Shown: piece after piece, positions 1 through 64,000 of the stretch
Layout of the letters: each line of letters starts with the position of its first letter
Position numbering within the stretch: the stretch's first letter is position 1
Assembly (NCBI RefSeq): GCF_010093045.1
Contig: NZ_CP048115.1
Span: 3,844,001-3,908,000 of the forward strand
Reading direction: 5' to 3'
DNA from: Mucilaginibacter sp. 14171R-50
GTDB lineage: Bacteria; Bacteroidota; Bacteroidia; Sphingobacteriales; Sphingobacteriaceae
DNA: 64,000 nt
Translations under genes and position numbers: made by a program
The notes under the pieces: generated by a model
What the model saw: the letters and a program-made list of their open reading frames with translations, nothing else
Told to the model about the DNA's origin: nothing
The model's database searches: none

Positions 1-1
1 C

Positions 2-757
2 GTTATTGATAACTCCGAGAACCTGCACCGTTTCCTGAAGGATTTTACGGCGCTTGAGGGTTACAAGATATTGGTGCATGGGGGCGGAAAGGTGGCTACT
101 CAGGTATCTGAAAGTATGGGTATCGAAGCAAAGCTGATTGATGGCAGGCGTATAACCGATATTGACACCCTGCGTATTGTCACTATGGTTTACGGCGGAT
201 TGATCAATAAAAACATTGTAGCCCAATTGCAGCGTTATGGAAGTAATGCCATTGGCCTTACCGGTGCAGACGGCGATCTGATACGCGCCAAAAAACGCCC
301 GGTTAAAACTATCGATTACGGCTTTGCAGGCGACCTGTTTGAGCGTTCGGTTAAAGCCGACAGCATTGCAAAGCTGCTTGAAGGCGGCTTTATCCCCGTA
401 TTTTGCGCGCTGACACACGATGGTGAAGGCCAGCTGTTAAACACCAATGCCGATACCATAGCCTCTGCGCTGGCGGTGGCTATGTCCGGATCATATGAAA
501 CCACGCTCGTTTATTGCTTCGAAAAAAAAGGTGTATTACAGGATATTAACGATGAGGATTCGCTGATAAGGGACATAGACCCTGAACGCTACGAAAAACT
601 AAAGACAGAACAAATCATTCACAGCGGTATGCTCCCAAAAATGGATAATGCTTTTACAGCCATTAGCTGCGGCGTTAAGGCAGTTATAATCGGCCATTCG
701 GATGATTTAGGACAATTAAAAAATAAAGCGGGCTTTGGTACCCGCTTAAGTAAGTAA
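2..757 (+). CDS. argB: Acetylglutamate (or succinylglutamate) kinase ArgB, 5' end outside window
   Basis: Catalyses ATP-dependent phosphorylation of N-acylglutamate, the second step of arginine synthesis, in the cytoplasm. The reading frame is open from base 2, so the true start lies upstream. Seen: the nucleotide-binding HGGGK motif at codons 24-28 of the visible part, the LTGADGDLI substrate loop, TNADT and a C-terminal GV..VIIG strand, all typical of the amino-acid kinase fold. Nine bases separate it from proC, indicating an operon. Several Bacteroidota (Bacteroides fragilis is the known case) use N-succinyl rather than N-acetyl intermediates, so the acyl group cannot be read from this fragment. 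The stop codon lies inside a TAAG tetranucleotide run. Confidence 0.93.
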   Translation, partial: VIDNSENLHRFLKDFTALEGYKILVHGGGKVATQVSESMGIEAKLIDGRRITDIDTLRIVTMVYGGLINKNIVAQLQRYGSNAIGLTGADGDLIRAKKRPVKTIDYGFAGDLFERSVKADSIAKLLEGGFIPVFCALTHDGEGQLLNTNADTIASALAVAMSGSYETTLVYCFEKKGVLQDINDEDSLIRDIDPERYEKLKTEQIIHSGMLPKMDNAFTAISCGVKAVIIGHSDDLGQLKNKAGFGTRLSK

Positions 758-763
758 GTAAGA
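745..763 (+). repeat. TAAG tetranucleotide run across the argB stop codon
   Basis: TAAG is repeated four times in register at the argB stop codon, just before the proC start. Gain or loss of one unit would change the argB C-terminus and its distance to proC. It may be chance. Confidence 0.5.
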
Positions 764-766
764 ATA

Positions 767-1582
767 ATGGAAACACAGCAACATATAGCCATTTTGGGCA
801 GTGGTAATATTGGCCTCGCATTGGCAAAAGGATTAGTTAAGGCAGGTATTTTTACCCCGCAGCAAATTACCCTTACCCGCCGTAACGTGGCGGCACTGGC
901 CGGCCTGGCAGCCGAGGGTTATAATGTTACGGCCAATAACGCCGAGGCGGTTACTAAAGCGGATATCGTGGTATTGGCAATTTTGCCCCAGCAATTAAAC
1001 AAATTGCTTGATGAGATAAAGCCTGCCGCCAGCCAAAGTAAGCATTTGCTGATATCGGTGGTATCGGGTGTGAGTTGCCATGACATTCGCAGCCAGCTCG
1101 GTTTAGATGTGCAGGTGATCCGCGCCATGCCGAACACGGCCATAGCTATTGGCCACAGCATGACGTGTGTTGCTACCGATAATGCGTCATCGGCCAACAT
1201 CAGCCTGGTTTTGTCGTTATTTGATACAGTAGGCGTAAGCATCCAGATAAACGAAGAATTGATGACATCAGCAACGGCATTGTGCGCATGTGGTATCGCA
1301 TTTTTTCTGAGATCTATCCGCGCGGCTTCACAAGGCGGCACCGAAATAGGCTTCCACGCGCACGACGCCCTCAAAATGGCGGCCCAAACGGCCAAAGGAG
1401 CCGCGGACCTGCTATTGCAGCTGGCATCGCATCCCGAGCAGGAAATTGATAAGGTGACATCGCCTAAAGGCTGTACTATTGCGGGCCTCAACGAAATGGA
1501 ACACAACGGCTTTAGCTCGGCCATGATAAAAGGTATAAAACTGTCGGCAGAGAAAGCCGGCGCGCTTTATAAAAGCGAATAA
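767..1582 (+). CDS. proC: Pyrroline-5-carboxylate reductase
   Basis: Reduces pyrroline-5-carboxylate to proline with NAD(P)H. The 271-residue protein has the family's usual length. An N-terminal Rossmann fold carries GSGNIG near residue 11. The C-terminal dimerisation domain ends in SPKGCTIAGL, close to the family's SPGGTT.AGL. The usual GSGPAY substrate loop appears to be replaced by a CACGIAF stretch near residue 175, a divergence from the E. coli enzyme. It follows argB by 9 nt, so arginine and proline synthesis genes appear co-transcribed. Another NAD-dependent reductase of the same fold is possible but less likely given the C-terminal match. Confidence 0.88.
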   Translation: METQQHIAILGSGNIGLALAKGLVKAGIFTPQQITLTRRNVAALAGLAAEGYNVTANNAEAVTKADIVVLAILPQQLNKLLDEIKPAASQSKHLLISVVSGVSCHDIRSQLGLDVQVIRAMPNTAIAIGHSMTCVATDNASSANISLVLSLFDTVGVSIQINEELMTSATALCACGIAFFLRSIRAASQGGTEIGFHAHDALKMAAQTAKGAADLLLQLASHPEQEIDKVTSPKGCTIAGLNEMEHNGFSSAMIKGIKLSAEKAGALYKSE

Positions 1583-1601
1583 ATAAACATCACACCAACA
1601 A

Positions 1602-2372
1602 ATGCATATGAAGTCAGGCAGTATTTTAAAAAGCGTATTTTTAATTGGGGCTTTTTTACTTTGTGCGTTTAAACTTTTGCCACCCCACAAGGCAAACATC
1701 GTATTTATTGGCGATAGCATAACCTTTGGCTCAAACACCGCCGAACTGCAGCCCTCTGTATATGCTTTGGATTACCTGGTGAAAAAAAAGGGCATTATGG
1801 TAACACAAAGCAACCAGGGTGTGAGCGGACACACTACGCTTGATTTTTTGCCCGGGGAGCAGGATTTTGATAATACCATTAAGGCTGCCGATGTATTTTA
1901 CAGAGATACAGCAGCGCAACTGATATTTTCAATAATGCTCGGGACTAACGACAGTGCCATGCAAGGTACCCACGGGGCGCCGGTATCGCCGGTACAATAC
2001 GCTGCCAACCTTAAAACTATTGCCGATAGCTTGTTAAAACGCTACCCCAACAGCAAGATAGTTCTTAACACTCCAATTTATTACAGCCCCAATACTTATA
2101 ATGGTGCCATGTACCTGCAAGAAGGGCTTAACAGGCTGCAAAGCTATTTCCCGCAAATTGCCGCTTTAGTTAAGGGTTATTCTGTTACCAATCCCAACCA
2201 TGTATATACAGGTTACACTAACGGGTTTGTTGACTTCAGGAAAAACTATCAATTTACCTTACAGCCTGAGCAGGGTAAGCAAGGGACTTTTTACCTGCAC
2301 CCCAATAAATCAGGGGCAGGTTATCTGGGTAAAAAATGGGGCGAGGCTATTTACCGCGCTTTAACAAATTAA
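1602..2372 (+). CDS. Secreted SGNH/GDSL-family hydrolase
   Basis: Predicted esterase or lipase of the SGNH superfamily. A hydrophobic N-terminal segment (residues 9-25) looks like a signal peptide or membrane anchor. Block I is FIGDSITFG (nucleophile Ser) near residue 37, block II a Gly in NQGVSG, block III GTND near residue 115, and block V YLHPN near residue 237 with the catalytic Asp/His region. All four SGNH residues are therefore visible. Substrate is unknown; carbohydrate acetyl esters or lipids are both possible. It starts 19 nt after proC and may share that transcript. The stop overlaps the stop of the convergent small gene by 3-4 bases. An alternative start lies two codons downstream. 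Confidence 0.85.
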   Translation: MHMKSGSILKSVFLIGAFLLCAFKLLPPHKANIVFIGDSITFGSNTAELQPSVYALDYLVKKKGIMVTQSNQGVSGHTTLDFLPGEQDFDNTIKAADVFYRDTAAQLIFSIMLGTNDSAMQGTHGAPVSPVQYAANLKTIADSLLKRYPNSKIVLNTPIYYSPNTYNGAMYLQEGLNRLQSYFPQIAALVKGYSVTNPNHVYTGYTNGFVDFRKNYQFTLQPEQGKQGTFYLHPNKSGAGYLGKKWGEAIYRALTN

Positions 2373-2572
2373 TCTTCGGAAGTATCTTTTTTAGGGGTTG
2401 GCGGGGTTGAAACTATTTCGCCAAATTCATTTACATAAGCCATCATATCTTCCAGGCCGCCGCCGGCCGAGTTTTCCTGGCGTTCTTGTTTGCGCAATGC
2501 CTTCTCTTCTTTTTTCTTTTGCTTGTTTTTTTCAAGCTGTTTCTTCATAAATGTTGCTTGTGATTTAGCCAT
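2369..2572 (-). CDS. Small basic protein resembling the N-terminal extension of Bacteroidota cold-shock proteins
   Basis: A 67-residue protein. Residues 9-32 are almost entirely Lys, Glu, Gln and Arg and probably helical. A GGGLEDMMAYV..FGE.V.TPP segment follows. From memory, this arrangement matches the N-terminal tail found in front of the CSD domain in many Bacteroidota cold-shock proteins. Here no CSD domain follows: the gene ends at the convergent hydrolase. It may be a free-standing RNA- or ribosome-associated peptide or a truncated relative. A terminator-like hairpin lies 22 nt before the start codon. Function is not established. Confidence 0.75.
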   Translation of the reverse strand: MAKSQATFMKKQLEKNKQKKKEEKALRKQERQENSAGGGLEDMMAYVNEFGEIVSTPPTPKKDTSED

Positions 2573-2913
2573 ATATTATCGGGAATTAGTGAATAAAAAA
2601 AGCATCCGCTTTAAAAGCGGATGCTTTGTAGGTGTACAATATAGTCATTTTATACGGCTTTGCGTTAAATTAATTTAACTAAACGGGCAGTGGGCTGTAA
2701 ATCAGCATCAAAGTATATCTTACGCTACCGCTTTAAAAGCTTATTTAAAATGCAAAAACCTGCCGCTATTTAAAAAATAAAGGTTAGCTTTAAGAAATTC
2801 CTTCTCAACACAAGCAATTTCAATACAGGCATTGCCAATCAGTAATACGGCGCAACAGCTAAGCTGATGATTGCCGGCGATAATTCTATTATAATACATT
2901 TAAAATAAACACC
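2573..2913. other. Intergenic stretch between divergent small genes
   Basis: Apart from the hairpin at 2595-2627 nothing definite is seen. The DNA is AT-rich, as expected for promoters of the two divergent small genes. A minus-strand TATACTTTG near 2709-2717 resembles a Bacteroidota -7 element, which would give the small cold-shock-like gene a leader of roughly 130 nt. No tRNA or recognised riboswitch was found. Confidence 0.4.
2595..2627 (-). promoter_or_regulatory. Terminator-like hairpin in the leader of the small cold-shock-like gene
   Basis: A perfect 13-bp stem with a 3-nt loop is followed, on the minus strand, by six consecutive T. This is the form of an intrinsic terminator, but it sits only 22 nt upstream of the start codon at 2572, and no minus-strand gene ends to its right before 3448. 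It is therefore either an attenuator in the leader or the end of an unrecognised small RNA encoded at about 2630-2900. Confidence 0.6.
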
Positions 2914-3039
2914 ATGAGCAAAGACAGAAAAACGGTTAAAGAAACCAAAAAAGCCCCCGCAGTAAACGGGACCAAAAAGCAATCAGCATATCAATCAGGA
3001 AAAGGTTCGACTTCTTCCGATCTGTCAAGCAAAAAATAA
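2914..3039 (+). CDS. Small Lys/Ser-rich hypothetical protein (41 aa)
   Basis: A short reading frame starting at ATG 2914 and ending at TAA 3037-3039. The product is very basic (about a quarter Lys), rich in Ser and Thr in its second half, and without hydrophobic segments, so it is probably disordered and cytoplasmic. The next gene begins 5 nt after its stop, which supports co-translation and argues that it is real. The family is not recognised and no function is proposed. Confidence 0.55.
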   Translation: MSKDRKTVKETKKAPAVNGTKKQSAYQSGKGSTSSDLSSKK

Positions 3040-3044
3040 GAATC

Positions 3045-3365
3045 ATGAGCGAACAAATGATAGAGATCCAAACTAAATTATACTTGTACGATCTTGCTAA
3101 CCTTGCTAAAGAGCATGGTTTTAAAGCCGATGATAACTGGGAGTTTAGCATGGCAAACAATGCCGAAAGGATAAGTATACAAAAGAACTACTTCCCTACT
3201 AATGTAACCAAAATTGTACCCGAAATATTACTGCAGGTATTAAACTCCGTTAGGACGGCGCTTAAGCAATCACTCGCCGTTAAAGACGCGCCGGATGCCC
3301 AAAGCATTATTGCTGATGAATTGAATTACCTGGTTGCGTTTAACCCTAAACGACCAAGGACGTAA
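3045..3365 (+). CDS. Hypothetical protein (106 aa)
   Basis: Family not recognised. The product is a soluble, mainly helical-looking protein without signal peptide, Cys pairs or membrane segments. The N-terminal half holds a DLANLAKEHGF helix followed by a DDNWEFSMANNAERISIQ segment that may form strands. The C-terminus ends in KRPRT. It lies 5 nt after the 41-residue gene and appears to be its operon partner. Downstream is the convergent phoH2-like gene. Confidence 0.6.
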   Translation: MSEQMIEIQTKLYLYDLANLAKEHGFKADDNWEFSMANNAERISIQKNYFPTNVTKIVPEILLQVLNSVRTALKQSLAVKDAPDAQSIIADELNYLVAFNPKRPRT

Positions 3366-3447
3366 CAGGTTAACATCTTGTCAGGCCGAACATCGTGGAG
3401 CATCTATCGCCGGGTAGTTCCTTAGCTCCCACTCAGGATGACAAATT

Positions 3448-4818
3448 TTACAACAGTTCCGTGGCTAAATTGGCCAGTTCGCTCCTTTCACCCTTTTGCA
3501 GGGTGATATGGGCGTAAAGCGGATGCCCTTTGGCCTTATCAATAAGATACGACAGGCCATTGCTTTCAGCATCGAGGTATGGCGTATCTATCTGGTAAAT
3601 ATCACCGGTAAATACAAATTTACTGTTTTCCCCGGCCCGCGATATAATGGTTTTTACCTCATGGGGTGTAAGGTTTTGGGCCTCGTCTACAATAAAAAAT
3701 ATTTTGCTTAAGGTACGGCCGCGTATAAAAGCCAGCGGCGTTATTGATATCTTGTCGTTTGCCACCAGTTCATCAAGTTTGGCCTGCATCTTCTCATCCT
3801 CGGCAAACTGATCTTTAATAAACTTCAGGTTATCCCATATGGGGGCCATGTATGGGTCTATTTTTGATTTAACATCACCCGGCAAAAAGCCAATATCCTT
3901 ATTACTAAGCGGTATTATGGGGCGTGTTACAAATATCTGGCGATAGTGCTTGCGCTGCTCTAAAGCGCTGGCCAATGCAAGCAGCGTTTTACCGGTACCG
4001 GCATTACCTTGTATAGTTACCAGTTTAATATCGGGGTGCAGCAGCGCGTGTATGGCAAAGCCCTGTTCCATATTGCGGGGGTAGATATTCAGTACAGGCT
4101 GTTCGGTCACCGTTTCTACCTGTTTGCTCTGCGAATTATAAAATCCGGATGCGGAGCCATGCTTACCGTTTAAAATATAAAACTGGTTGCCTGCCTCAAG
4201 GGGGATATTAAAATTATCAGCAGGTATGCTAAGGTTTTTTGTTAGCTTGCTCAAAAGCTTTTCGGTTACATTATTCAATGTAGTTTTGCCTGTGTAAAGC
4301 TCCTCAAGATTTTTCACCTTACCGGTTTCATAATCCTCGGCATACAAATTTAACGCCTTGGCCTTTAAACGCAGGCAAATATCTTTAGATACCAGTATCA
4401 CTTTTTTGCCGGGGTTTTCAAACTGAAGTCCCAAAGCAGCATTTAAGATGCGGTGGTCTATCTTATCTGATCCAAAAACCACTTCGGCATCCGCACCGGT
4501 GTTGGTGGCATCCATTATCACTTTAAAAGAGCCCTTACCTTTACCGTTTAGCGGTACCCATTGATTGATCAACCTGCTGCGCGACATATCGTCCATCAGC
4601 CTGATAAAACTGCGAGCCTCAAAATTACGCGTATCGTTACCGCTTTTCATGTTGTCAAGCTCTTCCAATACCTGTATGGGTATGGCAACGTCATGTTCAT
4701 GAAAATTTTCAAAGGCGTTGTGGTCATATAGTATAACCGAGGTATCCAGTACAAATATTTTCTTCTTCCCGTCGGGCTTGTGTGTAGCGTCGTTGTTCAT
4801 TAATGCTAAATTAGGCAT
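3448..4818 (-). CDS. PhoH2-type PIN-ATPase (RNA helicase/RNase)
   Basis: A 456-residue fusion of a PIN nuclease domain and a PhoH P-loop ATPase, as in the PhoH2 proteins. The PIN part (residues about 19-150) begins FVLDTSVILYD with acidic residues expected for metal binding. The ATPase part has Walker A GNAGTGKT near residue 277 and Walker B FFIVDEAQNLTP near residue 377. Characterised PhoH2 proteins unwind and cut RNA using ATP. No separate antitoxin gene lies next to it. The first Met is used; a second in-frame Met at residue 7 is an alternative. It is transcribed alone, divergent from the reductase gene at 4992. Confidence 0.9.
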   Translation of the reverse strand: MPNLALMNNDATHKPDGKKKIFVLDTSVILYDHNAFENFHEHDVAIPIQVLEELDNMKSGNDTRNFEARSFIRLMDDMSRSRLINQWVPLNGKGKGSFKVIMDATNTGADAEVVFGSDKIDHRILNAALGLQFENPGKKVILVSKDICLRLKAKALNLYAEDYETGKVKNLEELYTGKTTLNNVTEKLLSKLTKNLSIPADNFNIPLEAGNQFYILNGKHGSASGFYNSQSKQVETVTEQPVLNIYPRNMEQGFAIHALLHPDIKLVTIQGNAGTGKTLLALASALEQRKHYRQIFVTRPIIPLSNKDIGFLPGDVKSKIDPYMAPIWDNLKFIKDQFAEDEKMQAKLDELVANDKISITPLAFIRGRTLSKIFFIVDEAQNLTPHEVKTIISRAGENSKFVFTGDIYQIDTPYLDAESNGLSYLIDKAKGHPLYAHITLQKGERSELANLATELL

Positions 4819-4957
4819 TTTGATTGGGGAGCGGTTGCAGTTGTTGAAAATGTTTTAATAGTTAGCGAAAGCACTTATACCCTTACCGGTAGGCTGATAG
4901 TCGCGAAATACCCCTATATTGGCGTGTTTGCACCTCATTAGGTGTCGTTGTCCGCTT

Positions 4958-4965
4958 TAAATTTG
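4958..4965 (+). promoter_or_regulatory. Candidate Bacteroidota -7 promoter element
   Basis: TAAATTTG is an exact match to the Bacteroidota TAnnTTTG element and lies 26 nt before the start codon at 4992. The matching upstream TTTG (4927-4930) is farther away than usual, so support is partial. Confidence 0.45.
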
Positions 4966-4991
4966 CAGTATGATCAACTAATTTAAAAAAG

Positions 4992-5579
4992 ATGAGAAAA
5001 ATAAAGGTACTGGCACATATTTCATTAGATGGCGTAGTACAATCGCCGGGAGGCCGCGAGGATGATAGTGATTTTGCGCATAGCGGATGGTCTATGCAAT
5101 ATGCCGATAAGCAAACCGGAGAAGGCATTGTTGCCGCCCATGGGCACAATTACGACCTGCTGCTTGGCCGCCGTACTTATGATGTTTTTGCAGGATACTG
5201 GCCAAACGCCCAAAGCGGTGCAATTGCCGACGGTTTTAACGCCGCGAAAAAATACGTTGCGACCCATAGGCCCGAAAGCCTTGAATGGGGCCCGGTTGAA
5301 GACCTGGGTGCAGATATTGTTGAAGGCCTGCGCGCTTTAAAGGCACAGGACGGCCCCGACCTTATTGTTTGGGGAAGTGTGACGGTTACATCGTTATTGT
5401 TTGCGCACGGGATGGTTGATGAGGTGGTATTATTTGTTTACCCGGTTTTACTGGGGAGCGGCAAACGCTTTTTTACAGACAGCGCCGAAGCATGGAAACT
5501 TGAGCTTATAAACAGTACAGTCGGATCATCTGGCGTAGTTACCAATATTTATAAATACGCAGGGGCTTTACAGATCTAA
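4992..5579 (+). CDS. Dihydrofolate reductase-fold (RibD C-terminal-like) reductase
   Basis: A 195-residue protein of the RibD_C/DHFR-like superfamily, like the YwjB/YyaP proteins. Seen: the N-terminal strand KVLAHISLDGV, then LLLGRRTYDVFAGYWP near residue 56, then GSVTVTSLLFAHGMVDEVVLFVYPV and GSGKRFF near residue 155, all placed as in the family. It probably uses NADPH; the substrate is unknown and need not be folate or a riboflavin precursor. Single gene, divergent from phoH2, with a terminator-like hairpin downstream. Confidence 0.88.
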   Translation: MRKIKVLAHISLDGVVQSPGGREDDSDFAHSGWSMQYADKQTGEGIVAAHGHNYDLLLGRRTYDVFAGYWPNAQSGAIADGFNAAKKYVATHRPESLEWGPVEDLGADIVEGLRALKAQDGPDLIVWGSVTVTSLLFAHGMVDEVVLFVYPVLLGSGKRFFTDSAEAWKLELINSTVGSSGVVTNIYKYAGALQI

Positions 5580-5640
5580 AACACTGCCCGTTGAATTTCG
5601 AAGGCGGGCCATAACTTAATTGAAAATGCCTTAAAATAGG

Positions 5641-5679
5641 AAAACGGAAGCCTCTTCTTTCGAAATGACCTCCGTTTTT
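5641..5679 (+). terminator. Candidate terminator of the DHFR-like gene
   Basis: AAAACGGA pairs with TCCGTTTT around a 22-nt loop that may fold further, and is followed by a T run on the plus strand, 60 nt after the stop codon at 5579. Confidence 0.5.
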
Positions 5680-5761
5680 CCCGACCCCATGAATAGCCGT
5701 GGCTATCATGAAGCATCAAGTTTTGTGTAAATTAACCGACCTGATCTCCTCTTTGTATAAT

Positions 5762-6046
5762 GCGAACGCCGATGTCTCTTTATTCGCTGTGAATGCCGAT
5801 GTTTCAATTGTTGACACGTATGCAAACTTTGTCTGTCTCCTTGCGGATGGTGACGCTTCCAAATTCGTTCCGCATGTGTCCTTCGTTCCTCTTGCGAGTG
5901 CGGATGGGTCATTGCTTCTGCGAATATTGATGTTGTCACTTCTCCCGAGGGGAAGTCGACTCCGTTGTTATTCGTGCAACGCTGATACTTCTTTATTCCG
6001 TTGAATGCCGATGTCTCTTTGTTACGCTACGCCGATTGCTTCAAGG
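5762..6046 (+). repeat. Degenerate ~24-nt direct repeats
   Basis: Recurring unit approximately GAATGCCGATGTCTCTTTAT. Clearer copies begin at 5762, 5791, 5976, 6003 and 6027, with weaker ones between (GCGGATG at 5843 and 5900, GAATATTGATG near 5922). Spacing between neighbouring copies is 24-29 nt. Copies differ by several bases and indels, so the array is decayed. No family recognised. Confidence 0.5.
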
Positions 6047-6328
6047 TCATTATTTTGTTTGCCGCCCTCCGTAGAATCTTGCAAAACCCATAATACCTCA
6101 TTAATCATCTGCCAGACAAACCTGCTTTCGCAATTTGATCTTTTACATGATTCAGGCACTTCCCTTATCTTTAGTTCGCCCGAGGGTCCACCCGATTAAG
6201 TTTCTGTATTCCTGTAAGGCTGTCAAAGTACGTCGTTCTTGATGATTACAATATAGGAACATAAAGCATCATTTGTCAAGGCCTTTTTTTATTTTCTTTT
6301 TAACATGTTATTAACATAAAACAGCTGG

Positions 6329-6337
6329 TTATCCACA
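6329..6337 (+). promoter_or_regulatory. Single DnaA-box sequence
   Basis: TTATCCACA is a perfect match to the consensus DnaA box, embedded in AT-rich DNA. Only one copy is present and no replication gene adjoins it, so an origin is not claimed. Confidence 0.3.
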
Positions 6338-6465
6338 TTACACAAGCCGTGATATATAAGCGCTTCAAACTTTTTGACCGGGTTTATAAACAACGCGGTT
6401 ACTAACAATAAACTAAAAACAGGTACACATACTGCCACATATAAAACGCGCGCATCAACCAGATT

Positions 6466-7224
6466 TCAAATTTTTTCTGTTAGATGTTTCCAGTATCTTT
6501 TAGGGATATGGCGCACATGAAGCCTGGTGTTTTTTCGTGACGGAATGTTTACGCTGGTAAAATAGTTCTTCCACAAGTGCTGATAAATGGTCTCCTCCTC
6601 CGTAAATGCGGCTATAATATTGGCGGGTTTGCCAATGTTTGCAAAGTCAAGCGAAATATATTGGGTATCGTGCAGGTCGTAATAGATGCCGTATTTACGC
6701 CTCAGATCATATATTATCCATTTTTGATCAGCGTAGCGGCTTTTAAAATGGCGAATAAGCAAAGGCAACACATTAAAATCCGGTTCAACTGCGGCGTAAA
6801 AAATATCGTCCTTTAATTTCTGAAAGCGCACAAAGGCTTCCATCCTGTGTTTTTCGCGCCTAACCATGCGTACCATTTCTGATACGCGCAGCACAAACCG
6901 GTTGCCATAGTCCTCTTCAATGTTTTGCGCCGCATCAAAAGCATACCTGATGTATCCCACCAGATTATTATCCTCCCCTTCCATTTCGGCTAAATGAGCG
7001 GCGTACAGCCTTTGTATGCCCATTGCTGATATCCTTTGTGTCAGGCCTTTTAAAACGCGGTTAGCGCGTATCTCATCTGTTGTTACCTGTAACTTATTTT
7101 CAAAAAAGGCAGCAGTATCCGGTTGATTGCGTTGCAGGTTTACGCGGTCGAGCCGGCGATCGTAAATTTCGAATACAACGGTAAGAAGCCCTTCAAAAGT
7201 GCCATCGTAAATAAGTGTGGTCAT
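6466..7224 (-). CDS. Putative DNA metabolism/repair protein (TIGR03915, DUF4130)
   Basis: A 252-residue soluble protein matching the pattern of the TIGR03915 family, which is almost always encoded beside the radical-SAM protein of family TIGR03916, as it is here (2 nt between them). It starts TLIYDGTFEGLLTVVFEIYD, characteristic of the family. The C-terminal half (about residues 90-250) is the DUF4130 region, with FYAAVEPDFNVLPLL and WIIYDLRRKYGIYYDL. The pair has been proposed to act in DNA modification or repair on the basis of family similarity; the chemistry is not demonstrated. It is the second gene of a two-gene operon. Confidence 0.88.
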   Translation of the reverse strand: MTTLIYDGTFEGLLTVVFEIYDRRLDRVNLQRNQPDTAAFFENKLQVTTDEIRANRVLKGLTQRISAMGIQRLYAAHLAEMEGEDNNLVGYIRYAFDAAQNIEEDYGNRFVLRVSEMVRMVRREKHRMEAFVRFQKLKDDIFYAAVEPDFNVLPLLIRHFKSRYADQKWIIYDLRRKYGIYYDLHDTQYISLDFANIGKPANIIAAFTEEETIYQHLWKNYFTSVNIPSRKNTRLHVRHIPKRYWKHLTEKI

Positions 7225-7226
7225 GG

Positions 7227-8483
7227 TTAAAACAAGTTTAATTGTACCTGGGTATTCTTTAAAAATTTGCTTTGCGATGTCGCCAGTATAAACTGCTTAA
7301 TGCTACTACCTGTAAGGTCGCGCCGTTCAAATTGGCTGCTGTTGCAAGTGATAAAAAATTTTGCCCGGTTAAGGGCCACACCTATTTTTTTTAGCTGGTC
7401 CCAATTAAGCCTGCCAAACCTGCGGGCAGCCACAATCTTTTGTGCCGATTGCAAGCCTATGCCGGGTATGCGCAAGATCATTTGCAGGTCGGCCTTATTA
7501 ATATCAATCGGGAATACCTGCATATTTCGTATAGCCCAGCTTAATTTAGGGTCGATATCCAGATCAAGGTGCGGCTGGCTGTCGTTCACAATCTCGTTCA
7601 CCTTAAAACCGTAAAAGCGCATCAGCCAATCCGCCTGGTACAGGCGGTTCTCGCGCACCATTGGCACGGTGGTGTTTAAGGCAGGCAGGCGGCTATCGGC
7701 CAGCACTGGTACATATCCCGAATAATAAACCCGCTTTAAGTTAAAGTTCTTATAAAAATAGTTAGCCGATTGTAGCACCTGGCTGTCGTTCTCGGGGGTT
7801 GCGCCAATAATAACCTGCGTGCTTTGGCCTGCCGGCGCAAATATGGGTGCTTTTTTGAAGAGCTTTTTTTCTTCAGTGCGCTGGATAATGGCACTTTTAA
7901 GATATCCCATAGGCTTGATCATATCCGCCTGATTTTTATCAGGCGCTAATAATTTCAACCCGGCCTCGGTGGGCATTTCCAGGTTAACGCTCAATCGGTC
8001 GGCATACAAGCCCGCTTCATTCATCAGTTCGTCGCTGGCACCCGGGATAGATTTGAGGTGAATATAGCCGTTAAAATTATGCTCGGTACGTAATTTTTTG
8101 GCCACCCGTACAAGCCGCTCCATGGTAAAATCAGCATCCTTGAAAATACCCGAGCTGAGGAACAAACCTTCAATATAATTACGACGGTAAAAGTTAATGG
8201 TAAGGTCTACCACCTCCTGCACTGTAAAAGCTGCACGTTGAATATCATTGCTTTTGCGCGATACACAATAAGCGCAATCAAATATGCAATGGTTAGTTAA
8301 CAGTATCTTTAATAACGACACGCACCTGCCATCCTCCGTGTAGGAATGGCATATGCCGTTGCTGGCATTGCCAAGGCCTTTGTTCTCGTTCTTCCGCTTA
8401 CTTCCGCTGCTGGCGCACGATACGTCATACTTAGCTGCATCAGCCAAAATATTCAACTTCCCTGTTATCCTGTCTACATTCAT
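7227..8483 (-). CDS. Putative DNA modification/repair radical SAM protein (TIGR03916)
   Basis: A 418-residue radical SAM enzyme. The CX3CX2C cluster motif is visible as CIFDCAYC near residue 69, followed by a TIM-barrel-like region. A helix-hairpin-helix segment, LRIPGIGLQSAQKIVAARR near residue 340, suggests contact with DNA. It is followed 2 nt later by its usual partner (TIGR03915), so the pair is translated together. The annotation as a DNA repair or modification enzyme comes from the family; substrate unknown. It could resemble a photoproduct lyase in using a 5'-deoxyadenosyl radical on DNA, but that is inference. Confidence 0.9.
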   Translation of the reverse strand: MNVDRITGKLNILADAAKYDVSCASSGSKRKNENKGLGNASNGICHSYTEDGRCVSLLKILLTNHCIFDCAYCVSRKSNDIQRAAFTVQEVVDLTINFYRRNYIEGLFLSSGIFKDADFTMERLVRVAKKLRTEHNFNGYIHLKSIPGASDELMNEAGLYADRLSVNLEMPTEAGLKLLAPDKNQADMIKPMGYLKSAIIQRTEEKKLFKKAPIFAPAGQSTQVIIGATPENDSQVLQSANYFYKNFNLKRVYYSGYVPVLADSRLPALNTTVPMVRENRLYQADWLMRFYGFKVNEIVNDSQPHLDLDIDPKLSWAIRNMQVFPIDINKADLQMILRIPGIGLQSAQKIVAARRFGRLNWDQLKKIGVALNRAKFFITCNSSQFERRDLTGSSIKQFILATSQSKFLKNTQVQLNLF

Positions 8484-8602
8484 ACCGTTTCAAAAATACT
8501 AATATTATTAGCAATTTTTATGACTAATATCAGAACTGTTAAGATGTTTTAGGAATACATGGTATTCTTCACCGACTTCATTACCTTTACACAAAAACAC
8601 AT

Positions 8603-8881
8603 ATGCCAGATTTAGATTCAGGATTTTGCGAGCACCTGCAAGCCATTAAAGAAGTTAAACTGAGCGACAACCACGTTTGCGAAGAATGCATAAAACAAGG
8701 CACCAAATGGTTCCATTTGCGCACCTGTCAAACTTGTAGGGTCACTTTGTGCTGCGACCAATCTGATGAACAGCACATGACCAAACATTACCACGCTGCG
8801 CATCACCCGGTAATAGCGTCGGCTCAGCCCGGCGAGCGCTGGCTATGGTGTTATCCCGACGAGCAATTTGCAGATTATTGA
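8603..8881 (+). CDS. Free-standing UBP-type zinc finger protein
   Basis: A 92-residue protein made almost wholly of one UBP-type (zf-UBP) zinc finger. The Cys/His ladder is visible: FCEHL, CEECIKQG, CQTCRVTLCC, then HMTKHYHAAHHP. In eukaryotes this fold binds the C-terminal Gly-Gly of ubiquitin. Bacterial single-domain versions are common in Bacteroidota but their ligand is not known. The C-terminal RWLWCYPDE segment is also family-typical. Its end overlaps the end of the convergent sirtuin gene by 7 nt. Single gene. Confidence 0.88.
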   Translation: MPDLDSGFCEHLQAIKEVKLSDNHVCEECIKQGTKWFHLRTCQTCRVTLCCDQSDEQHMTKHYHAAHHPVIASAQPGERWLWCYPDEQFADY

Positions 8882-9558
8882 GCCAGTAGCTCATCTACCA
8901 GCTTAGGTACCCCTATTGTAGCTTTATAAGGCATTTCAATGATGCTTCTGTTACTTGCAGTAGGTATGTTTGGGTCAATGATGTATTTTTTTACCTCCCG
9001 GGGCACGTAATTGATCAACCCGGCGGCAGGATAAACGGCCAGCGAAGTACCGATCAAAATAAACAGGTCGGCCTGGCTGCAAATTTGCGCCGCGGTTTCT
9101 ATCATGGGTACCGCTTCGCCAAACCATACCACATGTGCGCGCAGCTGCGATCCCAATTCGCACTTCTCGCCCATTTTTATCTCCCAGCCATTAATGGGGT
9201 AAGTAAGGCTCGCCTTTACGCTCGACTGCGACCGAGTGATGATGCCATGCAGGTGTACTACATTGGTTGAGCCAGCCCGCTCGTGCAGGTCGTCGATGTT
9301 TTGGGTGATGATAGTCACCTCGTATTTATCTTCAAGTTTAGTCAGCGCGTAATGAGCGGCATTAGGCTTAGCCTCTAGTACCGATTTGCGGCGCTGATTA
9401 TAAAAATCCTGCACCATTTCGGGGTTGCGCTCCCAGGCTTCGGGTGTGGCTACATCTTCTATATTATATCCTTCCCACAAGCCGTCGGTATCCCTGAAGG
9501 TTTTTAGGCCGCTTTCAGCGCTTATTCCCGCGCCGGTAAGCACTACTATTTTTTTCAT
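8875..9558 (-). CDS. cobB: Sir2-family NAD-dependent protein deacylase
   Basis: Removes acyl groups from protein lysines using NAD+. Seen: GAGISAESGLKTFRD near residue 10 (NAD binding), TQNIDDLHERAG near residue 98 and the catalytic His in HLHG. The segment where most sirtuins carry four zinc Cys has only one (GEKCELGSQLR), so it looks like a zinc-less class III type. ATG 9558 is chosen, giving MKKIVVLTGAG and 227 residues; a longer frame opening at 9588 would add ten residues not expected in the family. The end overlaps the UBP finger gene. Confidence 0.9.
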   Translation of the reverse strand: MKKIVVLTGAGISAESGLKTFRDTDGLWEGYNIEDVATPEAWERNPEMVQDFYNQRRKSVLEAKPNAAHYALTKLEDKYEVTIITQNIDDLHERAGSTNVVHLHGIITRSQSSVKASLTYPINGWEIKMGEKCELGSQLRAHVVWFGEAVPMIETAAQICSQADLFILIGTSLAVYPAAGLINYVPREVKKYIIDPNIPTASNRSIIEMPYKATIGVPKLVDELLAQ

Positions 9559-9599
9559 AATTTTAAGATCTGAGGCAAAGCATCGCATTTTCGCCTCAC

Positions 9600-9638
9600 A
9601 AAAAAAAGCGGTTAACTATGGCTAACCGCTTTTTTTTG
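9600..9638 (-). terminator. Bidirectional terminator
   Basis: AGCGGTTA pairs with TAACCGCT, flanked by eight A on the left and nine T on the right. It lies between the B12 operon (minus, ending 9652) and the upstream side of the sirtuin gene, and most likely ends the B12 operon. Confidence 0.85.
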
Positions 9639-9651
9639 TATTTTATTTAAT

Positions 9652-10227
9652 TTATAAAGCCAGTTGCCTTTGTGTTTGCAGCGAAGTATACTTTCTTTTA
9701 GCCAGTTCAAATCCGCCAAACAGGATGGCGCCGTATAAGGCATCGGCTATAAGCATGTTTGTTTCAAACGGGTAAATAGCTGCGGTTAACGATTGGCCAT
9801 AGCCTGCAAGCGTATGCGGATAAAAAGTTCCGTATAAAAATGGAAGATCCATAATTAGCCAGTGTATCATTACCGACACTACCGATGCTGTTGCAACGCT
9901 TACTATATTCACCTTTTTTATAAAAGTGCCAACCAATACCATTAGCATAAAGCAACCGTACACCCATAACGAGCTGCCGGTAAACACAATCAACTTGTAC
10001 GTGTAAATATAATTCACAAAAATATCGCTCACAAAAAGTGATAGCATCGGTATAAGGTAAGCCTTCCACGTATCATTAAAATAGGCACCTGCAAACAGTG
10101 CTATGGCACCCACCGGTGTAAAATTACTAAGCAGGGGCACCTGTGTGTTTACAAGGCGCATTGCAGTTGCAGCAAGTATTATTAGTATAAGTACGCTATT
10201 GCGGGTGTTGATCTTGTGTAATGACAT
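9652..10227 (-). CDS. DUF6580 integral membrane protein, third gene of the B12 operon
   Basis: A 191-residue inner-membrane protein with five or six hydrophobic segments (about residues 13-30, 38-52, 58-75, 85-103, 108-128, 155-175) and the LLSNFTPVGAIALFAGAYF segment typical of DUF6580. The overall form resembles the substrate-binding subunits of ECF transporters. Its position, 50 nt after btuG and under the same cobalamin riboswitch, makes it a candidate for moving cobalamin or a precursor across the inner membrane. That role is inferred from context, not from the sequence. The gene ends at a strong terminator. Confidence 0.82.
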   Translation of the reverse strand: MSLHKINTRNSVLILIILAATAMRLVNTQVPLLSNFTPVGAIALFAGAYFNDTWKAYLIPMLSLFVSDIFVNYIYTYKLIVFTGSSLWVYGCFMLMVLVGTFIKKVNIVSVATASVVSVMIHWLIMDLPFLYGTFYPHTLAGYGQSLTAAIYPFETNMLIADALYGAILFGGFELAKRKYTSLQTQRQLAL

Positions 10228-10277
10228 GGTTTTAATTAAAGTTCAAATTTATTGATAATACACTGCAATTTAAAATG

Positions 10278-11336
10278 CTATTTATTAACCAAAACTATTT
10301 TACCCGGGCTTACGCCGGTTTCCATGGTGTATTCTTTTTTGCCGGTCTTGTCAAACGCCGTTACAGATCCGTTTGACGAATAATCTTTGGCGTCGGCAAT
10401 AAACACTTCGCCGGTAATGCTGTCGATCGTAATAGCATATGGGGAAGTAATAGTTACATCGCCGGTTATAAAGTTTGCACGCTCGGGCTGCTGGGTTTTG
10501 GCGTTATACATTGCTATCTTATTATCAGCTGTGGGAAAATAAACATAATCGCCGTTGGCAGCAATGGGCAGGTTATATCCAAGGGTTAGGTCACTTTGCG
10601 ACGTAACCGCATCAGTAGTTGTATTTATAATAGTGATACCGGCCGATACATCGTTATAGTTACCTGCAGATAGCACATAAACGTTGCCGTAAGTATCCGC
10701 AGCGATGGTGATTGGGTTAACCGTTACCGTTATCTTTTTGGTTTCGCTTAAGGTGGCAAGGTCAATTACCGACACTGTTTTATCCAGGTCGGGATAATCT
10801 AAGCCCCCCGAATTGGCTACATATAATTTACCATTTGATACAGCCATTTGCTCGGGATTTCGGCCAACTTTTATGCTTTTAACTATAGCAAGCGAGGCAG
10901 TATCGATCACTGATACTGTACCATTGTAAGATGTTACAAAGGCATTGCTTTTGTAAAAAACGATACTGCGTGGTTGTGTAATACTGATCTTTTTGATCAG
11001 CTTAACCGTTTTTGCTTCGGCTACATCCACCAGGTCTGAATTGTTTACCACAATGAACATTTTTGAGCCATAGATCCCCAGGTCATTACCGGTATCGCCT
11101 AATTTTTCGGTATTGATGGCGGCAAAAATGTCCGGTGTAAGCTTTTTAGCGGTGTAATCATAATACGAAAGCGTACTGTTATTGTGGCCAATGCCGCCCT
11201 GGTTTAAAATATACAGCCCGGCCCTTTCGGCATCGGGCTTATCAGGGGTAGGTTGTACCTTTTCTTTACTGCACGATGTAAGTAAAGTGGCAAAAGCAAG
11301 CGAAATAAACAGGTACTTTGGTTTAAAGTGTTTCAT
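10278..11336 (-). CDS. btuG: BtuG-like surface lipoprotein (YncE/DUF5074 beta-propeller)
   Basis: A 352-residue lipoprotein. The signal peptide ends in LLTSC (Cys near residue 22). The mature part has repeated blades such as TVSVIDTASLAIVKSIKVG and KTVSVIDLATLSETKKITV, as in seven-bladed propellers of the YncE/DUF5074 group. In Bacteroides thetaiotaomicron the propeller lipoprotein BtuG captures vitamin B12 at the cell surface and hands it to BtuB. Here it directly follows a BtuB-like receptor (9 nt gap) under a cobalamin riboswitch, so the same role is likely. The ligand-binding residues cannot be judged from sequence alone. Confidence 0.82.
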   Translation of the reverse strand: MKHFKPKYLFISLAFATLLTSCSKEKVQPTPDKPDAERAGLYILNQGGIGHNNSTLSYYDYTAKKLTPDIFAAINTEKLGDTGNDLGIYGSKMFIVVNNSDLVDVAEAKTVKLIKKISITQPRSIVFYKSNAFVTSYNGTVSVIDTASLAIVKSIKVGRNPEQMAVSNGKLYVANSGGLDYPDLDKTVSVIDLATLSETKKITVTVNPITIAADTYGNVYVLSAGNYNDVSAGITIINTTTDAVTSQSDLTLGYNLPIAANGDYVYFPTADNKIAMYNAKTQQPERANFITGDVTITSPYAITIDSITGEVFIADAKDYSSNGSVTAFDKTGKKEYTMETGVSPGKIVLVNK

Positions 11337-11345
11337 TTGATGATG

Positions 11346-13364
11346 TTATATAGTTATTTGAAATGTGATTCGTACAGAGCGGCCGGGCATGGGATAACTT
11401 TGCACCACCATATAGCCTTTGTTAAACAGGTTATTAACCTCCGCGGATACCACCAAAGGCAGACCTTTGCAAGCGCCTTTATAAACCAACGCTGCATCAC
11501 TTACCGTATATTTTGGCAGGCGATCGTCGTCATTATTATTATTGTTGTAGTATCGTGAGGAAAGTTGTTGTTGATTATAATAAACCCCCATCGGCCCTGT
11601 GGTTACGCCGATATTAAATGCAAAGGTGTTTTTTGGGACGTAAGGCAACTGATTAAGGTAGATAGAGGATGTTGGGTCGGTTAGGTTTTGTGCCTGCTGA
11701 TGGGAGTAGTTAGCTGATAGCACAATGTTATACCCCGCCCCTAACCCAGCCTGTGTCTTTAAGCCGGCATCCAGCCCTTTAATGTCAACTTTACCAAAAT
11801 TTTCTACTGAACCATTGTATAAATTAGGTGTATATACGATCTTGTCTTTTACGTTGTTATAGTAAGCATCCGTAGTAAGACTGATGTATTGAAAAAAGCC
11901 GTTAAGGTTTCTGCTATAGGTGAAGCCAAGGTTATACTGATTGGTAAACTCTGGTTTAAGTTTAGTATTAGTAATGAAATTATAATACAATTCGTTGAAA
12001 GTTGGCGCCCGGAAAATATACTTATAAAAGCCCCTTACCTGGAAGCCCTGGTCATCAAACGGTTTTATGGTAGCCATTATCGTTGGCGAAAATATATTGC
12101 GATGCGGAATGGTAGTACCCGTAGCAACCGACTCCGAGATATCTGTATTAAGCAGGCTTGCCTGCAAGGTGGTTTTTCCGAGCACCAGTGTGCTTGCCAA
12201 CACATTTAACAACGCAAACCGTGTTGGATAGCGAAACCCAGGCAAATTAGCGCTCATGTTATTTACAGAGATATCTGTTGCGTATGAAACTTCCCAATTT
12301 GGTAGAAGGTGATAGGACAACGCCGCCGACTGGTAGTATTCATGCTGCTTAAACTGCTGATCCAGAAAACCGGCAGAACTCGGAAACTGGGGGTTAAAAT
12401 AATGCAGGTAATTTTGAGAAAACTTGCTGTTAACCAGCAAATGGATACCGTGGCTAAACACATGTTCGTAACCGGCTTGCAAAAACAGGTCTTTGTTCCA
12501 TAAGCGCTGGCCTGCAGGCGGTGGTTTGTTGATAATAACAGGGCCGGGAAGCCCCCTACCCGAATTATAATAGTTAGCATGAAAGTTAAACTTACTGCTG
12601 TCGTTTTTTGTCCAATAAAGCGCGCCATCAACCTGTTGCGCATTAATGGCCGAACCTAACCGTGTTTGTTTGCTTTTAGCCAGTCCGTCGTCGTTGATGT
12701 AAGTATAGCGGCCATTAGCCTTTTGCAAATAGCCATTTATGATGAACGACCAGCTATTGCTTAAACGCTGCTGCCATTGCACATAAGTATTAAACAAACC
12801 GAACGAACCGGTTTTAACTCCTGCGGTTATAAGATATGGTTTATCAGTATTTAACCGGGGCTTAATAGTTGTTATGGAAAGGATACTGGCGGATGCAAAT
12901 GACCGTGCAGGCTGCAGGATATTGGGAGGCTGCCCGTTGTATAAGGCTATGTGCTGTATATTGTTAAGATTGAGCCTTCCCAGGTCAACCTGCCCGTTCT
13001 CGGCATCGTTGATCTGCACACCATCATATAATACCGCCACATGATTAGCACCCAGGCCGCGTACAGATACCGTTTTTAAACCACCAATGCCGCCGTAGTC
13101 TTTGATATTTACTCCCGCAAAATTTCGTATCGCGTCCGCAACGCTGGCAGCGCTATACCGGGTAAAATCGGCCGCCGCAACCTGTTGTGATGGGGTTATG
13201 GTTTGGATATAGGGTGCCTTTGCAGATGATATCAGGACCTCTTTTAGTTTTTTGCTTGTGTCTTGCTGTGCAAATACCTTAATAGTTGGAAAAAGAAGTA
13301 TCCATACAAAGCACACGTATTTAACGCGTTTATACGTAAAAATGCACGATAATTTTTTTTTCAT
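11346..13364 (-). CDS. btuB: TonB-dependent vitamin B12 receptor BtuB
   Basis: A 672-residue outer-membrane receptor. The signal peptide is predicted to be cleaved after VFA (residue 32). A TonB-box-like LKEVLISSA follows, then a plug domain (about residues 50-165) with VSVRGLGANHVAVLYDGV, then a 22-strand-type barrel full of alternating aromatic strands, ending VRITFQITI. It belongs to the BtuB/Cir group. Assignment to cobalamin rests on the riboswitch about 120 nt upstream and the BtuG-like gene downstream. It is the first gene of a three-gene operon and is expected to be shut off when cobalamin is abundant. Confidence 0.9.
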   Translation of the reverse strand: MKKKLSCIFTYKRVKYVCFVWILLFPTIKVFAQQDTSKKLKEVLISSAKAPYIQTITPSQQVAAADFTRYSAASVADAIRNFAGVNIKDYGGIGGLKTVSVRGLGANHVAVLYDGVQINDAENGQVDLGRLNLNNIQHIALYNGQPPNILQPARSFASASILSITTIKPRLNTDKPYLITAGVKTGSFGLFNTYVQWQQRLSNSWSFIINGYLQKANGRYTYINDDGLAKSKQTRLGSAINAQQVDGALYWTKNDSSKFNFHANYYNSGRGLPGPVIINKPPPAGQRLWNKDLFLQAGYEHVFSHGIHLLVNSKFSQNYLHYFNPQFPSSAGFLDQQFKQHEYYQSAALSYHLLPNWEVSYATDISVNNMSANLPGFRYPTRFALLNVLASTLVLGKTTLQASLLNTDISESVATGTTIPHRNIFSPTIMATIKPFDDQGFQVRGFYKYIFRAPTFNELYYNFITNTKLKPEFTNQYNLGFTYSRNLNGFFQYISLTTDAYYNNVKDKIVYTPNLYNGSVENFGKVDIKGLDAGLKTQAGLGAGYNIVLSANYSHQQAQNLTDPTSSIYLNQLPYVPKNTFAFNIGVTTGPMGVYYNQQQLSSRYYNNNNNDDDRLPKYTVSDAALVYKGACKGLPLVVSAEVNNLFNKGYMVVQSYPMPGRSVRITFQITI

Positions 13365-13423
13365 GTTGCAAGCAAAAAAACTTACAGCATACAGGAACTA
13401 CACAGAATGGAAAACGCCGGTAT

Positions 13424-13479
13424 AAAAAAGCATCCACACTCAAGCTTCAATCCCCGAAAGCTGTGAATAATATAATGCT
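13424..13479 (-). terminator. Likely expression-platform terminator of the cobalamin riboswitch
   Basis: On the minus strand AGCAT...ATGCT closes a long composite stem, with CAC/GTG and AGCTT/GAAGCT pairs inside, followed by six T. It begins right after the conserved 3' end of the aptamer and lies 60 nt before btuB, as expected for transcriptional control. Confidence 0.55.
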
Positions 13480-13650
13480 GAGGCAGGTATTCTGACTTAC
13501 TCCCCTTTGCCTGCCTTCCCACCCGCAACTAACGGACAGTGACATTTTTGATGGGCATTGGTTAACAGAGCTTACAGCTGCGGGACAGTTGCGGATTTAC
13601 ACCGTATTCCCTTTTAATTCTCCCGGGAACGTTCTCCCGGCAGAAACCTA
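13480..13650 (-). ncRNA. Cobalamin riboswitch
   Basis: Minus-strand sequence contains the class hallmarks in order: GGGAATACGGTGTAAATCC (13594-13612), CTGTCCCGCAGCTGTAAGC, the B12 box region TGTCACTG (13537-13544), GGGAAGGC, then GTAAGTCAGAATACCTGCC (13485-13503). These match the AdoCbl-type riboswitch. It precedes btuB-btuG-DUF6580 and should turn the operon off when cobalamin binds. Confidence 0.95.
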
Positions 13651-13777
13651 AAGCATGGCAAATGTACTATTACAATTGTTAAACCCAAATATTAATATTG
13701 GCGGCGGCTAAATTAATTTCAATAAAAGAAAACCTGCTGTTTATTAGCGTGTTTAACAGGTATATAATAATTATATT

Positions 13778-14659
13778 ATGACAACATCAACATTAGAAAA
13801 TAGATGGCGTGCTACTTCTGCCTCAGAGGCGCGTAACAGCTCATTAAGCACCAATTTATCGCAAACAGAACGCACCCTGTCAATTGCAGGTGGTGTAAAG
13901 CTTGCACTATCGGGCTTTAAAGGCCTATTTAAAAGCCCGTTCTCCAGCATCATTAAAATAGGTGCGGGCGGCTACCTGCTCACCCGGGGGGTTACCGGCC
14001 ATTGCGAACTCTACTCGCGTATGGGCCGCAACACTACTGAGCCTGTTAACGTTAATATCCGTTCGTCGTACCTCATTAACAAACCACGACAAGAGGTGTA
14101 CGATTTTTGGCGTAAACTGGACAACCTGCCGTTATTTATGAAACATCTGGAAAGTGTTGAGCAGATAGACGACAAGCGGTCGCACTGGGTGTTAAAGCTG
14201 CCCACAGGCGTTGCTAAAGTGAGCTGGGATGCCGAAATTGTAAATGATGAGCCGGGTTATGCTATAGGTTGGAGCTCGCTGCCCGGCTCTCTGATTGATA
14301 ATGCAGGTAAGGTACGTTTCCAGGACAGCCCGGATGGCGAAGGCACTTTAATAGACATCGTTATCTCTTACCGACCGCCGGCAGGTGGCTTTGGAGGCAG
14401 TATCGCACATATATTAAACCCTGTATTTAAAAACATGGTTGATAATGATGTACGCAACTTTAAACAATATATGGACATTGATGGCGGCGCTTCGTCACCG
14501 GCATATGAAGAACCTGTTGCTATAGTAATTGAAGAAACGGTAGTTGAGCGTACCTCATCAGAAGATACAGTTGCTGATGACCAGTCATCCCGTTATCAAT
14601 CTCATATAGAACCCATAGAAGAGAGGCCATCTCCGGGTAATGAACACCAGGCGATGTAG
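13778..14659 (+). CDS. SRPBCC (cyclase/dehydrase-like) protein with N-terminal DUF2892 membrane region
   Basis: A 293-residue protein in three parts. Residues about 30-85 form a DUF2892-like hairpin of two hydrophobic stretches (LSIAGGVKLALSGF and IIKIGAGGYLLTRG). Residues about 95-240 form an SRPBCC/polyketide-cyclase-like domain starting VNVNIRSSYLINKPRQEVYDFW, a fold that binds hydrophobic ligands. The last 50 residues are acidic and probably disordered. This combination recurs in stress-related proteins of many bacteria, but the ligand is unknown. Single gene, ending at a strong palindromic terminator shared with recQ. Confidence 0.82.
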   Translation: MTTSTLENRWRATSASEARNSSLSTNLSQTERTLSIAGGVKLALSGFKGLFKSPFSSIIKIGAGGYLLTRGVTGHCELYSRMGRNTTEPVNVNIRSSYLINKPRQEVYDFWRKLDNLPLFMKHLESVEQIDDKRSHWVLKLPTGVAKVSWDAEIVNDEPGYAIGWSSLPGSLIDNAGKVRFQDSPDGEGTLIDIVISYRPPAGGFGGSIAHILNPVFKNMVDNDVRNFKQYMDIDGGASSPAYEEPVAIVIEETVVERTSSEDTVADDQSSRYQSHIEPIEERPSPGNEHQAM

Positions 14660-14743
14660 CAACACTTGTTATTTACCGGTATCGTTGTACAATTAAATCA
14701 CAGTTGTAAGGTTACCAACTTTAGCAACTTAAATAATAAAACC

Positions 14744-14787
14744 AGGATAATAAAAGAGCCCCGAATTCGGGGCTCTTTTATTATCCT
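14744..14787. terminator. Perfect 44-bp palindromic bidirectional terminator
   Basis: Two 22-base arms, exact reverse complements, meet at a central GAATTC. GAGCCCC/GGGGCTC forms the GC core, followed on either strand by TTTTATTATCC. It separates the convergent SRPBCC and recQ genes. Confidence 0.9.
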
Positions 14788-14804
14788 AATATGGGTAGAT
14801 ATAA

Positions 14805-17000
14805 TTAGTTACCCACTTCTGACAAGAATTTAATGCGCATTAACTGAACTTCCTCACGGGTATAGTCGTCTGAGCCAAGTTCGGCTAAAGCGGTATCGAT
14901 AGAATCAACTTCAGCCGATTTAAAGTAATCGTAAACCTCTTCCTGCTTATCCTCATCAATCATTTCATCGATATAATAGTTAAGGTTTAGCTTGGTGCCC
15001 GAGTTAACTATAGTTTCCACTTCTTTCAGGATATCTTCGTACGTAAGCCCTTTTGAAGCAGCTATATCATCAAGGTTTAAATGCCTGTCGATGTTCTGAA
15101 TAATGAATACTTTTAATGCCGATTTATTTGCGGCGCTTTTTATGACCATATCTACCGGGCGGTCAATATCATTGTCCTCAACATATTTGCTGATCAGATC
15201 TACAAACGGAGCACCGAATTTCAACGCTTTACCCGCCCCTACGCCTGATATTTGTTTCAGTTCCTCGGTATTTACCGGGTAGTGGGTGCACATTTCCTCT
15301 AACGATGGATCCTGGAAAATGACAAACGGAGGCAGCCCTTTTTGTTTCGCCAGTTTTTTACGCAGGTCCTTAAGCATTTGCAGCAATTGGGTATCTAAAG
15401 CCCCTCCACCTTGTTTTGGCCCTTCGTCAGTATCGTCATCATCAGTTGGTCCCATTTCCCGGTTTAGCAGAAAACGGATACTGTAAGGATTGTCAATAAA
15501 TGCGTTGCCAGTTTTTGTTAAGTGCAATACACCGTATTGGTCAATATCTTTATAAAGGAAATTATTTAGCAATGCCTGGCGCATCAGGGAGTTCCAAAGG
15601 TTTTCACCCTGCTCAATACCCGACCCAAAATAATCCAGTTTGTCGTGTTTATAATTTTTTACCTGCGTATCATCCTTACCCATTAGTATATTGATGATGT
15701 GGCAATCATCAAACTTTTCGCCTATCAGCCTGATCAGGCTTAGCACCCTGTGCAGGTGTTCTTCGCCATCAAAATGCACTTTAGGGCCGCAGCAATTATC
15801 GCACATATTATTGCAGCCTGCTTCGTTAAAGTTCTCGCCAAAGTAATGCAATAATTGTTTACGACGGCAAACAGACGATTCGGCGTAGTCAATAACCTCC
15901 TTCAATATCTGTGTACCTATCTCGCGCTCGGCTACAGGTTTATCCTTCATAAACTTCTGCAGCTTATCAATATCCTTACCCGAGTAAAACGCAACGCAAA
16001 CCCCTTCGCCCCCGTCACGGCCGGCGCGCCCGGTTTCCTGGTAATAGCCCTCCATGCTTTTCGGCATATCGTGGTGTATAACATACCTCACATCGGGTTT
16101 GTCTATACCCATACCAAAAGCTATAGTAGCTACAATTACATCAACATCTTCCATCAGGAATTTGTCCTGTGTATCGGCGCGCACTTTCGGGTCTAAACCG
16201 GCATGGTAAGGCAAAGCCTTTACACCGTTAAGATTAAGTGCTTCTGCAACTTCTTCAACCTTTTTACGGCTAAGGCAGTATATAATGCCCGATTTGCCCT
16301 GGTTTTGCTTAACAAACTTAACAATCTCCTTTATAGCGTTACGTTTGGCCCTAACCTCATAAAAAAGGTTACTGCGGTTAAACGACGATTTAAAAACAGT
16401 GGCATTGTTCATTTGCAGGTTCTTTTGAATATCCTGCTGTACCTTCGGCGTAGCGGTAGCGGTAAGGGCTATAATGGGTATATCATCGCCTATGTTACTT
16501 ATTACCTGGCGTATTTTGCGGTATTCGGGCCTAAAATCATGCCCCCATTCAGAAATACAATGCGCTTCGTCAACCGCAACGAACGACACCTGGTTCAATC
16601 TTAAAAAATCAACGTTTTCCTGTTTGGTCAATGATTCGGGCGCTACGTATAGCAGTTTGGTTTTCCCGCTTAATACATCGTCCTTAACTTTTAATATATC
16701 TGCTTTGGTGAGTGATGAATTTAAAAAATGAGCTATGCTGTCTGAGCCGCCAAAAGCCCTTAACTGGTCTACCTGATTTTTCATTAAAGCAATAAGCGGG
16801 GATATCACAATCGCTGTGCCTTCGCTCATTAATGCCGGTAACTGGTAACACATTGATTTACCTCCGCCTGTAGGCATTATCACAAAAGTGTCGTTACCGG
16901 CTAAAATATTAGTTATGATCGCTTCTTGTTCACCCTTAAAGTTATCAAACCCGAAAAAATTTTGCAGGTTATCAAAAAGCGACTTCTTAGTCTCTATCAT
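14805..17000 (-). CDS. recQ: ATP-dependent DNA helicase RecQ
   Basis: A 731-residue 3'-5' DNA helicase for recombination and fork repair. Seen: Walker A MPTGGGKSMCYQLPA near residue 42, DEAH box VDEAHC near 140, helicase C motif GRAGRDGGEG near 320, the RecQ zinc site with CRRKQLLHYFG and CNNMCDNCC near 375-405, the RQC region, then an HRDC domain near 530-610 with LKQISGVGAGKA. The last ~100 residues form a helix-turn-helix-like tail (LDDIAASKGLTYEDIL), which makes it longer than E. coli RecQ (about 610). Such a tail is common in Bacteroidota RecQ. Single gene. Confidence 0.95.
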   Translation of the reverse strand: MIETKKSLFDNLQNFFGFDNFKGEQEAIITNILAGNDTFVIMPTGGGKSMCYQLPALMSEGTAIVISPLIALMKNQVDQLRAFGGSDSIAHFLNSSLTKADILKVKDDVLSGKTKLLYVAPESLTKQENVDFLRLNQVSFVAVDEAHCISEWGHDFRPEYRKIRQVISNIGDDIPIIALTATATPKVQQDIQKNLQMNNATVFKSSFNRSNLFYEVRAKRNAIKEIVKFVKQNQGKSGIIYCLSRKKVEEVAEALNLNGVKALPYHAGLDPKVRADTQDKFLMEDVDVIVATIAFGMGIDKPDVRYVIHHDMPKSMEGYYQETGRAGRDGGEGVCVAFYSGKDIDKLQKFMKDKPVAEREIGTQILKEVIDYAESSVCRRKQLLHYFGENFNEAGCNNMCDNCCGPKVHFDGEEHLHRVLSLIRLIGEKFDDCHIINILMGKDDTQVKNYKHDKLDYFGSGIEQGENLWNSLMRQALLNNFLYKDIDQYGVLHLTKTGNAFIDNPYSIRFLLNREMGPTDDDDTDEGPKQGGGALDTQLLQMLKDLRKKLAKQKGLPPFVIFQDPSLEEMCTHYPVNTEELKQISGVGAGKALKFGAPFVDLISKYVEDNDIDRPVDMVIKSAANKSALKVFIIQNIDRHLNLDDIAASKGLTYEDILKEVETIVNSGTKLNLNYYIDEMIDEDKQEEVYDYFKSAEVDSIDTALAELGSDDYTREEVQLMRIKFLSEVGN

Positions 17001-17237
17001 TATTTACTTGTACGTTTGGAATTATGGTTCAAAATAACAAAAATTTATAAATAAACGGTTGGTTTTGTTAAAAATTTTATACTAAAATGATTATTTGATT
17101 AAAAACAATTTGTTTATTTATCGCTTTTACAAATGGTAAAATTTGTATTGAAATATTTAGTTTTATCCCATAATGAATTTACAAATTAATGCACATATTT
17201 AGCATTGGTTTGCCAAATTAAAATCTACAATTATACA

Positions 17238-18323
17238 ATGAATAAAAACTATTATGCCATTATAATGGCTGGCGGTATCGGCAGTCGTTTTTGGCCTATC
17301 AGCAGAACATCGCACCCAAAGCAATTTATAGATATACTGGGTACCGGCAAAACGCTTATACAAAACACTTACGAGCGTTTTTTGAAGGTATGCCCAAAAG
17401 AAAACATTTACGTTGTTACTAACGAAAACTATACCAGCCTGGTAAAAAAGCAATTACCGGACATGGCCGACCAGCAAATATTAACCGAGCCGGTTATGCG
17501 CAATACGGCGCCATGCGTTGCATACGGTTGTTTTAAGATAGAAAGCTTGAACCCTGATGCCGCTATTGTTGTGGCCCCATCAGACCACCTTATACTTGAC
17601 GAGGCTGCATTTATTGATACGATACAAAAATCGTTAGAAACCGCATCTCAAAACGACTGTTTGATAACCCTGGGCATTAAGCCTTCCAGACCGGATACCG
17701 GTTACGGCTATATACAGTATACCGATCAAATACTGAACGATGATTTTCATAAGGTGAAAACCTTTACCGAAAAACCCACTGTTGATATTGCCAAAACCTT
17801 TATTCAAAGCGGCGATTTCTTATGGAACGCCGGGATATTTGTATGGTCGGCGAAAGCCATCGTCGATTCGTTTAACAGCCACCTGCCCGAAATGCATGAG
17901 ATATTTGCCGAGGCGCGCTCGGTTTATAACACTGATGAAGAGAAGGAGTTTGTACACAAGGTATATCAACGCTGCATAAACATATCCATCGACTACGGTA
18001 TTATGGAAAAGGCACCTAATGTTTACGTGCTGCCGTCTGAGTTTGGCTGGAGCGACCTGGGCACCTGGGCGTCGATATACCAGCTGGCCGAGAAGGATTA
18101 CGTAGGCAATGCCGTAATACCATCAGAAAAGGTAATTATGTATGACAGCAGCAATTGTATGGTAAATGTACCCGGCGAAAAGCTGGTAATACTACAAGGC
18201 CTGCACGATTACATCGTGGTAGAATCTAACAACACCCTGCTTATTTGTCCGCGCGACCAGGAGCAAAATGTTAAACAAATAGTTGCGGACGTGAAGAACA
18301 AGTTCGGGACAAAATATATTTAA
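17238..18323 (+). CDS. manC: Mannose-1-phosphate guanylyltransferase
   Basis: Makes GDP-mannose from mannose-1-phosphate and GTP for polysaccharide and glycoconjugate synthesis. The 361-residue protein has the nucleotidyltransferase signature MAGGIGSRFWPISR near residue 9, then HPKQF, VAPSDHLI near 110 and FTEKP near 170. A C-terminal beta-helix-like segment is present, but there is no phosphomannose isomerase domain, so it is the short form. ATG 17238 is chosen (MNKNYYAIIMAGG); an upstream TTG would add 11 unlikely residues. The stop codon TAA is the first three bases of a 26-bp repeat found inverted at the end of the convergent rlmB gene. Confidence 0.92.
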   Translation: MNKNYYAIIMAGGIGSRFWPISRTSHPKQFIDILGTGKTLIQNTYERFLKVCPKENIYVVTNENYTSLVKKQLPDMADQQILTEPVMRNTAPCVAYGCFKIESLNPDAAIVVAPSDHLILDEAAFIDTIQKSLETASQNDCLITLGIKPSRPDTGYGYIQYTDQILNDDFHKVKTFTEKPTVDIAKTFIQSGDFLWNAGIFVWSAKAIVDSFNSHLPEMHEIFAEARSVYNTDEEKEFVHKVYQRCINISIDYGIMEKAPNVYVLPSEFGWSDLGTWASIYQLAEKDYVGNAVIPSEKVIMYDSSNCMVNVPGEKLVILQGLHDYIVVESNNTLLICPRDQEQNVKQIVADVKNKFGTKYI

Positions 18324-18346
18324 GCCCCCCAACCCCCTGAAGGGGG
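18321..18346 (+). repeat. 26-bp GC-rich palindromic repeat, copy 1
   Basis: Begins with the manC stop codon and reads TAAGCCCCCCAACCCCC then TGAAGGGGG. The inner CCCCC/GGGGG can form its own small hairpin. An identical copy lies inverted at 18407-18432. Confidence 0.9.
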
Positions 18347-18361
18347 CGCAGAATATTAAAC

Positions 18362-18390
18362 AGGCCCGATTTGGAAATCAAACCGGGCCT
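18362..18390. terminator. Hairpin between the two inverted repeats
   Basis: AGGCCCGATTTG pairs with CAAACCGGGCCT (one G-T pair) around a 5-nt loop. Only short T runs follow, but it lies between convergent genes and inside the larger 26-bp inverted repeat, so a role in ending both transcripts is likely. Confidence 0.65.
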
Positions 18391-18406
18391 TATGCTTTCA
18401 AAAACT

Positions 18407-18432
18407 CCCCCTTCAGGGGGTTGGGGGGCTTA
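18407..18432 (-). repeat. 26-bp GC-rich palindromic repeat, copy 2 (inverted)
   Basis: Exact reverse complement of copy 1. It encodes the last six residues and the TGA stop codon of rlmB, so the gene's C-terminus has been written by the repeat. Confidence 0.9.
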
Positions 18433-19192
18433 AGGTTCGCTGCCTTATCGCTTCATACAATATTACAGCTGTAGATACCGAAACATTAAGCGATTCGATC
18501 TCGCCAAACATGGGTATCTTAGCAAGATGATCGCTTATACGAATGATCTCGTTACGAATACCGTCTTCTTCTGATCCCATTACAATTGCTGTTGGCGCGG
18601 TATAATCAGGCTTGTAGATATAATCGTTTGTTTTTTCGGTGCAGCAAACCAGTTGTAATCCCGATTCCTGCAAAAATTTTACGGTTTGCATAAAGTTATC
18701 ATGGCGGCATACGGGTATCTTGTATAGCGCACCAGCGGATGTTTTGATGGCGTCCGGGTTTATCTGCGCTGAGCCCTTCGCCGGGATAACTATAGCATGT
18801 ACGCCAGCGCACTCGGCCGTACGTGCAATAGCGCCCATATTGCGCACGTCGGTAATGCTATCCAGCACCAATATCAGGGGCACTTCGCCCCTTTCAAATA
18901 TATCGGGTATTATATTCTCTATTTTTTGATAAATAATAGGCGATATAAAGGCGATAACACCCTGGTGGTTTTTCATGGTGATGCGATTCAGCTTTTCAAC
19001 AGGTACCTGCTGGCCTGTTACCTTGTATTCGTTCATCACCTCTTTAAGCTCATTGAGCAACCCGCCGCCCAGACCGCGCTGCAGGTACAAAGCTTCAATT
19101 TCCTTGCCTGCCAATATCGCCTCAATCACCGCCCGAATTCCGAAAACCATCTGGTTGCCTTCGCGCGGCGGGGGTTTAGAATTATATGCCAT
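18413..19192 (-). CDS. rlmB: 23S rRNA 2'-O-methyltransferase RlmB (TrmH/SpoU family)
   Basis: A 259-residue SpoU-family methyltransferase expected to methylate the ribose of G2251 (E. coli numbering) in 23S rRNA. The N-terminal domain begins MVFGIRAVIEAILAGKEIEALYL. The knotted catalytic domain shows LVLDSITDVRNMGAIARTAE near residue 113, then IVMGSEEDGI near 205 and SLNVSVSTAVILYEAIRQR near 235, covering the three SpoU motifs. Other TrmH-family targets cannot be excluded. The C-terminal SPPTP is encoded by a mobile-looking repeat and is unlikely to be needed for function. Confidence 0.9.
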   Translation of the reverse strand: MAYNSKPPPREGNQMVFGIRAVIEAILAGKEIEALYLQRGLGGGLLNELKEVMNEYKVTGQQVPVEKLNRITMKNHQGVIAFISPIIYQKIENIIPDIFERGEVPLILVLDSITDVRNMGAIARTAECAGVHAIVIPAKGSAQINPDAIKTSAGALYKIPVCRHDNFMQTVKFLQESGLQLVCCTEKTNDYIYKPDYTAPTAIVMGSEEDGIRNEIIRISDHLAKIPMFGEIESLNVSVSTAVILYEAIRQRTLSPPTP

Positions 19193-19474
19193 TTTATTAA
19201 AATTATTTTCGCCAAAAGTACCTAAATTAACTCATTTAACGGTTATTGGACTTACCCGCTTAACAGTATTGTTGATAATACTTAACAATAACAGAGACTT
19301 ATAAACATCAATAGTAATCAGGTACTTATGCCGTTATTAACACGTTATAAACATTTAGTGTTAATTATTAGCGTTGAAATTTATAGTGCTGATAATGTTT
19401 TTATTATGTGGAAAACTTTGTTGTTAGCGATTTAAAAACAGCTATGAACATTTTTTATATATTTTTGTTTCATC
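19193..19474. other. AT-rich divergent promoter region of rlmB and dnaB
   Basis: 282 bp between divergent genes. A TATTTTTG at 19460-19467 matches TAnnTTTG but lies only 7 nt from the dnaB ATG, which would imply a nearly leaderless message. TTATGTGGAAAA near 19406 is one base off an inverted DnaA box. Nothing else definite is seen. Confidence 0.3.
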
Positions 19475-21034
19475 ATGACATTTGAGAACGATACTCCTAA
19501 TTATAAGCCCAATTCAACCGATAGAAGAAGCAGGATAACCAACCCTACACCATATGCCGGCTTGGGCAAATTGCCCCCCCAGGCAGTTGACCTTGAAGAG
19601 GCTGTTTTAGGAGCCCTGATGCTCGAAAAGGATGCCCTTTCATCCGTAATTGATGTACTGAAACCCGAGGTTTTTTATAAGGATAATCACCAGAAAATAT
19701 TTAACGCCATCCGCATCCTGTTCGAAAAAACATCGCCGGTAGATATCCTAACTGTTACAGCGCAGCTGCGCCAACAGGGCGAACTGGAAATGATAGGCGG
19801 CGCGTATTACATTACCGAGTTGACTAACCGTGTAGCATCGGCCGCTAACATTGAGTATCACTCACGTATCATCATCCAAAAATTTATACAACGCGAGCTG
19901 ATCAGGATATCTACTGAGGTGATCAACACCGCTTACGAAGATACGAGCGACGTATTAGACCTTTTGGACAAAGCTGAGAAGAACCTTTTTGAGATAGCGC
20001 AGAACAACCTTCGCCGGGATTCGCGCAAGATGGACGACCTGATGCATGAAGCTTTAAAGGATATTGAAGCGCTTAAAGACAAGAAGGACGGCTTAACCGG
20101 TGTTGCATCGGGCTTTACAGACCTGGACAGGATGACCTCTGGCTGGCAACGGTCTGACCTGGTTATTATAGCTGCCCGCCCGGCAATGGGTAAAACCGCC
20201 TTTGTATTAAGCTGCGCCCGCAACGCCGCGGTTGATTTTGACAAGCCCGTAGTGGTGTTCTCGCTCGAGATGTCTTCTGTTCAGTTGGTTAACCGTCTAA
20301 TATCGGGCGAAACCGAAATTGAACAGGAGAAGATTAGAAAAGGTACACTGGAAGAATGGGAATGGCAGCAGATCCATTCCAAAATTGGTCGCCTGGAGGC
20401 AGCGCCTTTGATCATTGATGATACCCCTTCACTAAATATATTTGAGTTTCGTGCCAAATGCCGCCGTTTAAAATCGCAGCATGATATCCAACTGATCATT
20501 ATCGATTACCTGCAGCTGATGCAGGGTAAGGCCGATGGCAAAGGCGGCAACCGCGAGCAGGAAATTGGTAGTATTTCGCGTGCGCTCAAAACCGTAGCCA
20601 AGGAACTGAATGTGCCGGTAATTGCACTGTCGCAGTTAAGCCGTGCGGTAGAGAACAGGCCGGGTGGCTCAAAAAGGCCGATGCTGTCAGACTTGCGTGA
20701 ATCCGGCTCTATTGAGCAGGATGCGGATATGGTGCTTTTTCTTTATCGTCCCGAATACTACGGGTTGGATGTGGATGAGGATAACAACCCTACGCAAGGC
20801 GTTGGCGAGGTTATCATAGCCAAGCACCGTAACGGCGAAACCGGCCGTGTGCGATTAAAATTTGTGGGTAAATATGTTAAATTCACCGATCTTGACCAGG
20901 GTATGGATAGTTTTCCGCCGGCGGGTAACGCTTTTGCAGGTTTAAACCCGTCAACAGACTTTGATAGTAAACCAAGCAATTTTATCATCCGTCCATCAAG
21001 AATGGATGATATGGAGGATGAACCGCCGTTTTAG
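19475..21034 (+). CDS. dnaB: Replicative DNA helicase DnaB
   Basis: The hexameric helicase that unwinds DNA at the replication fork. A disordered N-terminus is followed by the DnaB N-terminal domain (residues about 30-135, beginning LPPQAVDLEEAVLGALML). The RecA-like motor follows, with Walker A ARPAMGKTAF near residue 237, Walker B LIIIDYLQLM near residue 345 and the arginine-finger region RPGGSKRPMLSDLRESG near residue 395. No intein. At 519 residues it is slightly longer than E. coli DnaB because of both tails; the acidic C-terminus DDMEDEPPF recalls tails that bind partner proteins. Single gene. Confidence 0.97.
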   Translation: MTFENDTPNYKPNSTDRRSRITNPTPYAGLGKLPPQAVDLEEAVLGALMLEKDALSSVIDVLKPEVFYKDNHQKIFNAIRILFEKTSPVDILTVTAQLRQQGELEMIGGAYYITELTNRVASAANIEYHSRIIIQKFIQRELIRISTEVINTAYEDTSDVLDLLDKAEKNLFEIAQNNLRRDSRKMDDLMHEALKDIEALKDKKDGLTGVASGFTDLDRMTSGWQRSDLVIIAARPAMGKTAFVLSCARNAAVDFDKPVVVFSLEMSSVQLVNRLISGETEIEQEKIRKGTLEEWEWQQIHSKIGRLEAAPLIIDDTPSLNIFEFRAKCRRLKSQHDIQLIIIDYLQLMQGKADGKGGNREQEIGSISRALKTVAKELNVPVIALSQLSRAVENRPGGSKRPMLSDLRESGSIEQDADMVLFLYRPEYYGLDVDEDNNPTQGVGEVIIAKHRNGETGRVRLKFVGKYVKFTDLDQGMDSFPPAGNAFAGLNPSTDFDSKPSNFIIRPSRMDDMEDEPPF

Positions 21035-21076
21035 AAGACCTTATAGCCGTGACTCTTGATCCTTTATCTTGACTTT

Positions 21077-21418
21077 TTAATAATCATCATCATCTTCCTC
21101 AAAGCCCATAGCCGAACGGTAAACAGCCTGCAATTCTGAGAACGCGTGCATATCCCGTTTGGCTTTTGTTATTTCCATCCCTTTCTCGTAAGTGCTAATG
21201 GCATCGTCTTTTCGGTTAAGGGCTTCATATAATTTACCCAGGTGGTAATAAGTGCCTGTATAATCTGGATGATTGTTTACCAGGTCTTCGTAATAGCCCA
21301 GAGCCTTTCCGGTATCGTTAAGTCGCAGGTATTCAGTTGCCAGCGCATATTTTAAAAATTCGTCTTCGGGTTCGTTCTGTATAAATGCCAACAGCTTTTC
21401 TAATCTGCTTATCTCCAT
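21077..21418 (-). CDS. Small tetratricopeptide-repeat protein
   Basis: A 113-residue cytoplasmic protein with about two and a half TPR units: LKYALATEYLRLNDTGKALGYYEDL, then YTGTYYHLGKLYEALNRKDDA, then a partial third. The C-terminus is acidic (EEDDDDY). TPRs bind other proteins; no partner is indicated. It is convergent with dnaB and divergent from etfB. A start at 21418 gives MEISRLEKLLAFIQ, a plausible helix start. Confidence 0.85.
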   Translation of the reverse strand: MEISRLEKLLAFIQNEPEDEFLKYALATEYLRLNDTGKALGYYEDLVNNHPDYTGTYYHLGKLYEALNRKDDAISTYEKGMEITKAKRDMHAFSELQAVYRSAMGFEEDDDDY

Positions 21419-21494
21419 TTTAAACTCTCTGTTTTTTAAACTAAATTTGCAGCACCCTAATTACCAATACCTGTAAATATATAAACCAATTATA

Positions 21495-22235
21495 ATGAGT
21501 AAAATACTGGTATGTATCAGCAATGTTCCGGATACCACTACAAAAATAACCTTTACAGATAACAACACCCAATTTAATACAAACGGGGTCCAGTTTATCC
21601 TTAACCCATATGACGAAATAGCGCTTGCCCGCGCAATTGAATTAACTGATGGCGGCAAAGGCAGCGTAACCGTAATTAATGTTGGCGAAGCAAACACCGA
21701 AGCTACCATTCGCAAAGCGCTGGCTATTGGCGCTGCTGACGCGGTGCGTATAAATGCCAGACCGCAGGATGCCTGGTACGTTGCATATCAAATTGCAGAG
21801 TATGTTAAGGCAAACCCCTTTGACCTGATACTTACCGGCCGCGAATCTATTGATTACAATGGCTCCAAAGTTGCCGGTATGCTGGGCGAATTGCTCGACA
21901 TCCCTTCTGTATCTATCATCAAAAAGCTGGACGCAACCGACAGCGAAGCAACCGTTGAGCGCGAAATTGAAGGCGGAAAGGAAGTACTTACAATTCCTTT
22001 CCCTTTTGTGGCGGGTTGCGCCGAAGGCGTTGCCGAACCTAAAATACCAAACATGCGTGGTATAATGAGCGCACGTACCAAACCATTAACTGTTGTTGAA
22101 GCTGTTGAGGTACAAACGCTATCGCAGATCATCAGTTACGAAACGCCCCCGCCCCGCGGCCAGGTTAATTTGGTTCCGGCAGAGGACCCGGCAAAACTGG
22201 TTGACTTGCTGCACACACAAGCAAGGGTTATATAA
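21495..22235 (+). CDS. etfB: Electron transfer flavoprotein, beta subunit
   Basis: Beta subunit of the soluble ETF heterodimer, which passes electrons from acyl-CoA dehydrogenases to the quinone pool. At 246 residues it has normal length. Visible: KILVCISNVPDTTTKI at the start, NPYDEIALARAIEL near residue 38 and LTGRESIDYNG near 114, the region that binds AMP or FAD in the family. It is followed by etfA 28 nt downstream. In the family, the pair serves fatty-acid or amino-acid oxidation in aerobes. Confidence 0.95.
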   Translation: MSKILVCISNVPDTTTKITFTDNNTQFNTNGVQFILNPYDEIALARAIELTDGGKGSVTVINVGEANTEATIRKALAIGAADAVRINARPQDAWYVAYQIAEYVKANPFDLILTGRESIDYNGSKVAGMLGELLDIPSVSIIKKLDATDSEATVEREIEGGKEVLTIPFPFVAGCAEGVAEPKIPNMRGIMSARTKPLTVVEAVEVQTLSQIISYETPPPRGQVNLVPAEDPAKLVDLLHTQARVI

Positions 22236-22263
22236 TTTAGGTTTTAACGATCAATATTCAAAT

Positions 22264-23241
22264 ATGTCAGTTTTAATATACGCGGAAAATGCAGCCGGAA
22301 AGTTCAAGAAATCAACTTTCGAAGCGGTATCATACGCCAAAGCAATTGCTGCTCAAAATAACACCAACCTTATAGCCATTTCAATTGGTGATGTTGCTAA
22401 CGAGGAATTAGCCGCCTTAGGCAAATACGGCGCCGAAAAAGTTTTAAACGTATCTAACGAGAAATTAAAGAATTTTATAAACCAGGCCTATGCTTCGGTT
22501 ATTGCCGAAGCAGCAAAAGCTAATGGTGCTGATATTGTAGTATTATCAAATTCCTTCAGCGGGCGTGGCCTGGCTCCTCGCCTGGGCGTTAAGCTGCAAG
22601 CCGGCGTGGCCGATGGCGCAGTTGCACTGCCCGAACAGAACGGTGGAAAACTCACTGTTAAAAAAACGGCCTTCTCGGGCAAGGCGTTTGCCACCGTCGA
22701 GTTAACATCGGCTAATAAGGTTATAGCGCTTACGCCAAATTCATATAAAGTTGTTGAAGGCGGTTCTGCAGCACCGGTGGAAGTTTTCAATGCAGAAGCA
22801 AAGGCATCCGACTTTAAGGAAATGATCAAAGACATCGTTCGGTCGACAGATAAGGTGTCGCTGCCTGATGCAGAGATAGTGGTATCGGCCGGCCGTGGCA
22901 TGAAAGGCCCCGAAAATTGGGGTATGATAGAAGAGTTGGCCAACCTGTTGGGAGCTGCTACCGCCTGCTCTAAACCTGTATCAGACGCCGGCTGGCGCCC
23001 GCACGAAGAGCACGTTGGGCAAACGGGTATCGCGGTTAGCCCGAATTTGTATATTGCAATAGGTATTTCGGGCGCTATACAACATCTTGCAGGTATAAGT
23101 TCGTCAAAAGTTATCGTTGTTATCAACAAAGATGCCGAAGCGCCGTTCTTTAAGGTAGCTGATTATGGCATTGTTGGCGACGCCTTTGAGGTATTACCAA
23201 AATTAATTGCCGCTGTTAAGGAATATAAAGCATCAGCTTAA
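22264..23241 (+). CDS. etfA: Electron transfer flavoprotein, alpha subunit
   Basis: FAD-carrying subunit of ETF, 325 residues from ATG 22264 (MSVLIYAENAAGKF); an earlier in-frame start at 22093 would overlap etfB and add unrelated residues. The C-terminal FAD domain shows VSAGRGMKGPENW near residue 205, SDAGWRPHEEHVGQTG near 245 and the GISGAIQH segment near 275, all standard. It follows etfB as an operon and is followed 27 nt later by the bifunctional nuclease gene. Confidence 0.95.
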   Translation: MSVLIYAENAAGKFKKSTFEAVSYAKAIAAQNNTNLIAISIGDVANEELAALGKYGAEKVLNVSNEKLKNFINQAYASVIAEAAKANGADIVVLSNSFSGRGLAPRLGVKLQAGVADGAVALPEQNGGKLTVKKTAFSGKAFATVELTSANKVIALTPNSYKVVEGGSAAPVEVFNAEAKASDFKEMIKDIVRSTDKVSLPDAEIVVSAGRGMKGPENWGMIEELANLLGAATACSKPVSDAGWRPHEEHVGQTGIAVSPNLYIAIGISGAIQHLAGISSSKVIVVINKDAEAPFFKVADYGIVGDAFEVLPKLIAAVKEYKASA

Positions 23242-23268
23242 AAAGAAATCGCTGTGATGGGTAACGAC

Positions 23269-23868
23269 ATGAAAAAGATCAAGCTGGATATTGTAGGGTT
23301 ATCTTACAGTCAAACACAGTCAGGCGCTTATGCTTTGGTTCTGGGCGAAGTAAGCGGCCGCCGCAGGCTGCCAATCATTATTGGCAGCTTTGAGGCGCAA
23401 GCTATTGCTATAGAGATAGAAAAGATGACACCCAGCCGGCCATTAACGCACGATCTGTTCAAGAGCCTTGGCCAGGCGTTCAATATCACCGTTCAGGAAA
23501 TTATAATTTATAACCTGGTTGATGGTATCTTTTATTCAAAGCTTATTTGCAGCGACGGAAAAAAAATGATAGAGATAGACGCCCGTACATCCGATGCCAT
23601 TGCGATATCGGTAAGGTTTGAATGTCCTATTTATACTTATGAATTTATTCTTTCAACAGCAGGTATAGTTATCGAAGGTAACGATTTTGTTTACCTGGAG
23701 AACATAAATGAAACTCCGGAAGAAAAAACCCATACTTCAGCAACAGGCACTTATACGTCGTTAAGCGACGATGAACTAAAAACCCGCCTGCAGCAAGCAC
23801 TTGCCGAAGAGGCTTATGAAAAGGCAGCTAAGATACGCGATGAGCTAAATAAGCGTAAATCATCGTAA
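23269..23868 (+). CDS. Bifunctional nuclease-family (BFN/DUF151) protein with UVR motif
   Basis: A 199-residue protein. Residues 1-140 form the BFN/DUF151 domain (IVGLSYSQTQSGAYALVLGE, RRLPIIIGSFEAQAIAIE, IDARTSDAIAISVRF). A C-terminal UvrB/UvrC motif follows near residue 165-195 (LQQALAEEAYEKAAKIRDEL). Plant BFN proteins have been reported to have DNase and RNase activity; activity in this group is not demonstrated. ATG 23269 (MKKIKLDIVG) is preferred over GTG 23254 and ATG 23257. It probably forms an operon with etfBA and ends at a strong terminator. Confidence 0.9.
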   Translation: MKKIKLDIVGLSYSQTQSGAYALVLGEVSGRRRLPIIIGSFEAQAIAIEIEKMTPSRPLTHDLFKSLGQAFNITVQEIIIYNLVDGIFYSKLICSDGKKMIEIDARTSDAIAISVRFECPIYTYEFILSTAGIVIEGNDFVYLENINETPEEKTHTSATGTYTSLSDDELKTRLQQALAEEAYEKAAKIRDELNKRKSS

Positions 23869-23874
23869 AAGGTT

Positions 23875-23915
23875 CAAACAAAAAGAGCGGGTAATTTACC
23901 CGCTCTTTTTGTTTG
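23875..23915. terminator. Perfect 41-bp bidirectional terminator
   Basis: Twenty-base arms, exact reverse complements around a single T, with GAGCGGGTAA/TTACCCGCTC core and TTTTTGTTTG on each side. It lies between the convergent bfn and outer-membrane barrel genes. Confidence 0.92.
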
Positions 23916-23925
23916 ATATATCAGT

Positions 23926-24522
23926 TTAAAAGTTAACACCAATATTGATAGCCGATACGCTATTCCTTAGCGTAGAGCCTGTGTTATTTTTCGCAATATC
24001 GTTAATCCCTGCCTGGCCATTAAGCTCGATAAACAATTTAGCTTTCTCTGCAAGCGGGAACTTAACACCAATACCCAGGTCGGCACCAAAATCGGTTGAG
24101 TTGAAAATAGGTTTCAAATCTGTACCATCCGCGGTTTCTGTTGCGTTAAGCAGAATGCCAACATACGGGCCAAAGTTTAAATACCAGTTTTTGGTACCGC
24201 CAAAGTGCCAGTTAGCCATTACCGGGATGGTGATGTAGTTAACCTGGTAATTTGTTGTAAAATTGTTAAGGTAACCATTGTTCCACCCTTTTTGATCGTA
24301 GCTTACCTTCGCTTTAAAGCTCCATGTTTCGGAAAAGTAATGATCAGCAGATACGCCAAGGTTAAAGCCAATGCGGGGGTCATCATTGTTAACACCGCTG
24401 GCCGACACATTGGCTATGTTTAAGCCTACATTTAAACCTAATTCGGTTTTGCCTTTTGATTGAGAGAACGCTGCCGTAGATGCAGCCAGAATAATAAGTA
24501 CTGAAGTAAAAAATTTGTTCAT
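23926..24522 (-). CDS. Outer-membrane beta-barrel protein (PorT/OmpA-like barrel)
   Basis: A 198-residue secreted protein. Signal peptide of about 20 residues ends AAFSQ. The mature part starts KTELGLNVGLNIANV and alternates short amphipathic strands with Gly/Asn turns, ending SAINIGVNF with a terminal Phe, as expected for a small eight-strand barrel folded by Bam. No pore or enzyme motif is visible; function unknown. It is a single gene, and a second protein of the same type lies at 27090-27692. Confidence 0.85.
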   Translation of the reverse strand: MNKFFTSVLIILAASTAAFSQSKGKTELGLNVGLNIANVSASGVNNDDPRIGFNLGVSADHYFSETWSFKAKVSYDQKGWNNGYLNNFTTNYQVNYITIPVMANWHFGGTKNWYLNFGPYVGILLNATETADGTDLKPIFNSTDFGADLGIGVKFPLAEKAKLFIELNGQAGINDIAKNNTGSTLRNSVSAINIGVNF

Positions 24523-24680
24523 AAATTGTGATTAAAGTTGGCGCGAAGATAATTAATTTATCAAACCGTTTGCCACACACCCCGCTGTTAAATGTTGTTT
24601 TTATAGCTTTCTCATATCGCTTAATTTCGCTATTTTCCGCCTTTATTTTCAAAACTATTAATTGTTTAAACCAGTGCTGT

Positions 24681-25940
24681 ATGAATATTAAGTTACGCTT
24701 AATACTGATGAATTTTATGCAATTTTTTATATGGGGAGCGTGGTTGCTAACCATTGGTGCATACTGGTTTCAAAACAAAAATTGGTCGGGCGCGCAGTTT
24801 GGGGCCATCTTTTCAACTATGGGCATAGCTTCTATTTTTATGCCAACCCTTACCGGTATTCTGTCAGACAGGTTCATCAACGCCGAAAAACTTTATGGAA
24901 TAATGCACTTACTGGGGGCTGCAACACTGTGTGCGCTACCAATGGTAACCAACCCGGCAACTTTTTTTTGGGTGATGCTGTTAAATATGGCTTTTTATAT
25001 GCCTACCCTATCATTATCTATCACCGTAGCTTACTCGGCCTTGAAAAGCCAAAAGATAGATGTGGTGAAAGCTTACCCGCCTATACGCACATGGGGCACG
25101 GTGGGCTTTATCGCTGCATTATGGGCCGTAAGTTTAACAGATAACGAAACCTCCGCCAATCAATTTTACATAGCGGCCGGAGTTGCCGCTACTTTGGGTA
25201 TTTATTCGTTTACATTGCCGAAGTGCTTACCCATGTTAAAAAAGGCTGCAACCAGGTCGTTTGCAAACAGCTTTGGTTTAAATGCCTTCGCATTGTTCAA
25301 ATCGTCAAGGTTTGCCATTTTCTTTGCGTTCTCGTTGTTATTGGGCGCTGCATTGCAGCTAACAAATGCTTACGGCGATACCTACCTGCATGATTTTAAA
25401 AATGTCGCGGCTTATAAAGATACTATTGCGGTTAAAGTGCCTGCAATCATCATGTCGATATCGCAGATATCCGAAACATTATTCATCCTGGCTATACCCT
25501 TCTTTCTGCGTAAATTTGGTATAAAGTACGTTATGCTGTTCAGCATGATAGCCTGGGTGCTTCGGTTCGGCCTTTTTGCGTTTGGCAACCCTGCCGATGG
25601 TTTATGGATGATCATCCTATCGTGCATTGTGTACGGTATGGCGTTCGATTTCTTTAACATCTCAGGTTCGTTGTTTGTAGAAACACAGGCTGCGCCCGAG
25701 ATCCGTGGAAGTGCGCAAGGCTTGTTTATGATGATGGTTAACGGTTTTGGCGCCTTCTTCGGCAGCAATATAAGCGGCTGGCTTATTGATAAATATTTTA
25801 TACTGGCTAATGGCCAAAAAGACTGGCATGGCATCTGGCTAAGCTTTGCGGGTTATGCTTTAGCTATTGCCATAATTTTTCCGTTTGTGTTTAAATATAA
25901 GCACAATGCGGCCCTTAAACATGCTATAGAAAAGGCCTGA
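24681..25940 (+). CDS. Nucleoside permease, MFS (NupG/nucleoside:H+ symporter family)
   Basis: A 419-residue inner-membrane transporter with twelve hydrophobic segments. It starts LRLILMNFMQFFIWGAWLLT, the signature start of the nucleoside:H+ symporter family, followed by ASIFMPTLTGILSDRFI and GTVGFIAALW. It should import nucleosides with protons. ATG 24681 (MNIKLRLIL) is chosen; the open frame extends 51 codons upstream but that part reads as shadow sequence. Only 2 nt separate its stop from the DUF3667 gene, so the two are co-translated. Confidence 0.9.
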   Translation: MNIKLRLILMNFMQFFIWGAWLLTIGAYWFQNKNWSGAQFGAIFSTMGIASIFMPTLTGILSDRFINAEKLYGIMHLLGAATLCALPMVTNPATFFWVMLLNMAFYMPTLSLSITVAYSALKSQKIDVVKAYPPIRTWGTVGFIAALWAVSLTDNETSANQFYIAAGVAATLGIYSFTLPKCLPMLKKAATRSFANSFGLNAFALFKSSRFAIFFAFSLLLGAALQLTNAYGDTYLHDFKNVAAYKDTIAVKVPAIIMSISQISETLFILAIPFFLRKFGIKYVMLFSMIAWVLRFGLFAFGNPADGLWMIILSCIVYGMAFDFFNISGSLFVETQAAPEIRGSAQGLFMMMVNGFGAFFGSNISGWLIDKYFILANGQKDWHGIWLSFAGYALAIAIIFPFVFKYKHNAALKHAIEKA

Positions 25941-25942
25941 CG

Positions 25943-27022
25943 ATGAAAAAGCACTACCGGCAGGGAAATGACTGCCTTAACTGCGGTACTGACTTACAAG
26001 GTAAATTTTGCCATAACTGCGGGCAAGAAAACCTGGAAATGAAAGAAAGTTTTGGGCATATGATAACCCATGCGGTGAGTGATTACTTTCATTTTGACGA
26101 CCAATTTTTTCACACGCTTAATCCATTATTGTTTAAACCCGGCAAACTCACTAACGAATACCTGGCCGGCCGCAGGGCGCAATACCTGCATCCCGTTAAA
26201 ATGTACATTTTTATAAGTCTGGTATTTTTTTTACTCTTCTTTCAGAACAAAAAGCATAACATTTTAACTGTAAGAGACAGTAAACAAAACGAGTCTGTAC
26301 TTTCCGACAGTTTAAAAAAGGCGGTGAAAAAAGACATTAACAATGACAAGCACCTGACCCCGCAGCAAAAGGATGCTATTTCTGAAAAACTGACGACAAA
26401 AAACGACAGCTCAAATAATACTGCGGCAAAAAAAGTTAAAAAGAAATCAGACGGTGACGGCAATTTTACAGTATTTGGAAGCAACGCTAATGAAAAGACT
26501 TACGAGGAGTATCTGGCTAATCAAAGTAAGCTTGCACCAGGCGAACGAGATAACTTTATAGAGCGCTATTTTGTCAAAAAAGGCTATGACTGGAAAAACC
26601 AGGGAAAGAATGCGACTGAAATTTTTATCGAGGGGTTTAAACACAATATCCCTAAAATGATGTTCTTGCTGTTGCCGTTATTTGCTCTGATACTGAAAAT
26701 AGCTTTTTGGAAAAATCGAAAGCTATATGTAGAACATTTGATCTATTCCATCCATCTTCATTGCTTTTTATTCCTGTTTCTTACTGTCGTATTGATCATT
26801 AGCATGATATTACCTGCCAGTTGGGATACCGTGATGGATTGGGTTGGAATTGCGGCTTATATCATAATACTTTGGTACGTGTACCGGTCTTTCAGAACCG
26901 TTTACAACCGTAGCAGATGGCGCACGGTAAGCAAACTGATAGGCGTTTCATTAATGTATTTGTTTGTGTTTTGCGTGTGCTCTTTGATCCTGGTAGGCAT
27001 CACCGCTCTAACATCGATATAA
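25943..27022 (+). CDS. DUF3667 membrane protein with N-terminal zinc ribbon
   Basis: A 359-residue protein with a CX2C...CX2C ribbon at the N-terminus (CLNCG near residue 10, CHNCGQ near 23), followed by the DUF3667 core (FHTLNPLLFKPGKLTNEYLAGRR, then YLHPVKMYIFISLVFFLLFF). It has about five membrane segments: one near residue 90, four in the last 140 residues. A Lys/Asp/Ser-rich segment of about 100 residues separates the first segment from the rest. Common in Bacteroidota, function unknown. Overlap-like spacing with the nucleoside permease suggests a link but is not evidence of one. Confidence 0.87.
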   Translation: MKKHYRQGNDCLNCGTDLQGKFCHNCGQENLEMKESFGHMITHAVSDYFHFDDQFFHTLNPLLFKPGKLTNEYLAGRRAQYLHPVKMYIFISLVFFLLFFQNKKHNILTVRDSKQNESVLSDSLKKAVKKDINNDKHLTPQQKDAISEKLTTKNDSSNNTAAKKVKKKSDGDGNFTVFGSNANEKTYEEYLANQSKLAPGERDNFIERYFVKKGYDWKNQGKNATEIFIEGFKHNIPKMMFLLLPLFALILKIAFWKNRKLYVEHLIYSIHLHCFLFLFLTVVLIISMILPASWDTVMDWVGIAAYIIILWYVYRSFRTVYNRSRWRTVSKLIGVSLMYLFVFCVCSLILVGITALTSI

Positions 27023-27034
27023 ACCGGCTACAAT

Positions 27035-27068
27035 GAAAGGCTTGCGCAAAATACCTGCACAAGCCTTT
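27035..27068. terminator. Bidirectional terminator
   Basis: AAAGGCTTG...CAAGCCTTT with additional inner TGC/GCA-like pairing, T run on the right. It lies between the convergent DUF3667 and barrel genes. Confidence 0.75.
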
Positions 27069-27089
27069 TTGAAATTAATTTAAGTGATA

Positions 27090-27692
27090 TTATAAAAACG
27101 CGTAGCCTAAGCTCAGGTTAAATAGGCTTACACGGGTTTTGTAATTAGTAGAGCCGTCAAAATAATTTTGCTTGGTTAAGCCAGCTTCATAACGCAGGTC
27201 TATAGATATCTTCCTGATATCAATACCTGCACCAGCTGTTATAGCAAAGTTAGAGCTTTTGTAATCAAACCTGGCGGCGCTGCCAACAGCGGATCCAAAG
27301 TTATTATCCTTGTTTATAGCGAACGACAATAGCGGCCCGGCATAAAACCTGCCGCCCAAACCAAATGCGCCAATTTTGCCGCCTAAAAGTAAAGGCACAT
27401 CAATGCTGGTAAATTTTGCATTACGGGCGGGGCCGTTACTATTATTGATATCTACATTTTTGCTGGTTATATAAAGTTCGGGCTGAAAGTTAAAGCCTAA
27501 CGCACCAAACCTTGCCCATAACCCACCGAGGTAGCCGGCGCGATTCTCGCTGCTGAATGTACTGCCCGAATTTGACAGGCTTGATAAGTTTACACCGCCT
27601 TTTATACCAACCTGCACTTTTGGTAATATTTGCGCGTTTGATATTGTTGTAACAGCTAAAGCTATCCCAAGGGTAAGTATTAATTTTTTCAT
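27090..27692 (-). CDS. Outer-membrane beta-barrel protein (porin-like)
   Basis: A 200-residue secreted protein: signal peptide ending SNAQ (residue 20), then KVQVGIKGGVNLSSLSN and repeated amphipathic strands, ending LFNLSLGYAFL with an aromatic/aliphatic C-terminus as in small eight-strand barrels. No catalytic motif. It follows the TolC-family gene on the same strand with 112 nt between, so it may or may not belong to that transcript. Confidence 0.85.
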   Translation of the reverse strand: MKKLILTLGIALAVTTISNAQILPKVQVGIKGGVNLSSLSNSGSTFSSENRAGYLGGLWARFGALGFNFQPELYITSKNVDINNSNGPARNAKFTSIDVPLLLGGKIGAFGLGGRFYAGPLLSFAINKDNNFGSAVGSAARFDYKSSNFAITAGAGIDIRKISIDLRYEAGLTKQNYFDGSTNYKTRVSLFNLSLGYAFL

Positions 27693-27804
27693 GGTTTTGT
27701 TGATTTTATTAGTTAACAGGATAAATATACGTTTTGTTTGAAAATGAAATATCCGGCTACTGTTAAGCAGACCGGATATTTTAACCGTGATATATAGTTA
27801 GGTG

Positions 27805-29142
27805 TTATAATGATAGGCGCCCCTGGTAGTAATCTAATATTTTGTTGTAAATGTAACAGTCGTAACGGGCGTTGATCAGGTTCAGGTTGGCCCTGTCGAG
27901 GTAGTTTTTGGCCAATACATAATCAACAGAAGTTAATACACCCGCGTTAAAGCGTATCTCGGCAATCCTGAACGATTCGGCATAAGCTTTAACCTGTTCT
28001 TGCAGCGCCTTGTATCTTTCAAGGGCGTTACTCATATTCAAATAAGCCTGCTCAACGTCCTGACGCAACTTTATCTTGGTATTTTCCTCAACATACTTGT
28101 AGTTTTGTAAGTCAATTTTTGCCAACGTTACCTTATTGCGATTTTGAAAATAGTTTAAGATAGGTATCCGTACGCTTACACCAAACTGGTTATAAAAGTT
28201 GTTTTTGAACTGGTCGCCGTACGGGATGGCCACATCATTTATTTTGGCAGCGCTCGAATAATTAGTATTTAATCCTCCAAATAATGATATTGTTGGATAC
28301 AAAGCCCCTTTGGCAGCGGCAACACCTTTTTCGGCGCTTTGGCGCCTTAATGTTGCTGCTTTTACGTAAGCCAACTGCGCTAAAGCTGTTTGGTAAATCT
28401 CGTCGGATGTGCCGTTTTGCCTTAATATTTCTGCCCCGGTTAACTTTTCAAATTTAATATCGGGTCGGTATGGTATGTTTAGTATCTGTAACAAGTTTAG
28501 TTTCGACGTTTGGAGCACAGCCTTGGCATTTACGTAAGTTACCTGGTTATCGGCGTATGTACCTTTCAGATCATAAAAGTCATTGGGTTGTTTATTCGCA
28601 CCTTGCTTTTCTAAAATGTCCAATCTGTCAAGTTGTTTTTTGGAAACCTCTACCTGGTTTTGTACCTGGGCAAGCGCCTCGGTATTATTAAGCACTTGCA
28701 AATAAGCGGTTATGGTATTAATGGTTATCGCATCTTTTGCTTGCTGCAAGTCCATCTCTCCTGCCTTGTACGCAAGCGACGTTTGTTTTATCCTGTTTAA
28801 ATTTTGTAATCCGCTAAACAAGGTTAAGTCGGCATTGGCGCTGTAACTCGCAAATTTTGTAGACGCATTAACATAAGTATAATCAACCTGGTTAAGGCTA
28901 CGGCCATTACTAATACCATGATCAACCTGCGCGCTAATTGCCGGCAGCAGGTTTTCCTTAGCCTGGTTCTTATCAACTTTTGCAACTTGTAGCTGCAGTT
29001 CACTTTTCTTTACATCAAGGTTGTTTTTTACAGCGATATCAATGCATTGCTGCAGGGTTAGTACGCTATCAACCGCCTGGCTGTGTGCCAGTGCCGGCGC
29101 TATTGTAATTAAGCTAAAAAGTAAAAATTTAAAGTATCGCAT
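27805..29142 (-). CDS. TolC-family outer-membrane efflux protein
   Basis: A 445-residue protein with signal peptide ending LAHSQA (residue 23) and two TolC/OEP repeats. Each has long helices rich in Leu, Ala and Gln (LTLQQCIDIAVKNNLDVKKSEL near residue 27; YVKAATLRRQSAEKGVAAAKGAL near 260) joined by short barrel strands such as FGVSVRIPILNYF near 318. It should form a trimeric exit duct. Its gene lies 13 nt after the ABC ATPase, so the two are co-transcribed and probably serve the neighbouring permeases. The usual periplasmic adaptor gene is absent. Confidence 0.92.
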   Translation of the reverse strand: MRYFKFLLFSLITIAPALAHSQAVDSVLTLQQCIDIAVKNNLDVKKSELQLQVAKVDKNQAKENLLPAISAQVDHGISNGRSLNQVDYTYVNASTKFASYSANADLTLFSGLQNLNRIKQTSLAYKAGEMDLQQAKDAITINTITAYLQVLNNTEALAQVQNQVEVSKKQLDRLDILEKQGANKQPNDFYDLKGTYADNQVTYVNAKAVLQTSKLNLLQILNIPYRPDIKFEKLTGAEILRQNGTSDEIYQTALAQLAYVKAATLRRQSAEKGVAAAKGALYPTISLFGGLNTNYSSAAKINDVAIPYGDQFKNNFYNQFGVSVRIPILNYFQNRNKVTLAKIDLQNYKYVEENTKIKLRQDVEQAYLNMSNALERYKALQEQVKAYAESFRIAEIRFNAGVLTSVDYVLAKNYLDRANLNLINARYDCYIYNKILDYYQGRLSL

Positions 29143-29155
29143 TTTGTGTTATAGT

Positions 29156-29833
29156 TCAGAATTTTTTCGAAGATTCTACCCTTCCATCCAACAGGTTGAT
29201 AATACGCGTGCCATATTCGGCGTTTTTTTCGGAGTGGGTTACCTGGATGATGGTAACGCCATCCTCTTTGTTCAGCTTACTGAATAGTTCCATAATTTCC
29301 TCACCCTGTTTAGAGTTAAGGTTACCTGTTGGCTCATCGGCTAATAATAATTTAGGTTTGGCAATAAGTGCGCGGGCTATACCTACAAGCTGCTGTTGCC
29401 CGCCCGATAGCTGCGCCGGGAAAAGGTCCTTTTTACCAACGATATTGAAACGATCCAACATATCGGCTACCATAGCTTTACGCTCCGATCCTTTTACATC
29501 CTGATATATCAAAGGGGTTTCGATATTCTCATAAACTGTAAGCTCATCTATCAGATGATAAGCTTGGAAAACAAACCCAATGTATTGTTTATACAGAGCC
29601 GAGCGTTGGCGCTCTTTAAGCTGGTGCACCGCCTGATCTACAAAGTAATGATAACCATCTGTTGGCTCGTCAAGCATCCCTATTATATTCAGCAAGGTTG
29701 ACTTGCCAGAACCCGAAGGGCCCATAATGGATACAAACTCGCCTTCGTCAACATCCAGACTGATGTCGTTTATAACGAAGTTTTTGTTGCCGCCTACCTG
29801 GTAATACTTTGAAATATGCTGGAGTGATAACAT
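29156..29833 (-). CDS. ABC transporter ATPase (MacB/LolD type)
   Basis: A 225-residue ABC ATPase, the motor for MacB/LolCDE-type permeases. Walker A GPSGSGKST near residue 38, Q-loop FVFQAYHLIDELTVYENI near 88, signature LSGGQQQ near 143, Walker B LLLADEPTGNL near 164, H-loop near 198. Just after the signature the usual QQQRVAIARAL reads QQQLVGIARAL, so the conserved Arg is Leu. It is the only ATPase in the window, while eleven permeases without ATPase domains are encoded to its right. It is separated from the nearest permease by 292 nt that contain its own conserved regulatory element. Confidence 0.95.
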   Translation of the reverse strand: MLSLQHISKYYQVGGNKNFVINDISLDVDEGEFVSIMGPSGSGKSTLLNIIGMLDEPTDGYHYFVDQAVHQLKERQRSALYKQYIGFVFQAYHLIDELTVYENIETPLIYQDVKGSERKAMVADMLDRFNIVGKKDLFPAQLSGGQQQLVGIARALIAKPKLLLADEPTGNLNSKQGEEIMELFSKLNKEDGVTIIQVTHSEKNAEYGTRIINLLDGRVESSKKF

Positions 29834-29974
29834 TTTTTAATTATTGTGTTTAATGAATTATTGAGTTATTTATTGCAATTTCTTAAACTGATTTTGGTAT
29901 TGACGTATCAATAACATACCAAAGTTATAAATACTTTATTTTCAGCTAATTATATTACAACTTAAAAACTAATA

Positions 29975-29992
29975 CTGTACGCTTCTGTACAG
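29975..29992 (-). promoter_or_regulatory. CTGTAC-N6-GTACAG inverted repeat
   Basis: Exact 6+6 bp inverted repeat, centred about 150 nt upstream of the ATPase start and 5 nt on the gene side of the 18-bp element. It has the size of a dimeric regulator site. A related but looser GTAC-N12-GTAC arrangement stands at the same side of the second 18-bp copy (45196-45215). Confidence 0.55.
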
Positions 29993-29997
29993 CGTGC

Positions 29998-30015
29998 GTT
30001 CGGTTATGATACAGT
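29998..30015 (-). promoter_or_regulatory. 18-bp conserved element, copy 1 (upstream of ATPase-tolC)
   Basis: GTTCGGTTATGATACAGT on the plus strand; identical to 45218-45235 upstream of permease P6. Similarity continues at lower level toward each gene (CTGT and CGTACA..TAT blocks), pointing to a shared promoter or operator. Confidence 0.65.
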
Positions 30016-30029
30016 TGCTTTTAAAGGTT

Positions 30030-30122
30030 AGTGGCAGGAGATTAGAGATTAGGTATCCCACATACAAATAGAGGTCAGGCTTTTCAGCCTAACCTCTAAT
30101 CTCAAATCGTTGATCTCTAATT
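30030..30122 (-). repeat. 7-nt-periodic intergenic element with inverted halves, downstream of P1
   Basis: GAGATTA is repeated on the left and CCTAACC, TCTAATC, TCAAATC, TCTAATT on the right, in 7-nt steps. In the middle GAGGTCAGGCT pairs with AGCCTAACCTC (30071-30096). It probably forms the 3' hairpin of the P1 message. Confidence 0.65.
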
Positions 30123-30125
30123 GAT

Positions 30126-32540
30126 CTATTCGCTCCTCAAACTTTTCACCGGGTTTGATAATGCAGCTTTTACAGATTGATAGCTTACTGTTAAAAAAGC
30201 TATGAGCGCCGCCATGCCGCCCGCAAGCGCAAACACCCACCATTGTATGTTTACACGGAAGGCAAAATCTTGTAACCAGGTATGCATAGCGTACCAGGCC
30301 AATGGCGATGATATAACAATGGCTATAAGCACCAGTTTTATAAAATCGAAGGATATGAGGCCAACTATGCCGGCCACGCTGGCCCCTAAAACTTTGCGGA
30401 TACCTATTTCTTTTACACGCTGGCGGGTCGAGAACACCGCCAGGCCAAATAAACCCAGGCAAGATATAAAAATGGTAACAATGGTAAAGGCTGTTAATAT
30501 CGAACCTGTACGCTGATCGCTTTTGTATAACTCTTCAAACTCCTGGTCAAGAAAATGATATTCAAAGGGTTTATTAGGGTAAAAGTTTTTCCATTTGGTT
30601 TGTATGGCAGCAATGGTATTGGCCATATTTTTACCAGATGTTTTGATAAGCAGCTTACCAAACCACTCATACTCCGGAAATAGCGCTATAGGCGTTATTT
30701 CCTGGTGAAGCGATGTAAAATTAAAATCCTTCGCTACGGCTTTTATCTCGCCCATGCGCCCGTTCATCCCAATCTTTTTACCTACAGCCTCGGCAGGTTT
30801 CCAGCCCATGGCTTTTACCGCTGTTTCGTTTAAAATAAAGCTGTAATGGCGCTTTTCGTAATTTTTATCTAACACCTGCTGTTCGTCTCCAAGGTCAAGG
30901 TCGTTGCCAGCAATCAATTTTATACCTAAGGTTTTTACAAAATTTCTTTCGATGGGTATTGCGGTAACCGATAAACTAAAATCGGCGGGCTTACCGTCGG
31001 CGCTGTTAATAGAATACCCGCCGCGAACATTCACAGGCGAATCGTAACTGGCGGTAGAAGCCAAAATGCCGCTTTGCTGTTTCAGCTCATTCTTAAATGC
31101 CTCGATGTTATTAAACGATATTCCGCCTATATCAAGTACCATTACCTGGTCGCGGTTTATACCGGTGTTTAGATTTTGCATGTACCGTAACTGATTGCTT
31201 GCAATTAATGTACTGATGATAAAGAACACCGATACCACAAACTGAAACACTACCAACGACTTGCGCAGCATGTTGCCGCCCGATTGAGTAGACGAATTTC
31301 CTTTAAGGGTAACGATAGGTTTAAAAGCCGACAGATATAACGACGGATAGGTACCGGCCATAAAAGTAACTGCTACAAACAACACGACCAAAGCGCCAAT
31401 TAGCCAGGAAGTATTCCATATGTCGATGCTTAATTGCTGGCCGGTAAATACGCTAAACGCAGGCAGGCAAACGATAAGGAGCAGCACACCCACGGCTAAT
31501 GAAAAAAGCGTGATTATACCGGCTTCAATGATAAACTGGGTAAACAGCTGCCCACGCACAGCGCCCATAACCTTGCGTACCCCGATTTCGCGACCTCGTT
31601 CCGCGGAGCGGGCGGTTACCAGGTTAAGGAAGTTTACGCAGGCCAATAACAGCAACACTACTGCCACAACGCCTAAAATGTAAATGTATTTGATGTCTCC
31701 GGGTACCTCTAAGCTGTAAAGCGCTTTAGATTTTAAGTGTATACTGGTAAGCGGTTCTAAAGTGTAAGTAGTTGTAACGCCGGGCCTGTTTTGTTCCTTT
31801 AAGATATTCGCAATATATGCGTCCATCTTTTTTTCTAAAGCTTTGAGGTCGGTACCCGGCTTTAATAGTAGATATGAGTAATTGCTAGCCGCATTCCACT
31901 TCAAATTTTTTGTTCCCGGGTCAAGAGCCGAATTTGCCATCAGGTCGAACTTGATCTGCGAATAAGCAGGCACATCTTGTATAACACCGGTTACCATAAG
32001 GTTATTGTTGTCATCAACCTTAAGTATTTTACCCATAGGGTTTTCAGTGCCAAAATATTTTTTCGCTGTCGACTCGGTTATAATAACTGATGATGGGTCT
32101 GATAGTGCTTTAAACGCACTGCCTTGCAGAAATTTGAACGTAAAGATCTTAAAGAACGATTCATCCGCCAAAAGCATATTTTTCTCGGCAAAAAGCTTAT
32201 CGCCGTACTTCACCGTTACGGGTCCCTGTCCTGATAAATTAAACACCCGCACCCCGTCCTCTATTTCAGAGAACTGCTGCTTGTAAACGGGTACAACCGC
32301 CGTTTGTGTAACAGCTAAGTATCGTGCCTCTTTATCATCCGGCGATTTATAGCTGTAAGCTACACGCGCTATCCTATCGGCATTAACGTTGAACCTATCG
32401 TACCTTAACTCGTTGATCAGATAGGTAGTTAATAACAGGAAACAACAGATACCCACTGCCAGCCCCGCCATGCTGATGAGCGATGTGGTTTTGTTTTGCA
32501 ACAGGTTACGCCATGCGGTTTTTAAATAATTCTTTATCAT
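30126..32540 (-). CDS. MacB/FtsX-type ABC permease P1 (no ATPase domain)
   Basis: An 804-residue permease with two MacB_PCD-FtsX units. Membrane segment 1 is near residues 20-42; periplasmic domain 1 about 45-275; three segments about 280-420 with SAERGREIGVRKVMGA as the cytoplasmic coupling helix; a segment near 430; periplasmic domain 2 about 460-665; a last FtsX block ending NPVKSLRSE. The second coupling helix is RVKEIGIRKVLGAS. It needs a separate ATPase; the one at 29156 is nearest. Such transporters move substrates within or out of the periplasm or extract lipoproteins; the substrate is unknown. It is last in the cluster 1 reading order, 66 nt after P2. Confidence 0.92.
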   Translation of the reverse strand: MIKNYLKTAWRNLLQNKTTSLISMAGLAVGICCFLLLTTYLINELRYDRFNVNADRIARVAYSYKSPDDKEARYLAVTQTAVVPVYKQQFSEIEDGVRVFNLSGQGPVTVKYGDKLFAEKNMLLADESFFKIFTFKFLQGSAFKALSDPSSVIITESTAKKYFGTENPMGKILKVDDNNNLMVTGVIQDVPAYSQIKFDLMANSALDPGTKNLKWNAASNYSYLLLKPGTDLKALEKKMDAYIANILKEQNRPGVTTTYTLEPLTSIHLKSKALYSLEVPGDIKYIYILGVVAVVLLLLACVNFLNLVTARSAERGREIGVRKVMGAVRGQLFTQFIIEAGIITLFSLAVGVLLLIVCLPAFSVFTGQQLSIDIWNTSWLIGALVVLFVAVTFMAGTYPSLYLSAFKPIVTLKGNSSTQSGGNMLRKSLVVFQFVVSVFFIISTLIASNQLRYMQNLNTGINRDQVMVLDIGGISFNNIEAFKNELKQQSGILASTASYDSPVNVRGGYSINSADGKPADFSLSVTAIPIERNFVKTLGIKLIAGNDLDLGDEQQVLDKNYEKRHYSFILNETAVKAMGWKPAEAVGKKIGMNGRMGEIKAVAKDFNFTSLHQEITPIALFPEYEWFGKLLIKTSGKNMANTIAAIQTKWKNFYPNKPFEYHFLDQEFEELYKSDQRTGSILTAFTIVTIFISCLGLFGLAVFSTRQRVKEIGIRKVLGASVAGIVGLISFDFIKLVLIAIVISSPLAWYAMHTWLQDFAFRVNIQWWVFALAGGMAALIAFLTVSYQSVKAALSNPVKSLRSE

Positions 32541-32544
32541 GATA

Positions 32545-32585
32545 TGGAAATTCTAAAACTCTAAATCTAAACTGATTAAACCGGT
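32545..32585 (-). repeat. Short CTAAA-type 7-nt element between P2 and P1
   Basis: TTCTAAAACTCTAAATCTAAAC shows the CTAAA word three times at 6-8 nt spacing, a weak member of the family seen at 40004 and 59338. Confidence 0.4.
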
Positions 32586-32606
32586 TAACTCAATATTCGT
32601 TATAAA

Positions 32607-35060
32607 CTATTCGCTGCGTAAGCTTTTTACCGGGTTTGCCAGAGCAGCTTTTAGCGCTTGCGACCCTATTGTAATAAGACCGATTATGATAGCGATAGTT
32701 GCAGTATATGCAAATATCGTCCAGTCGATATCTTTACGGTAGGCAAATTCCTGAAGCCATTTGTTCATTATCCACCATGCAATTGGGGATGCGATAATAA
32801 CGGAAACAATTATCAGCTTTAAAAAATCAACCGATAATAAAGAAACGATTGTTTTTACGCTTGCGCCTAATACCTTGCGCACGCCAATTTCTTTGGTACG
32901 CTGCTCGGCACTAAAGGCAGCCAAACCAAACAGCCCAAGGCACGATATCAGGATAGCCACAACAGTAAAATAGCCTACTATACCCGCCAATCTGGTATCG
33001 GCCTGATAATTTTTTTGAAAGTCGTCATCAAGAAAGGTATAATCAAACGGATCATTAGGATCATATTTTTTCCAGCTCGCTTCAATGGTTTTTAACATGT
33101 TGCTCATGTTACCTGGCTTGGCATGTATCACCATATAATTATAGCCGCCGGTATTCAGGAAAAAGCCATAAGGCGTTACAGGCAGGTGCAGGTCTTCGTA
33201 ATGAAAATCTTTAACCACGCCCACAATAGTAAACGCGGTTGTGTTACCCTGAAAATTGTTCATCACCTTTTTATTAACCGCATCGTTAACATTTGTAAAG
33301 CCAAATTCTTTAGCGGCCTTTTCGTTTATAATGATGCTATTAGTAGTATCCGAACCAAATTCCGCCGAGAAAAGTCGCCCTGCAACCGGTTTGATATCCA
33401 GCGTTTGTAAAAAGTTATTATCTACATAATTTAAACGTGTGCGCCTTCCTTCGGCATTGGTTTTTCCCTCGGGGTATAAAAGGTTATCACTTGGATTAAA
33501 AACACCCGGGTAGTACGCCGATGCACCGATAGATGCTACCTGGGTGTTTTGCTGTAAGTCGGCCTTAAGGGCGGTGTATGCAGCTTTAGCGGCTGAAGTG
33601 CGTAAAGGCAACACTATTTGCTGGTCTTTTGCGAAGCCAAGGTCTGCACTGCGCATGTAACTCATTTGCCTTGCAATAACAACCGATGCCACAATAAGCA
33701 CCACCGAAATAATAAACTGAAAAACAACCAGCCCTTTTCGCACAGCCACAACGGCAAGCGAGTTGGTTAGCTTGCCTTTTAACACCTTTACAGGGTTAAA
33801 CGACGACAGGTAAAATGCAGGGTAACTTCCCGCAAGCACTCCTGTAATAAGCGCCATCAATAGAAATTCCAGAAACAGTATGCTGTCTTTACTAAAAGAT
33901 AATGTAATTTGCTTATCAGCTAAATTGTTAAAGAAAGGCAGCAATGCTAAGGTAATAGCAATGGCAAATATAAACGCTATCAGGGTCATTAAAACTGATT
34001 CGCCCAGGAACTGACGGATCAGCGTAGATTTTTCGGCACCCAAAACCTTCCGTACCCCCACCTCTGATGATCGTTTCGATGAGCGGGCGGTAGAAAGGTT
34101 CATGAAGTTAATACAAGCGATGATAAGTGTGAACACGGCTATTGAAAACAGCACGTACAAATAGGTTTTGCTTGCAGGCGGGGTTACGTTACTTTCAACC
34201 TCGCTGCTCAGGTGTATATCATGCAAAGAGATTAATGATTGTACCTTTTGAAAGCCCATAGCCTTTAGATCTTTGCCCGCGTACTTATCAATAAAGGCTG
34301 GCAGTTTGGCCTCAAGGCTGGCAGCATCCGTGCCCGGCCTTAGCAACAGGTATGTATAAAACATATTGTTGCTGGCAAAATCATTCCCATTCCGTTTTAT
34401 AAATCCTTCCATAGCACCACCATATATCGACAGGAAGAAATTGGCGTTTATGTGCGAGGGAACCTTACCCTCGTCGAACACACCGGTTATGGTATAATCC
34501 TGTTCGCCGTTAGTGTTGCTGTTAACATGGATAACTTTGCCAAGCGCAGGTTGATCAGCAAAAAGTTTCCGGGCAAGTGTTTTTGAGAGCACAATAGTAC
34601 GCGGGTTGGCCAAGGCGTTAGCAGGGCTGCCCTCAATAAAGTTATAAGTGAATATTTTGAAAAACGACTGATCGGCAAGGAAACCATTTTGTTCGAGCAA
34701 AGATTTACGCTCGCCGCTTGCAGGGTTGTACTGCAAAATGGTTTTGTCGTCAATAAAAAGCTTTAGCAAGCGCGCAGATTCCAGCACTTCGGGGTACTCC
34801 TGCTTTAAGGCGCCAGCCATGGGCGCAGGTGTGTTTGGCATTTTCATGCGCTTGTTGCCATTTTGCACAAAAGCGGTTACCACCTGGTAAATATTGGGCC
34901 CATTTGTATGTTGGGTATCGTAACTGGTTTCGTATTTAAGATACAGTGCTATCAGCATACAACATGCCAGCCCTACCGATAAACCAAATATGTTGATGAA
35001 CGAGAAGAACTTGTTCTTCATCATGTTACGCCACCCTATTTTAAAATAATTTTTGATCAT
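32607..35060 (-). CDS. MacB/FtsX-type ABC permease P2
   Basis: An 817-residue permease, the longest of the set. It starts MIKNYFKIGWRNMMKNKFFSF with membrane segment 1 near 22-44. Periplasmic domain 1 includes the family word DQSFFKIFTYNFIEGSP near residue 133. The first FtsX block carries SSKRSSEVGVRKVLGAEKS as coupling helix; the second RTKEIGVRKVLGAS; the end is NPVKSLRSE. Its periplasmic domain 1 shows no special likeness to any other permease here. It lies 118 nt after P3 with no clear promoter between them, and 66 nt before P1. Confidence 0.92.
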   Translation of the reverse strand: MIKNYFKIGWRNMMKNKFFSFINIFGLSVGLACCMLIALYLKYETSYDTQHTNGPNIYQVVTAFVQNGNKRMKMPNTPAPMAGALKQEYPEVLESARLLKLFIDDKTILQYNPASGERKSLLEQNGFLADQSFFKIFTYNFIEGSPANALANPRTIVLSKTLARKLFADQPALGKVIHVNSNTNGEQDYTITGVFDEGKVPSHINANFFLSIYGGAMEGFIKRNGNDFASNNMFYTYLLLRPGTDAASLEAKLPAFIDKYAGKDLKAMGFQKVQSLISLHDIHLSSEVESNVTPPASKTYLYVLFSIAVFTLIIACINFMNLSTARSSKRSSEVGVRKVLGAEKSTLIRQFLGESVLMTLIAFIFAIAITLALLPFFNNLADKQITLSFSKDSILFLEFLLMALITGVLAGSYPAFYLSSFNPVKVLKGKLTNSLAVVAVRKGLVVFQFIISVVLIVASVVIARQMSYMRSADLGFAKDQQIVLPLRTSAAKAAYTALKADLQQNTQVASIGASAYYPGVFNPSDNLLYPEGKTNAEGRRTRLNYVDNNFLQTLDIKPVAGRLFSAEFGSDTTNSIIINEKAAKEFGFTNVNDAVNKKVMNNFQGNTTAFTIVGVVKDFHYEDLHLPVTPYGFFLNTGGYNYMVIHAKPGNMSNMLKTIEASWKKYDPNDPFDYTFLDDDFQKNYQADTRLAGIVGYFTVVAILISCLGLFGLAAFSAEQRTKEIGVRKVLGASVKTIVSLLSVDFLKLIIVSVIIASPIAWWIMNKWLQEFAYRKDIDWTIFAYTATIAIIIGLITIGSQALKAALANPVKSLRSE

Positions 35061-35178
35061 GATTGATAAACTTAATTTCTAATCTTAAATTTTACGCCTT
35101 AATTTTTTGACAACAGTTAAATAAAGCAGGTTACATCTCGCCGCGTTAATGATCTCTTCTCTGATTAACCAATCCCTA

Positions 35179-37563
35179 TCACTCGCTCCTCAAACTTTTC
35201 ACCGGGTTGGCTATCGCCGCCCTAATTGCCTGAAAGCTTATTGTAGTAAGCGCTACTATCATGGCTAATACACCCGATAAGGCAAACACCCACCACTGTA
35301 TATCAATGCGGTAAGCAAAATCCTGCAGCCATTTATGCATAAAGTACCAGGCTAAAGGGGTTGCTATCAAAAACGAGATAATAACCAGTCGCATAAAATC
35401 TTTAGAGAGCATGTTTACAATGCCCGGGGTGGTTGCCCCTAACACCTTACGTATGCCGATTTCGCGTGTACGCTGGTATGTACTATATGATGCAAGGCCC
35501 AATAACCCCAAACATGAGATTGCGATGGCCAGTATGGAAAAATTGAAAAACAATTTGCCAAAGCGTTGTTCAGCACGATATTGCCTGTCGAAGAATTCAT
35601 CCAGGAAGTAGTAGCTGAAGGGCCTGTTAGGTATTGTTTCTTTCCATTTGCTCTCAATAGCTGCCAGGGTTGCCTGCAGATTCTTTGCTTCTACCTTTAC
35701 CGATACCAGATCAAGATTGCGCAGCTCAACCCGCATGCTTAAAGGCTTTATTTTCTCCTGTAACGACCGGAAGTGGAAATCCTTCATTACCCCCACGATC
35801 TTACCGTCGCGGCCCCATTGTTTAAACCGGCGCCCAATGGCCTGCTGGGGCGATGTATAGCCAAATAGCTTTACAGCTTCTTCATTCAATATCATTGCCT
35901 GTGAGGTATCGGTGTTCATAAAATCCCTTGAGAACGGCCTGCCTGCTACCATTTTTATTTTAAACTGGTTCAGGTAATCAAAATCTACAAAGTAAAGGTC
36001 AAGATTGGCTATTTGCAGGTCGCCTTTATTATTCTCAATTTCTGAGTAAGCGCCCGCATTGCCACCACCCGGTACGCTTGATGAAAGCGCCACAGATTTA
36101 ACCCCGGGTATTGATCTGATGGATTGCTGAAAAGCCTCTTTACCTCTGTCGCCGTTGCTGTCCATCACTATCATTTGGTCTTTTGAGAAACCCAGGTCGC
36201 GGTTACGCATAAAATCCATCTGGTTGTAAACGATGATGGTGCCGATTATTAAAGCTATTGATATCGTAAACTGCGCTACGACCAGGCTTTTTCTTAAAAA
36301 ATTACCTTTAGTACCGGCAGAAAACCGGCCTTTTAAAACCAAAACGGGCTTAAAAGACGAGAGCACCGTGGCCGGGTATATACCTGCCAGCAGGCCAATA
36401 CCAACAGATACGCCAAAAAGGATAAACAGGTAATACCAGTTTGAAAACACACCGGCGCTTATGGTTTTGCCCGACAACTGGTTAAACAGCGGTAACAATA
36501 CCACGGATAATATAACAGTAATAACAAAGGCTATAAGGCACAACACTACCGATTCGCCTATAAATTGCCTTGAGAGTTCGCCTTTAGCTGCCCCTATTAC
36601 CTTGCGAATACCTACTTCTTTGGCCCTTTCTACCGAACGTGCCGTGGTTAAATTAATAAAGTTGATACAAGCAATCAACAATATAAAAACAGCTACAATA
36701 CTAAATATGTAAACGTTGCTGATGCTGCCTACATCCTGCCCGCCTCTTTTAGAGTGCAGGTAAACCTCTGTTAAAGGCTCGAGCGATAAGGTGGCAAACA
36801 TTTGCTGTTTGCGGCTTTGCTCGCCATTACGTTTCTCTACAAACGCCGGAAATTTAGATTGCAGCACTTGGGCATTTACACCGGGCTTTAATAGTAAATA
36901 TGTTGTGGCGCCATAATTGCCCCATTGCTCTTCTATACCTTTGTTAAACCGCTGGGTAAGGGTCGACATTGATATTAGCATATCGGCCTTTATCTGCGAA
37001 TTTTCCGGAATATCCTTCATTACGCCTGTCACCAGGGCCGGAATGGCATCCCCGGTTAATAATACCGTTTGGCCAACAGGGTCAGATGTGCCGAAATACT
37101 TTTTAGCCGCGGTTTCGGTAAATACTATACTTGCCTGCGCAGACAATGCGGTTTGCGGGTTCCCCTTAATGAGCTTGAAATCAAACATCTTAAAAAAGCC
37201 CGAGTCAGCAAATAACGTCTTCTCTTCCTGGAATTTTACATTGCCTTTTCTTACCAGGAAACTACCTCCGCTAACCCTCACAAATGACTCTACTTCAGGG
37301 AAATCCGTTTTGATATTGGGAGCAAACGCCCACGAGGTAACATCGGTAACGATGGTTTCGGAAGGTGTTTTAATATCGGTAACCAGGCGGTAAATACGGT
37401 CGGCTTTGGTATGGAACCGGTCGTAACTGAGTTCAAAAGCCACATACATGAATATAAAAAAACATGCAGTTATCCCTATGGATAAGCCCGTAATATTTAT
37501 AAACGAAAATACGCGGTGCCTCCAAAGGTTTCTCAGCGCGATCTTAAAGTGGTTTTTTAACAT
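35179..37563 (-). CDS. MacB/FtsX-type ABC permease P3
   Basis: A 794-residue permease starting MLKNHFKIALRNLWRHRVFSF. Domain order as in P1. The first coupling helix is SVERAKEVGIRKVIGAAKG, the second RTREIGIRKVLGATT, and the end NPVKSLRSE. Periplasmic domain 1 holds FPEVESFVRVSGGSFLVRKGN, closely similar to FPEVEQAVRFRDRGGFKVRKGD of P8, so these two appear to be a related pair in different clusters. P4 is only 38 nt upstream, which strongly suggests one transcript. Substrate unknown. Confidence 0.92.
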   Translation of the reverse strand: MLKNHFKIALRNLWRHRVFSFINITGLSIGITACFFIFMYVAFELSYDRFHTKADRIYRLVTDIKTPSETIVTDVTSWAFAPNIKTDFPEVESFVRVSGGSFLVRKGNVKFQEEKTLFADSGFFKMFDFKLIKGNPQTALSAQASIVFTETAAKKYFGTSDPVGQTVLLTGDAIPALVTGVMKDIPENSQIKADMLISMSTLTQRFNKGIEEQWGNYGATTYLLLKPGVNAQVLQSKFPAFVEKRNGEQSRKQQMFATLSLEPLTEVYLHSKRGGQDVGSISNVYIFSIVAVFILLIACINFINLTTARSVERAKEVGIRKVIGAAKGELSRQFIGESVVLCLIAFVITVILSVVLLPLFNQLSGKTISAGVFSNWYYLFILFGVSVGIGLLAGIYPATVLSSFKPVLVLKGRFSAGTKGNFLRKSLVVAQFTISIALIIGTIIVYNQMDFMRNRDLGFSKDQMIVMDSNGDRGKEAFQQSIRSIPGVKSVALSSSVPGGGNAGAYSEIENNKGDLQIANLDLYFVDFDYLNQFKIKMVAGRPFSRDFMNTDTSQAMILNEEAVKLFGYTSPQQAIGRRFKQWGRDGKIVGVMKDFHFRSLQEKIKPLSMRVELRNLDLVSVKVEAKNLQATLAAIESKWKETIPNRPFSYYFLDEFFDRQYRAEQRFGKLFFNFSILAIAISCLGLLGLASYSTYQRTREIGIRKVLGATTPGIVNMLSKDFMRLVIISFLIATPLAWYFMHKWLQDFAYRIDIQWWVFALSGVLAMIVALTTISFQAIRAAIANPVKSLRSE

Positions 37564-37601
37564 AAAAATTCTTGAAAAAATTGAACTTATTTACTGGTTT
37601 T

Positions 37602-39998
37602 TTATTCGCTTCGTAAGCTTTTTACGGGGTTTGCAATCGCAGCTTTGATGGATTGAAAACTAATGGTTACCAAAGCGATGAATACCGATACCAACGCAAC
37701 AAATACAAACGTTCCCCAGGTTACATTAATACGATAGGCAAAATCCTGCAACCAGCGGTTCATTACGTACCATGCCAGCGGCCAGGCTATCAGGTTTGAT
37801 ATTAGCACGAGTTTTATAAAATGACCCGACAGCAACATCACAATGTTTTGTACCGATGCCCCTAAAACTTTGCGTACGCCTATCTCTTTAATCCGTTTTT
37901 CGGCAGAGAATGATGCAAGCCCGAACAAGCCAAGGCACGATATCAGGATGGCCAGACCGGCAAGTATGCCCACTATTTTGCTCACCTGGTCGTCTGCACG
38001 GTAAACCTCTGCAAAGTGGTCGTCTAAAAATTGGTATTCAAACGGATAACCGGGTATCAGGCTCTCCCAGGTAGATTTTATATAAGCTACAGCTTCTTTT
38101 GATTTCCCCGGCTTTATTTTTACCGAAACCGTGCTGAAGCCCCATTCATCCTGGTTTACAATAAACAGGTTTTCAACCTTATAGTGCATCGAGTTAAAGT
38201 TGAAATTTTTGGCTATACCGGTTATAACCCCAAGCGAATCGTAGCCGAAACGCTGGCCTATCAACGATTCTTCTTTAGCCTTTGGATGATCTTTCAAAAG
38301 CTCTTTGGCCATCGCTTCGTTTATAATATACTCGCGGCCGTTTGCTGACTTTTCGGGAGAGAAATTCTTCCCTAACGCCATTTTAATATTGTACACTTTC
38401 AGGTAATCATCATCAACTACAAGCTGTGTAGCAGCCATTTCCCGCGCAGGCGAATTGTTATACTTAAAAGTAACGCCCGATTGGTCTAAGTGGCTGCCCA
38501 ACTGATCCTGAGATGCGGTGACGCCCGTAACCAGGGTATTGCTTAACAGCGCCTGTTTAAACACCTGGTACTTTTGCCCCGAGATCCTGTCGAGCGGGAT
38601 AGTAACCACCTGCTCGCGGGTAAAACCAGGATCTTTTTGCTGCATAAATCTTAACTGTTTTACCACAAAAGCCGTAGCGATCATCAAAAACACGGCGCTT
38701 GTAAACTGGCCGATAACCAGCACATTGCGCAGCGTGCCCTTATTTTTGCCGGTATTTACCGATCCCTTTAAAACCTTTACAGGTTGAAAAGACGAAAGGA
38801 ACAATGCCGGGTAAATGCCCGAGATAATGCCAACCATTATAGTGCTCAGCAAAATTACCAGCAGGAACGAAGGTTTGCTGAATACCGGCAGCGTTATATC
38901 CCGCAGGCTCAGGTGGTTTACATACGGCAGAGCCAGTTCTACCAAAATAATCGCAAGCACCAATGCCAGTAACGAGAGTAATATGGTTTCGCTTAAAAAT
39001 TGCAGCGCCAGCTGCAACCGGTGGGCGCCTATTGATTTACGGATACCTACTTCTTTAGCCCTATCTGCCGAACGGGCGGTAGATAGGTTCATGAAGTTGA
39101 TACATGCTATAATGAGCACAATGAAGGCTATAATGGCAAATAGGTTGGTTGATTTTTGATCGAATTTTTGAAAGTTCAGGTAATCCAGTCCTATATCCGC
39201 AGCTTTAGAATGTACATCTTTCAACGGCAGGTAAAACAACTCGTAATATTTCCAGCCCTCGCCGTCCATGTGTTTTTTTAAGAAGGCAGGCATTTTTGCT
39301 TCAAAGGCCCTCAGATCAGTGCCGGGTGTAACTTTAAGATAGGTGTTTAGCCAGTTGCCGCCCCATCTATCCATCCATTTTTGTTGAATGCCTGGCAACG
39401 AATACAAAGCATCAAACTGCAACTGCGAGTTTTTGGGGCAGTTTTCCATAACGGCAGTTACCGTAAATTTTACTGTATCGCCACCGTAGTGGTTTATAAC
39501 TTTACCTATCGGGTCTTCCTTTCCGAATAACTTTTCGGCGGTTTCCTGTGTAAGGGCTATACTGTTGGGTTTTTCAATAGCATCTTTTGCGTTACCCTTT
39601 ATAACCTTAAAATTGAAGATATCCAGAAAGGCCGAGTCGACCGCAAAAACCTGTGGCAAAAACACCCTTGTTTCGCCATTGGTCATCTGGTACTTGCGGT
39701 CCCATTTTACGCGCGTGTAGCTCTTTACTTCAGGGAATTCTGCCTTAAGCGCGGGTGCCATCGGGAACATAGATAAGCCTACCTTTTGCGATGCCGCCAT
39801 CCCCGGAAACTTCTGCACCTCGTTTAACCTGACGATGTTATCGCCGTGAAAGTTGTCGAAACTTCTCTCGTACGATACAAACAACAGGATAACTATGCAC
39901 GCGGCCATTCCAATGGCAAGGCCAACAATGTTAATAGTTGATGAAACCTTGTTTTTCCAAAGGTTGCGCCAGGCGATCTTGAAATAATTTTTTATCAT
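37602..39998 (-). CDS. MacB/FtsX-type ABC permease P4
   Basis: A 798-residue permease starting MIKNYFKIAWRNLWKNKVSST. First coupling helix SADRAKEVGIRKSIGAHRL, second RIKEIGVRKVLGAS, end NPVKSLRSE. Periplasmic domain 1 (LNEVQKFPGMAASQKVGLSM and following) and domain 2 have no close match among the other permeases here. Thirty-eight nt separate it from P3; upstream, 161 nt with a long CTAAATG heptad array separate it from P5. Substrate unknown. Confidence 0.92.
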   Translation of the reverse strand: MIKNYFKIAWRNLWKNKVSSTINIVGLAIGMAACIVILLFVSYERSFDNFHGDNIVRLNEVQKFPGMAASQKVGLSMFPMAPALKAEFPEVKSYTRVKWDRKYQMTNGETRVFLPQVFAVDSAFLDIFNFKVIKGNAKDAIEKPNSIALTQETAEKLFGKEDPIGKVINHYGGDTVKFTVTAVMENCPKNSQLQFDALYSLPGIQQKWMDRWGGNWLNTYLKVTPGTDLRAFEAKMPAFLKKHMDGEGWKYYELFYLPLKDVHSKAADIGLDYLNFQKFDQKSTNLFAIIAFIVLIIACINFMNLSTARSADRAKEVGIRKSIGAHRLQLALQFLSETILLSLLALVLAIILVELALPYVNHLSLRDITLPVFSKPSFLLVILLSTIMVGIISGIYPALFLSSFQPVKVLKGSVNTGKNKGTLRNVLVIGQFTSAVFLMIATAFVVKQLRFMQQKDPGFTREQVVTIPLDRISGQKYQVFKQALLSNTLVTGVTASQDQLGSHLDQSGVTFKYNNSPAREMAATQLVVDDDYLKVYNIKMALGKNFSPEKSANGREYIINEAMAKELLKDHPKAKEESLIGQRFGYDSLGVITGIAKNFNFNSMHYKVENLFIVNQDEWGFSTVSVKIKPGKSKEAVAYIKSTWESLIPGYPFEYQFLDDHFAEVYRADDQVSKIVGILAGLAILISCLGLFGLASFSAEKRIKEIGVRKVLGASVQNIVMLLSGHFIKLVLISNLIAWPLAWYVMNRWLQDFAYRINVTWGTFVFVALVSVFIALVTISFQSIKAAIANPVKSLRSE

Positions 39999-40003
39999 GA
40001 TGG

Positions 40004-40160
40004 TTTAAATTCTAAACGCTAAATGCTAAATGCTAAATGCTAAATGCTAAATGCTAAACACTAAATTCTAAACTCTATTGGTAAATGCTAAATGCTAAAC
40101 CCTAAATTCTAAACTCTAAATGCTAACAGTTCACCTCTCTCTACTCACCATTCACCAACT
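40004..40160 (-). repeat. Long 7-nt tandem array between P5 and P4
   Basis: From 40012 at least ten consecutive heptads in register: CTAAACG, five CTAAATG, CTAAACA, CTAAATT, CTAAACT, CTATTGG. It then continues as GTAAATG and further CTAAA units to about 40125. Between 40131 and 40160, next to the P5 stop codon, the word changes to TCACCAT-like heptads. Confidence 0.85.
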
Positions 40161-42574
40161 CATTCGCTTTTTAAACTTTTTACAGGGTTCACAAGCGCTG
40201 CCTTTATAGCCTTGTACCCCACTGTTACCCATGCTATAACTATAGATAAGGCGATAGACATAGCAAATATCCCTACCCCCGGATGTATTCGATACGTAAA
40301 GCCTTGCAGCCATTGCTGCATAAAATACCATGCAACGGGCGCCGAAATAACGAATGATATTAAAATGAGTATGGTAAACTCCTTGGAGAACAGGTATACG
40401 ATATTTGCTACCGATGCACCCAACGTTTTACGGATGCCTACCTCTTTTGTGCGTTGTACCGCCATAAACGATACCATGCCATACAAGCCCAGGCAGGATA
40501 TAAAAATGGCTATCCCCGCAAAAATCTTGTAGAGCTGTGACAGCTGACTTTCCTTTCTGTAAAAATTCTCTATTTTCTGATCCAGAAATTTGTGTTCGTA
40601 GATATTTTCGGGGAATGTTTTTGTCCACAGCTTTTCTATGATGGCGAGTGTGGGCTGCATATTTATTGGCGAAAGCTTAATGTTTGCTATGCCGTACTGG
40701 CCTGTCCAGGCCCCCATAACTACCGGTGGTATCTGTTCGCGTAATGATGTTACGTTGAAATCTTTTACAACGCCAACAATTTTTTGGGTTAGATTTTTAT
40801 CTCCCCAAATGTTTATGGTTTTGCCAATAGCATCTTTAGGGTTGGTTACGCCAAGGTTCTTTAGAAGAGTCTCGTTAACTACATAGGCGTTTACCGTATC
40901 GCTTTGGCTGTATGGGCCGCCGGCAACAAACTTCAGGTTGTAAAGCTTAAAATAATCGGCATCGGCCCATTTTAAATTTACCCTAAATTCGGTTTCTGTG
41001 GCGGCATTGTCGTAAGTGATAGGCGTGCCCCAATTGGTGTTATCAGACGGGCTGGTAAAGCTATAGCTAAAGCTTTTAACATTTGGCTGTTGCAGTATCT
41101 CGTTCCGCAAGGCGGCCATTCTCAGGCGGCTAACGCTGTCGCCGGGCAGGCTTACTGTTACTACTGCGTCTTTATCGAAGCCCAACGGCGAGTTTTTAAA
41201 ATGGTTTAACTGGCTAATGACGACTAAAGTAGCTATTACAAGCACCTGTGCTATGCCAAACTGCACTACCACAAGCGCGCGCCTAAGAGTAATGCCATTG
41301 CTCCTAACCCCGGTTATTTTATTTTTTAAGGCGGTTATGGGGTTAAAGCCCGATAGTACCATTGACGGGTACACGCCTGATAATAAAGTAACCACTATGA
41401 GTACCGCTCCTAAAAATGCAATTATAACCCCATCATTAATAAAGCCGGCGGCCAATTTGATCTCCAGCAGGCGGTTTAAAGCAGGCAAAGCAGCTTCGCT
41501 CAACGCTATGGCAAGCAAAACAGAAAACAAGGTGATAATGAAAGTTTCGCTTAAAAATTGTAATATGAGCTGTCTACGCTTGCTTCCTAACACTTTCCTT
41601 ATACCTACTTCTTTCGAACGGTTAACGGCCTGGGCTGTGGCCAGGTTAATAAAGTTAACGCAGGCTATCACCAGTAAAAACACCCCGATAAGGCTTAATG
41701 TCCTGATCATATCCTTGCTAAATACCTGGCCGTTGAATAGCCCTGTACGGGTATCAAAATGCATCTCGGTTAAAGGCTGTAATAAAAACGCTTCGCGTTT
41801 TGCTTCGTCAGGGCGGTGTTTTTTTATAAACGGCACCAGTTGTTTGTTAAACTGCGCTTCGCTAACGTTAGCGGGCAGTACAACAAAACAATTGTGCGAT
41901 CCAAAATTACTACCCCAATCCTCCAGGTTATTCTTATAGTCGGTTTGTTTTATGGTTGCGTACGATATAGCTATATTAACAGGCAAATCGGTATTTACTG
42001 GCAGGTCCCGCAGTATCCCAGTAACTTTAAGGTCTGTCTTATTTTCATAAGTGATGGTTTTACCCATTGCGTTTTCCCAATTACCAAAAAATTTCCTGGC
42101 CATGCGTTGGGTAAGCACAACAGTGTTGGGCTCGGTTAACGCTGTTTTTTTGTTTCCGGTAACCCAGGTAAAATCAAACACGTTAAAAAATTCGGCGTCG
42201 GTAATATAAAGATCGTCCTCTTTAAACCTTTTTATTTGCCCGGCGGCATCTTTAACACTTAGTTGCTTGCCGTCATCATTAATAACCGATGTTACCAGTG
42301 GCAATTGTGGAAAATCGATCCGCAGGTCCTTTTCTATGGGGAAAGGCAAACCAGACCTAAACTTAACACCTTCGGACGATGTGCGCTTATTCAACACCCG
42401 GTAAATACGATCCTTTTTAGTGTGATAGGTATCAAAGCCGGTTTCAAAATGTATCACTAAAAATATAAGCAAACAGGCAGCTATGCCAATGGCCAGGCCT
42501 GTAATGTTTATAATAGTATAGCTTTTGTTACGAAGCAAACTGCGCCAGGCGGTCTTAAAATAATTTTTGATCAT
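40160..42574 (-). CDS. MacB/FtsX-type ABC permease P5
   Basis: An 804-residue permease starting MIKNYFKTAWRSLLRNKSYTI. First coupling helix AVNRSKEVGIRKVLGSKRR, second RTKEVGIRKTLGAS, end NPVKSLKSE (Lys for Arg). It forms a clear subfamily with P6: both share LRIDFPQ in periplasmic domain 1, MHFDT before the second membrane block and a RRALVV.QF.IAQ.L.I.T segment before periplasmic domain 2. A local duplication is likely. P6 lies 122 nt upstream, with another heptad element between. Confidence 0.92.
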   Translation of the reverse strand: MIKNYFKTAWRSLLRNKSYTIINITGLAIGIAACLLIFLVIHFETGFDTYHTKKDRIYRVLNKRTSSEGVKFRSGLPFPIEKDLRIDFPQLPLVTSVINDDGKQLSVKDAAGQIKRFKEDDLYITDAEFFNVFDFTWVTGNKKTALTEPNTVVLTQRMARKFFGNWENAMGKTITYENKTDLKVTGILRDLPVNTDLPVNIAISYATIKQTDYKNNLEDWGSNFGSHNCFVVLPANVSEAQFNKQLVPFIKKHRPDEAKREAFLLQPLTEMHFDTRTGLFNGQVFSKDMIRTLSLIGVFLLVIACVNFINLATAQAVNRSKEVGIRKVLGSKRRQLILQFLSETFIITLFSVLLAIALSEAALPALNRLLEIKLAAGFINDGVIIAFLGAVLIVVTLLSGVYPSMVLSGFNPITALKNKITGVRSNGITLRRALVVVQFGIAQVLVIATLVVISQLNHFKNSPLGFDKDAVVTVSLPGDSVSRLRMAALRNEILQQPNVKSFSYSFTSPSDNTNWGTPITYDNAATETEFRVNLKWADADYFKLYNLKFVAGGPYSQSDTVNAYVVNETLLKNLGVTNPKDAIGKTINIWGDKNLTQKIVGVVKDFNVTSLREQIPPVVMGAWTGQYGIANIKLSPINMQPTLAIIEKLWTKTFPENIYEHKFLDQKIENFYRKESQLSQLYKIFAGIAIFISCLGLYGMVSFMAVQRTKEVGIRKTLGASVANIVYLFSKEFTILILISFVISAPVAWYFMQQWLQGFTYRIHPGVGIFAMSIALSIVIAWVTVGYKAIKAALVNPVKSLKSE

Positions 42575-42587
42575 AATTGTGAAAATT

Positions 42588-42700
42588 CGAAATCCTATAC
42601 GCTAAACCCTAAATTCTAAACGCTAAATCATAAACCCTAATTCAGGCTATCACTTCTGCTGTTCACTACTCACCGTTCACCCCTCACAACTCACCATTAT
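42588..42700 (-). repeat. 7-nt-periodic element between P6 and P5
   Basis: CTAAACC, CTAAATT, CTAAACG, CTAAATC on the P5 side, then TTCACTA, CTCACCG, TTCACCC, CTCACAA, CTCACCA exactly in register next to the P6 stop codon (42662-42696). Confidence 0.8.
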
Positions 42701-45099
42701 TCGCTTCGCAGGCTTTTAACCGGGTTTACCATAGCTGCCCTTAATGCTTTGTAACCAACCGTTAACCATGCTATAGCTATTGACGAAACAATAGCCAGCA
42801 CAAATACACCGACGGTAAGCGGTATGCGGTATGCAAAGTTTTGTAACCAGCCCGACATGATATACCACGCCAATGGCATAGCTATTAAGAATGCTACAGA
42901 AATTAGTATCATAAATTCTTTGGAGAACAGGAACACAATATTGAATACCGAAGCCCCCAATACTTTGCGTACACCTACTTCTTTGGTGCGTTGCACTGCC
43001 ATAAAGGATACCAGCCCATATAAGCCGAGGCATGAAATAAATATGGCTATAGCCGCAAATATTTTGTAAACCAAAGCCAGTTGGTTTTCCTGCCTGTAAA
43101 ACTGCGCTATGTTTTCATCCAGGAAATAACCGTTATAGGCATATTCCGGGTAGGTTTTTTCCCAAAGCTGCTGTATGTCCTTAACAGTTTTGCTTAAGTT
43201 TTTTGTCTGGATCTTGACAGCCACCTGCGACCAATTTGATTTTGCAGACGTTATAAAAGTTGGTTTAACAGCGTCGCGTAACGAGTTGGTTTTAAAATCT
43301 TTCACAACGCCGGTTATAGGCATCCAGCGGCCGCTGCCTATTTTTATGGTTTTACCTATCGCCTCCTCTGCATTACGGATGCCCAATTTGTGCACCAGCG
43401 TTTCGTTAACTACTGCCTGGCGGGCCGTGTCGCTTTCGTCATAGCCTTTACCCGCAGCAAACTTCAGTCCGAACGTTTTGAAATAATCCGCATCGGCGAA
43501 TTTTAAAAAAACGGTAAACGATACATCTTTTGGCGAGCCGTCAAAGTAAAAATTTGATCCCCAGTTATTTTCTGATGATGGCGCATCCGAGGCGAAACTC
43601 GTAGCCTTTACATTGGGGTTTTGCAGTATTTGCTGTTTAAATGAATTTACTTTGCTCAGGCTAACACTATCTGTATAGCCGGGGATAACCAATACGGCGT
43701 TTTTATTAAAGCCAAGGTCGGCTTCGTTTACAAAGTTCATTTGGTTTACCGCTACAATGGTCCCGATGATAAGTAACTGGGCAATGGCAAACTGGGCAAC
43801 CACCAGGGCGCGGCGTAAGGGTATGCCGCCAATTGATGCAGCTGTTATTTTATTTTTTAATGCAGCCACGGGTTTAAAGCCCGAGATTACCAACGCCGGA
43901 TAAATACCCGATAGCACTATTACTGCCAGCATGGTACATACCAGAAATATGGCCGTATCTGTATTTATCAGACCAATATCATCAGGTACGCTTGATATAT
44001 TTTTAAGATAGGGTAAAGCTATTTTTGCTATAACCACTGCCAATATCACCGAAAATGCAATAACCAGGGTAGTTTCGCCAATTACCTGCGCCACCAGTTG
44101 TTTGCGCGTGCTGCCCAATACTTTACGGATGCCAACCTCTTTTGAGCGCCCAACCGATTGCGCGGTTGAAAGGTTGATGAAGTTGATAGACGCCATTAGG
44201 ATGATCAAAATAGCGATAAAGGTTAGTGTACTGATGGTTGCCTTGCTGGTAGAATGGTCGCCAAGTGTATTGCCTATCAGTGTATCAAAGTGCATTTCGG
44301 CAAGTGGCTGCGCCAGATGCGTTCGCGCAGCACGTTTATCAGTCAGGTTCTTTTTGGTGAAGCCCACCAGCTGCGCCTCGAATTTTTGGCGGCTTAGGTT
44401 TTGGGGCAGTTGTAAAAATATCTGGTGATTACTGCTTATAGATCCCCATTCGTTATTGTAGCTGTATGTTTTGCCGCTTTGTTTCCAGGTGATGTACGAT
44501 ACCATTATTTTTAAGGGTATATCGCTGTTACTTGGCGCATCTTCAACTATACCGGCAACCCGTAAGGTTAAGGTGTTATCCATTTTAATGGTTTTACCCA
44601 TTGCCGTATTCCAATCGCCGAAATATTTTGTTGCGATAGCTTTGGTAATAACAACCATATTGGGCTGCGAAAGCACTTCTTTAGAACCGTTAAGCCACCT
44701 GGTTTGAAAAATATCGAAGAACTGCGGTTCCATAAAGAAAACCCCGATTGGCTCAATAAACTTCTTATCGTCCGTACCGGATACGGTCATCTGGCTGCCG
44801 TAGCTTGATGTTAAAGCAGCAAATTTTACCTGCGGAAAATCAATCCTTAAGGCATCAAGCGCCGGCACAGATACGCCCGGGTTATAGTTTATGCCATCTT
44901 CAGCCGTTTGTTTGGTAACCAGGTGGTAGATGTCATCAAAGTTTTTATTGAATTTATTAAAGCTTAGTTCAAATTTGAGGATAACAAATATGAGCAGACA
45001 GGCGCCAATGCCTACGCTTAAGCCCGAAATGTTGATTATAGAGTGCGCCTTATGACGGATGATATTCCTCCAGGCAATTTTGAAGTAATTTTTTAACAT
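42697..45099 (-). CDS. MacB/FtsX-type ABC permease P6, first gene of cluster 1
   Basis: An 800-residue permease from ATG 45099 (MLKNYFKIAWRNIIRHKAHS); an upstream ATG at 45141 would add 14 residues absent from the other ten. First coupling helix SVGRSKEVGIRKVLGSTRK, second RTKEVGVRKVLGAS, end NPVKSLRSE. Closest relative in the window is P5. A 215-nt region upstream, ending at the trpB gene, contains the 18-bp element shared with the ATPase promoter, so the cluster 1 transcript probably begins here. Confidence 0.92.
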   Translation of the reverse strand: MLKNYFKIAWRNIIRHKAHSIINISGLSVGIGACLLIFVILKFELSFNKFNKNFDDIYHLVTKQTAEDGINYNPGVSVPALDALRIDFPQVKFAALTSSYGSQMTVSGTDDKKFIEPIGVFFMEPQFFDIFQTRWLNGSKEVLSQPNMVVITKAIATKYFGDWNTAMGKTIKMDNTLTLRVAGIVEDAPSNSDIPLKIMVSYITWKQSGKTYSYNNEWGSISSNHQIFLQLPQNLSRQKFEAQLVGFTKKNLTDKRAARTHLAQPLAEMHFDTLIGNTLGDHSTSKATISTLTFIAILIILMASINFINLSTAQSVGRSKEVGIRKVLGSTRKQLVAQVIGETTLVIAFSVILAVVIAKIALPYLKNISSVPDDIGLINTDTAIFLVCTMLAVIVLSGIYPALVISGFKPVAALKNKITAASIGGIPLRRALVVAQFAIAQLLIIGTIVAVNQMNFVNEADLGFNKNAVLVIPGYTDSVSLSKVNSFKQQILQNPNVKATSFASDAPSSENNWGSNFYFDGSPKDVSFTVFLKFADADYFKTFGLKFAAGKGYDESDTARQAVVNETLVHKLGIRNAEEAIGKTIKIGSGRWMPITGVVKDFKTNSLRDAVKPTFITSAKSNWSQVAVKIQTKNLSKTVKDIQQLWEKTYPEYAYNGYFLDENIAQFYRQENQLALVYKIFAAIAIFISCLGLYGLVSFMAVQRTKEVGVRKVLGASVFNIVFLFSKEFMILISVAFLIAMPLAWYIMSGWLQNFAYRIPLTVGVFVLAIVSSIAIAWLTVGYKALRAAMVNPVKSLRSE

Positions 45100-45195
45100 A
45101 ATTATGGCAATATGTTTTATAACAGTTAAAACATATACCAAATTAGTAAGTGACTAATAACCAGGTATTTATAAAGATTTACAAGCGTGCTATAT

Positions 45196-45215
45196 GTACG
45201 TAAGCGTAACAGTAC
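45196..45215 (-). promoter_or_regulatory. GTAC-N12-GTAC pair beside the 18-bp element
   Basis: Two GTAC cores 16 nt apart, 2 nt on the gene side of the conserved 18-bp element. The place corresponds to the tighter CTGTAC-N6-GTACAG repeat upstream of the ATPase gene. Confidence 0.4.
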
Positions 45216-45217
45216 CT

Positions 45218-45235
45218 GTTCGGTTATGATACAGT
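45218..45235 (-). promoter_or_regulatory. 18-bp conserved element, copy 2 (upstream of P6)
   Basis: Identical over 18 bases to 29998-30015. With its left neighbour C, it also forms a CTGT-N11-ACAG imperfect dyad. It lies 119 nt before the P6 start codon. Confidence 0.65.
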
Positions 45236-45242
45236 CTGACAA

Positions 45243-45318
45243 GTTAAAAGTCGAAAGTCTTTAGTCCAAAGTATAAATAGCGACTTTAGACTGAAGGCTT
45301 TCGACTATAGACTTTTTA
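45243..45318 (-). repeat. 7-nt-periodic inverted element downstream of trpB
   Basis: AAAAGTC, GAAAGTC, TTTAGTC, CAAAGTA, TAAATAG, CGACTTT, AGACTGA, AGGCTTT, CGACTAT, AGACTTT in exact 7-nt register. The second half is the reverse complement of the first in kind, so the region can fold into a long hairpin and probably ends the trp message. Confidence 0.8.
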
Positions 45319-46497
45319 AAACCCAAAATGCCTGATATAAGTATCCAGGTCCTTATCCCCCCTGCCCGAAAGGCAGATCACTACATTATCGCTTTTTTGG
45401 AAGGTCATTTTTTCGAGATAAGCAAGCGCGTGCGCTGTTTCAATGGCCGGAATAATGCCCTCCATTTGCGAACATAACAGGCCGGCATTCAGGGCTTCAT
45501 CATCAGTGATGCTTACATATTTGGCGCGGTTTATTTTGTACAGATGCGCGTGCTGAGGGCCTATGCCCGGGTAATCCAGCCCGGCAGATATCGAATATGG
45601 TTCTTCTACCTGCCCGTCGGCCGTTTGCATCAATATGGTGCGGCTGCCGTGCAATACGCCTTCTTTTCCCAAAAATGTGGTTGCAGCCGAGTGGCCGCTG
45701 TCAACGCCTTTACCTGCTGCTTCAACAGCTACCAGTTTTACGGCTTCGTCGTCTAAAAAATGATAGAACATGCCCATGGCATTACTGCCGCCGCCCACGC
45801 AAGCCAGAGCGTATTGAGGCAATTCGCTGCCGGTTTGCTCCAATAGCTGTTTTTTTGTTTCGGCAGATATTACCGACTGAAACCTTGCCACCATATCAGG
45901 GTATGGGTACGGCCCTACTACCGAACCGATAATGTAATGGGTATCAACCGGGTTCCCTATCCAGTCGCGCAGAGCCTCGTTGGTGGCATCCTTCAACGTT
46001 TTGCTACCCGACGTTGCCGGTACTACCCTGGCGCCCAGCATTTTCATACGTGCCACATTCGGAGCCTGGCGCTCCATGTCAATCTCGCCCATGTAAACAA
46101 TACATTCAATACCTTTCAAGGCGCAAACCGTAGCCGTTGCTACCCCGTGCTGACCGGCGCCTGTTTCGGCGATGATGCGTTTTTTGCCCAAACGCTGTGC
46201 AAGCAATATCTGCCCTATGGCGTTGTTTATTTTGTGCGAACCGGTGTGGTTCAGGTCTTCGCGCTTAAAAAAAATGTTAGCCCCATATTTCTCAGAATAT
46301 CTTTTAGCATGATACAACGGGGATGGCCTGCCCACATAGTCTTTTAACAACTGGTCAAACTCTGCGGTAAAGCCGGGGTCGCTTATTATTTTGATGTATT
46401 CCTGCCTTAACTCTTCAACATTAGGATACAGCATTTCGGGGATATAGGCACCGCCAAAATCTCCGTAATAGCCTTGTTCGTTAACTCCGTACTTCAT
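45316..46497 (-). CDS. trpB: Tryptophan synthase beta chain
   Basis: Joins indole and serine to tryptophan with PLP. 393 residues, normal length. Visible: [16 protein letters not shown] at the start, the PLP lysine in [13 protein letters not shown] near residue 83, [10 protein letters not shown] near 110, the phosphate-binding [11 protein letters not shown] near 227 and CLSGRGDKD near 377. It is the third gene of trpD-trpF-trpB; its start overlaps the end of trpF by 17 nt, indicating coupled translation. trpA, which normally follows, is not here; permease P6 begins to the left instead. Confidence 0.97.
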
Positions 46498-47122
46498 TGC
46501 TGTTAAATGTGTTTATCGTAGTAAATGCTTGTGTTAGTTTATTTATATCCTTTAATGCTGGCGATACCTCAAATTTGCTGTTCAGATCTACCCCATAAAA
46601 TGCGGGATGCTTTATCTGCTTTACTTCTTCCAGGTTGTCTAAACTCAATCCTCCCGATAAAAGGAAAGGCACATCCAGTGTATATTTATCAAGAATAGTC
46701 CAATCAAACGTCTTCCCCGAACCGCCGTACGCCGCCGTTTTTGTATCGAACAGGAAATAATTCACATTGTTCTTGTATGCTTTCAGTTGTGTAAAATCAA
46801 AATTTTCGTCTACACCAAATGCTTTTATTACCTCCACCTCGTGTTTAAACATCCCGCAAAACTCCGGGCTTTCACTGCCGTGAAGCTGTATAGCGTCGAA
46901 CTTATACTTATATATTAATTTACTGATGGTATCTGCATCCTCATCCACAAAAACGCCAACTTTAGCAATATCTGTAGAAATATTTACCAGTTCATCATCC
47001 TCCATTGCGCCAATAAAACGCGCCGACCTATCGTAGCAAATAAAGCCCATATAGTCAGGCCTTATACCGGCAACAGCCTTAATGTTATCACTATCCCTTA
47101 ATCCGCAAACTTTAATTTTCAT
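46481..47122 (-). CDS. trpF: Phosphoribosylanthranilate isomerase
   Basis: Amadori rearrangement step of tryptophan synthesis. A 213-residue TIM barrel. Starts [14 protein letters not shown], with the catalytic Cys at residue 6, then [19 protein letters not shown] near 53, IQLHGSE near 79, the Asp in [18 protein letters not shown] near 124 and LSGGLSLDN near 155. It begins 1 nt after trpD ends and overlaps trpB by 17 nt. trpC, usually between trpD and trpF in relatives, is missing. Confidence 0.95.
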
Positions 47123-47123
47123 T

Positions 47124-48113
47124 TTAATTGGCTATTAACGCTTTAAAGCTGCCCAGTGCCTTTTTGCTTATCAGCGATTCTTCGGCCTCGTAAAAGCAAT
47201 CGGCAAAGCTTTTTTGCGGATGAATAGTTTTAATTGCCATAGCGGCGTTGCTTAAAACCACGCTGGTTTGGGCAATCGTCGCATCATCATTAAGCACCTT
47301 CATAAATATATCTGCTGAATCGCTTACGGTATGCCCGCCGGTTATTTCATCTTCGTTTAGTTTGCCAAAACCAAGGCTTTCAATGCTATTTATTTTCTCG
47401 CCCTCGGCCGAAAACGTTTTAAAATCGCAGGTGAGCGAGATCTCATCGTAACCATCCAGCGCGTTCAGTATGGTATATTTTACTTCTGACTTTTGATACA
47501 GGTAAGCATATATCCTTGCCAGCTCAAGGTTAAACACCCCCACCATTTGGTTTTGCGGCTTAGCCGGGTTTACCAACGGGCCAAGCATATTAAAGAATGT
47601 TTTTACGCCAAGCTCTCGGCGTATTGGTGCTACGGTTTTCATGGCCGGATGAAACAAGGGCGCGTGCAGAAAGCATATATTAGCCTTATCGATGCTGCGC
47701 TTCAATGCATCGGTGTTGTTGGTGAACACATAACCCAGGTGCTCCATTACGTTTGACGACCCACAGCCCGAAGAAACGCCATAATTGCCATGCTTGGCAA
47801 CCTTATATCCTGCACCGGCTACCACAAATGATGCAAGTGTTGATATATTAAAAGTATCCTTGCCATCGCCGCCGGTGCCGCAAAGGTCTATCAGTTCGCC
47901 GGTTTGCAGGTCAACCGGCAGGCAAAGCTCCAGCATGGCATCCCGAAAACCCTCCAACTCGTTAACCGTAATGCTGCGCATGCAATACGCCGTCATAAAA
48001 GCGGCCATTTGCGAGTTATTGTATTTACCCAGCGCTATATTCAACAAAATTTCTTTCGACTGTTCGCGGGTAAATGTCTTATGTTCAAAAAGGTGGTTAA
48101 GTATCTGTTTCAT
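47124..48113 (-). CDS. trpD: Anthranilate phosphoribosyltransferase
   Basis: Transfers phosphoribosyl from PRPP to anthranilate. 329 residues. The PRPP loop GTGGDGKDTFN near residue 80, then KHGNYGVSS near 107, SSNVMEHLG near 119, and RRELGVKTFFNMLGPLVNP near 165 are standard. It is the first gene of the local trp cluster and stands behind an attenuator with a Trp-rich leader peptide, so its expression should fall when charged Trp-tRNA is plentiful. trpE and trpG are not adjacent; divergent KirBac lies upstream. Confidence 0.96.
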   Translation of the reverse strand: MKQILNHLFEHKTFTREQSKEILLNIALGKYNNSQMAAFMTAYCMRSITVNELEGFRDAMLELCLPVDLQTGELIDLCGTGGDGKDTFNISTLASFVVAGAGYKVAKHGNYGVSSGCGSSNVMEHLGYVFTNNTDALKRSIDKANICFLHAPLFHPAMKTVAPIRRELGVKTFFNMLGPLVNPAKPQNQMVGVFNLELARIYAYLYQKSEVKYTILNALDGYDEISLTCDFKTFSAEGEKINSIESLGFGKLNEDEITGGHTVSDSADIFMKVLNDDATIAQTSVVLSNAAMAIKTIHPQKSFADCFYEAEESLISKKALGSFKALIAN

Positions 48114-48123
48114 AATAGGCCAT

Positions 48124-48151
48124 AAAAAAAGGGTCGCCGTATTGGCAACCC
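48124..48151 (-). terminator. trp attenuator terminator (3:4 hairpin)
   Basis: On the minus strand GGGTTGCC (48144-48151) pairs with GGCGACCC (48131-48138), eight pairs including one T-G, 5-nt loop, followed by seven T. It lies 10 nt before the trpD start. GGCAGCC (48182-48188) can pair with the GGTTGCC arm instead, giving the competing antiterminator. Confidence 0.88.
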
Positions 48152-48181
48152 TTCTGTATATTTATCAAAAACAAAAAATGA

Positions 48182-48211
48182 GGCTGCCTTACGAATTCTC
48201 GTTAAGCCACC
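48182..48211 (-). promoter_or_regulatory. trp leader 1:2 (pause) hairpin and antiterminator arm
   Basis: GGTGGCTTAACGA (48199-48211), which overlaps the second and third Trp codons, pairs with TCGTAAGGCAGCC (48182-48194) with two mismatches. A ribosome stalled on the Trp codons would cover the first arm and free the second for pairing with the terminator arm. Confidence 0.7.
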
Positions 48212-48242
48212 ACCAATTGTTATTTAATATCTGCACTTTCAT
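48189..48242 (-). CDS. trpL: trp leader peptide TrpL (17 aa, three consecutive Trp)
   Basis: A short frame ATG 48240-48242 to TAA 48189-48191 encoding MKVQILNNNWWWLNENS. The three TGG codons (48207-48215) stand in the place expected for ribosome-mediated attenuation, followed by the alternative hairpins and a terminator just before trpD. Three Trp in seventeen residues is far above chance. No other function is needed for the peptide. Confidence 0.88.
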   Translation of the reverse strand: MKVQILNNNWWWLNENS

Positions 48243-48392
48243 ATTGTTAAGGCAAATATGGAAATTGTTTTCGCCAAAAGCAAGCATAATAATATTTTTA
48301 CGGAAGCAATTAGTGAATATTGAATTATCGGTTACAAATCCAAATATCAGGCTGTTCATAAATCAATAAGTCCGCCTGATCACTAAATAACC

Positions 48393-49337
48393 ATGGCTAT
48401 ACGCAAACAACATATCAACCCCGAGAACGATCTTGGCTTCGGCCCTCAGCCGGTGATCAAAAACCAGCCGCTTATTAATAAAGATGGTTCGGTAAATGTA
48501 AAGCGCAGGGGTTTATCGAGGTTTAATACTGCGGATACCTATCACACGCTCATTAAAATGAGCTGGGCAAGGTTTTGGGTAGTGGTACTCAGCGGATATT
48601 TGATCGCTAACCTGTTTTTTGCATCTATTTATGTATTGATAGGGATGGATAGCCTGGATGGCGCATCGGCGCATAACCATATGAGCCATATGCTTGATGC
48701 ATTCTTTTTTTCGGCGCAAACCATATCTACGGTGGGTTACGGGCATATCAGCCCGCGTGGAGTGATAGCCAACAGCGTGGCCGCCTTCGAATCGATGATT
48801 GGTTTGCTGGCCTTTGCGCTGGCTACCGGCTTGCTTTACGGGCGTTTTTCAAAACCATCAGCAAAAATAGTCTACAGCGAAAATATGGTGGTTGCCCCAT
48901 ACGGCGATAATGGGCGCGGATTGATGTTCAGGTTGGCCAATATCCGTAAAAACGTGCTGATAGATCTGGATATACAGGTCATTTTTTCGTACAACGAAGT
49001 TGTTGACGGCAAACCTATACGCCGTTTTTTCCCTTTAGAACTTGAGCGTAAATATGTGAGCCTGCTTACCCTAAACTGGACCATTGTGCATCCGCTTGAT
49101 GCCAACAGCCCGCTGATTGATATGATATACGAGGATCTGGAAACTTACCAGGCGAGCTTTTCGGTATTGCTGAAAGCGTTTGATGATACTTTTTCGCAAA
49201 CGGTGCATTCGCGTACATCCTACATAGCGCAGGATATGGTTTGGAACGCCAAATTTGTGCCTATGTTTACCCGCGATGAAGATGGCAGGATAGAACTGGA
49301 TATGGGTAAAATAAGTGAATTTGATATGGTTCATTAG
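48393..49337 (+). CDS. Inward-rectifier-type potassium channel (KirBac family)
   Basis: A 314-residue K+ channel of the inner membrane. Two membrane helices (about residues 52-78 and 128-150) flank a pore helix and the selectivity filter TVGYG near residue 112. The C-terminal ~165 residues form the cytoplasmic IRK-type Ig-like domain, beginning AKIVYSENMVVAPYGDNGRGLMFRLANIR. This matches KirBac architecture. A slide helix before the first membrane helix (TYHTLIKMSWARFW) is also visible. Single gene, divergent from the trp cluster, ending at a heptad-type hairpin. Confidence 0.93.
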   Translation: MAIRKQHINPENDLGFGPQPVIKNQPLINKDGSVNVKRRGLSRFNTADTYHTLIKMSWARFWVVVLSGYLIANLFFASIYVLIGMDSLDGASAHNHMSHMLDAFFFSAQTISTVGYGHISPRGVIANSVAAFESMIGLLAFALATGLLYGRFSKPSAKIVYSENMVVAPYGDNGRGLMFRLANIRKNVLIDLDIQVIFSYNEVVDGKPIRRFFPLELERKYVSLLTLNWTIVHPLDANSPLIDMIYEDLETYQASFSVLLKAFDDTFSQTVHSRTSYIAQDMVWNAKFVPMFTRDEDGRIELDMGKISEFDMVH

Positions 49338-49400
49338 TTCGCCGGCCAATTTGCCCGTTAGTTCTTTGTCACCAATAACCGATTGAACTAATGGACCAAT
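49325..49400. repeat. 7-nt-periodic inverted element between KirBac and SDR genes
   Basis: GGTTCAT, TAGTTCG, CCGGCCA, ATTTGCC, CGTTAGT on the left and AACCGAT, TGAACTA, ATGGACC, AATGAAC on the right, in 7-nt steps and mutually complementary. It lies between convergent genes and probably works as a two-way terminator. Its left edge overlaps the end of the KirBac gene. Confidence 0.65.
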
Positions 49401-49403
49401 GAA

Positions 49404-50219
49404 CTATTTCAGCAACGCGTTCTTCTCCCTCGCGAAAACTTTGAACACCTGCTTATCTAAAAAGGCAGGCCAAAATTTGCTCAGGAAAACGGTTAGCTTG
49501 CCTTGTAACGTCATGATCAAAGTACGGTTGCGGTTCTCTACACCGTCGGCTATTATTCGGGCGACCTCTTCAGCGGTCATCATTTTAGCTTCTTCTAATG
49601 TACTTTCGCCCTGTTGTACACCATTTTTATCAAGGGCAGTGTTGCGGATATTTGACGAGGTAAAGCCCGGGCATGCCAGCATAATATGTACGCCCGTCCT
49701 CAAATTTTCAACTCTCAAGGCATCCAGGAAACCATTTAAAGCAAATTTTGAAGCCGAGTAACCCGAGCGACCGGGTAAGCCTTTATAGCCGGCTATCGAC
49801 GATACGCCTACAATGCTGCCTTTAGTTGCTGTAATAGCCGGCAGTGCGTATTTGGTGCAGTACACGGCACCCCAAAAATTAACGTCCATTACGGTTTTTA
49901 AAACGGCCAGGTTTACATCGTTAAATAGCGCGCGCATAGATATACCCGCGTTGTTAACCAGCACATCTATTTTTCCAAAAGTAAATTGAGCCTGTTTAAT
50001 AAGGGCAGCGCACTCCTCCTCCACGGTTACATCGCATTGTACGGCAATGGCCTTTATGGCATAATCTGTTTGCAGCGTTTGGGCTATATGGCAAAGGGTA
50101 ACATACTGGCGGGAAGCTAACACCAGATTGGCGCCGCGCCGGGCAAACTCTATGGCAAGGGCTTTGCCTATACCCGAAGACGCGCCTGTGATGAGTACAA
50201 CCTTATCTTTCAATTTCAT
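49404..50219 (-). CDS. Short-chain dehydrogenase/reductase (SDR)
   Basis: A 271-residue classical SDR. Seen: LITGASSGIGKALA near residue 10 (dinucleotide binding), NNAGIS near 90, the catalytic Ser in VGVSSIAGYKG and YSASKF near 155. The substrate is not indicated; many such proteins act on lipid or sugar alcohols. The start overlaps the end of the glycosyltransferase gene by 17 nt, so the two are co-translated; order of transcription is recR, GT2, SDR. Confidence 0.92.
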   Translation of the reverse strand: MKLKDKVVLITGASSGIGKALAIEFARRGANLVLASRQYVTLCHIAQTLQTDYAIKAIAVQCDVTVEEECAALIKQAQFTFGKIDVLVNNAGISMRALFNDVNLAVLKTVMDVNFWGAVYCTKYALPAITATKGSIVGVSSIAGYKGLPGRSGYSASKFALNGFLDALRVENLRTGVHIMLACPGFTSSNIRNTALDKNGVQQGESTLEEAKMMTAEEVARIIADGVENRNRTLIMTLQGKLTVFLSKFWPAFLDKQVFKVFAREKNALLK

Positions 50220-51042
50220 ATTTCGGTGCGAACATCTGCGGGATAGCCGGAATTTTTATTTCGGGCATGTGGAGCAAATATTTGGCAGCGAATATAATCA
50301 TAGCACCATAAAAATGCCTGATATAGCTCCAGGTAAATTTAGAGCGTAACCGGGTATTAAAGCTGAGTATGTAGGTTTTTGGGAAATAATAATTTTTGTA
50401 CCCCGCCAGGCGGATACGGAACGAAAGATCGATATCATGACCAAACTTTACAAACCGCTCGTCGAAGTCGCCAACATGGTTCACTACCGACCGGCGCAAC
50501 AACATAAATGCACCATTAATCACGTCAACTTCGGTAGTTGCAAACTCCTCATCTTCTACCCAATCATCATCGTTTTTATACAAGCGCGATTTTGGGAAGT
50601 GTTTGGCCAAGCCGGTTAATTTCAGCAAACCACCCCAGGCACGCGAAAACCCGGTTCTGGATTCGGAAATAAATTTGCCGCGCGGGCTTAACATACGCAC
50701 CCCTACACCACCCGCATCGTTATGGGCGTCCATAAATTCAAGCACGTGCTCTACGGTTTTTTTGCCGCTAATAGTATCCGCATTGACCAGTAAAACATAC
50801 TCGCCCTTGGCTTCTTCAATCCCCTGATTGCGGGCTTTAGCCACGCCGGCATGGTGCTGATTAACAATCAATTTGGCTTGGGGGAACTCATTACCAAGCA
50901 TCGCCACCGACTTGTCTGAAGATGCATCGTCAACCACAATCAACTCATAATCAATATCGCGGCAAGCTCTATTTAAAGTAAATAATGCTTGCCTTAATTT
51001 GTTGCACATATTGTGATTAACAACTATAACAGAAAGTTTCAT
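50203..51042 (-). CDS. Glycosyltransferase family 2
   Basis: A 279-residue GT-A fold enzyme. It starts KLSVIVVNHNMCNKLRQAL, then VVDDASSDKS near residue 38, ARNQGIEEAKGEYVLLVNAD near 70 (the DXD position reads NAD), and INGAFMLLRR followed by FDERFVKFGHDIDLSFRI near 190-220, which resembles rhamnosyltransferase-like GT2 proteins. Donor and acceptor unknown; cell-surface polysaccharide is likely. It lies 6 nt after recR and overlaps the SDR gene by 17 nt. Confidence 0.9.
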   Translation of the reverse strand: MKLSVIVVNHNMCNKLRQALFTLNRACRDIDYELIVVDDASSDKSVAMLGNEFPQAKLIVNQHHAGVAKARNQGIEEAKGEYVLLVNADTISGKKTVEHVLEFMDAHNDAGGVGVRMLSPRGKFISESRTGFSRAWGGLLKLTGLAKHFPKSRLYKNDDDWVEDEEFATTEVDVINGAFMLLRRSVVNHVGDFDERFVKFGHDIDLSFRIRLAGYKNYYFPKTYILSFNTRLRSKFTWSYIRHFYGAMIIFAAKYLLHMPEIKIPAIPQMFAPKYEIER

Positions 51043-51048
51043 AAGCTA

Positions 51049-51663
51049 TCAGGATAATGAATTCTCGTACGGAACACGGGTTACGATAGATCGTCCTAAT
51101 GTAATCTCGTCCACGTACTCTAATTCACCTCCAAAAGCTATGCCACGGGCAATAGTTGAGATATTTATTTCAAAAAGCTTTAAGCGTTTATGCAGGTAGA
51201 AAATGGTGGTATCGCCTTCCATGGTTGCGCTCAGGGCAAAAATAACTTCTTTCACTTCGCCGCCCTTTAGCCGCTCTACCAGGGTATCCACCTCCAGGTC
51301 GGCGGGGCCTATGCCATCCATAGGCGATATTAAGCCGCCCAAAACATGGTAAACACCATTATATTGACTGGTATTTTCAATAGCCATTACATCGCGGGTG
51401 TCTTCTACCACGCATATCAGGCTATGGTCGCGTTTATATGACGAGCATATCTCGCATACCTGCTGGTCGGATATGTTATGGCAGGTTTGGCAAAACTGTA
51501 TCTCGTTTCGTAATTTACTAATGGCGGTACTGAATTTCTGCACTTCATCCTTATCGCGGTTAAGCAAATGCAATACTAACCGCAAGGCGGTTTTTTGACC
51601 GACGCCAGGCAGCTTCGCAAATTCGGCAACAGCATCCTCCAGCAATTTAGATGAAAAATTCAT
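51049..51663 (-). CDS. recR: Recombination mediator RecR
   Basis: Works with RecO and RecF to load RecA on gapped DNA. 204 residues, usual length. Visible: helix-hairpin-helix LPGVGQKTALRLVLHLL near residue 17, zinc finger CQTCHNISDQQVCEIC near 57-72, and Toprim domain ICVVEDTRDVMAIE near 82 with GGLISPMDGIGP near 107. It is the first gene of a three-gene unit with GT2 and SDR. Confidence 0.97.
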   Translation of the reverse strand: MNFSSKLLEDAVAEFAKLPGVGQKTALRLVLHLLNRDKDEVQKFSTAISKLRNEIQFCQTCHNISDQQVCEICSSYKRDHSLICVVEDTRDVMAIENTSQYNGVYHVLGGLISPMDGIGPADLEVDTLVERLKGGEVKEVIFALSATMEGDTTIFYLHKRLKLFEINISTIARGIAFGGELEYVDEITLGRSIVTRVPYENSLS

Positions 51664-51782
51664 TAGGCGAATTTACGGATTTTTGTACGAATTTGTTATA
51701 CTGAACGGTAGTGAAGCACTTGTTTGAACAACTTAGGCATTTGCATGACCGTGCTGTCCCCTGGAGGTGACGTCATTGATAT

Positions 51783-54149
51783 CTATTCGCTTCGCAGGCT
51801 TTTCACCGGATTAACTAATGCCGCTTTAATGGCCTGCCAACTTACGGCAACCAGGCATAAAGCAATACTTAAAAACAGCGTTGCCGCAAATACCCAGATA
51901 GTGACATTGGTATGGTAAGTATATGTGTTTAGCCAGCGGTTTACATTATACCAGCTTATTGCCGCTCCAATTACAAAAGATATCAATACCAATTTAATAA
52001 ACTCCTGCGAGAGTTTTAGCCAAAGCCCGGCAGTTCCTGCACCCAGTATTTTCCGGATGCTTATTTCTTTCCCCCGCCGTTCGGCCGAGAACGATGCCAG
52101 GCCAAAAAGGCCAAGACCCGATATAATGATGGCCAAACACGTAAACATTACCGCCATTGCCCCCAACTGCTGCTCGGTTTTAAATTTCTGATTGAAGCTT
52201 TCGTCTGTAAATGTATAATCGAACGGGTAAGTTGGGTTGTATTTTTTATAGATATCCTGCAAAAGTTGTATGTTTTTTGAAACGGAGTTGGCTGGGTTTA
52301 ACCGCATGCCGATATTCCCGACCCAGCCTTTGGTAAACCCTATTATAGTGGGCCGTACAGCATCGTACGGCGAGCCCCAAACAAAGTTTTTTGCTACGCC
52401 GATAATTGTACGCCCGGCATTCATCCATGTAATTTTTTGCCCCACGGGGTCTTTCAGTTTCATTAGTTTTACCGCGGCCTCATTTAAGATAACCGCTGTT
52501 GAATCGGAAAGCCTGTCAGTAGCAAAATCGCGGCCTTCAATAATCTTTATCTGGTAAGTGTTCAACATATGATAGGTAACAGCTATGCAATCTATCGGCG
52601 TCTTTTCCTCCCCCGGTAGCTGGCCCGGCCATCTGTTTTGCCATGTGGCGCTGGTTATTTTGGTAATAGGCTCTGATATGCTGGCAGCGTCGGTAATGGC
52701 GCCTGCACTGATAGCCTCCCGCCTGAAACTATCAAACTTATCGAACATAGCGCCATCTGCAGGCAATTCAATAAGGCCGTTGCGGTTATAACCAATGGGC
52801 AGCTCTTTTATATAGTTGATTTGCCTGTGAATAAAAAAGCTGAATACCACCAGGCATATGGCAAATGTAAATTGTATAACAACCAACACCTGGCGCGGCC
52901 TTACGGTTGTTTCTGCATTAAAAAACCGGCCTTTTAATACCCTAACCGGGTTAAAAGATGAAAGAAAGAGCGCCGGATAGCTACCAGCAAACAGGCCGGT
53001 AACTGCCGTCGTCGTTAGTGCTATTAACCATACCCATAAATTGCCATACGGGATATTTAACATGATACCGGTTAAATCAGCAAACACAGGGGTTAAAACC
53101 AATATCAATATTACTGACAGGATAAACGCTGCAAATGCCAGTAACAGGGATTCGCCCATAAACTGTTTGATAAGCGCTGTACGCCCGGCGCCTATTGCCT
53201 TACGAATCCCTACCTCCCTGGCCCGCTTTTCGGACCGGGCGGTAGATAAGTTCATGAAATTTATACAGGCGATAACCAGTATACCAATAGCCAGAAACAG
53301 GAACAAACGTAAATAGCTGATACGACCGCCCACGTTAACACCATCTTTAAAATCGCCGTGTAAATGCAATAGGGTAAATGGGTACATAAATAGCTTAACC
53401 TCTTTATCGGGCGGGAAATACCTGCCGATAAGGTCTTTTATCTTTACGTTAACGGCTGCTGCTGATGCATTAGGTTTTAGAAGTACATAAGTGGCGTATC
53501 CATAATTATCCCAATTTTCGCCTTTTAACCATGGCTGCTGCGACAGGAACGCATCCCATGAGATAATAGCCTTAAAAGTGAAGCTCGAATTTCCCGGGTT
53601 ATCTTTGATTACCGCGCTAACCTTCATCGGAAACTGGTTATTGTATTTTACAACCTGGCCCAGCGGGTTCGTGTTCCCGAATATTGCTTTAGCGGTCGAC
53701 TCCGTAAGTATCACAGACGAAACATCAGACAAGGCGCTGCGTTTATCCCCTTGTATAAAGTCAAAGCTGAACATATCCATTATACCCGCATCCATAGCCA
53801 CCGCATTAAATTTTAACCCTTTACTATTGTAGGCTATTAAAACGTTTTTGGGCTCGTTTATGCGGGCTGCATTTGCTATCTCGGGAATGTCTTTCTTTAA
53901 TGCACCGGCAAGTAATTGTGGTGTAAACCACTTGGTGCGTATCTCGCCGTTAGTTGGCTGGTTTTTAAAAACCTGGTACAGCCTATCGCCGTTTAAGTGA
54001 AATTTATCAAAGCTGTATTCGTTGTAAACATAAACCAGCAGCATAAAGCTTACCGCCATACCTATAGCCAACCCGCCAATATTTATCAATGATGATATTT
54101 TGTTTCGGGTAAGGTTTCTCCAGGCTATTTTCAGGTAGTTTTTTATCAT
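51783..54149 (-). CDS. MacB/FtsX-type ABC permease P7, last gene of cluster 2
   Basis: A 788-residue permease from ATG 54149 (MIKNYLKIAWRNLTRNKISS); an upstream ATG at 54176 would add nine residues. First coupling helix SEKRAREVGIRKAIGAGRT, second RGKEISIRKILGAG (more divergent than in the others), end NPVKSLRSE. It forms a clear pair with P10: both carry N.P..G.I at the start of periplasmic domain 1, a WPG motif in domain 2 and FVWGSPYD/E..RP. A strong terminator separates it from P8, so it is probably transcribed separately. Confidence 0.92.
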   Translation of the reverse strand: MIKNYLKIAWRNLTRNKISSLINIGGLAIGMAVSFMLLVYVYNEYSFDKFHLNGDRLYQVFKNQPTNGEIRTKWFTPQLLAGALKKDIPEIANAARINEPKNVLIAYNSKGLKFNAVAMDAGIMDMFSFDFIQGDKRSALSDVSSVILTESTAKAIFGNTNPLGQVVKYNNQFPMKVSAVIKDNPGNSSFTFKAIISWDAFLSQQPWLKGENWDNYGYATYVLLKPNASAAAVNVKIKDLIGRYFPPDKEVKLFMYPFTLLHLHGDFKDGVNVGGRISYLRLFLFLAIGILVIACINFMNLSTARSEKRAREVGIRKAIGAGRTALIKQFMGESLLLAFAAFILSVILILVLTPVFADLTGIMLNIPYGNLWVWLIALTTTAVTGLFAGSYPALFLSSFNPVRVLKGRFFNAETTVRPRQVLVVIQFTFAICLVVFSFFIHRQINYIKELPIGYNRNGLIELPADGAMFDKFDSFRREAISAGAITDAASISEPITKITSATWQNRWPGQLPGEEKTPIDCIAVTYHMLNTYQIKIIEGRDFATDRLSDSTAVILNEAAVKLMKLKDPVGQKITWMNAGRTIIGVAKNFVWGSPYDAVRPTIIGFTKGWVGNIGMRLNPANSVSKNIQLLQDIYKKYNPTYPFDYTFTDESFNQKFKTEQQLGAMAVMFTCLAIIISGLGLFGLASFSAERRGKEISIRKILGAGTAGLWLKLSQEFIKLVLISFVIGAAISWYNVNRWLNTYTYHTNVTIWVFAATLFLSIALCLVAVSWQAIKAALVNPVKSLRSE

Positions 54150-54190
54150 GGATCGGGTTACGCGGTTTACTTCCACAATATCAGGACTGT

Positions 54191-54218
54191 AGATGTTAAA
54201 TTATAATTTTTAACATCT
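54191..54218. promoter_or_regulatory. AT-rich hairpin upstream of P7
   Basis: AGATGTTAAA pairs with TTTAACATCT around an AT loop, 42 nt upstream of the P7 start. It could be an operator or a second transcript-end hairpin. Confidence 0.35.
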
Positions 54219-54225
54219 ATTAACT

Positions 54226-54267
54226 AAACAAAAATAGCGATGGATTTACCTGTCGCTATTTTTGTTT
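54226..54267. terminator. Strong bidirectional terminator between P8 and P7
   Basis: Fifteen-base arms AAACAAAAATAGCGA and TCGCTATTTTTGTTT, exact complements around a 12-nt loop. It should end the minus-strand P8 message before P7. Confidence 0.88.
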
Positions 54268-54317
54268 GAAGACAAATATTTTTGTCAAATTTAAAAAGTT
54301 TACAAGCCCAAAATTCG

Positions 54318-54358
54318 ACCCAACTACTCCACCCCTCACTATTCACCTCTCACTAATT
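54318..54358 (-). repeat. CACNNYT heptads next to the P8 stop codon
   Basis: CACCCCT, CACTATT, CACCTCT, CACTAAT run in 7-nt steps directly up to the P8 stop codon, as at the ends of P5 and P6. Confidence 0.6.
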
Positions 54359-56781
54359 TATTCGCTTTTTAAGCTTTTTACGGGGTTAGCCACAGCTGCT
54401 TTTATCGACTGAAAGCTAATGGTTATGAACGCTATACCCATAGCCCCTGCCCCGGCAGATGCTACTATCCACCATTTAATGCCATCGCGATAAGCAAAGC
54501 CCTGCAGCCAGTAACGACCGGCCAGCCAGGCCAGCGGCGAGGCCAGTAAAATGGCTATTATAACCAGCTTAATAAAATCCTTTGAAAGCATGGCTACGAT
54601 GACAGATACATTTGCGCCCAATACTTTGCGTATACCAATTTCTTTAGTGCGCTGTTCGGCAGCGTAAGCTGCAAGACCGAATAAACCGAGGCAGGCAATA
54701 ATGATGGCCATGCTGGTAAAAGCCACAAAAATACCGCCCATCCGCTGCTCGGTACGATAACTCCTTTCAAAGTCCTCGTCCATAAAGGTGTAATTTAACT
54801 GTTGGTTGGGCGAAACTGAGCGCCATTTTGCCTTTACCTGCGCTATAAGGGCGGTTGTGTTTGTCGCTTTTAAGCGTAGGGCAAGGCTTCCACGGTTCTC
54901 GTTCAGAAAGAATACCACCGGCGTTATATTTTCGCGCAGCGAATTAAAGTTGAAATCCTTAACCACGCCTACTATACGGAATACCTTAAATTTTTGCGCC
55001 ATATTATCTAACGAGTAATACAACTCTTTGTTAATTGGGTTTTTAACCCCAAGACGCTTCGCCGCGGCTTCGTTTATCATCAACGAGGACGAATCGGCCT
55101 TAAATGCTTTTGAAAAATTGCGGCCCTGCACCACTTTCATACCCATCGTACCTATATAATCTTCATCAATATCCCATACCTGGGTTGATAAGGCAGTTTT
55201 GGTATCCCTCGTTGCGTCCTGGAAAAAAGTGCTGCTATTGCGCCATCCGCTGGTGGGTACGTAGCCTGTCATGGTGGTGCTTACCACACCGGGTAATTGG
55301 CTAAGTTCTTCCTTTAATACTTTGGCCTGGTTGCCTAATACATCAACATTATTAATGACCATTACCTGATCGCGGTTAAAGCCCAGGTCTTTGTTTTGTA
55401 TAAATTTAAGCTGATGATAGATTACCAGGGTGCCGATGATGAGGAAAATGGATATAGAAAATTGGAAAACCACCAAAAAACTGCGCAGGAAGCCGCCCTT
55501 GAAACCGCTGGATAGCTTACCTTTTAATACATCAACCGGCTGAAATGCCGACAGGAAGAATGCCGGGTACGAACCTGCCAGGCAGCCTATTACTAAAGTG
55601 GTAACCAGCAGCGCCGGTAACAGCCAGGGAATAGTACTTGCCGTAAATGCAAGCTGTTTATCGGCCATTTGGTTAAAGTAGGGTAACAGCAGCCATGCCC
55701 CTACTATAGCTATCACAGTAGCTATAAAGGTTACTATAACAGATTCTGAAAGGAACTGCGCGATAAGGTATTTACGCGGTGAACCTAACACCTTACGAAC
55801 ACCAACCTCGCGTGCGCGGTTTGATGAGCGCGCGGTGCTCAGGTTCATGAAATTTACGCAGGCTATCAGCAAAATGAATATGGCGATAGCCGAAAATATA
55901 TAAACGTATTGTATGTTGCCGTTCCCGCGCAATTCAGCTACGCGGTTTGATGTCAGGTGGATATCCCGCAACGGTGTTAAACTTACCCGGAAATAATTAC
56001 CGCCTTTTTCAAGCTGCTCATAACTCATGTGTACAGCGGCTTGCAACTGTCCGCCAACATATTTACTTACCATAGCCGGGAATTTGGCACTAAGGCGGTT
56101 AACATCCGACCCTTTTTTTAATAAGATATAGGTATTAAAATTATTGCTTAACCAGGCATCCTCTTTACTTTCGGGCAGGTCTGTCATACAGATAAAGAAA
56201 TCGGCTGTAAAGTGCGATTGCTTGGGGATATCTTTTATAACGCCTGTTACTTTGTAAAATAAGCTATCATTCAGTGTTAACGATTTGCCAACCGCATCGT
56301 CGGTATTAAAATACTTTTTGGCGGTAGTTTCGTTGATCACCACGCTCCTGGGGTTTTTTAGCGCCGTATTTGGGTCGCCGTGCAGCATGGGCAAAGTAAA
56401 CACATCAAATATTTGTGGGTCGGCATATAAAACGTTAGGCTCCTGAACGTTTTCGTCGCCTTTACGCACTTTAAAACCGCCGCGATCCCTAAACCTTACA
56501 GCCTGCTCGACCTCGGGGAAATCATTTACAAAGGTTTGTGCCAGCGGTGGGGGTGCAACCGCGTAGCTGTTGGTGTTGCCGCCAAACTTAATATCGTTGT
56601 TTACGCGGTATATGCGGTCGGCCTTCGTATTAAAGGCGTCGTATCCTACCTCGTCTACCACATAAAATACAATAAGCATGCATACACATAAGCCCAGGGC
56701 AAGGCCAAACACATTGATAATGGTAAAGCCTTTGTTCTTTTTAAGGCTTCTGAAAGCTGTTTTGATGTAGTTTTTAAACAT
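54358..56781 (-). CDS. MacB/FtsX-type ABC permease P8
   Basis: An 807-residue permease starting MFKNYIKTAFRSLKKNKGFTI. First coupling helix SSNRAREVGVRKVLGSPRK, second RTKEIGIRKVLGAN, end NPVKSLKSE. Periplasmic domain 1 resembles that of P3. P9 lies 142 nt upstream with a heptad element between, and a terminator follows it. Confidence 0.92.
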   Translation of the reverse strand: MFKNYIKTAFRSLKKNKGFTIINVFGLALGLCVCMLIVFYVVDEVGYDAFNTKADRIYRVNNDIKFGGNTNSYAVAPPPLAQTFVNDFPEVEQAVRFRDRGGFKVRKGDENVQEPNVLYADPQIFDVFTLPMLHGDPNTALKNPRSVVINETTAKKYFNTDDAVGKSLTLNDSLFYKVTGVIKDIPKQSHFTADFFICMTDLPESKEDAWLSNNFNTYILLKKGSDVNRLSAKFPAMVSKYVGGQLQAAVHMSYEQLEKGGNYFRVSLTPLRDIHLTSNRVAELRGNGNIQYVYIFSAIAIFILLIACVNFMNLSTARSSNRAREVGVRKVLGSPRKYLIAQFLSESVIVTFIATVIAIVGAWLLLPYFNQMADKQLAFTASTIPWLLPALLVTTLVIGCLAGSYPAFFLSAFQPVDVLKGKLSSGFKGGFLRSFLVVFQFSISIFLIIGTLVIYHQLKFIQNKDLGFNRDQVMVINNVDVLGNQAKVLKEELSQLPGVVSTTMTGYVPTSGWRNSSTFFQDATRDTKTALSTQVWDIDEDYIGTMGMKVVQGRNFSKAFKADSSSLMINEAAAKRLGVKNPINKELYYSLDNMAQKFKVFRIVGVVKDFNFNSLRENITPVVFFLNENRGSLALRLKATNTTALIAQVKAKWRSVSPNQQLNYTFMDEDFERSYRTEQRMGGIFVAFTSMAIIIACLGLFGLAAYAAEQRTKEIGIRKVLGANVSVIVAMLSKDFIKLVIIAILLASPLAWLAGRYWLQGFAYRDGIKWWIVASAGAGAMGIAFITISFQSIKAAVANPVKSLKSE

Positions 56782-56789
56782 ATTTTTAA

Positions 56790-56915
56790 AATTCTAAACT
56801 TTAAATCCTAAACGCTGAATCCTAATCTTTCCCCCGCCCCTTTTTATTTTAGGGTTTACAATTTAGCGTTTAGGATTATTGTTTACCGTTCACAACTTTA
56901 TGACTACAAGTATAC
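56790..56915 (-). repeat. CTAAA-type 7-nt element with inverted halves, between P9 and P8
   Basis: On the left TTCTAAACTTTAAATCCTAAACG; on the right TTAGGGTTTACAATTTAGCG and TTTAGGATTA are its approximate reverse complement, so the two sides can pair. Adjacent TTTACCG and TTCACAA continue the 7-nt pattern toward P9. Confidence 0.65.
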
Positions 56916-56923
56916 AGAACAGG

Positions 56924-59329
56924 TTACTCGTTTCGAAGACTTTTTACCGGGTTGGCCAACGCTGCTTTTATGGTTTGAAAGCTTACGGTTATAAACGCTA
57001 CGCCAAGGGCCATTGCCCCTGCTGCCGCAAACACCCACCATTGTATTTCAACCCGGTAGGCAAACTCCTGCAGCCACTTGTGCATGGCAAACCATGTAAA
57101 GGGCACCGCGATAACAATCGACAGCGCCACCAACTTTAAAAATTGCGCCGATAACATCCCGGTGATGGTGCCCGAAGAAGCGCCGAGCACCTTGCGTATG
57201 CCTATTTCTTTAACGCGCTGCCGTATGCTGAACGCCGACAAGCCAAACAAGCCAAGACTTGCGATAATTACGGCCAGTATCGCAAACGAGGTAAATATTT
57301 TTCCGGTACGGGCTTCGGCGACGTATAACTGCGCGTACTGGTCGTCCAGAAAAGTGTAGCTAAAAGGGCTATCGGCATGGTAGTCATCCCACTGGGCTTT
57401 AATACTGGCAATTAAACCACTCATATCAGCGGTATTAACCTTTAATATCACAGAACCATTACTGTAGCCGTAAAGCATCATTAAAGGCGCTATTTTTTCT
57501 TTAGCCGACGAATAATGAAAATCCTTTACCACACCAATGATCGTAAACTCGCGCTGGCCCGAACGTACAATGGTTTTGCCTATCGGGTCGGCGTTGCCAA
57601 TGCCAAGTTCTTTTACAGCGGTTTGGTTAACAATAACACCCGATGAATCGCCGGGCGAGGACGCAGAAAAGTTACGCCCAAGCGCCATTTTCATACCCAT
57701 GGTTGCCAGATAGTTCTCGTCGATATGATAAATACTGGTATGTATCTCGCTGTGCGCAGCGTTGGTGTTTGAAGATTTAAGGTAGATCTGTGTGCCATCG
57801 CCCGACCGGGTGGGCAGATCGCCTGATATAGTGGCATTCACCACCTGCTTATTTTGCATCAGCTGATTTTTAAACGGCACCAGGTTGTTTTTTAAGGTAT
57901 AGGTATCGTTTATTACCAATATCTGGTTTTTATCGTAACCCAGCTTTTGATTTTGCATAAAATGCAGCTGCTGGTATACTATAAAGGTTGCTATTATAAA
58001 CGCAGTTGAAATACCAAACTGAAATACAATTAGACCGCTGCGCAGCACGCTGCGGCTGTTTTGGCTATTACTGTTGCCTTTTAATACGCTGAGGATCCTG
58101 AATGATGAAATAAAGAAGGCCGGGTAAACACCCGCGGCGATGCCAACCAGCAGGGCAACTAACAATTCGATAACCACGGCTTTGTACCCCAGGTAAAATT
58201 GCATGGTGATATTTTTGCCGGCCACATCATTAAAATAAGGCAACAAAAAGTAAACAAGCACCAAGGCAAAAGCCATCGCGAGCGTGGTGAGTAACACCGA
58301 CTCGGTCAGGAATTGCGTTACCAGGTTGTTTTTTAAAGAGCCGAGCACCTTACGTATGCCCACTTCTTTTGAACGCCTTGCAGATGCTGCTGTAGACAGG
58401 TTGGTAAAATTTATACACGCCAGCAGTAATATAAATATGGCCAGCGCGCCAAATATGTAAACATAATTGATATCTCCGTTTGCCTCGCGCTCAAATTTAG
58501 TATGCGAGTGCAGGTGTATATCCGTTAACGGCTGTAAACTAAAGATAAAAGTATTTACAGATTTTTGAGCTTCGGCCAGGCTTACACCCATATCATGCTG
58601 AATTTCGGGCACCACATATTTTGCTACCAATTGCGGAAACTGGGCCTCCAGCTTTTTAGGGTCGGCATGCTTATCCAGCAGCAGGTACGTGTAAAATCCT
58701 AAGTTGCTCCAGGTTTGGTGCCATGCCCTTGTATCAAGGCTCATAAATGCGTCTGCATGGAAGTGCGAGTTATCCGGCACCTTATTGATAACGCCGGTAA
58801 TTTTTTGCGGCTGGTTACCAACTATCAGCGTTTTACCAAGGGCAGCCTCTTCGCCAAAATACTTTTTAGCAAGATCCTTTGTAATCACAATACTGCCGGG
58901 CTCAACCAAAGCGGTCCTGCTGTCGCCCTCTATAACGGGGATGGAAAACAACTGCAGAAAGTTTGAATCGGCACGCACGATGTTTGCTTCTTTAAACTGT
59001 TTGTCCTGGTATTTAACGAATATGGGCTGCATACCCCCCAGGCGGGTTGAAGCTTTAATTTCGGGGAACGCGTTTTTCATGCCCTCGCCTACGGCAACGT
59101 CAACAACCGGGTAAACATCGGTTCCGCCGTTGCCAATGGTCGACAGGTTCACCCTGTAAAGCTGTTTAGCATTTTCCGAGTAAGTATCATAAGTAAGTTC
59201 CTGGTACAGGTAGCCGCTGATAAGCATACAGCAAGCAAGCCCGATGGCCAGGCCAAACGTATTGATGAACGAGAACACCTTGTTTTTACTAAGGCTGCGC
59301 CAGGCAATTGTTAAATAATTTTTTATCAT
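56924..59329 (-). CDS. MacB/FtsX-type ABC permease P9
   Basis: An 801-residue permease starting MIKNYLTIAWRSLSKNKVFSF. First coupling helix SARRSKEVGIRKVLGSLKN, second RVKEIGIRKVLGASS, end NPVKSLRNE, where the otherwise constant Ser before Glu is Asn. Periplasmic domain 1 (LSTIGNGGTDVYPVVDVAVG) is not close to any other here. P10 lies 115 nt upstream. Confidence 0.92.
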   Translation of the reverse strand: MIKNYLTIAWRSLSKNKVFSFINTFGLAIGLACCMLISGYLYQELTYDTYSENAKQLYRVNLSTIGNGGTDVYPVVDVAVGEGMKNAFPEIKASTRLGGMQPIFVKYQDKQFKEANIVRADSNFLQLFSIPVIEGDSRTALVEPGSIVITKDLAKKYFGEEAALGKTLIVGNQPQKITGVINKVPDNSHFHADAFMSLDTRAWHQTWSNLGFYTYLLLDKHADPKKLEAQFPQLVAKYVVPEIQHDMGVSLAEAQKSVNTFIFSLQPLTDIHLHSHTKFEREANGDINYVYIFGALAIFILLLACINFTNLSTAASARRSKEVGIRKVLGSLKNNLVTQFLTESVLLTTLAMAFALVLVYFLLPYFNDVAGKNITMQFYLGYKAVVIELLVALLVGIAAGVYPAFFISSFRILSVLKGNSNSQNSRSVLRSGLIVFQFGISTAFIIATFIVYQQLHFMQNQKLGYDKNQILVINDTYTLKNNLVPFKNQLMQNKQVVNATISGDLPTRSGDGTQIYLKSSNTNAAHSEIHTSIYHIDENYLATMGMKMALGRNFSASSPGDSSGVIVNQTAVKELGIGNADPIGKTIVRSGQREFTIIGVVKDFHYSSAKEKIAPLMMLYGYSNGSVILKVNTADMSGLIASIKAQWDDYHADSPFSYTFLDDQYAQLYVAEARTGKIFTSFAILAVIIASLGLFGLSAFSIRQRVKEIGIRKVLGASSGTITGMLSAQFLKLVALSIVIAVPFTWFAMHKWLQEFAYRVEIQWWVFAAAGAMALGVAFITVSFQTIKAALANPVKSLRNE

Positions 59330-59337
59330 AATGTGGG

Positions 59338-59405
59338 GATGCTAAATCCTAAACTCTAATACTAAACTCTAAATCCTAAATTCTAAAAGCTAAACTATAA
59401 ATCGT
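59338..59405 (-). repeat. CTAAA-type 7-nt element between P10 and P9
   Basis: GCTAAAT, CCTAAAC, TCTAATA, CTAAACT, CTAAATC, CTAAATT, CTAAAAG, CTAAACT: a slightly irregular 7-nt series directly upstream of the P9 start codon. Confidence 0.75.
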
Positions 59406-59444
59406 GACGGTTATGACTGATCTCCAGTCACTAACCTCCAACGC

Positions 59445-61814
59445 TTACTCCGACCTCAAACTCTTAACCGGGTTGGCCAGCGCGGCTTTAATGGCCTGGT
59501 AGCTTACCGTTGCTATTGCGATAATCACCGTTAATAAACCGGCTAATGCCAACATCCACCAACTTAGGGCAATGCGGTATTCAAACTTTTGCAGCCATTT
59601 GTTCAACAGCCAAATTGAAAATGGTATAGCCAGCAGAATAGCAAGGCCCACCAGTTTTAAAAAGTCTTTAGATAGCAGGGTTGTAAGGTTAAAAACCGTT
59701 GCGCCTAATACTTTGCGCACCCCAATCTCTTTAACACGCTGCTCGGCAGCATACGCGGCCAGGCCAAATAAGCCCAGGCAAGATATAATGATGGCCAGGC
59801 CGCCAAACAAGTTTGACAAGGTAGCCAGCAGCTTCTCATTCTGAAATTTCTTCTCAAAATCGCTGTCTACAAATTTGATGGTTGGCGGATACGCCGGGTT
59901 TAGTGATTTAAGTGCTTTATTTATGGTTTCGATATTGGCGCTGACACTTTTAGTTTGATTTAAGCGCAAATCAACGGTAGCACCATTATTACCGCCATAC
60001 TGTGTTAACATGGGGCGGGTTTTTTCGTAAGGCGATCCCCACACAAAATCCTTATATACACCAACAATGGTAAGCTCGGTATCGCCCCATTTTATAAGGG
60101 TTCCAACCGGGTTTTTTAATTTCATCACCTTAGCTGCCGATTCGTTTACCAGCACGGTTTTGCCTGCAGTGTCGGCCTGGTTAGCAGACGAGAACTCGCG
60201 TCCGTCCAGCAATTTAACCCCTGCGGTTTTAATAAAATCGTTACCGGCCCTAAATACATCAAACAAAACGGTCTCATCATCCCGTTTGCCGGGCCAGCTT
60301 ACCCCCCACGTATTGTTGCCATTCTCGGTGATGCTTTGCGAAAACACCGAGGCGTTGGTAACCGCGCCGGAACTTTTGAGTTGGTTTATAAGCACCTCTA
60401 CATTTTTTTGCAAATCACCCTCGATAGGTATCTCCACCAGGTTATTCTTATCAAACCCGGCCGACTTTTCCTGCACAAATTTTATCTGCCGGTAAATGCA
60501 AATGGTGGCGGTTATTAAAAATACCGCGAAACCAAACTGCACAACTACCAGTACTTTACGTACCGGCAGTGCCGAAGTGCCCCCTTTAAATATTCCTTTC
60601 AATACTTTAATAGGCTCGAAAGATGAGAGGTAAAAAGCCGGATAGCTGCCGGCAAGTACCCCGGTAAATAACCCAATGCCCAAAATGGCCACCCAGGTTA
60701 CCCAACTGTTGTAGGGCAGTGCTAATTGGATACCCAATAAATTGTTGAAATAAGGCAGCGAAACAATTACTATACCCATAGCTACCGCTGTGGATAACAG
60801 TGACAGGATAACCGACTCGATAATGAACTGACTGACAAGCGATGACCTGTTTGAGCCTATAGCCTTGCGGATGCCTACCTCTTTAGCGCGTTCTTCTGAC
60901 CGGGCGGTGCTCAGGTTCATAAAGTTTACGCAGGCAACCAGTAGAATACATATAGCCAAAGTAATGAAAAGCTTAATCTGATCGATCATGCCCCCTACAG
61001 ATTTCCCTTCCACAAATTCCGAATACAGGTGCAACCTGCTGAACGGGTAAAGGAATAATTGGTTCTTGTTACCATCGTTATGCCGCTCTACCATGTTTTT
61101 CATGATGCTGTTGGCGCGTGTTAATGAGGACGGATCTTTCAATTGTACAACCGTACGCGCAAAATTGCTTCCCCAGCCCGAGTCTTTTGCCCACGGATTT
61201 GAATCTTCGAACATCACCCAGGGTAAAACAAACTCAAATTGAAAGGTGGCGTTTGCCGGTACATCATCAATAACACCGGTAACTTTTAAAGGTAACTGGT
61301 TATTACGCTTTACAACCTTGTTCATCGGGTCTTCGTCGCCAAAAAGCGTCCTGGCAAGCTTTTGAGTAATAACGATAGAATTTGGCGACTTTAGAGCATT
61401 TGCAGCCGAACCTTTTACAAAATGATATGAAAATATATCAAAAAAACCATCATCTGCAAACAAGCCCGATTTTTTAAAACTATTGTTTTTATAAGTAAGC
61501 AAGCCTTCGGCAGTGTAGTTTATTGTCCTTACCGCGCGCACAGCATCCGGCACTTCGGTTTTTATAGTTGCTGCTGCAAGGCGTGGCGTAGCTGCAAACG
61601 TGTATATTTTGCCATCGCCGGGCTGATTGTTTTCAACAAGGTATATGTTATCGATATTGTTAAACTGCTTATCGTAGTTTAAGTGATAGGAAACGTAAAG
61701 CAGCAAAAGCAGGCAGCTTGCCATGCCTAATGCCAACCCGCCCGCGTTAATTAACGAAAAGCCCTTATGCTTGACGATATTACGCCAGGCAATTTTGAAA
61801 TAATTTTTTATCAT
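59445..61814 (-). CDS. MacB/FtsX-type ABC permease P10
   Basis: A 789-residue permease starting MIKNYFKIAWRNIVKHKGFSL. First coupling helix SEERAKEVGIRKAIGSNRS, second RVKEIGVRKVLGAT, end NPVKSLRSE. It is the close relative of P7. Its start codon lies only 24 nt after the DUF4097 gene, so the two are co-transcribed and may work together. Confidence 0.92.
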   Translation of the reverse strand: MIKNYFKIAWRNIVKHKGFSLINAGGLALGMASCLLLLLYVSYHLNYDKQFNNIDNIYLVENNQPGDGKIYTFAATPRLAAATIKTEVPDAVRAVRTINYTAEGLLTYKNNSFKKSGLFADDGFFDIFSYHFVKGSAANALKSPNSIVITQKLARTLFGDEDPMNKVVKRNNQLPLKVTGVIDDVPANATFQFEFVLPWVMFEDSNPWAKDSGWGSNFARTVVQLKDPSSLTRANSIMKNMVERHNDGNKNQLFLYPFSRLHLYSEFVEGKSVGGMIDQIKLFITLAICILLVACVNFMNLSTARSEERAKEVGIRKAIGSNRSSLVSQFIIESVILSLLSTAVAMGIVIVSLPYFNNLLGIQLALPYNSWVTWVAILGIGLFTGVLAGSYPAFYLSSFEPIKVLKGIFKGGTSALPVRKVLVVVQFGFAVFLITATICIYRQIKFVQEKSAGFDKNNLVEIPIEGDLQKNVEVLINQLKSSGAVTNASVFSQSITENGNNTWGVSWPGKRDDETVLFDVFRAGNDFIKTAGVKLLDGREFSSANQADTAGKTVLVNESAAKVMKLKNPVGTLIKWGDTELTIVGVYKDFVWGSPYEKTRPMLTQYGGNNGATVDLRLNQTKSVSANIETINKALKSLNPAYPPTIKFVDSDFEKKFQNEKLLATLSNLFGGLAIIISCLGLFGLAAYAAEQRVKEIGVRKVLGATVFNLTTLLSKDFLKLVGLAILLAIPFSIWLLNKWLQKFEYRIALSWWMLALAGLLTVIIAIATVSYQAIKAALANPVKSLRSE

Positions 61815-61838
61815 ATACCTTGCTGTTATTAAAGATGA

Positions 61839-62867
61839 TTATCTGGACGATACGTTTACGTGGCCATCGCCGCGTACCTCAACCAGCGACCCACCGCCAT
61901 TTAGCTTACCGGTAACCCGCTCTTTTTCTTTGTGGCCTTCAAATTTTCCGCTAATGTTAAAATTCACATCATCGCCTCTCAGGTCTACATCTACGCCCTG
62001 GTTTGCCGGTAGTTGCAGGTCTACATGCCCCGAATTAGCGTCAATTTTTACATAATTGCCCACGCGCAGCATTTGCACATGCATGCTGCCGGCGCTTGTT
62101 GAGGCATCGACACTGCCGGCCACCGCCATCAGGTTTACACTACCGCCGGATGTGCCAGTTATCAGTTCGCCATCAATGTTATTGCCTTTTACGCTGCCGC
62201 CGCTGGTGGTGGCCTTAACGGTGCCTTTAAGATTTGTTAAGTTTAGCGACCCGCCGCTGGTTTCTAAACGTATTTTGCCGCTGCAGTTATCGGCTGTAAC
62301 GCTGCCACCGCTGGTTTCCAGATCAATATCCGGCTTGCAGTTTGAAACGTGGATACTGCCCCCACTGGTCTCGCCCTTTATAATACCCGTTAAACCATTG
62401 GCGTGGATACTGCCGCCGCTGGTCTCGAAGTTTTGGCTACCGGTTAAATTATCCAAATGCAGGCTGCCGCCGCTGGTATTTAAGTTGGTAGTGGTTTGTT
62501 TGTTAACATATATTTTAAAGCCAATGCTTAACGACCGTCTCCAATTCATGTTATTGCGGCGGCTTTTAGCCGTAGCGTGGAGCTCGCCGTTTTGGATATC
62601 TATATTAAGGATATAGTCCTCCTCAAGGCGCTTTTTTATTTCGTCTTTGGTTAACTTTTGATTGTTATTGCCAACCACATACACATCAATATGCGGCTGC
62701 TCGGTACCTGCGCCGCTTACCGCTATACTACCGCCGCTGGTGTTTACAAAAACGGCCTTGATACCGTCATTTGCCAGCGAACGCGTGTAATAAGGCACCT
62801 TGTCGTCCTGCGCGGAAGCAAAGAGAACCGGCGATGCCATTAAAAATAAAAGGAAATACTTTTTCAT
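61839..62867 (-). CDS. DUF4097 beta-strand-repeat protein, secreted
   Basis: A 342-residue protein with signal peptide ending LFASAQ (residue 20). Residues about 125-265 hold eight copies of an 18-residue unit beginning TSGGS (for example ETSGGSIHVSNCKPDIDL), the last ones degenerating to TSAGS. This predicts a parallel beta-helix or a beta-stack, usual for DUF4097. A short TSGGS also occurs near residue 43. No lipobox Cys is seen, so periplasmic or secreted. It lies 24 nt upstream of P10 and 103 nt downstream of P11, inside the permease cluster. Function unknown; a partner or substrate of the permeases is conceivable. Confidence 0.88.
   Translation of the reverse strand: MKKYFLLFLMASPVLFASAQDDKVPYYTRSLANDGIKAVFVNTSGGSIAVSGAGTEQPHIDVYVVGNNNQKLTKDEIKKRLEEDYILNIDIQNGELHATAKSRRNNMNWRRSLSIGFKIYVNKQTTTNLNTSGGSLHLDNLTGSQNFETSGGSIHANGLTGIIKGETSGGSIHVSNCKPDIDLETSGGSVTADNCSGKIRLETSGGSLNLTNLKGTVKATTSGGSVKGNNIDGELITGTSGGSVNLMAVAGSVDASTSAGSMHVQMLRVGNYVKIDANSGHVDLQLPANQGVDVDLRGDDVNFNISGKFEGHKEKERVTGKLNGGGSLVEVRGDGHVNVSSR
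62070..62490 (-). repeat. 54-bp in-frame tandem repeats inside the DUF4097 gene
   Basis: The DNA behind the TSGGS units repeats every 54 bases, visible on the plus strand as recurrent CTGCCGCCGCTGGT and close variants. Third positions vary, so the units are old rather than recent copies. Confidence 0.7.
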
Positions 62868-62929
62868 AATTATTTGAGTTTACTATAAGACTATTTTTTA
62901 ATGTTATAGGTTGCATGCTTTTTATTTTA

Positions 62930-62959
62930 GTTCATGGCAGAGCTGCAATTACCATGAAC
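62930..62959. promoter_or_regulatory. Inverted repeat at the end of P11
   Basis: GTTCATGG and CCATGAAC, exact complements 14 nt apart, between P11 and the DUF4097 gene. No T run follows, so a simple terminator is unlikely. Confidence 0.3.
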
Positions 62960-62970
62960 CATATCATCAT

Positions 62971-63999
62971 CTATTCGCTTCGCAAGCTCTTTACCGGGTT
63001 TGTTAATGCCGCCTTTATTGATTGTACACTTACGGTAGCAAGTGCTATAAGCGCCGCACCGCCTCCCGCGAGCAAAAACACCCACCAATTGATGTTAATT
63101 TTATAGGCAAAATCCTGCAGCCATTTGTCCATGGCAAACCAGGCTATGGGGCTTGCAATGATTATAGCGATAAGTACCAGTTTCATCAGATCGGTTGACA
63201 ACAGGCTTACAATATTATTGATGCTTGCGCCTAACACTTTACGGATGCCAATTTCCTTCACCCGTTGCTCGGCGGTAAAGGTTACCAGGCCAAACAAGCC
63301 TAAGCAAGCTATACTTATTGCCAGTATTGTAAATATCAACAGGATATTGCCCTGTTTTTGCTCGGTTTGGTATTGTGCCGCAAAGTTCTGGTCAAGAAAA
63401 TGGAACTCGGGCTTATTCTCAATATCAAATTCGCTGTAAACTTTCGTGATGTAATCAAGCGATGCCTGGGTGTTACCCTTGCCAATACGCACATATAAAT
63501 TGTCTTTATCCTTAGCTTCCGAAGGGAGGTATAAAACCATCGGGCTTATCTTATGCTGTAACGAATAAGTGTTAAAATCTTTCACCACACCAACAATGGT
63601 TTGCGTTATAACCTTGCCGTCATTATCAACTCCTGTACGTACGCGCCGGCCAACAGCATCTTTCCAGCCCAATTCTTTAACAAGCGTTTCGTTTACAATA
63701 ATGGCATCTTTAGCGTCGCTGCTAACATCCTTCGAAAAATTGCGCCCGCCTGCCATTTTTATTTGCAGCGTAGGGATAAAATCTTCATCTATCTGCAGGC
63801 TTTGCACTATTTTAGATTCGGGTGTGGCCTTGCCGTCAGGCCCAAGGTTAAAATCACCGCCGCCTATATTGTTGTTCCCTATCGGGTTGCCCGCTATGCC
63901 AACACTTTCAATAGCAGGGTTTAATAACAGTTGTTGTTTTATAGCATCAACTTTCGACCGCACCTCGCGGTTGTTGATATGAAAAGTAAGCGTTTGTGT
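62971..63999 (-). CDS. MacB/FtsX-type ABC permease P11, 5' end outside window
   Basis: The frame is open to the window edge, so only the C-terminal ~342 residues of an ~800-residue permease are visible: periplasmic domain 2 (AGGRNFSKDVSSDAKDAIIVN, GVVKDFNTYSLQHKISPMVL), the last FtsX block with RVKEIGIRKVLGAS and the end NPVKSLRSE. Gene order suggests that cluster 2 continues, or starts, beyond 64000. Confidence 0.92.
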   Translation of the reverse strand, partial: TQTLTFHINNREVRSKVDAIKQQLLLNPAIESVGIAGNPIGNNNIGGGDFNLGPDGKATPESKIVQSLQIDEDFIPTLQIKMAGGRNFSKDVSSDAKDAIIVNETLVKELGWKDAVGRRVRTGVDNDGKVITQTIVGVVKDFNTYSLQHKISPMVLYLPSEAKDKDNLYVRIGKGNTQASLDYITKVYSEFDIENKPEFHFLDQNFAAQYQTEQKQGNILLIFTILAISIACLGLFGLVTFTAEQRVKEIGIRKVLGASINNIVSLLSTDLMKLVLIAIIIASPIAWFAMDKWLQDFAYKININWWVFLLAGGGAALIALATVSVQSIKAALTNPVKSLRSE

Positions 64000-64000
64000 T

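Follow-up and report, generated by a model that had tools for sequence, protein, structure and literature searches.

A predicted leader-peptide attenuator upstream of trpD in Mucilaginibacter sp. 14171R-50 and its conservation among relatives with a split trp pathway

The trp leader of E. coli carries two Trp codons, against three in the leader described here. In the Bacteroidetes, a trp-associated RNA, Bacteroid-trp, was listed by Weinberg et al. 2010 as a probable cis-regulatory RNA of this phylum and not as a riboswitch (PMC2864571), and a later paper described it as a trp attenuator upstream of the trp operon of Flavobacterium psychrophilum (PMC6414381); the transcriptome of this species also carries signs of leader-peptide attenuation before amino acid operons (PMC9723704). 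In this report, we analyze a stretch of 64,000 nucleotides of the Mucilaginibacter sp. 14171R-50 genome (the window) and propose, from sequence and modeling, that it very probably encodes an attenuator of trpD-trpF-trpB transcription that is ribosome-mediated and senses charged tRNA(Trp). This kind of RNA is already known as Rfam family RF01692, and the window's family is largely missed by the current Rfam model; the new points are modest, namely family-wide conservation and covariation, two separately attenuated halves of the pathway and near-leaderless leader ORFs.

RF01692 is the best Rfam match of the window (42.4 bits, E 0.00043 over 201 nt); this score is under the gathering cut-off of 49, and formal membership by score is therefore not claimed. 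The context is nevertheless that of the family, with a Bacteroidetes genome, Trp biosynthesis genes downstream and a short ORF with at least two Trp codons, and a homologue from Sphingobacterium siyangense passes the cut-off with 51.6 bits. In a survey of 296 genomes, RF01692 exceeded the cut-off in 27, almost all from a single family; no genome of the window's own family was among them. Recognition is reciprocal: a model of the trpD leaders built without RF01692 (R1) recovers many RF01692 loci in other families (for example G360, G335, G498, G425 and G219) and matches RF01692 loci of family f54, located before trpE. Many of the class-level R1 matches at E <= 0.01 (145/395) are weak, and 29 of the best 30, which were checked, adjoin a trp gene. 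Two weak R1 matches in the window, at 9603-9697 and 2597-2719, have no Trp ORF, resemble ordinary terminators and were set aside. A pattern search of the genome for other WWW leaders was uninformative, control patterns matching as often or more.

Anatomy and initiation of the trpD leader

Read on the minus strand from 48283 to 48113, the locus consists of a predicted promoter, ten nt, the leader ORF, segment 2, a spacer, a hairpin with T7, ten nt and trpD. The features are as follows.

48253..48283, minus strand: predicted Bacteroidetes sigma-A promoter, TTG (48283-48281), 20 nt, CATATTTG (48260-48253); from sequence
48189..48242, minus strand: trpL leader peptide ORF, MKVQILNNNWWWLNENS*, 17 codons; from sequence, with a conserved Trp-rich ORF in 75/76 Sphingobacteriales loci
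48207..48215, minus strand: three tandem Trp codons TGGTGGTGG, codons 10-12, proposed stall site; from sequence, with conserved TGGTGG columns
48187..48206, minus strand: 1:2 hairpin, CTTAACGA (48206-48199) with TCGTAAGG (48194-48187); folding, compensatory changes in 4/7 pairs
48144..48188, minus strand: 2:3 antiterminator, GGCAGCC (48188-48182) with GGTTGCC (48150-48144); folding, pairing in 60 leaders, stall simulation
48124..48155, minus strand: 3:4 intrinsic terminator, AGAAGGGTTGCC / GGCGACCCTTTT plus T7; folding, 97% of cells paired, compensatory changes in 5/10 pairs
47124..48113, minus strand: trpD, anthranilate phosphoribosyltransferase, proposed first controlled gene; TIGR01245, 293.8 bits, over cut-off
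46481..47122, minus strand: trpF, phosphoribosylanthranilate isomerase; 13/13 NCBIfam matches PRAI or PRAI-fusion, best 5.3e-50, under cut-off
45316..46497, minus strand: trpB, tryptophan synthase beta; TIGR00263, 583.5 bits, over cut-off

The leader ORF runs from an ATG at 48242 to a TAA at 48191-48189. Segment 2 (GGCAGCC, 48188-48182) lies immediately 3' of the stop codon, and an AT-rich spacer separates it from the GGGTTGCC...GGCGACCC hairpin, in which segment 3 is GGGTTGCC (48151-48144) and segment 4 is GGCGACCC (48138-48131); seven T follow at 48130-48124, then 10 nt and the trpD ATG at 48113. The 1:2, 2:3 and 3:4 pairings are mutually exclusive. An earlier sequence-only reading of this DNA had described the 17-codon frame with three TGG codons, the hairpins, the T7 tract and the 10-nt gap, and all of these are correct to the base.

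The folding energy of the whole 147-nt leader is -42.1 kcal/mol (z = -3.94, better than in 199 of 200 shuffles), that of the terminator alone is -19.0 kcal/mol (z = -6.2 against shuffled sequence) and that of the 2:3 form without segment 4 is -16.5 kcal/mol (z = -3.0). The terminator is more stable than the antiterminator at equilibrium, so the switch must be kinetic, and kinetics lie beyond what folding can prove. The terminator at 48124-48155 was missing from the list of a generic terminator scan, probably because its stem extends into the T run and breaks the tail rule of the tool.

The predicted promoter lies only about 10 nt 5' of the leader ATG, and transcription is expected to start a few nt before this ATG. 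A motif of the form NAnnTTTG, corresponding to the TAnnTTTG consensus for Bacteroidetes promoters (PMC7366714), occurs in 72 of 75 sequences at a distance of 3-19 nt 5' of the leader ATG, a -33 TTG stands 17-23 nt farther upstream in 71 of 75, and the -7 motif ends 5-12 nt before the ATG in most loci. If transcription starts a few nt after the -7 motif, the predicted 5' UTR is about 0-8 nt in most loci and the leader ORF would be nearly leaderless; a Shine-Dalgarno-like stretch was found in only one of the 75 leaders and not at that of the window. In those Bacteroidetes transcriptomes that have been mapped, few mRNAs start without a 5' UTR or with a very short one (5.5% of mRNAs leaderless in F. 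psychrophilum, PMC9723704; about 3.7% of 5' UTRs under 10 nt in Bacteroides thetaiotaomicron, PMC7366714), which makes the near-leaderless trpL a consistent and slightly unusual feature. Such ORFs bear on translation-transcription coupling in Bacteroidetes, where initiation proceeds without Shine-Dalgarno sites, and the mechanism proposed here assumes this coupling. The sequence-only reading had named a transcription start downstream of 48242 as evidence against attenuation; TTG-N20-CATATTTG at 48283-48253 instead predicts a start just upstream. The intergenic region of the trpD promoter is common to a divergent gene on the plus strand (48393-49337) with a potassium-channel-like TVGYGH motif, and this gene (cluster c5) stands beside trpD in most Mucilaginibacter and many Pedobacter loci.

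Conservation, covariation and predicted switching

Using the TrpD of the window as query, we collected 80 loci from named genome records, of which 76 belong to Sphingobacteriales and the nearest relatives to Mucilaginibacter. A Trp-rich short ORF and a terminator in the same layout precede trpD in 75 of these 76 loci, in Mucilaginibacter, Pedobacter, Pelobium, Pararcticibacter, Parapedobacter and Sphingobacterium; the 75 include one locus cut by a contig end with TGGTGGTGG still visible (L049), and the sole locus of the 76 without a leader lies on a MAG contig (L073). The leader reads WWW in nearly all loci, the exceptions being CWW in L009 and WWC in L052. Among 60 aligned leaders, the TGGTGG columns are invariant or nearly so and among the most conserved, and the ORF is retained where the peptide around the Trp codons varies. 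It is also retained where inserted repeats or hairpins change the spacing between terminator and trpD, which ranges from 5 to nearly 400 nt. In four Pedobacter loci (L038, L040, L046 and L050), the inserts are repeated hairpin or MITE-like elements of the GGTTCGTGTCTCCACGAACC type, up to about 390 nt upstream of trpD.

The hairpins covary. In the 60-sequence alignment, both sides have changed in 9 of the 17 pairs of the 1:2 and 3:4 hairpins, for example at one terminator pair, where 11 sequences have C-G in place of G-C, and at the pair closing the 1:2 loop, where 16 have C-G in place of A-U; cells with changes on both sides number 69, against 26.1 +/- 3.7 in shuffles. In total, 91.8% of hairpin cells are paired, against at most 52% with the pairing slid, and a slide of one column roughly halves the paired cells. 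The 2:3 helix is likewise paired in 86% of cells, against 18-50% when slid, with changes that are one-sided (G-U) only and none compensatory; this is expected because segment 3 must pair with two partners, although it remains weaker support. The alignment of relatives that the sequence-only reading had proposed thus finds Trp codons and hairpins conserved with compensatory changes, and the lack of conservation that it had set as a counter-indication is not what was found.

Conservation and covariation rule out a chance origin of the attenuator. A plain factor-independent terminator next to a chance short ORF, with the trpD promoter downstream of the hairpin, would find room in those Pedobacter and Mucilaginibacter loci where the gap between terminator and trpD reaches about 390 nt; however, a promoter does not fit into the 10 nt between the T run and the ATG in the window, Trp codons and hairpins are kept across genera, and the -7/-33 motif holds a fixed place upstream of the leader, which together leave this explanation with hardly any probability.

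Switching was simulated by folding each of 64 leaders to the end of segment 3 with the ribosome-covered region blocked to 12 nt past the first base of the A-site codon, and the results are thermodynamic predictions with an assumed footprint. The median number of expected 2:3 pairs was 0.15 with no ribosome, 8.8 with a ribosome at the first Trp codon and 2.9 with a ribosome at the stop codon, where the terminator probability was 0.96. The antiterminator was formed at the first Trp codon and lost at the stop codon in 62 of the 64 leaders; switching was poor in L026 and L052, and the 1:2 hairpin was a weak competitor in L001 and other close relatives. In a control in which only the stretch containing segment 2 was shuffled, stalled 2:3 pairing exceeded the shuffle mean in all 64 leaders and their own 90th percentile in 51, the values for the window being 11.6 against 4.9 +/- 3.7. 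In these simulations, stalling at Trp frees the antiterminator.

A terminator with a competing helix would fit any antitermination mechanism, including one in which the short ORF plays no part and a TRAP-like, Trp-binding protein or a T-box, a tRNA-binding RNA, operates the switch. We give such a switch only a very slim chance, since few alignment columns are as conserved as the Trp codons and the ORF persists despite its varying peptide, Rfam reports neither a T-box nor any other known riboswitch here, and no run of (G/U)AG repeats is seen in the leader. Two other RNAs were noted, a cobalamin riboswitch (RF00174, 97.4 bits) at 13465-13666 on the minus strand of the window, just 5' of a TonB-dependent-receptor-like gene (11346-13364, minus strand), and a Flavo-1 RNA (RF01705, 46.3 bits), a motif of unknown function, at L046:3456-3612 near the trpD locus of Pedobacter alluvionis.

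Proposed mechanism and the split trp pathway

Ribosome-mediated Trp attenuation, the reading first made from sequence, is strongly supported by the conserved Trp codons, the hairpins with compensatory changes and the predicted upstream start. The locus has the marks of this mechanistic class, a tandem-Trp leader ORF and an antiterminator and terminator that exclude each other, with a stall freeing the antiterminator in simulation (prediction only). Given the elements present, the way they are conserved and covary, and their thermodynamic switching, we infer stalling, termination and regulation in vivo as follows. Transcription would start a few nt before the leader ATG, as the promoter motif suggests, and a ribosome would begin, with no Shine-Dalgarno site, at the AUG close to the 5' end and read the 17 codons. 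When charged tRNA-Trp is scarce, it would stall on codons 10-12 and cover segment 1, so that segments 2 and 3 could pair while segment 4 is still to be transcribed, and RNA polymerase would read into trpD. When Trp is plentiful, the ribosome at the stop codon would cover segment 2, the 3:4 hairpin would form and transcription would end within the run of T. Without translation of the leader, 1:2 would form and termination would again be favored. This reading gains further support because the downstream genes are those of Trp biosynthesis and because the sister trpE-trpG-trpC unit has an independent Trp-coded leader and terminator.

The trpE-trpG-trpC unit lies about 2.65 Mb from trpD in contig coordinates (C1:1239131) of the same genome, and its own leader MKNTNLNTNWWHYVKTWQPDSF* and GC-rich terminator (L081:1340-1475; G000:C1, about 1238970-1239105) were absent from both the Rfam gathering search and the search at E <= 0.05. 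All 30 trpE loci examined in the family have a leader ORF with a terminator, and adjacent Trp codons are present in 27; the other three, of genus g3, have a lone Trp there (NNNWRSLPKRKAG*, NNNWQSLPKRKAGWCF* and INSWQKLPKREAGWCF* in L106, L107 and L108), possibly marking a decaying or differently tuned attenuator. A third location (C1:3499177) holds trpA, where no Trp leader was found, only a promoter-like site TACTTTTG near the ATG. Directly 3' of trpB, the window and its close relatives (L001-L005 and L036) carry an array of paralogous FtsX/MacB-type permeases of about 800 aa, most ending NPVKSL(R/K)SE (30126-45141 and 51783-54176, minus strand); in most other relatives trpA is found there.

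Other Bacteroidia families keep these genes together in a single trpEGDCFBA operon headed by a WWW leader. In the Cytophagales loci from the same TrpD search, a WWW leader precedes trpE and the order is trpE-G-D, then trpC and the later genes. We also read the gene order of 17 further loci from other families of the class, chosen from R1 matches: an R1 match stands at the head of all 17, and 15 have the seven genes in the order E-G-D-C-F-B-A, while another stops at a contig end after trpC and the last starts with trpB. Read most simply, these arrangements point to the break-up, in the Sphingobacteriaceae lineage, of an attenuated operon, each half of which is attenuated today. The attenuator stands at trpD because of this split; the surprise that the sequence-only reading had expressed at a trp attenuator in such a genome, and before trpD, is accordingly dispelled, as such elements are common in Bacteroidia and RF01692 had already been described. 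The second leader may be a duplicate of the first or have an independent origin, the R1 scores of the family trpE leaders being only 22-27 bits. We also entertain, as a doubtful speculation, that each half kept or acquired its own attenuator at the split so that trpE-G-C (WW..W) and trpD-F-B/A (WWW) could be tuned to different levels of tRNA-Trp charging, optionally with RNA cross-talk.

A split pathway with a nearly leaderless trpL parallels Sinorhizobium meliloti, where rnTrpL acts on trpDC (PMC7298713), and by this precedent the released attenuator RNA or peptide might also act in trans on the other trp unit. Duplex energies for the trpD attenuator with the trpE start region, the reverse pair and attenuator with attenuator were, however, no better than shuffled controls in seven genomes; a trans-acting attenuator RNA was rejected on this negative test, and we regard trans action as highly improbable. 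The family offers a clear example from nature of a single attenuated operon giving rise to two units that are each attenuated.

Comparison with known systems

The locus resembles S. meliloti trpLE(G) (rnTrpL/peTrpL; PMC7298713) in its near-leaderless trpL and in a trp pathway split over several operons. In S. meliloti, only trpE(G) is attenuated and the RNA acts on trpDC in trans, whereas in the window genome both main halves are attenuated and no trans pairing was found. The likeness to the E. coli trp leader (RF00513) lies in the tandem Trp codons within the 1:2 region, the 2:3 antiterminator and the 3:4 terminator with its T run, while the differences are the missing Shine-Dalgarno site, the very short predicted 5' UTR, trpD and not trpE downstream, and genes in separate units; the window scores 25 bits with RF00513, under its gathering cut-off of 41. 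The earlier label of an E. coli-style attenuator thus holds for the logic but not for initiation, with no Shine-Dalgarno site and almost no 5' UTR.

Bacteroid-trp (RF01692) shares with the window the phylum, the pathway, the Trp-codon leader and, after this leader, hairpins with the GGCUUGUC/GGUUGCC terminator arm, although its Rfam consensus structure fits the 1:2 region of the window only partly. Our covariation-backed alignment adds an entire family to this RNA class of the Bacteroidetes, which is known but experimentally unproven, and unlike the inspected RF01692 genome hits, which precede an intact trpE-first operon, the element in the window heads a detached trpD-F-B half.
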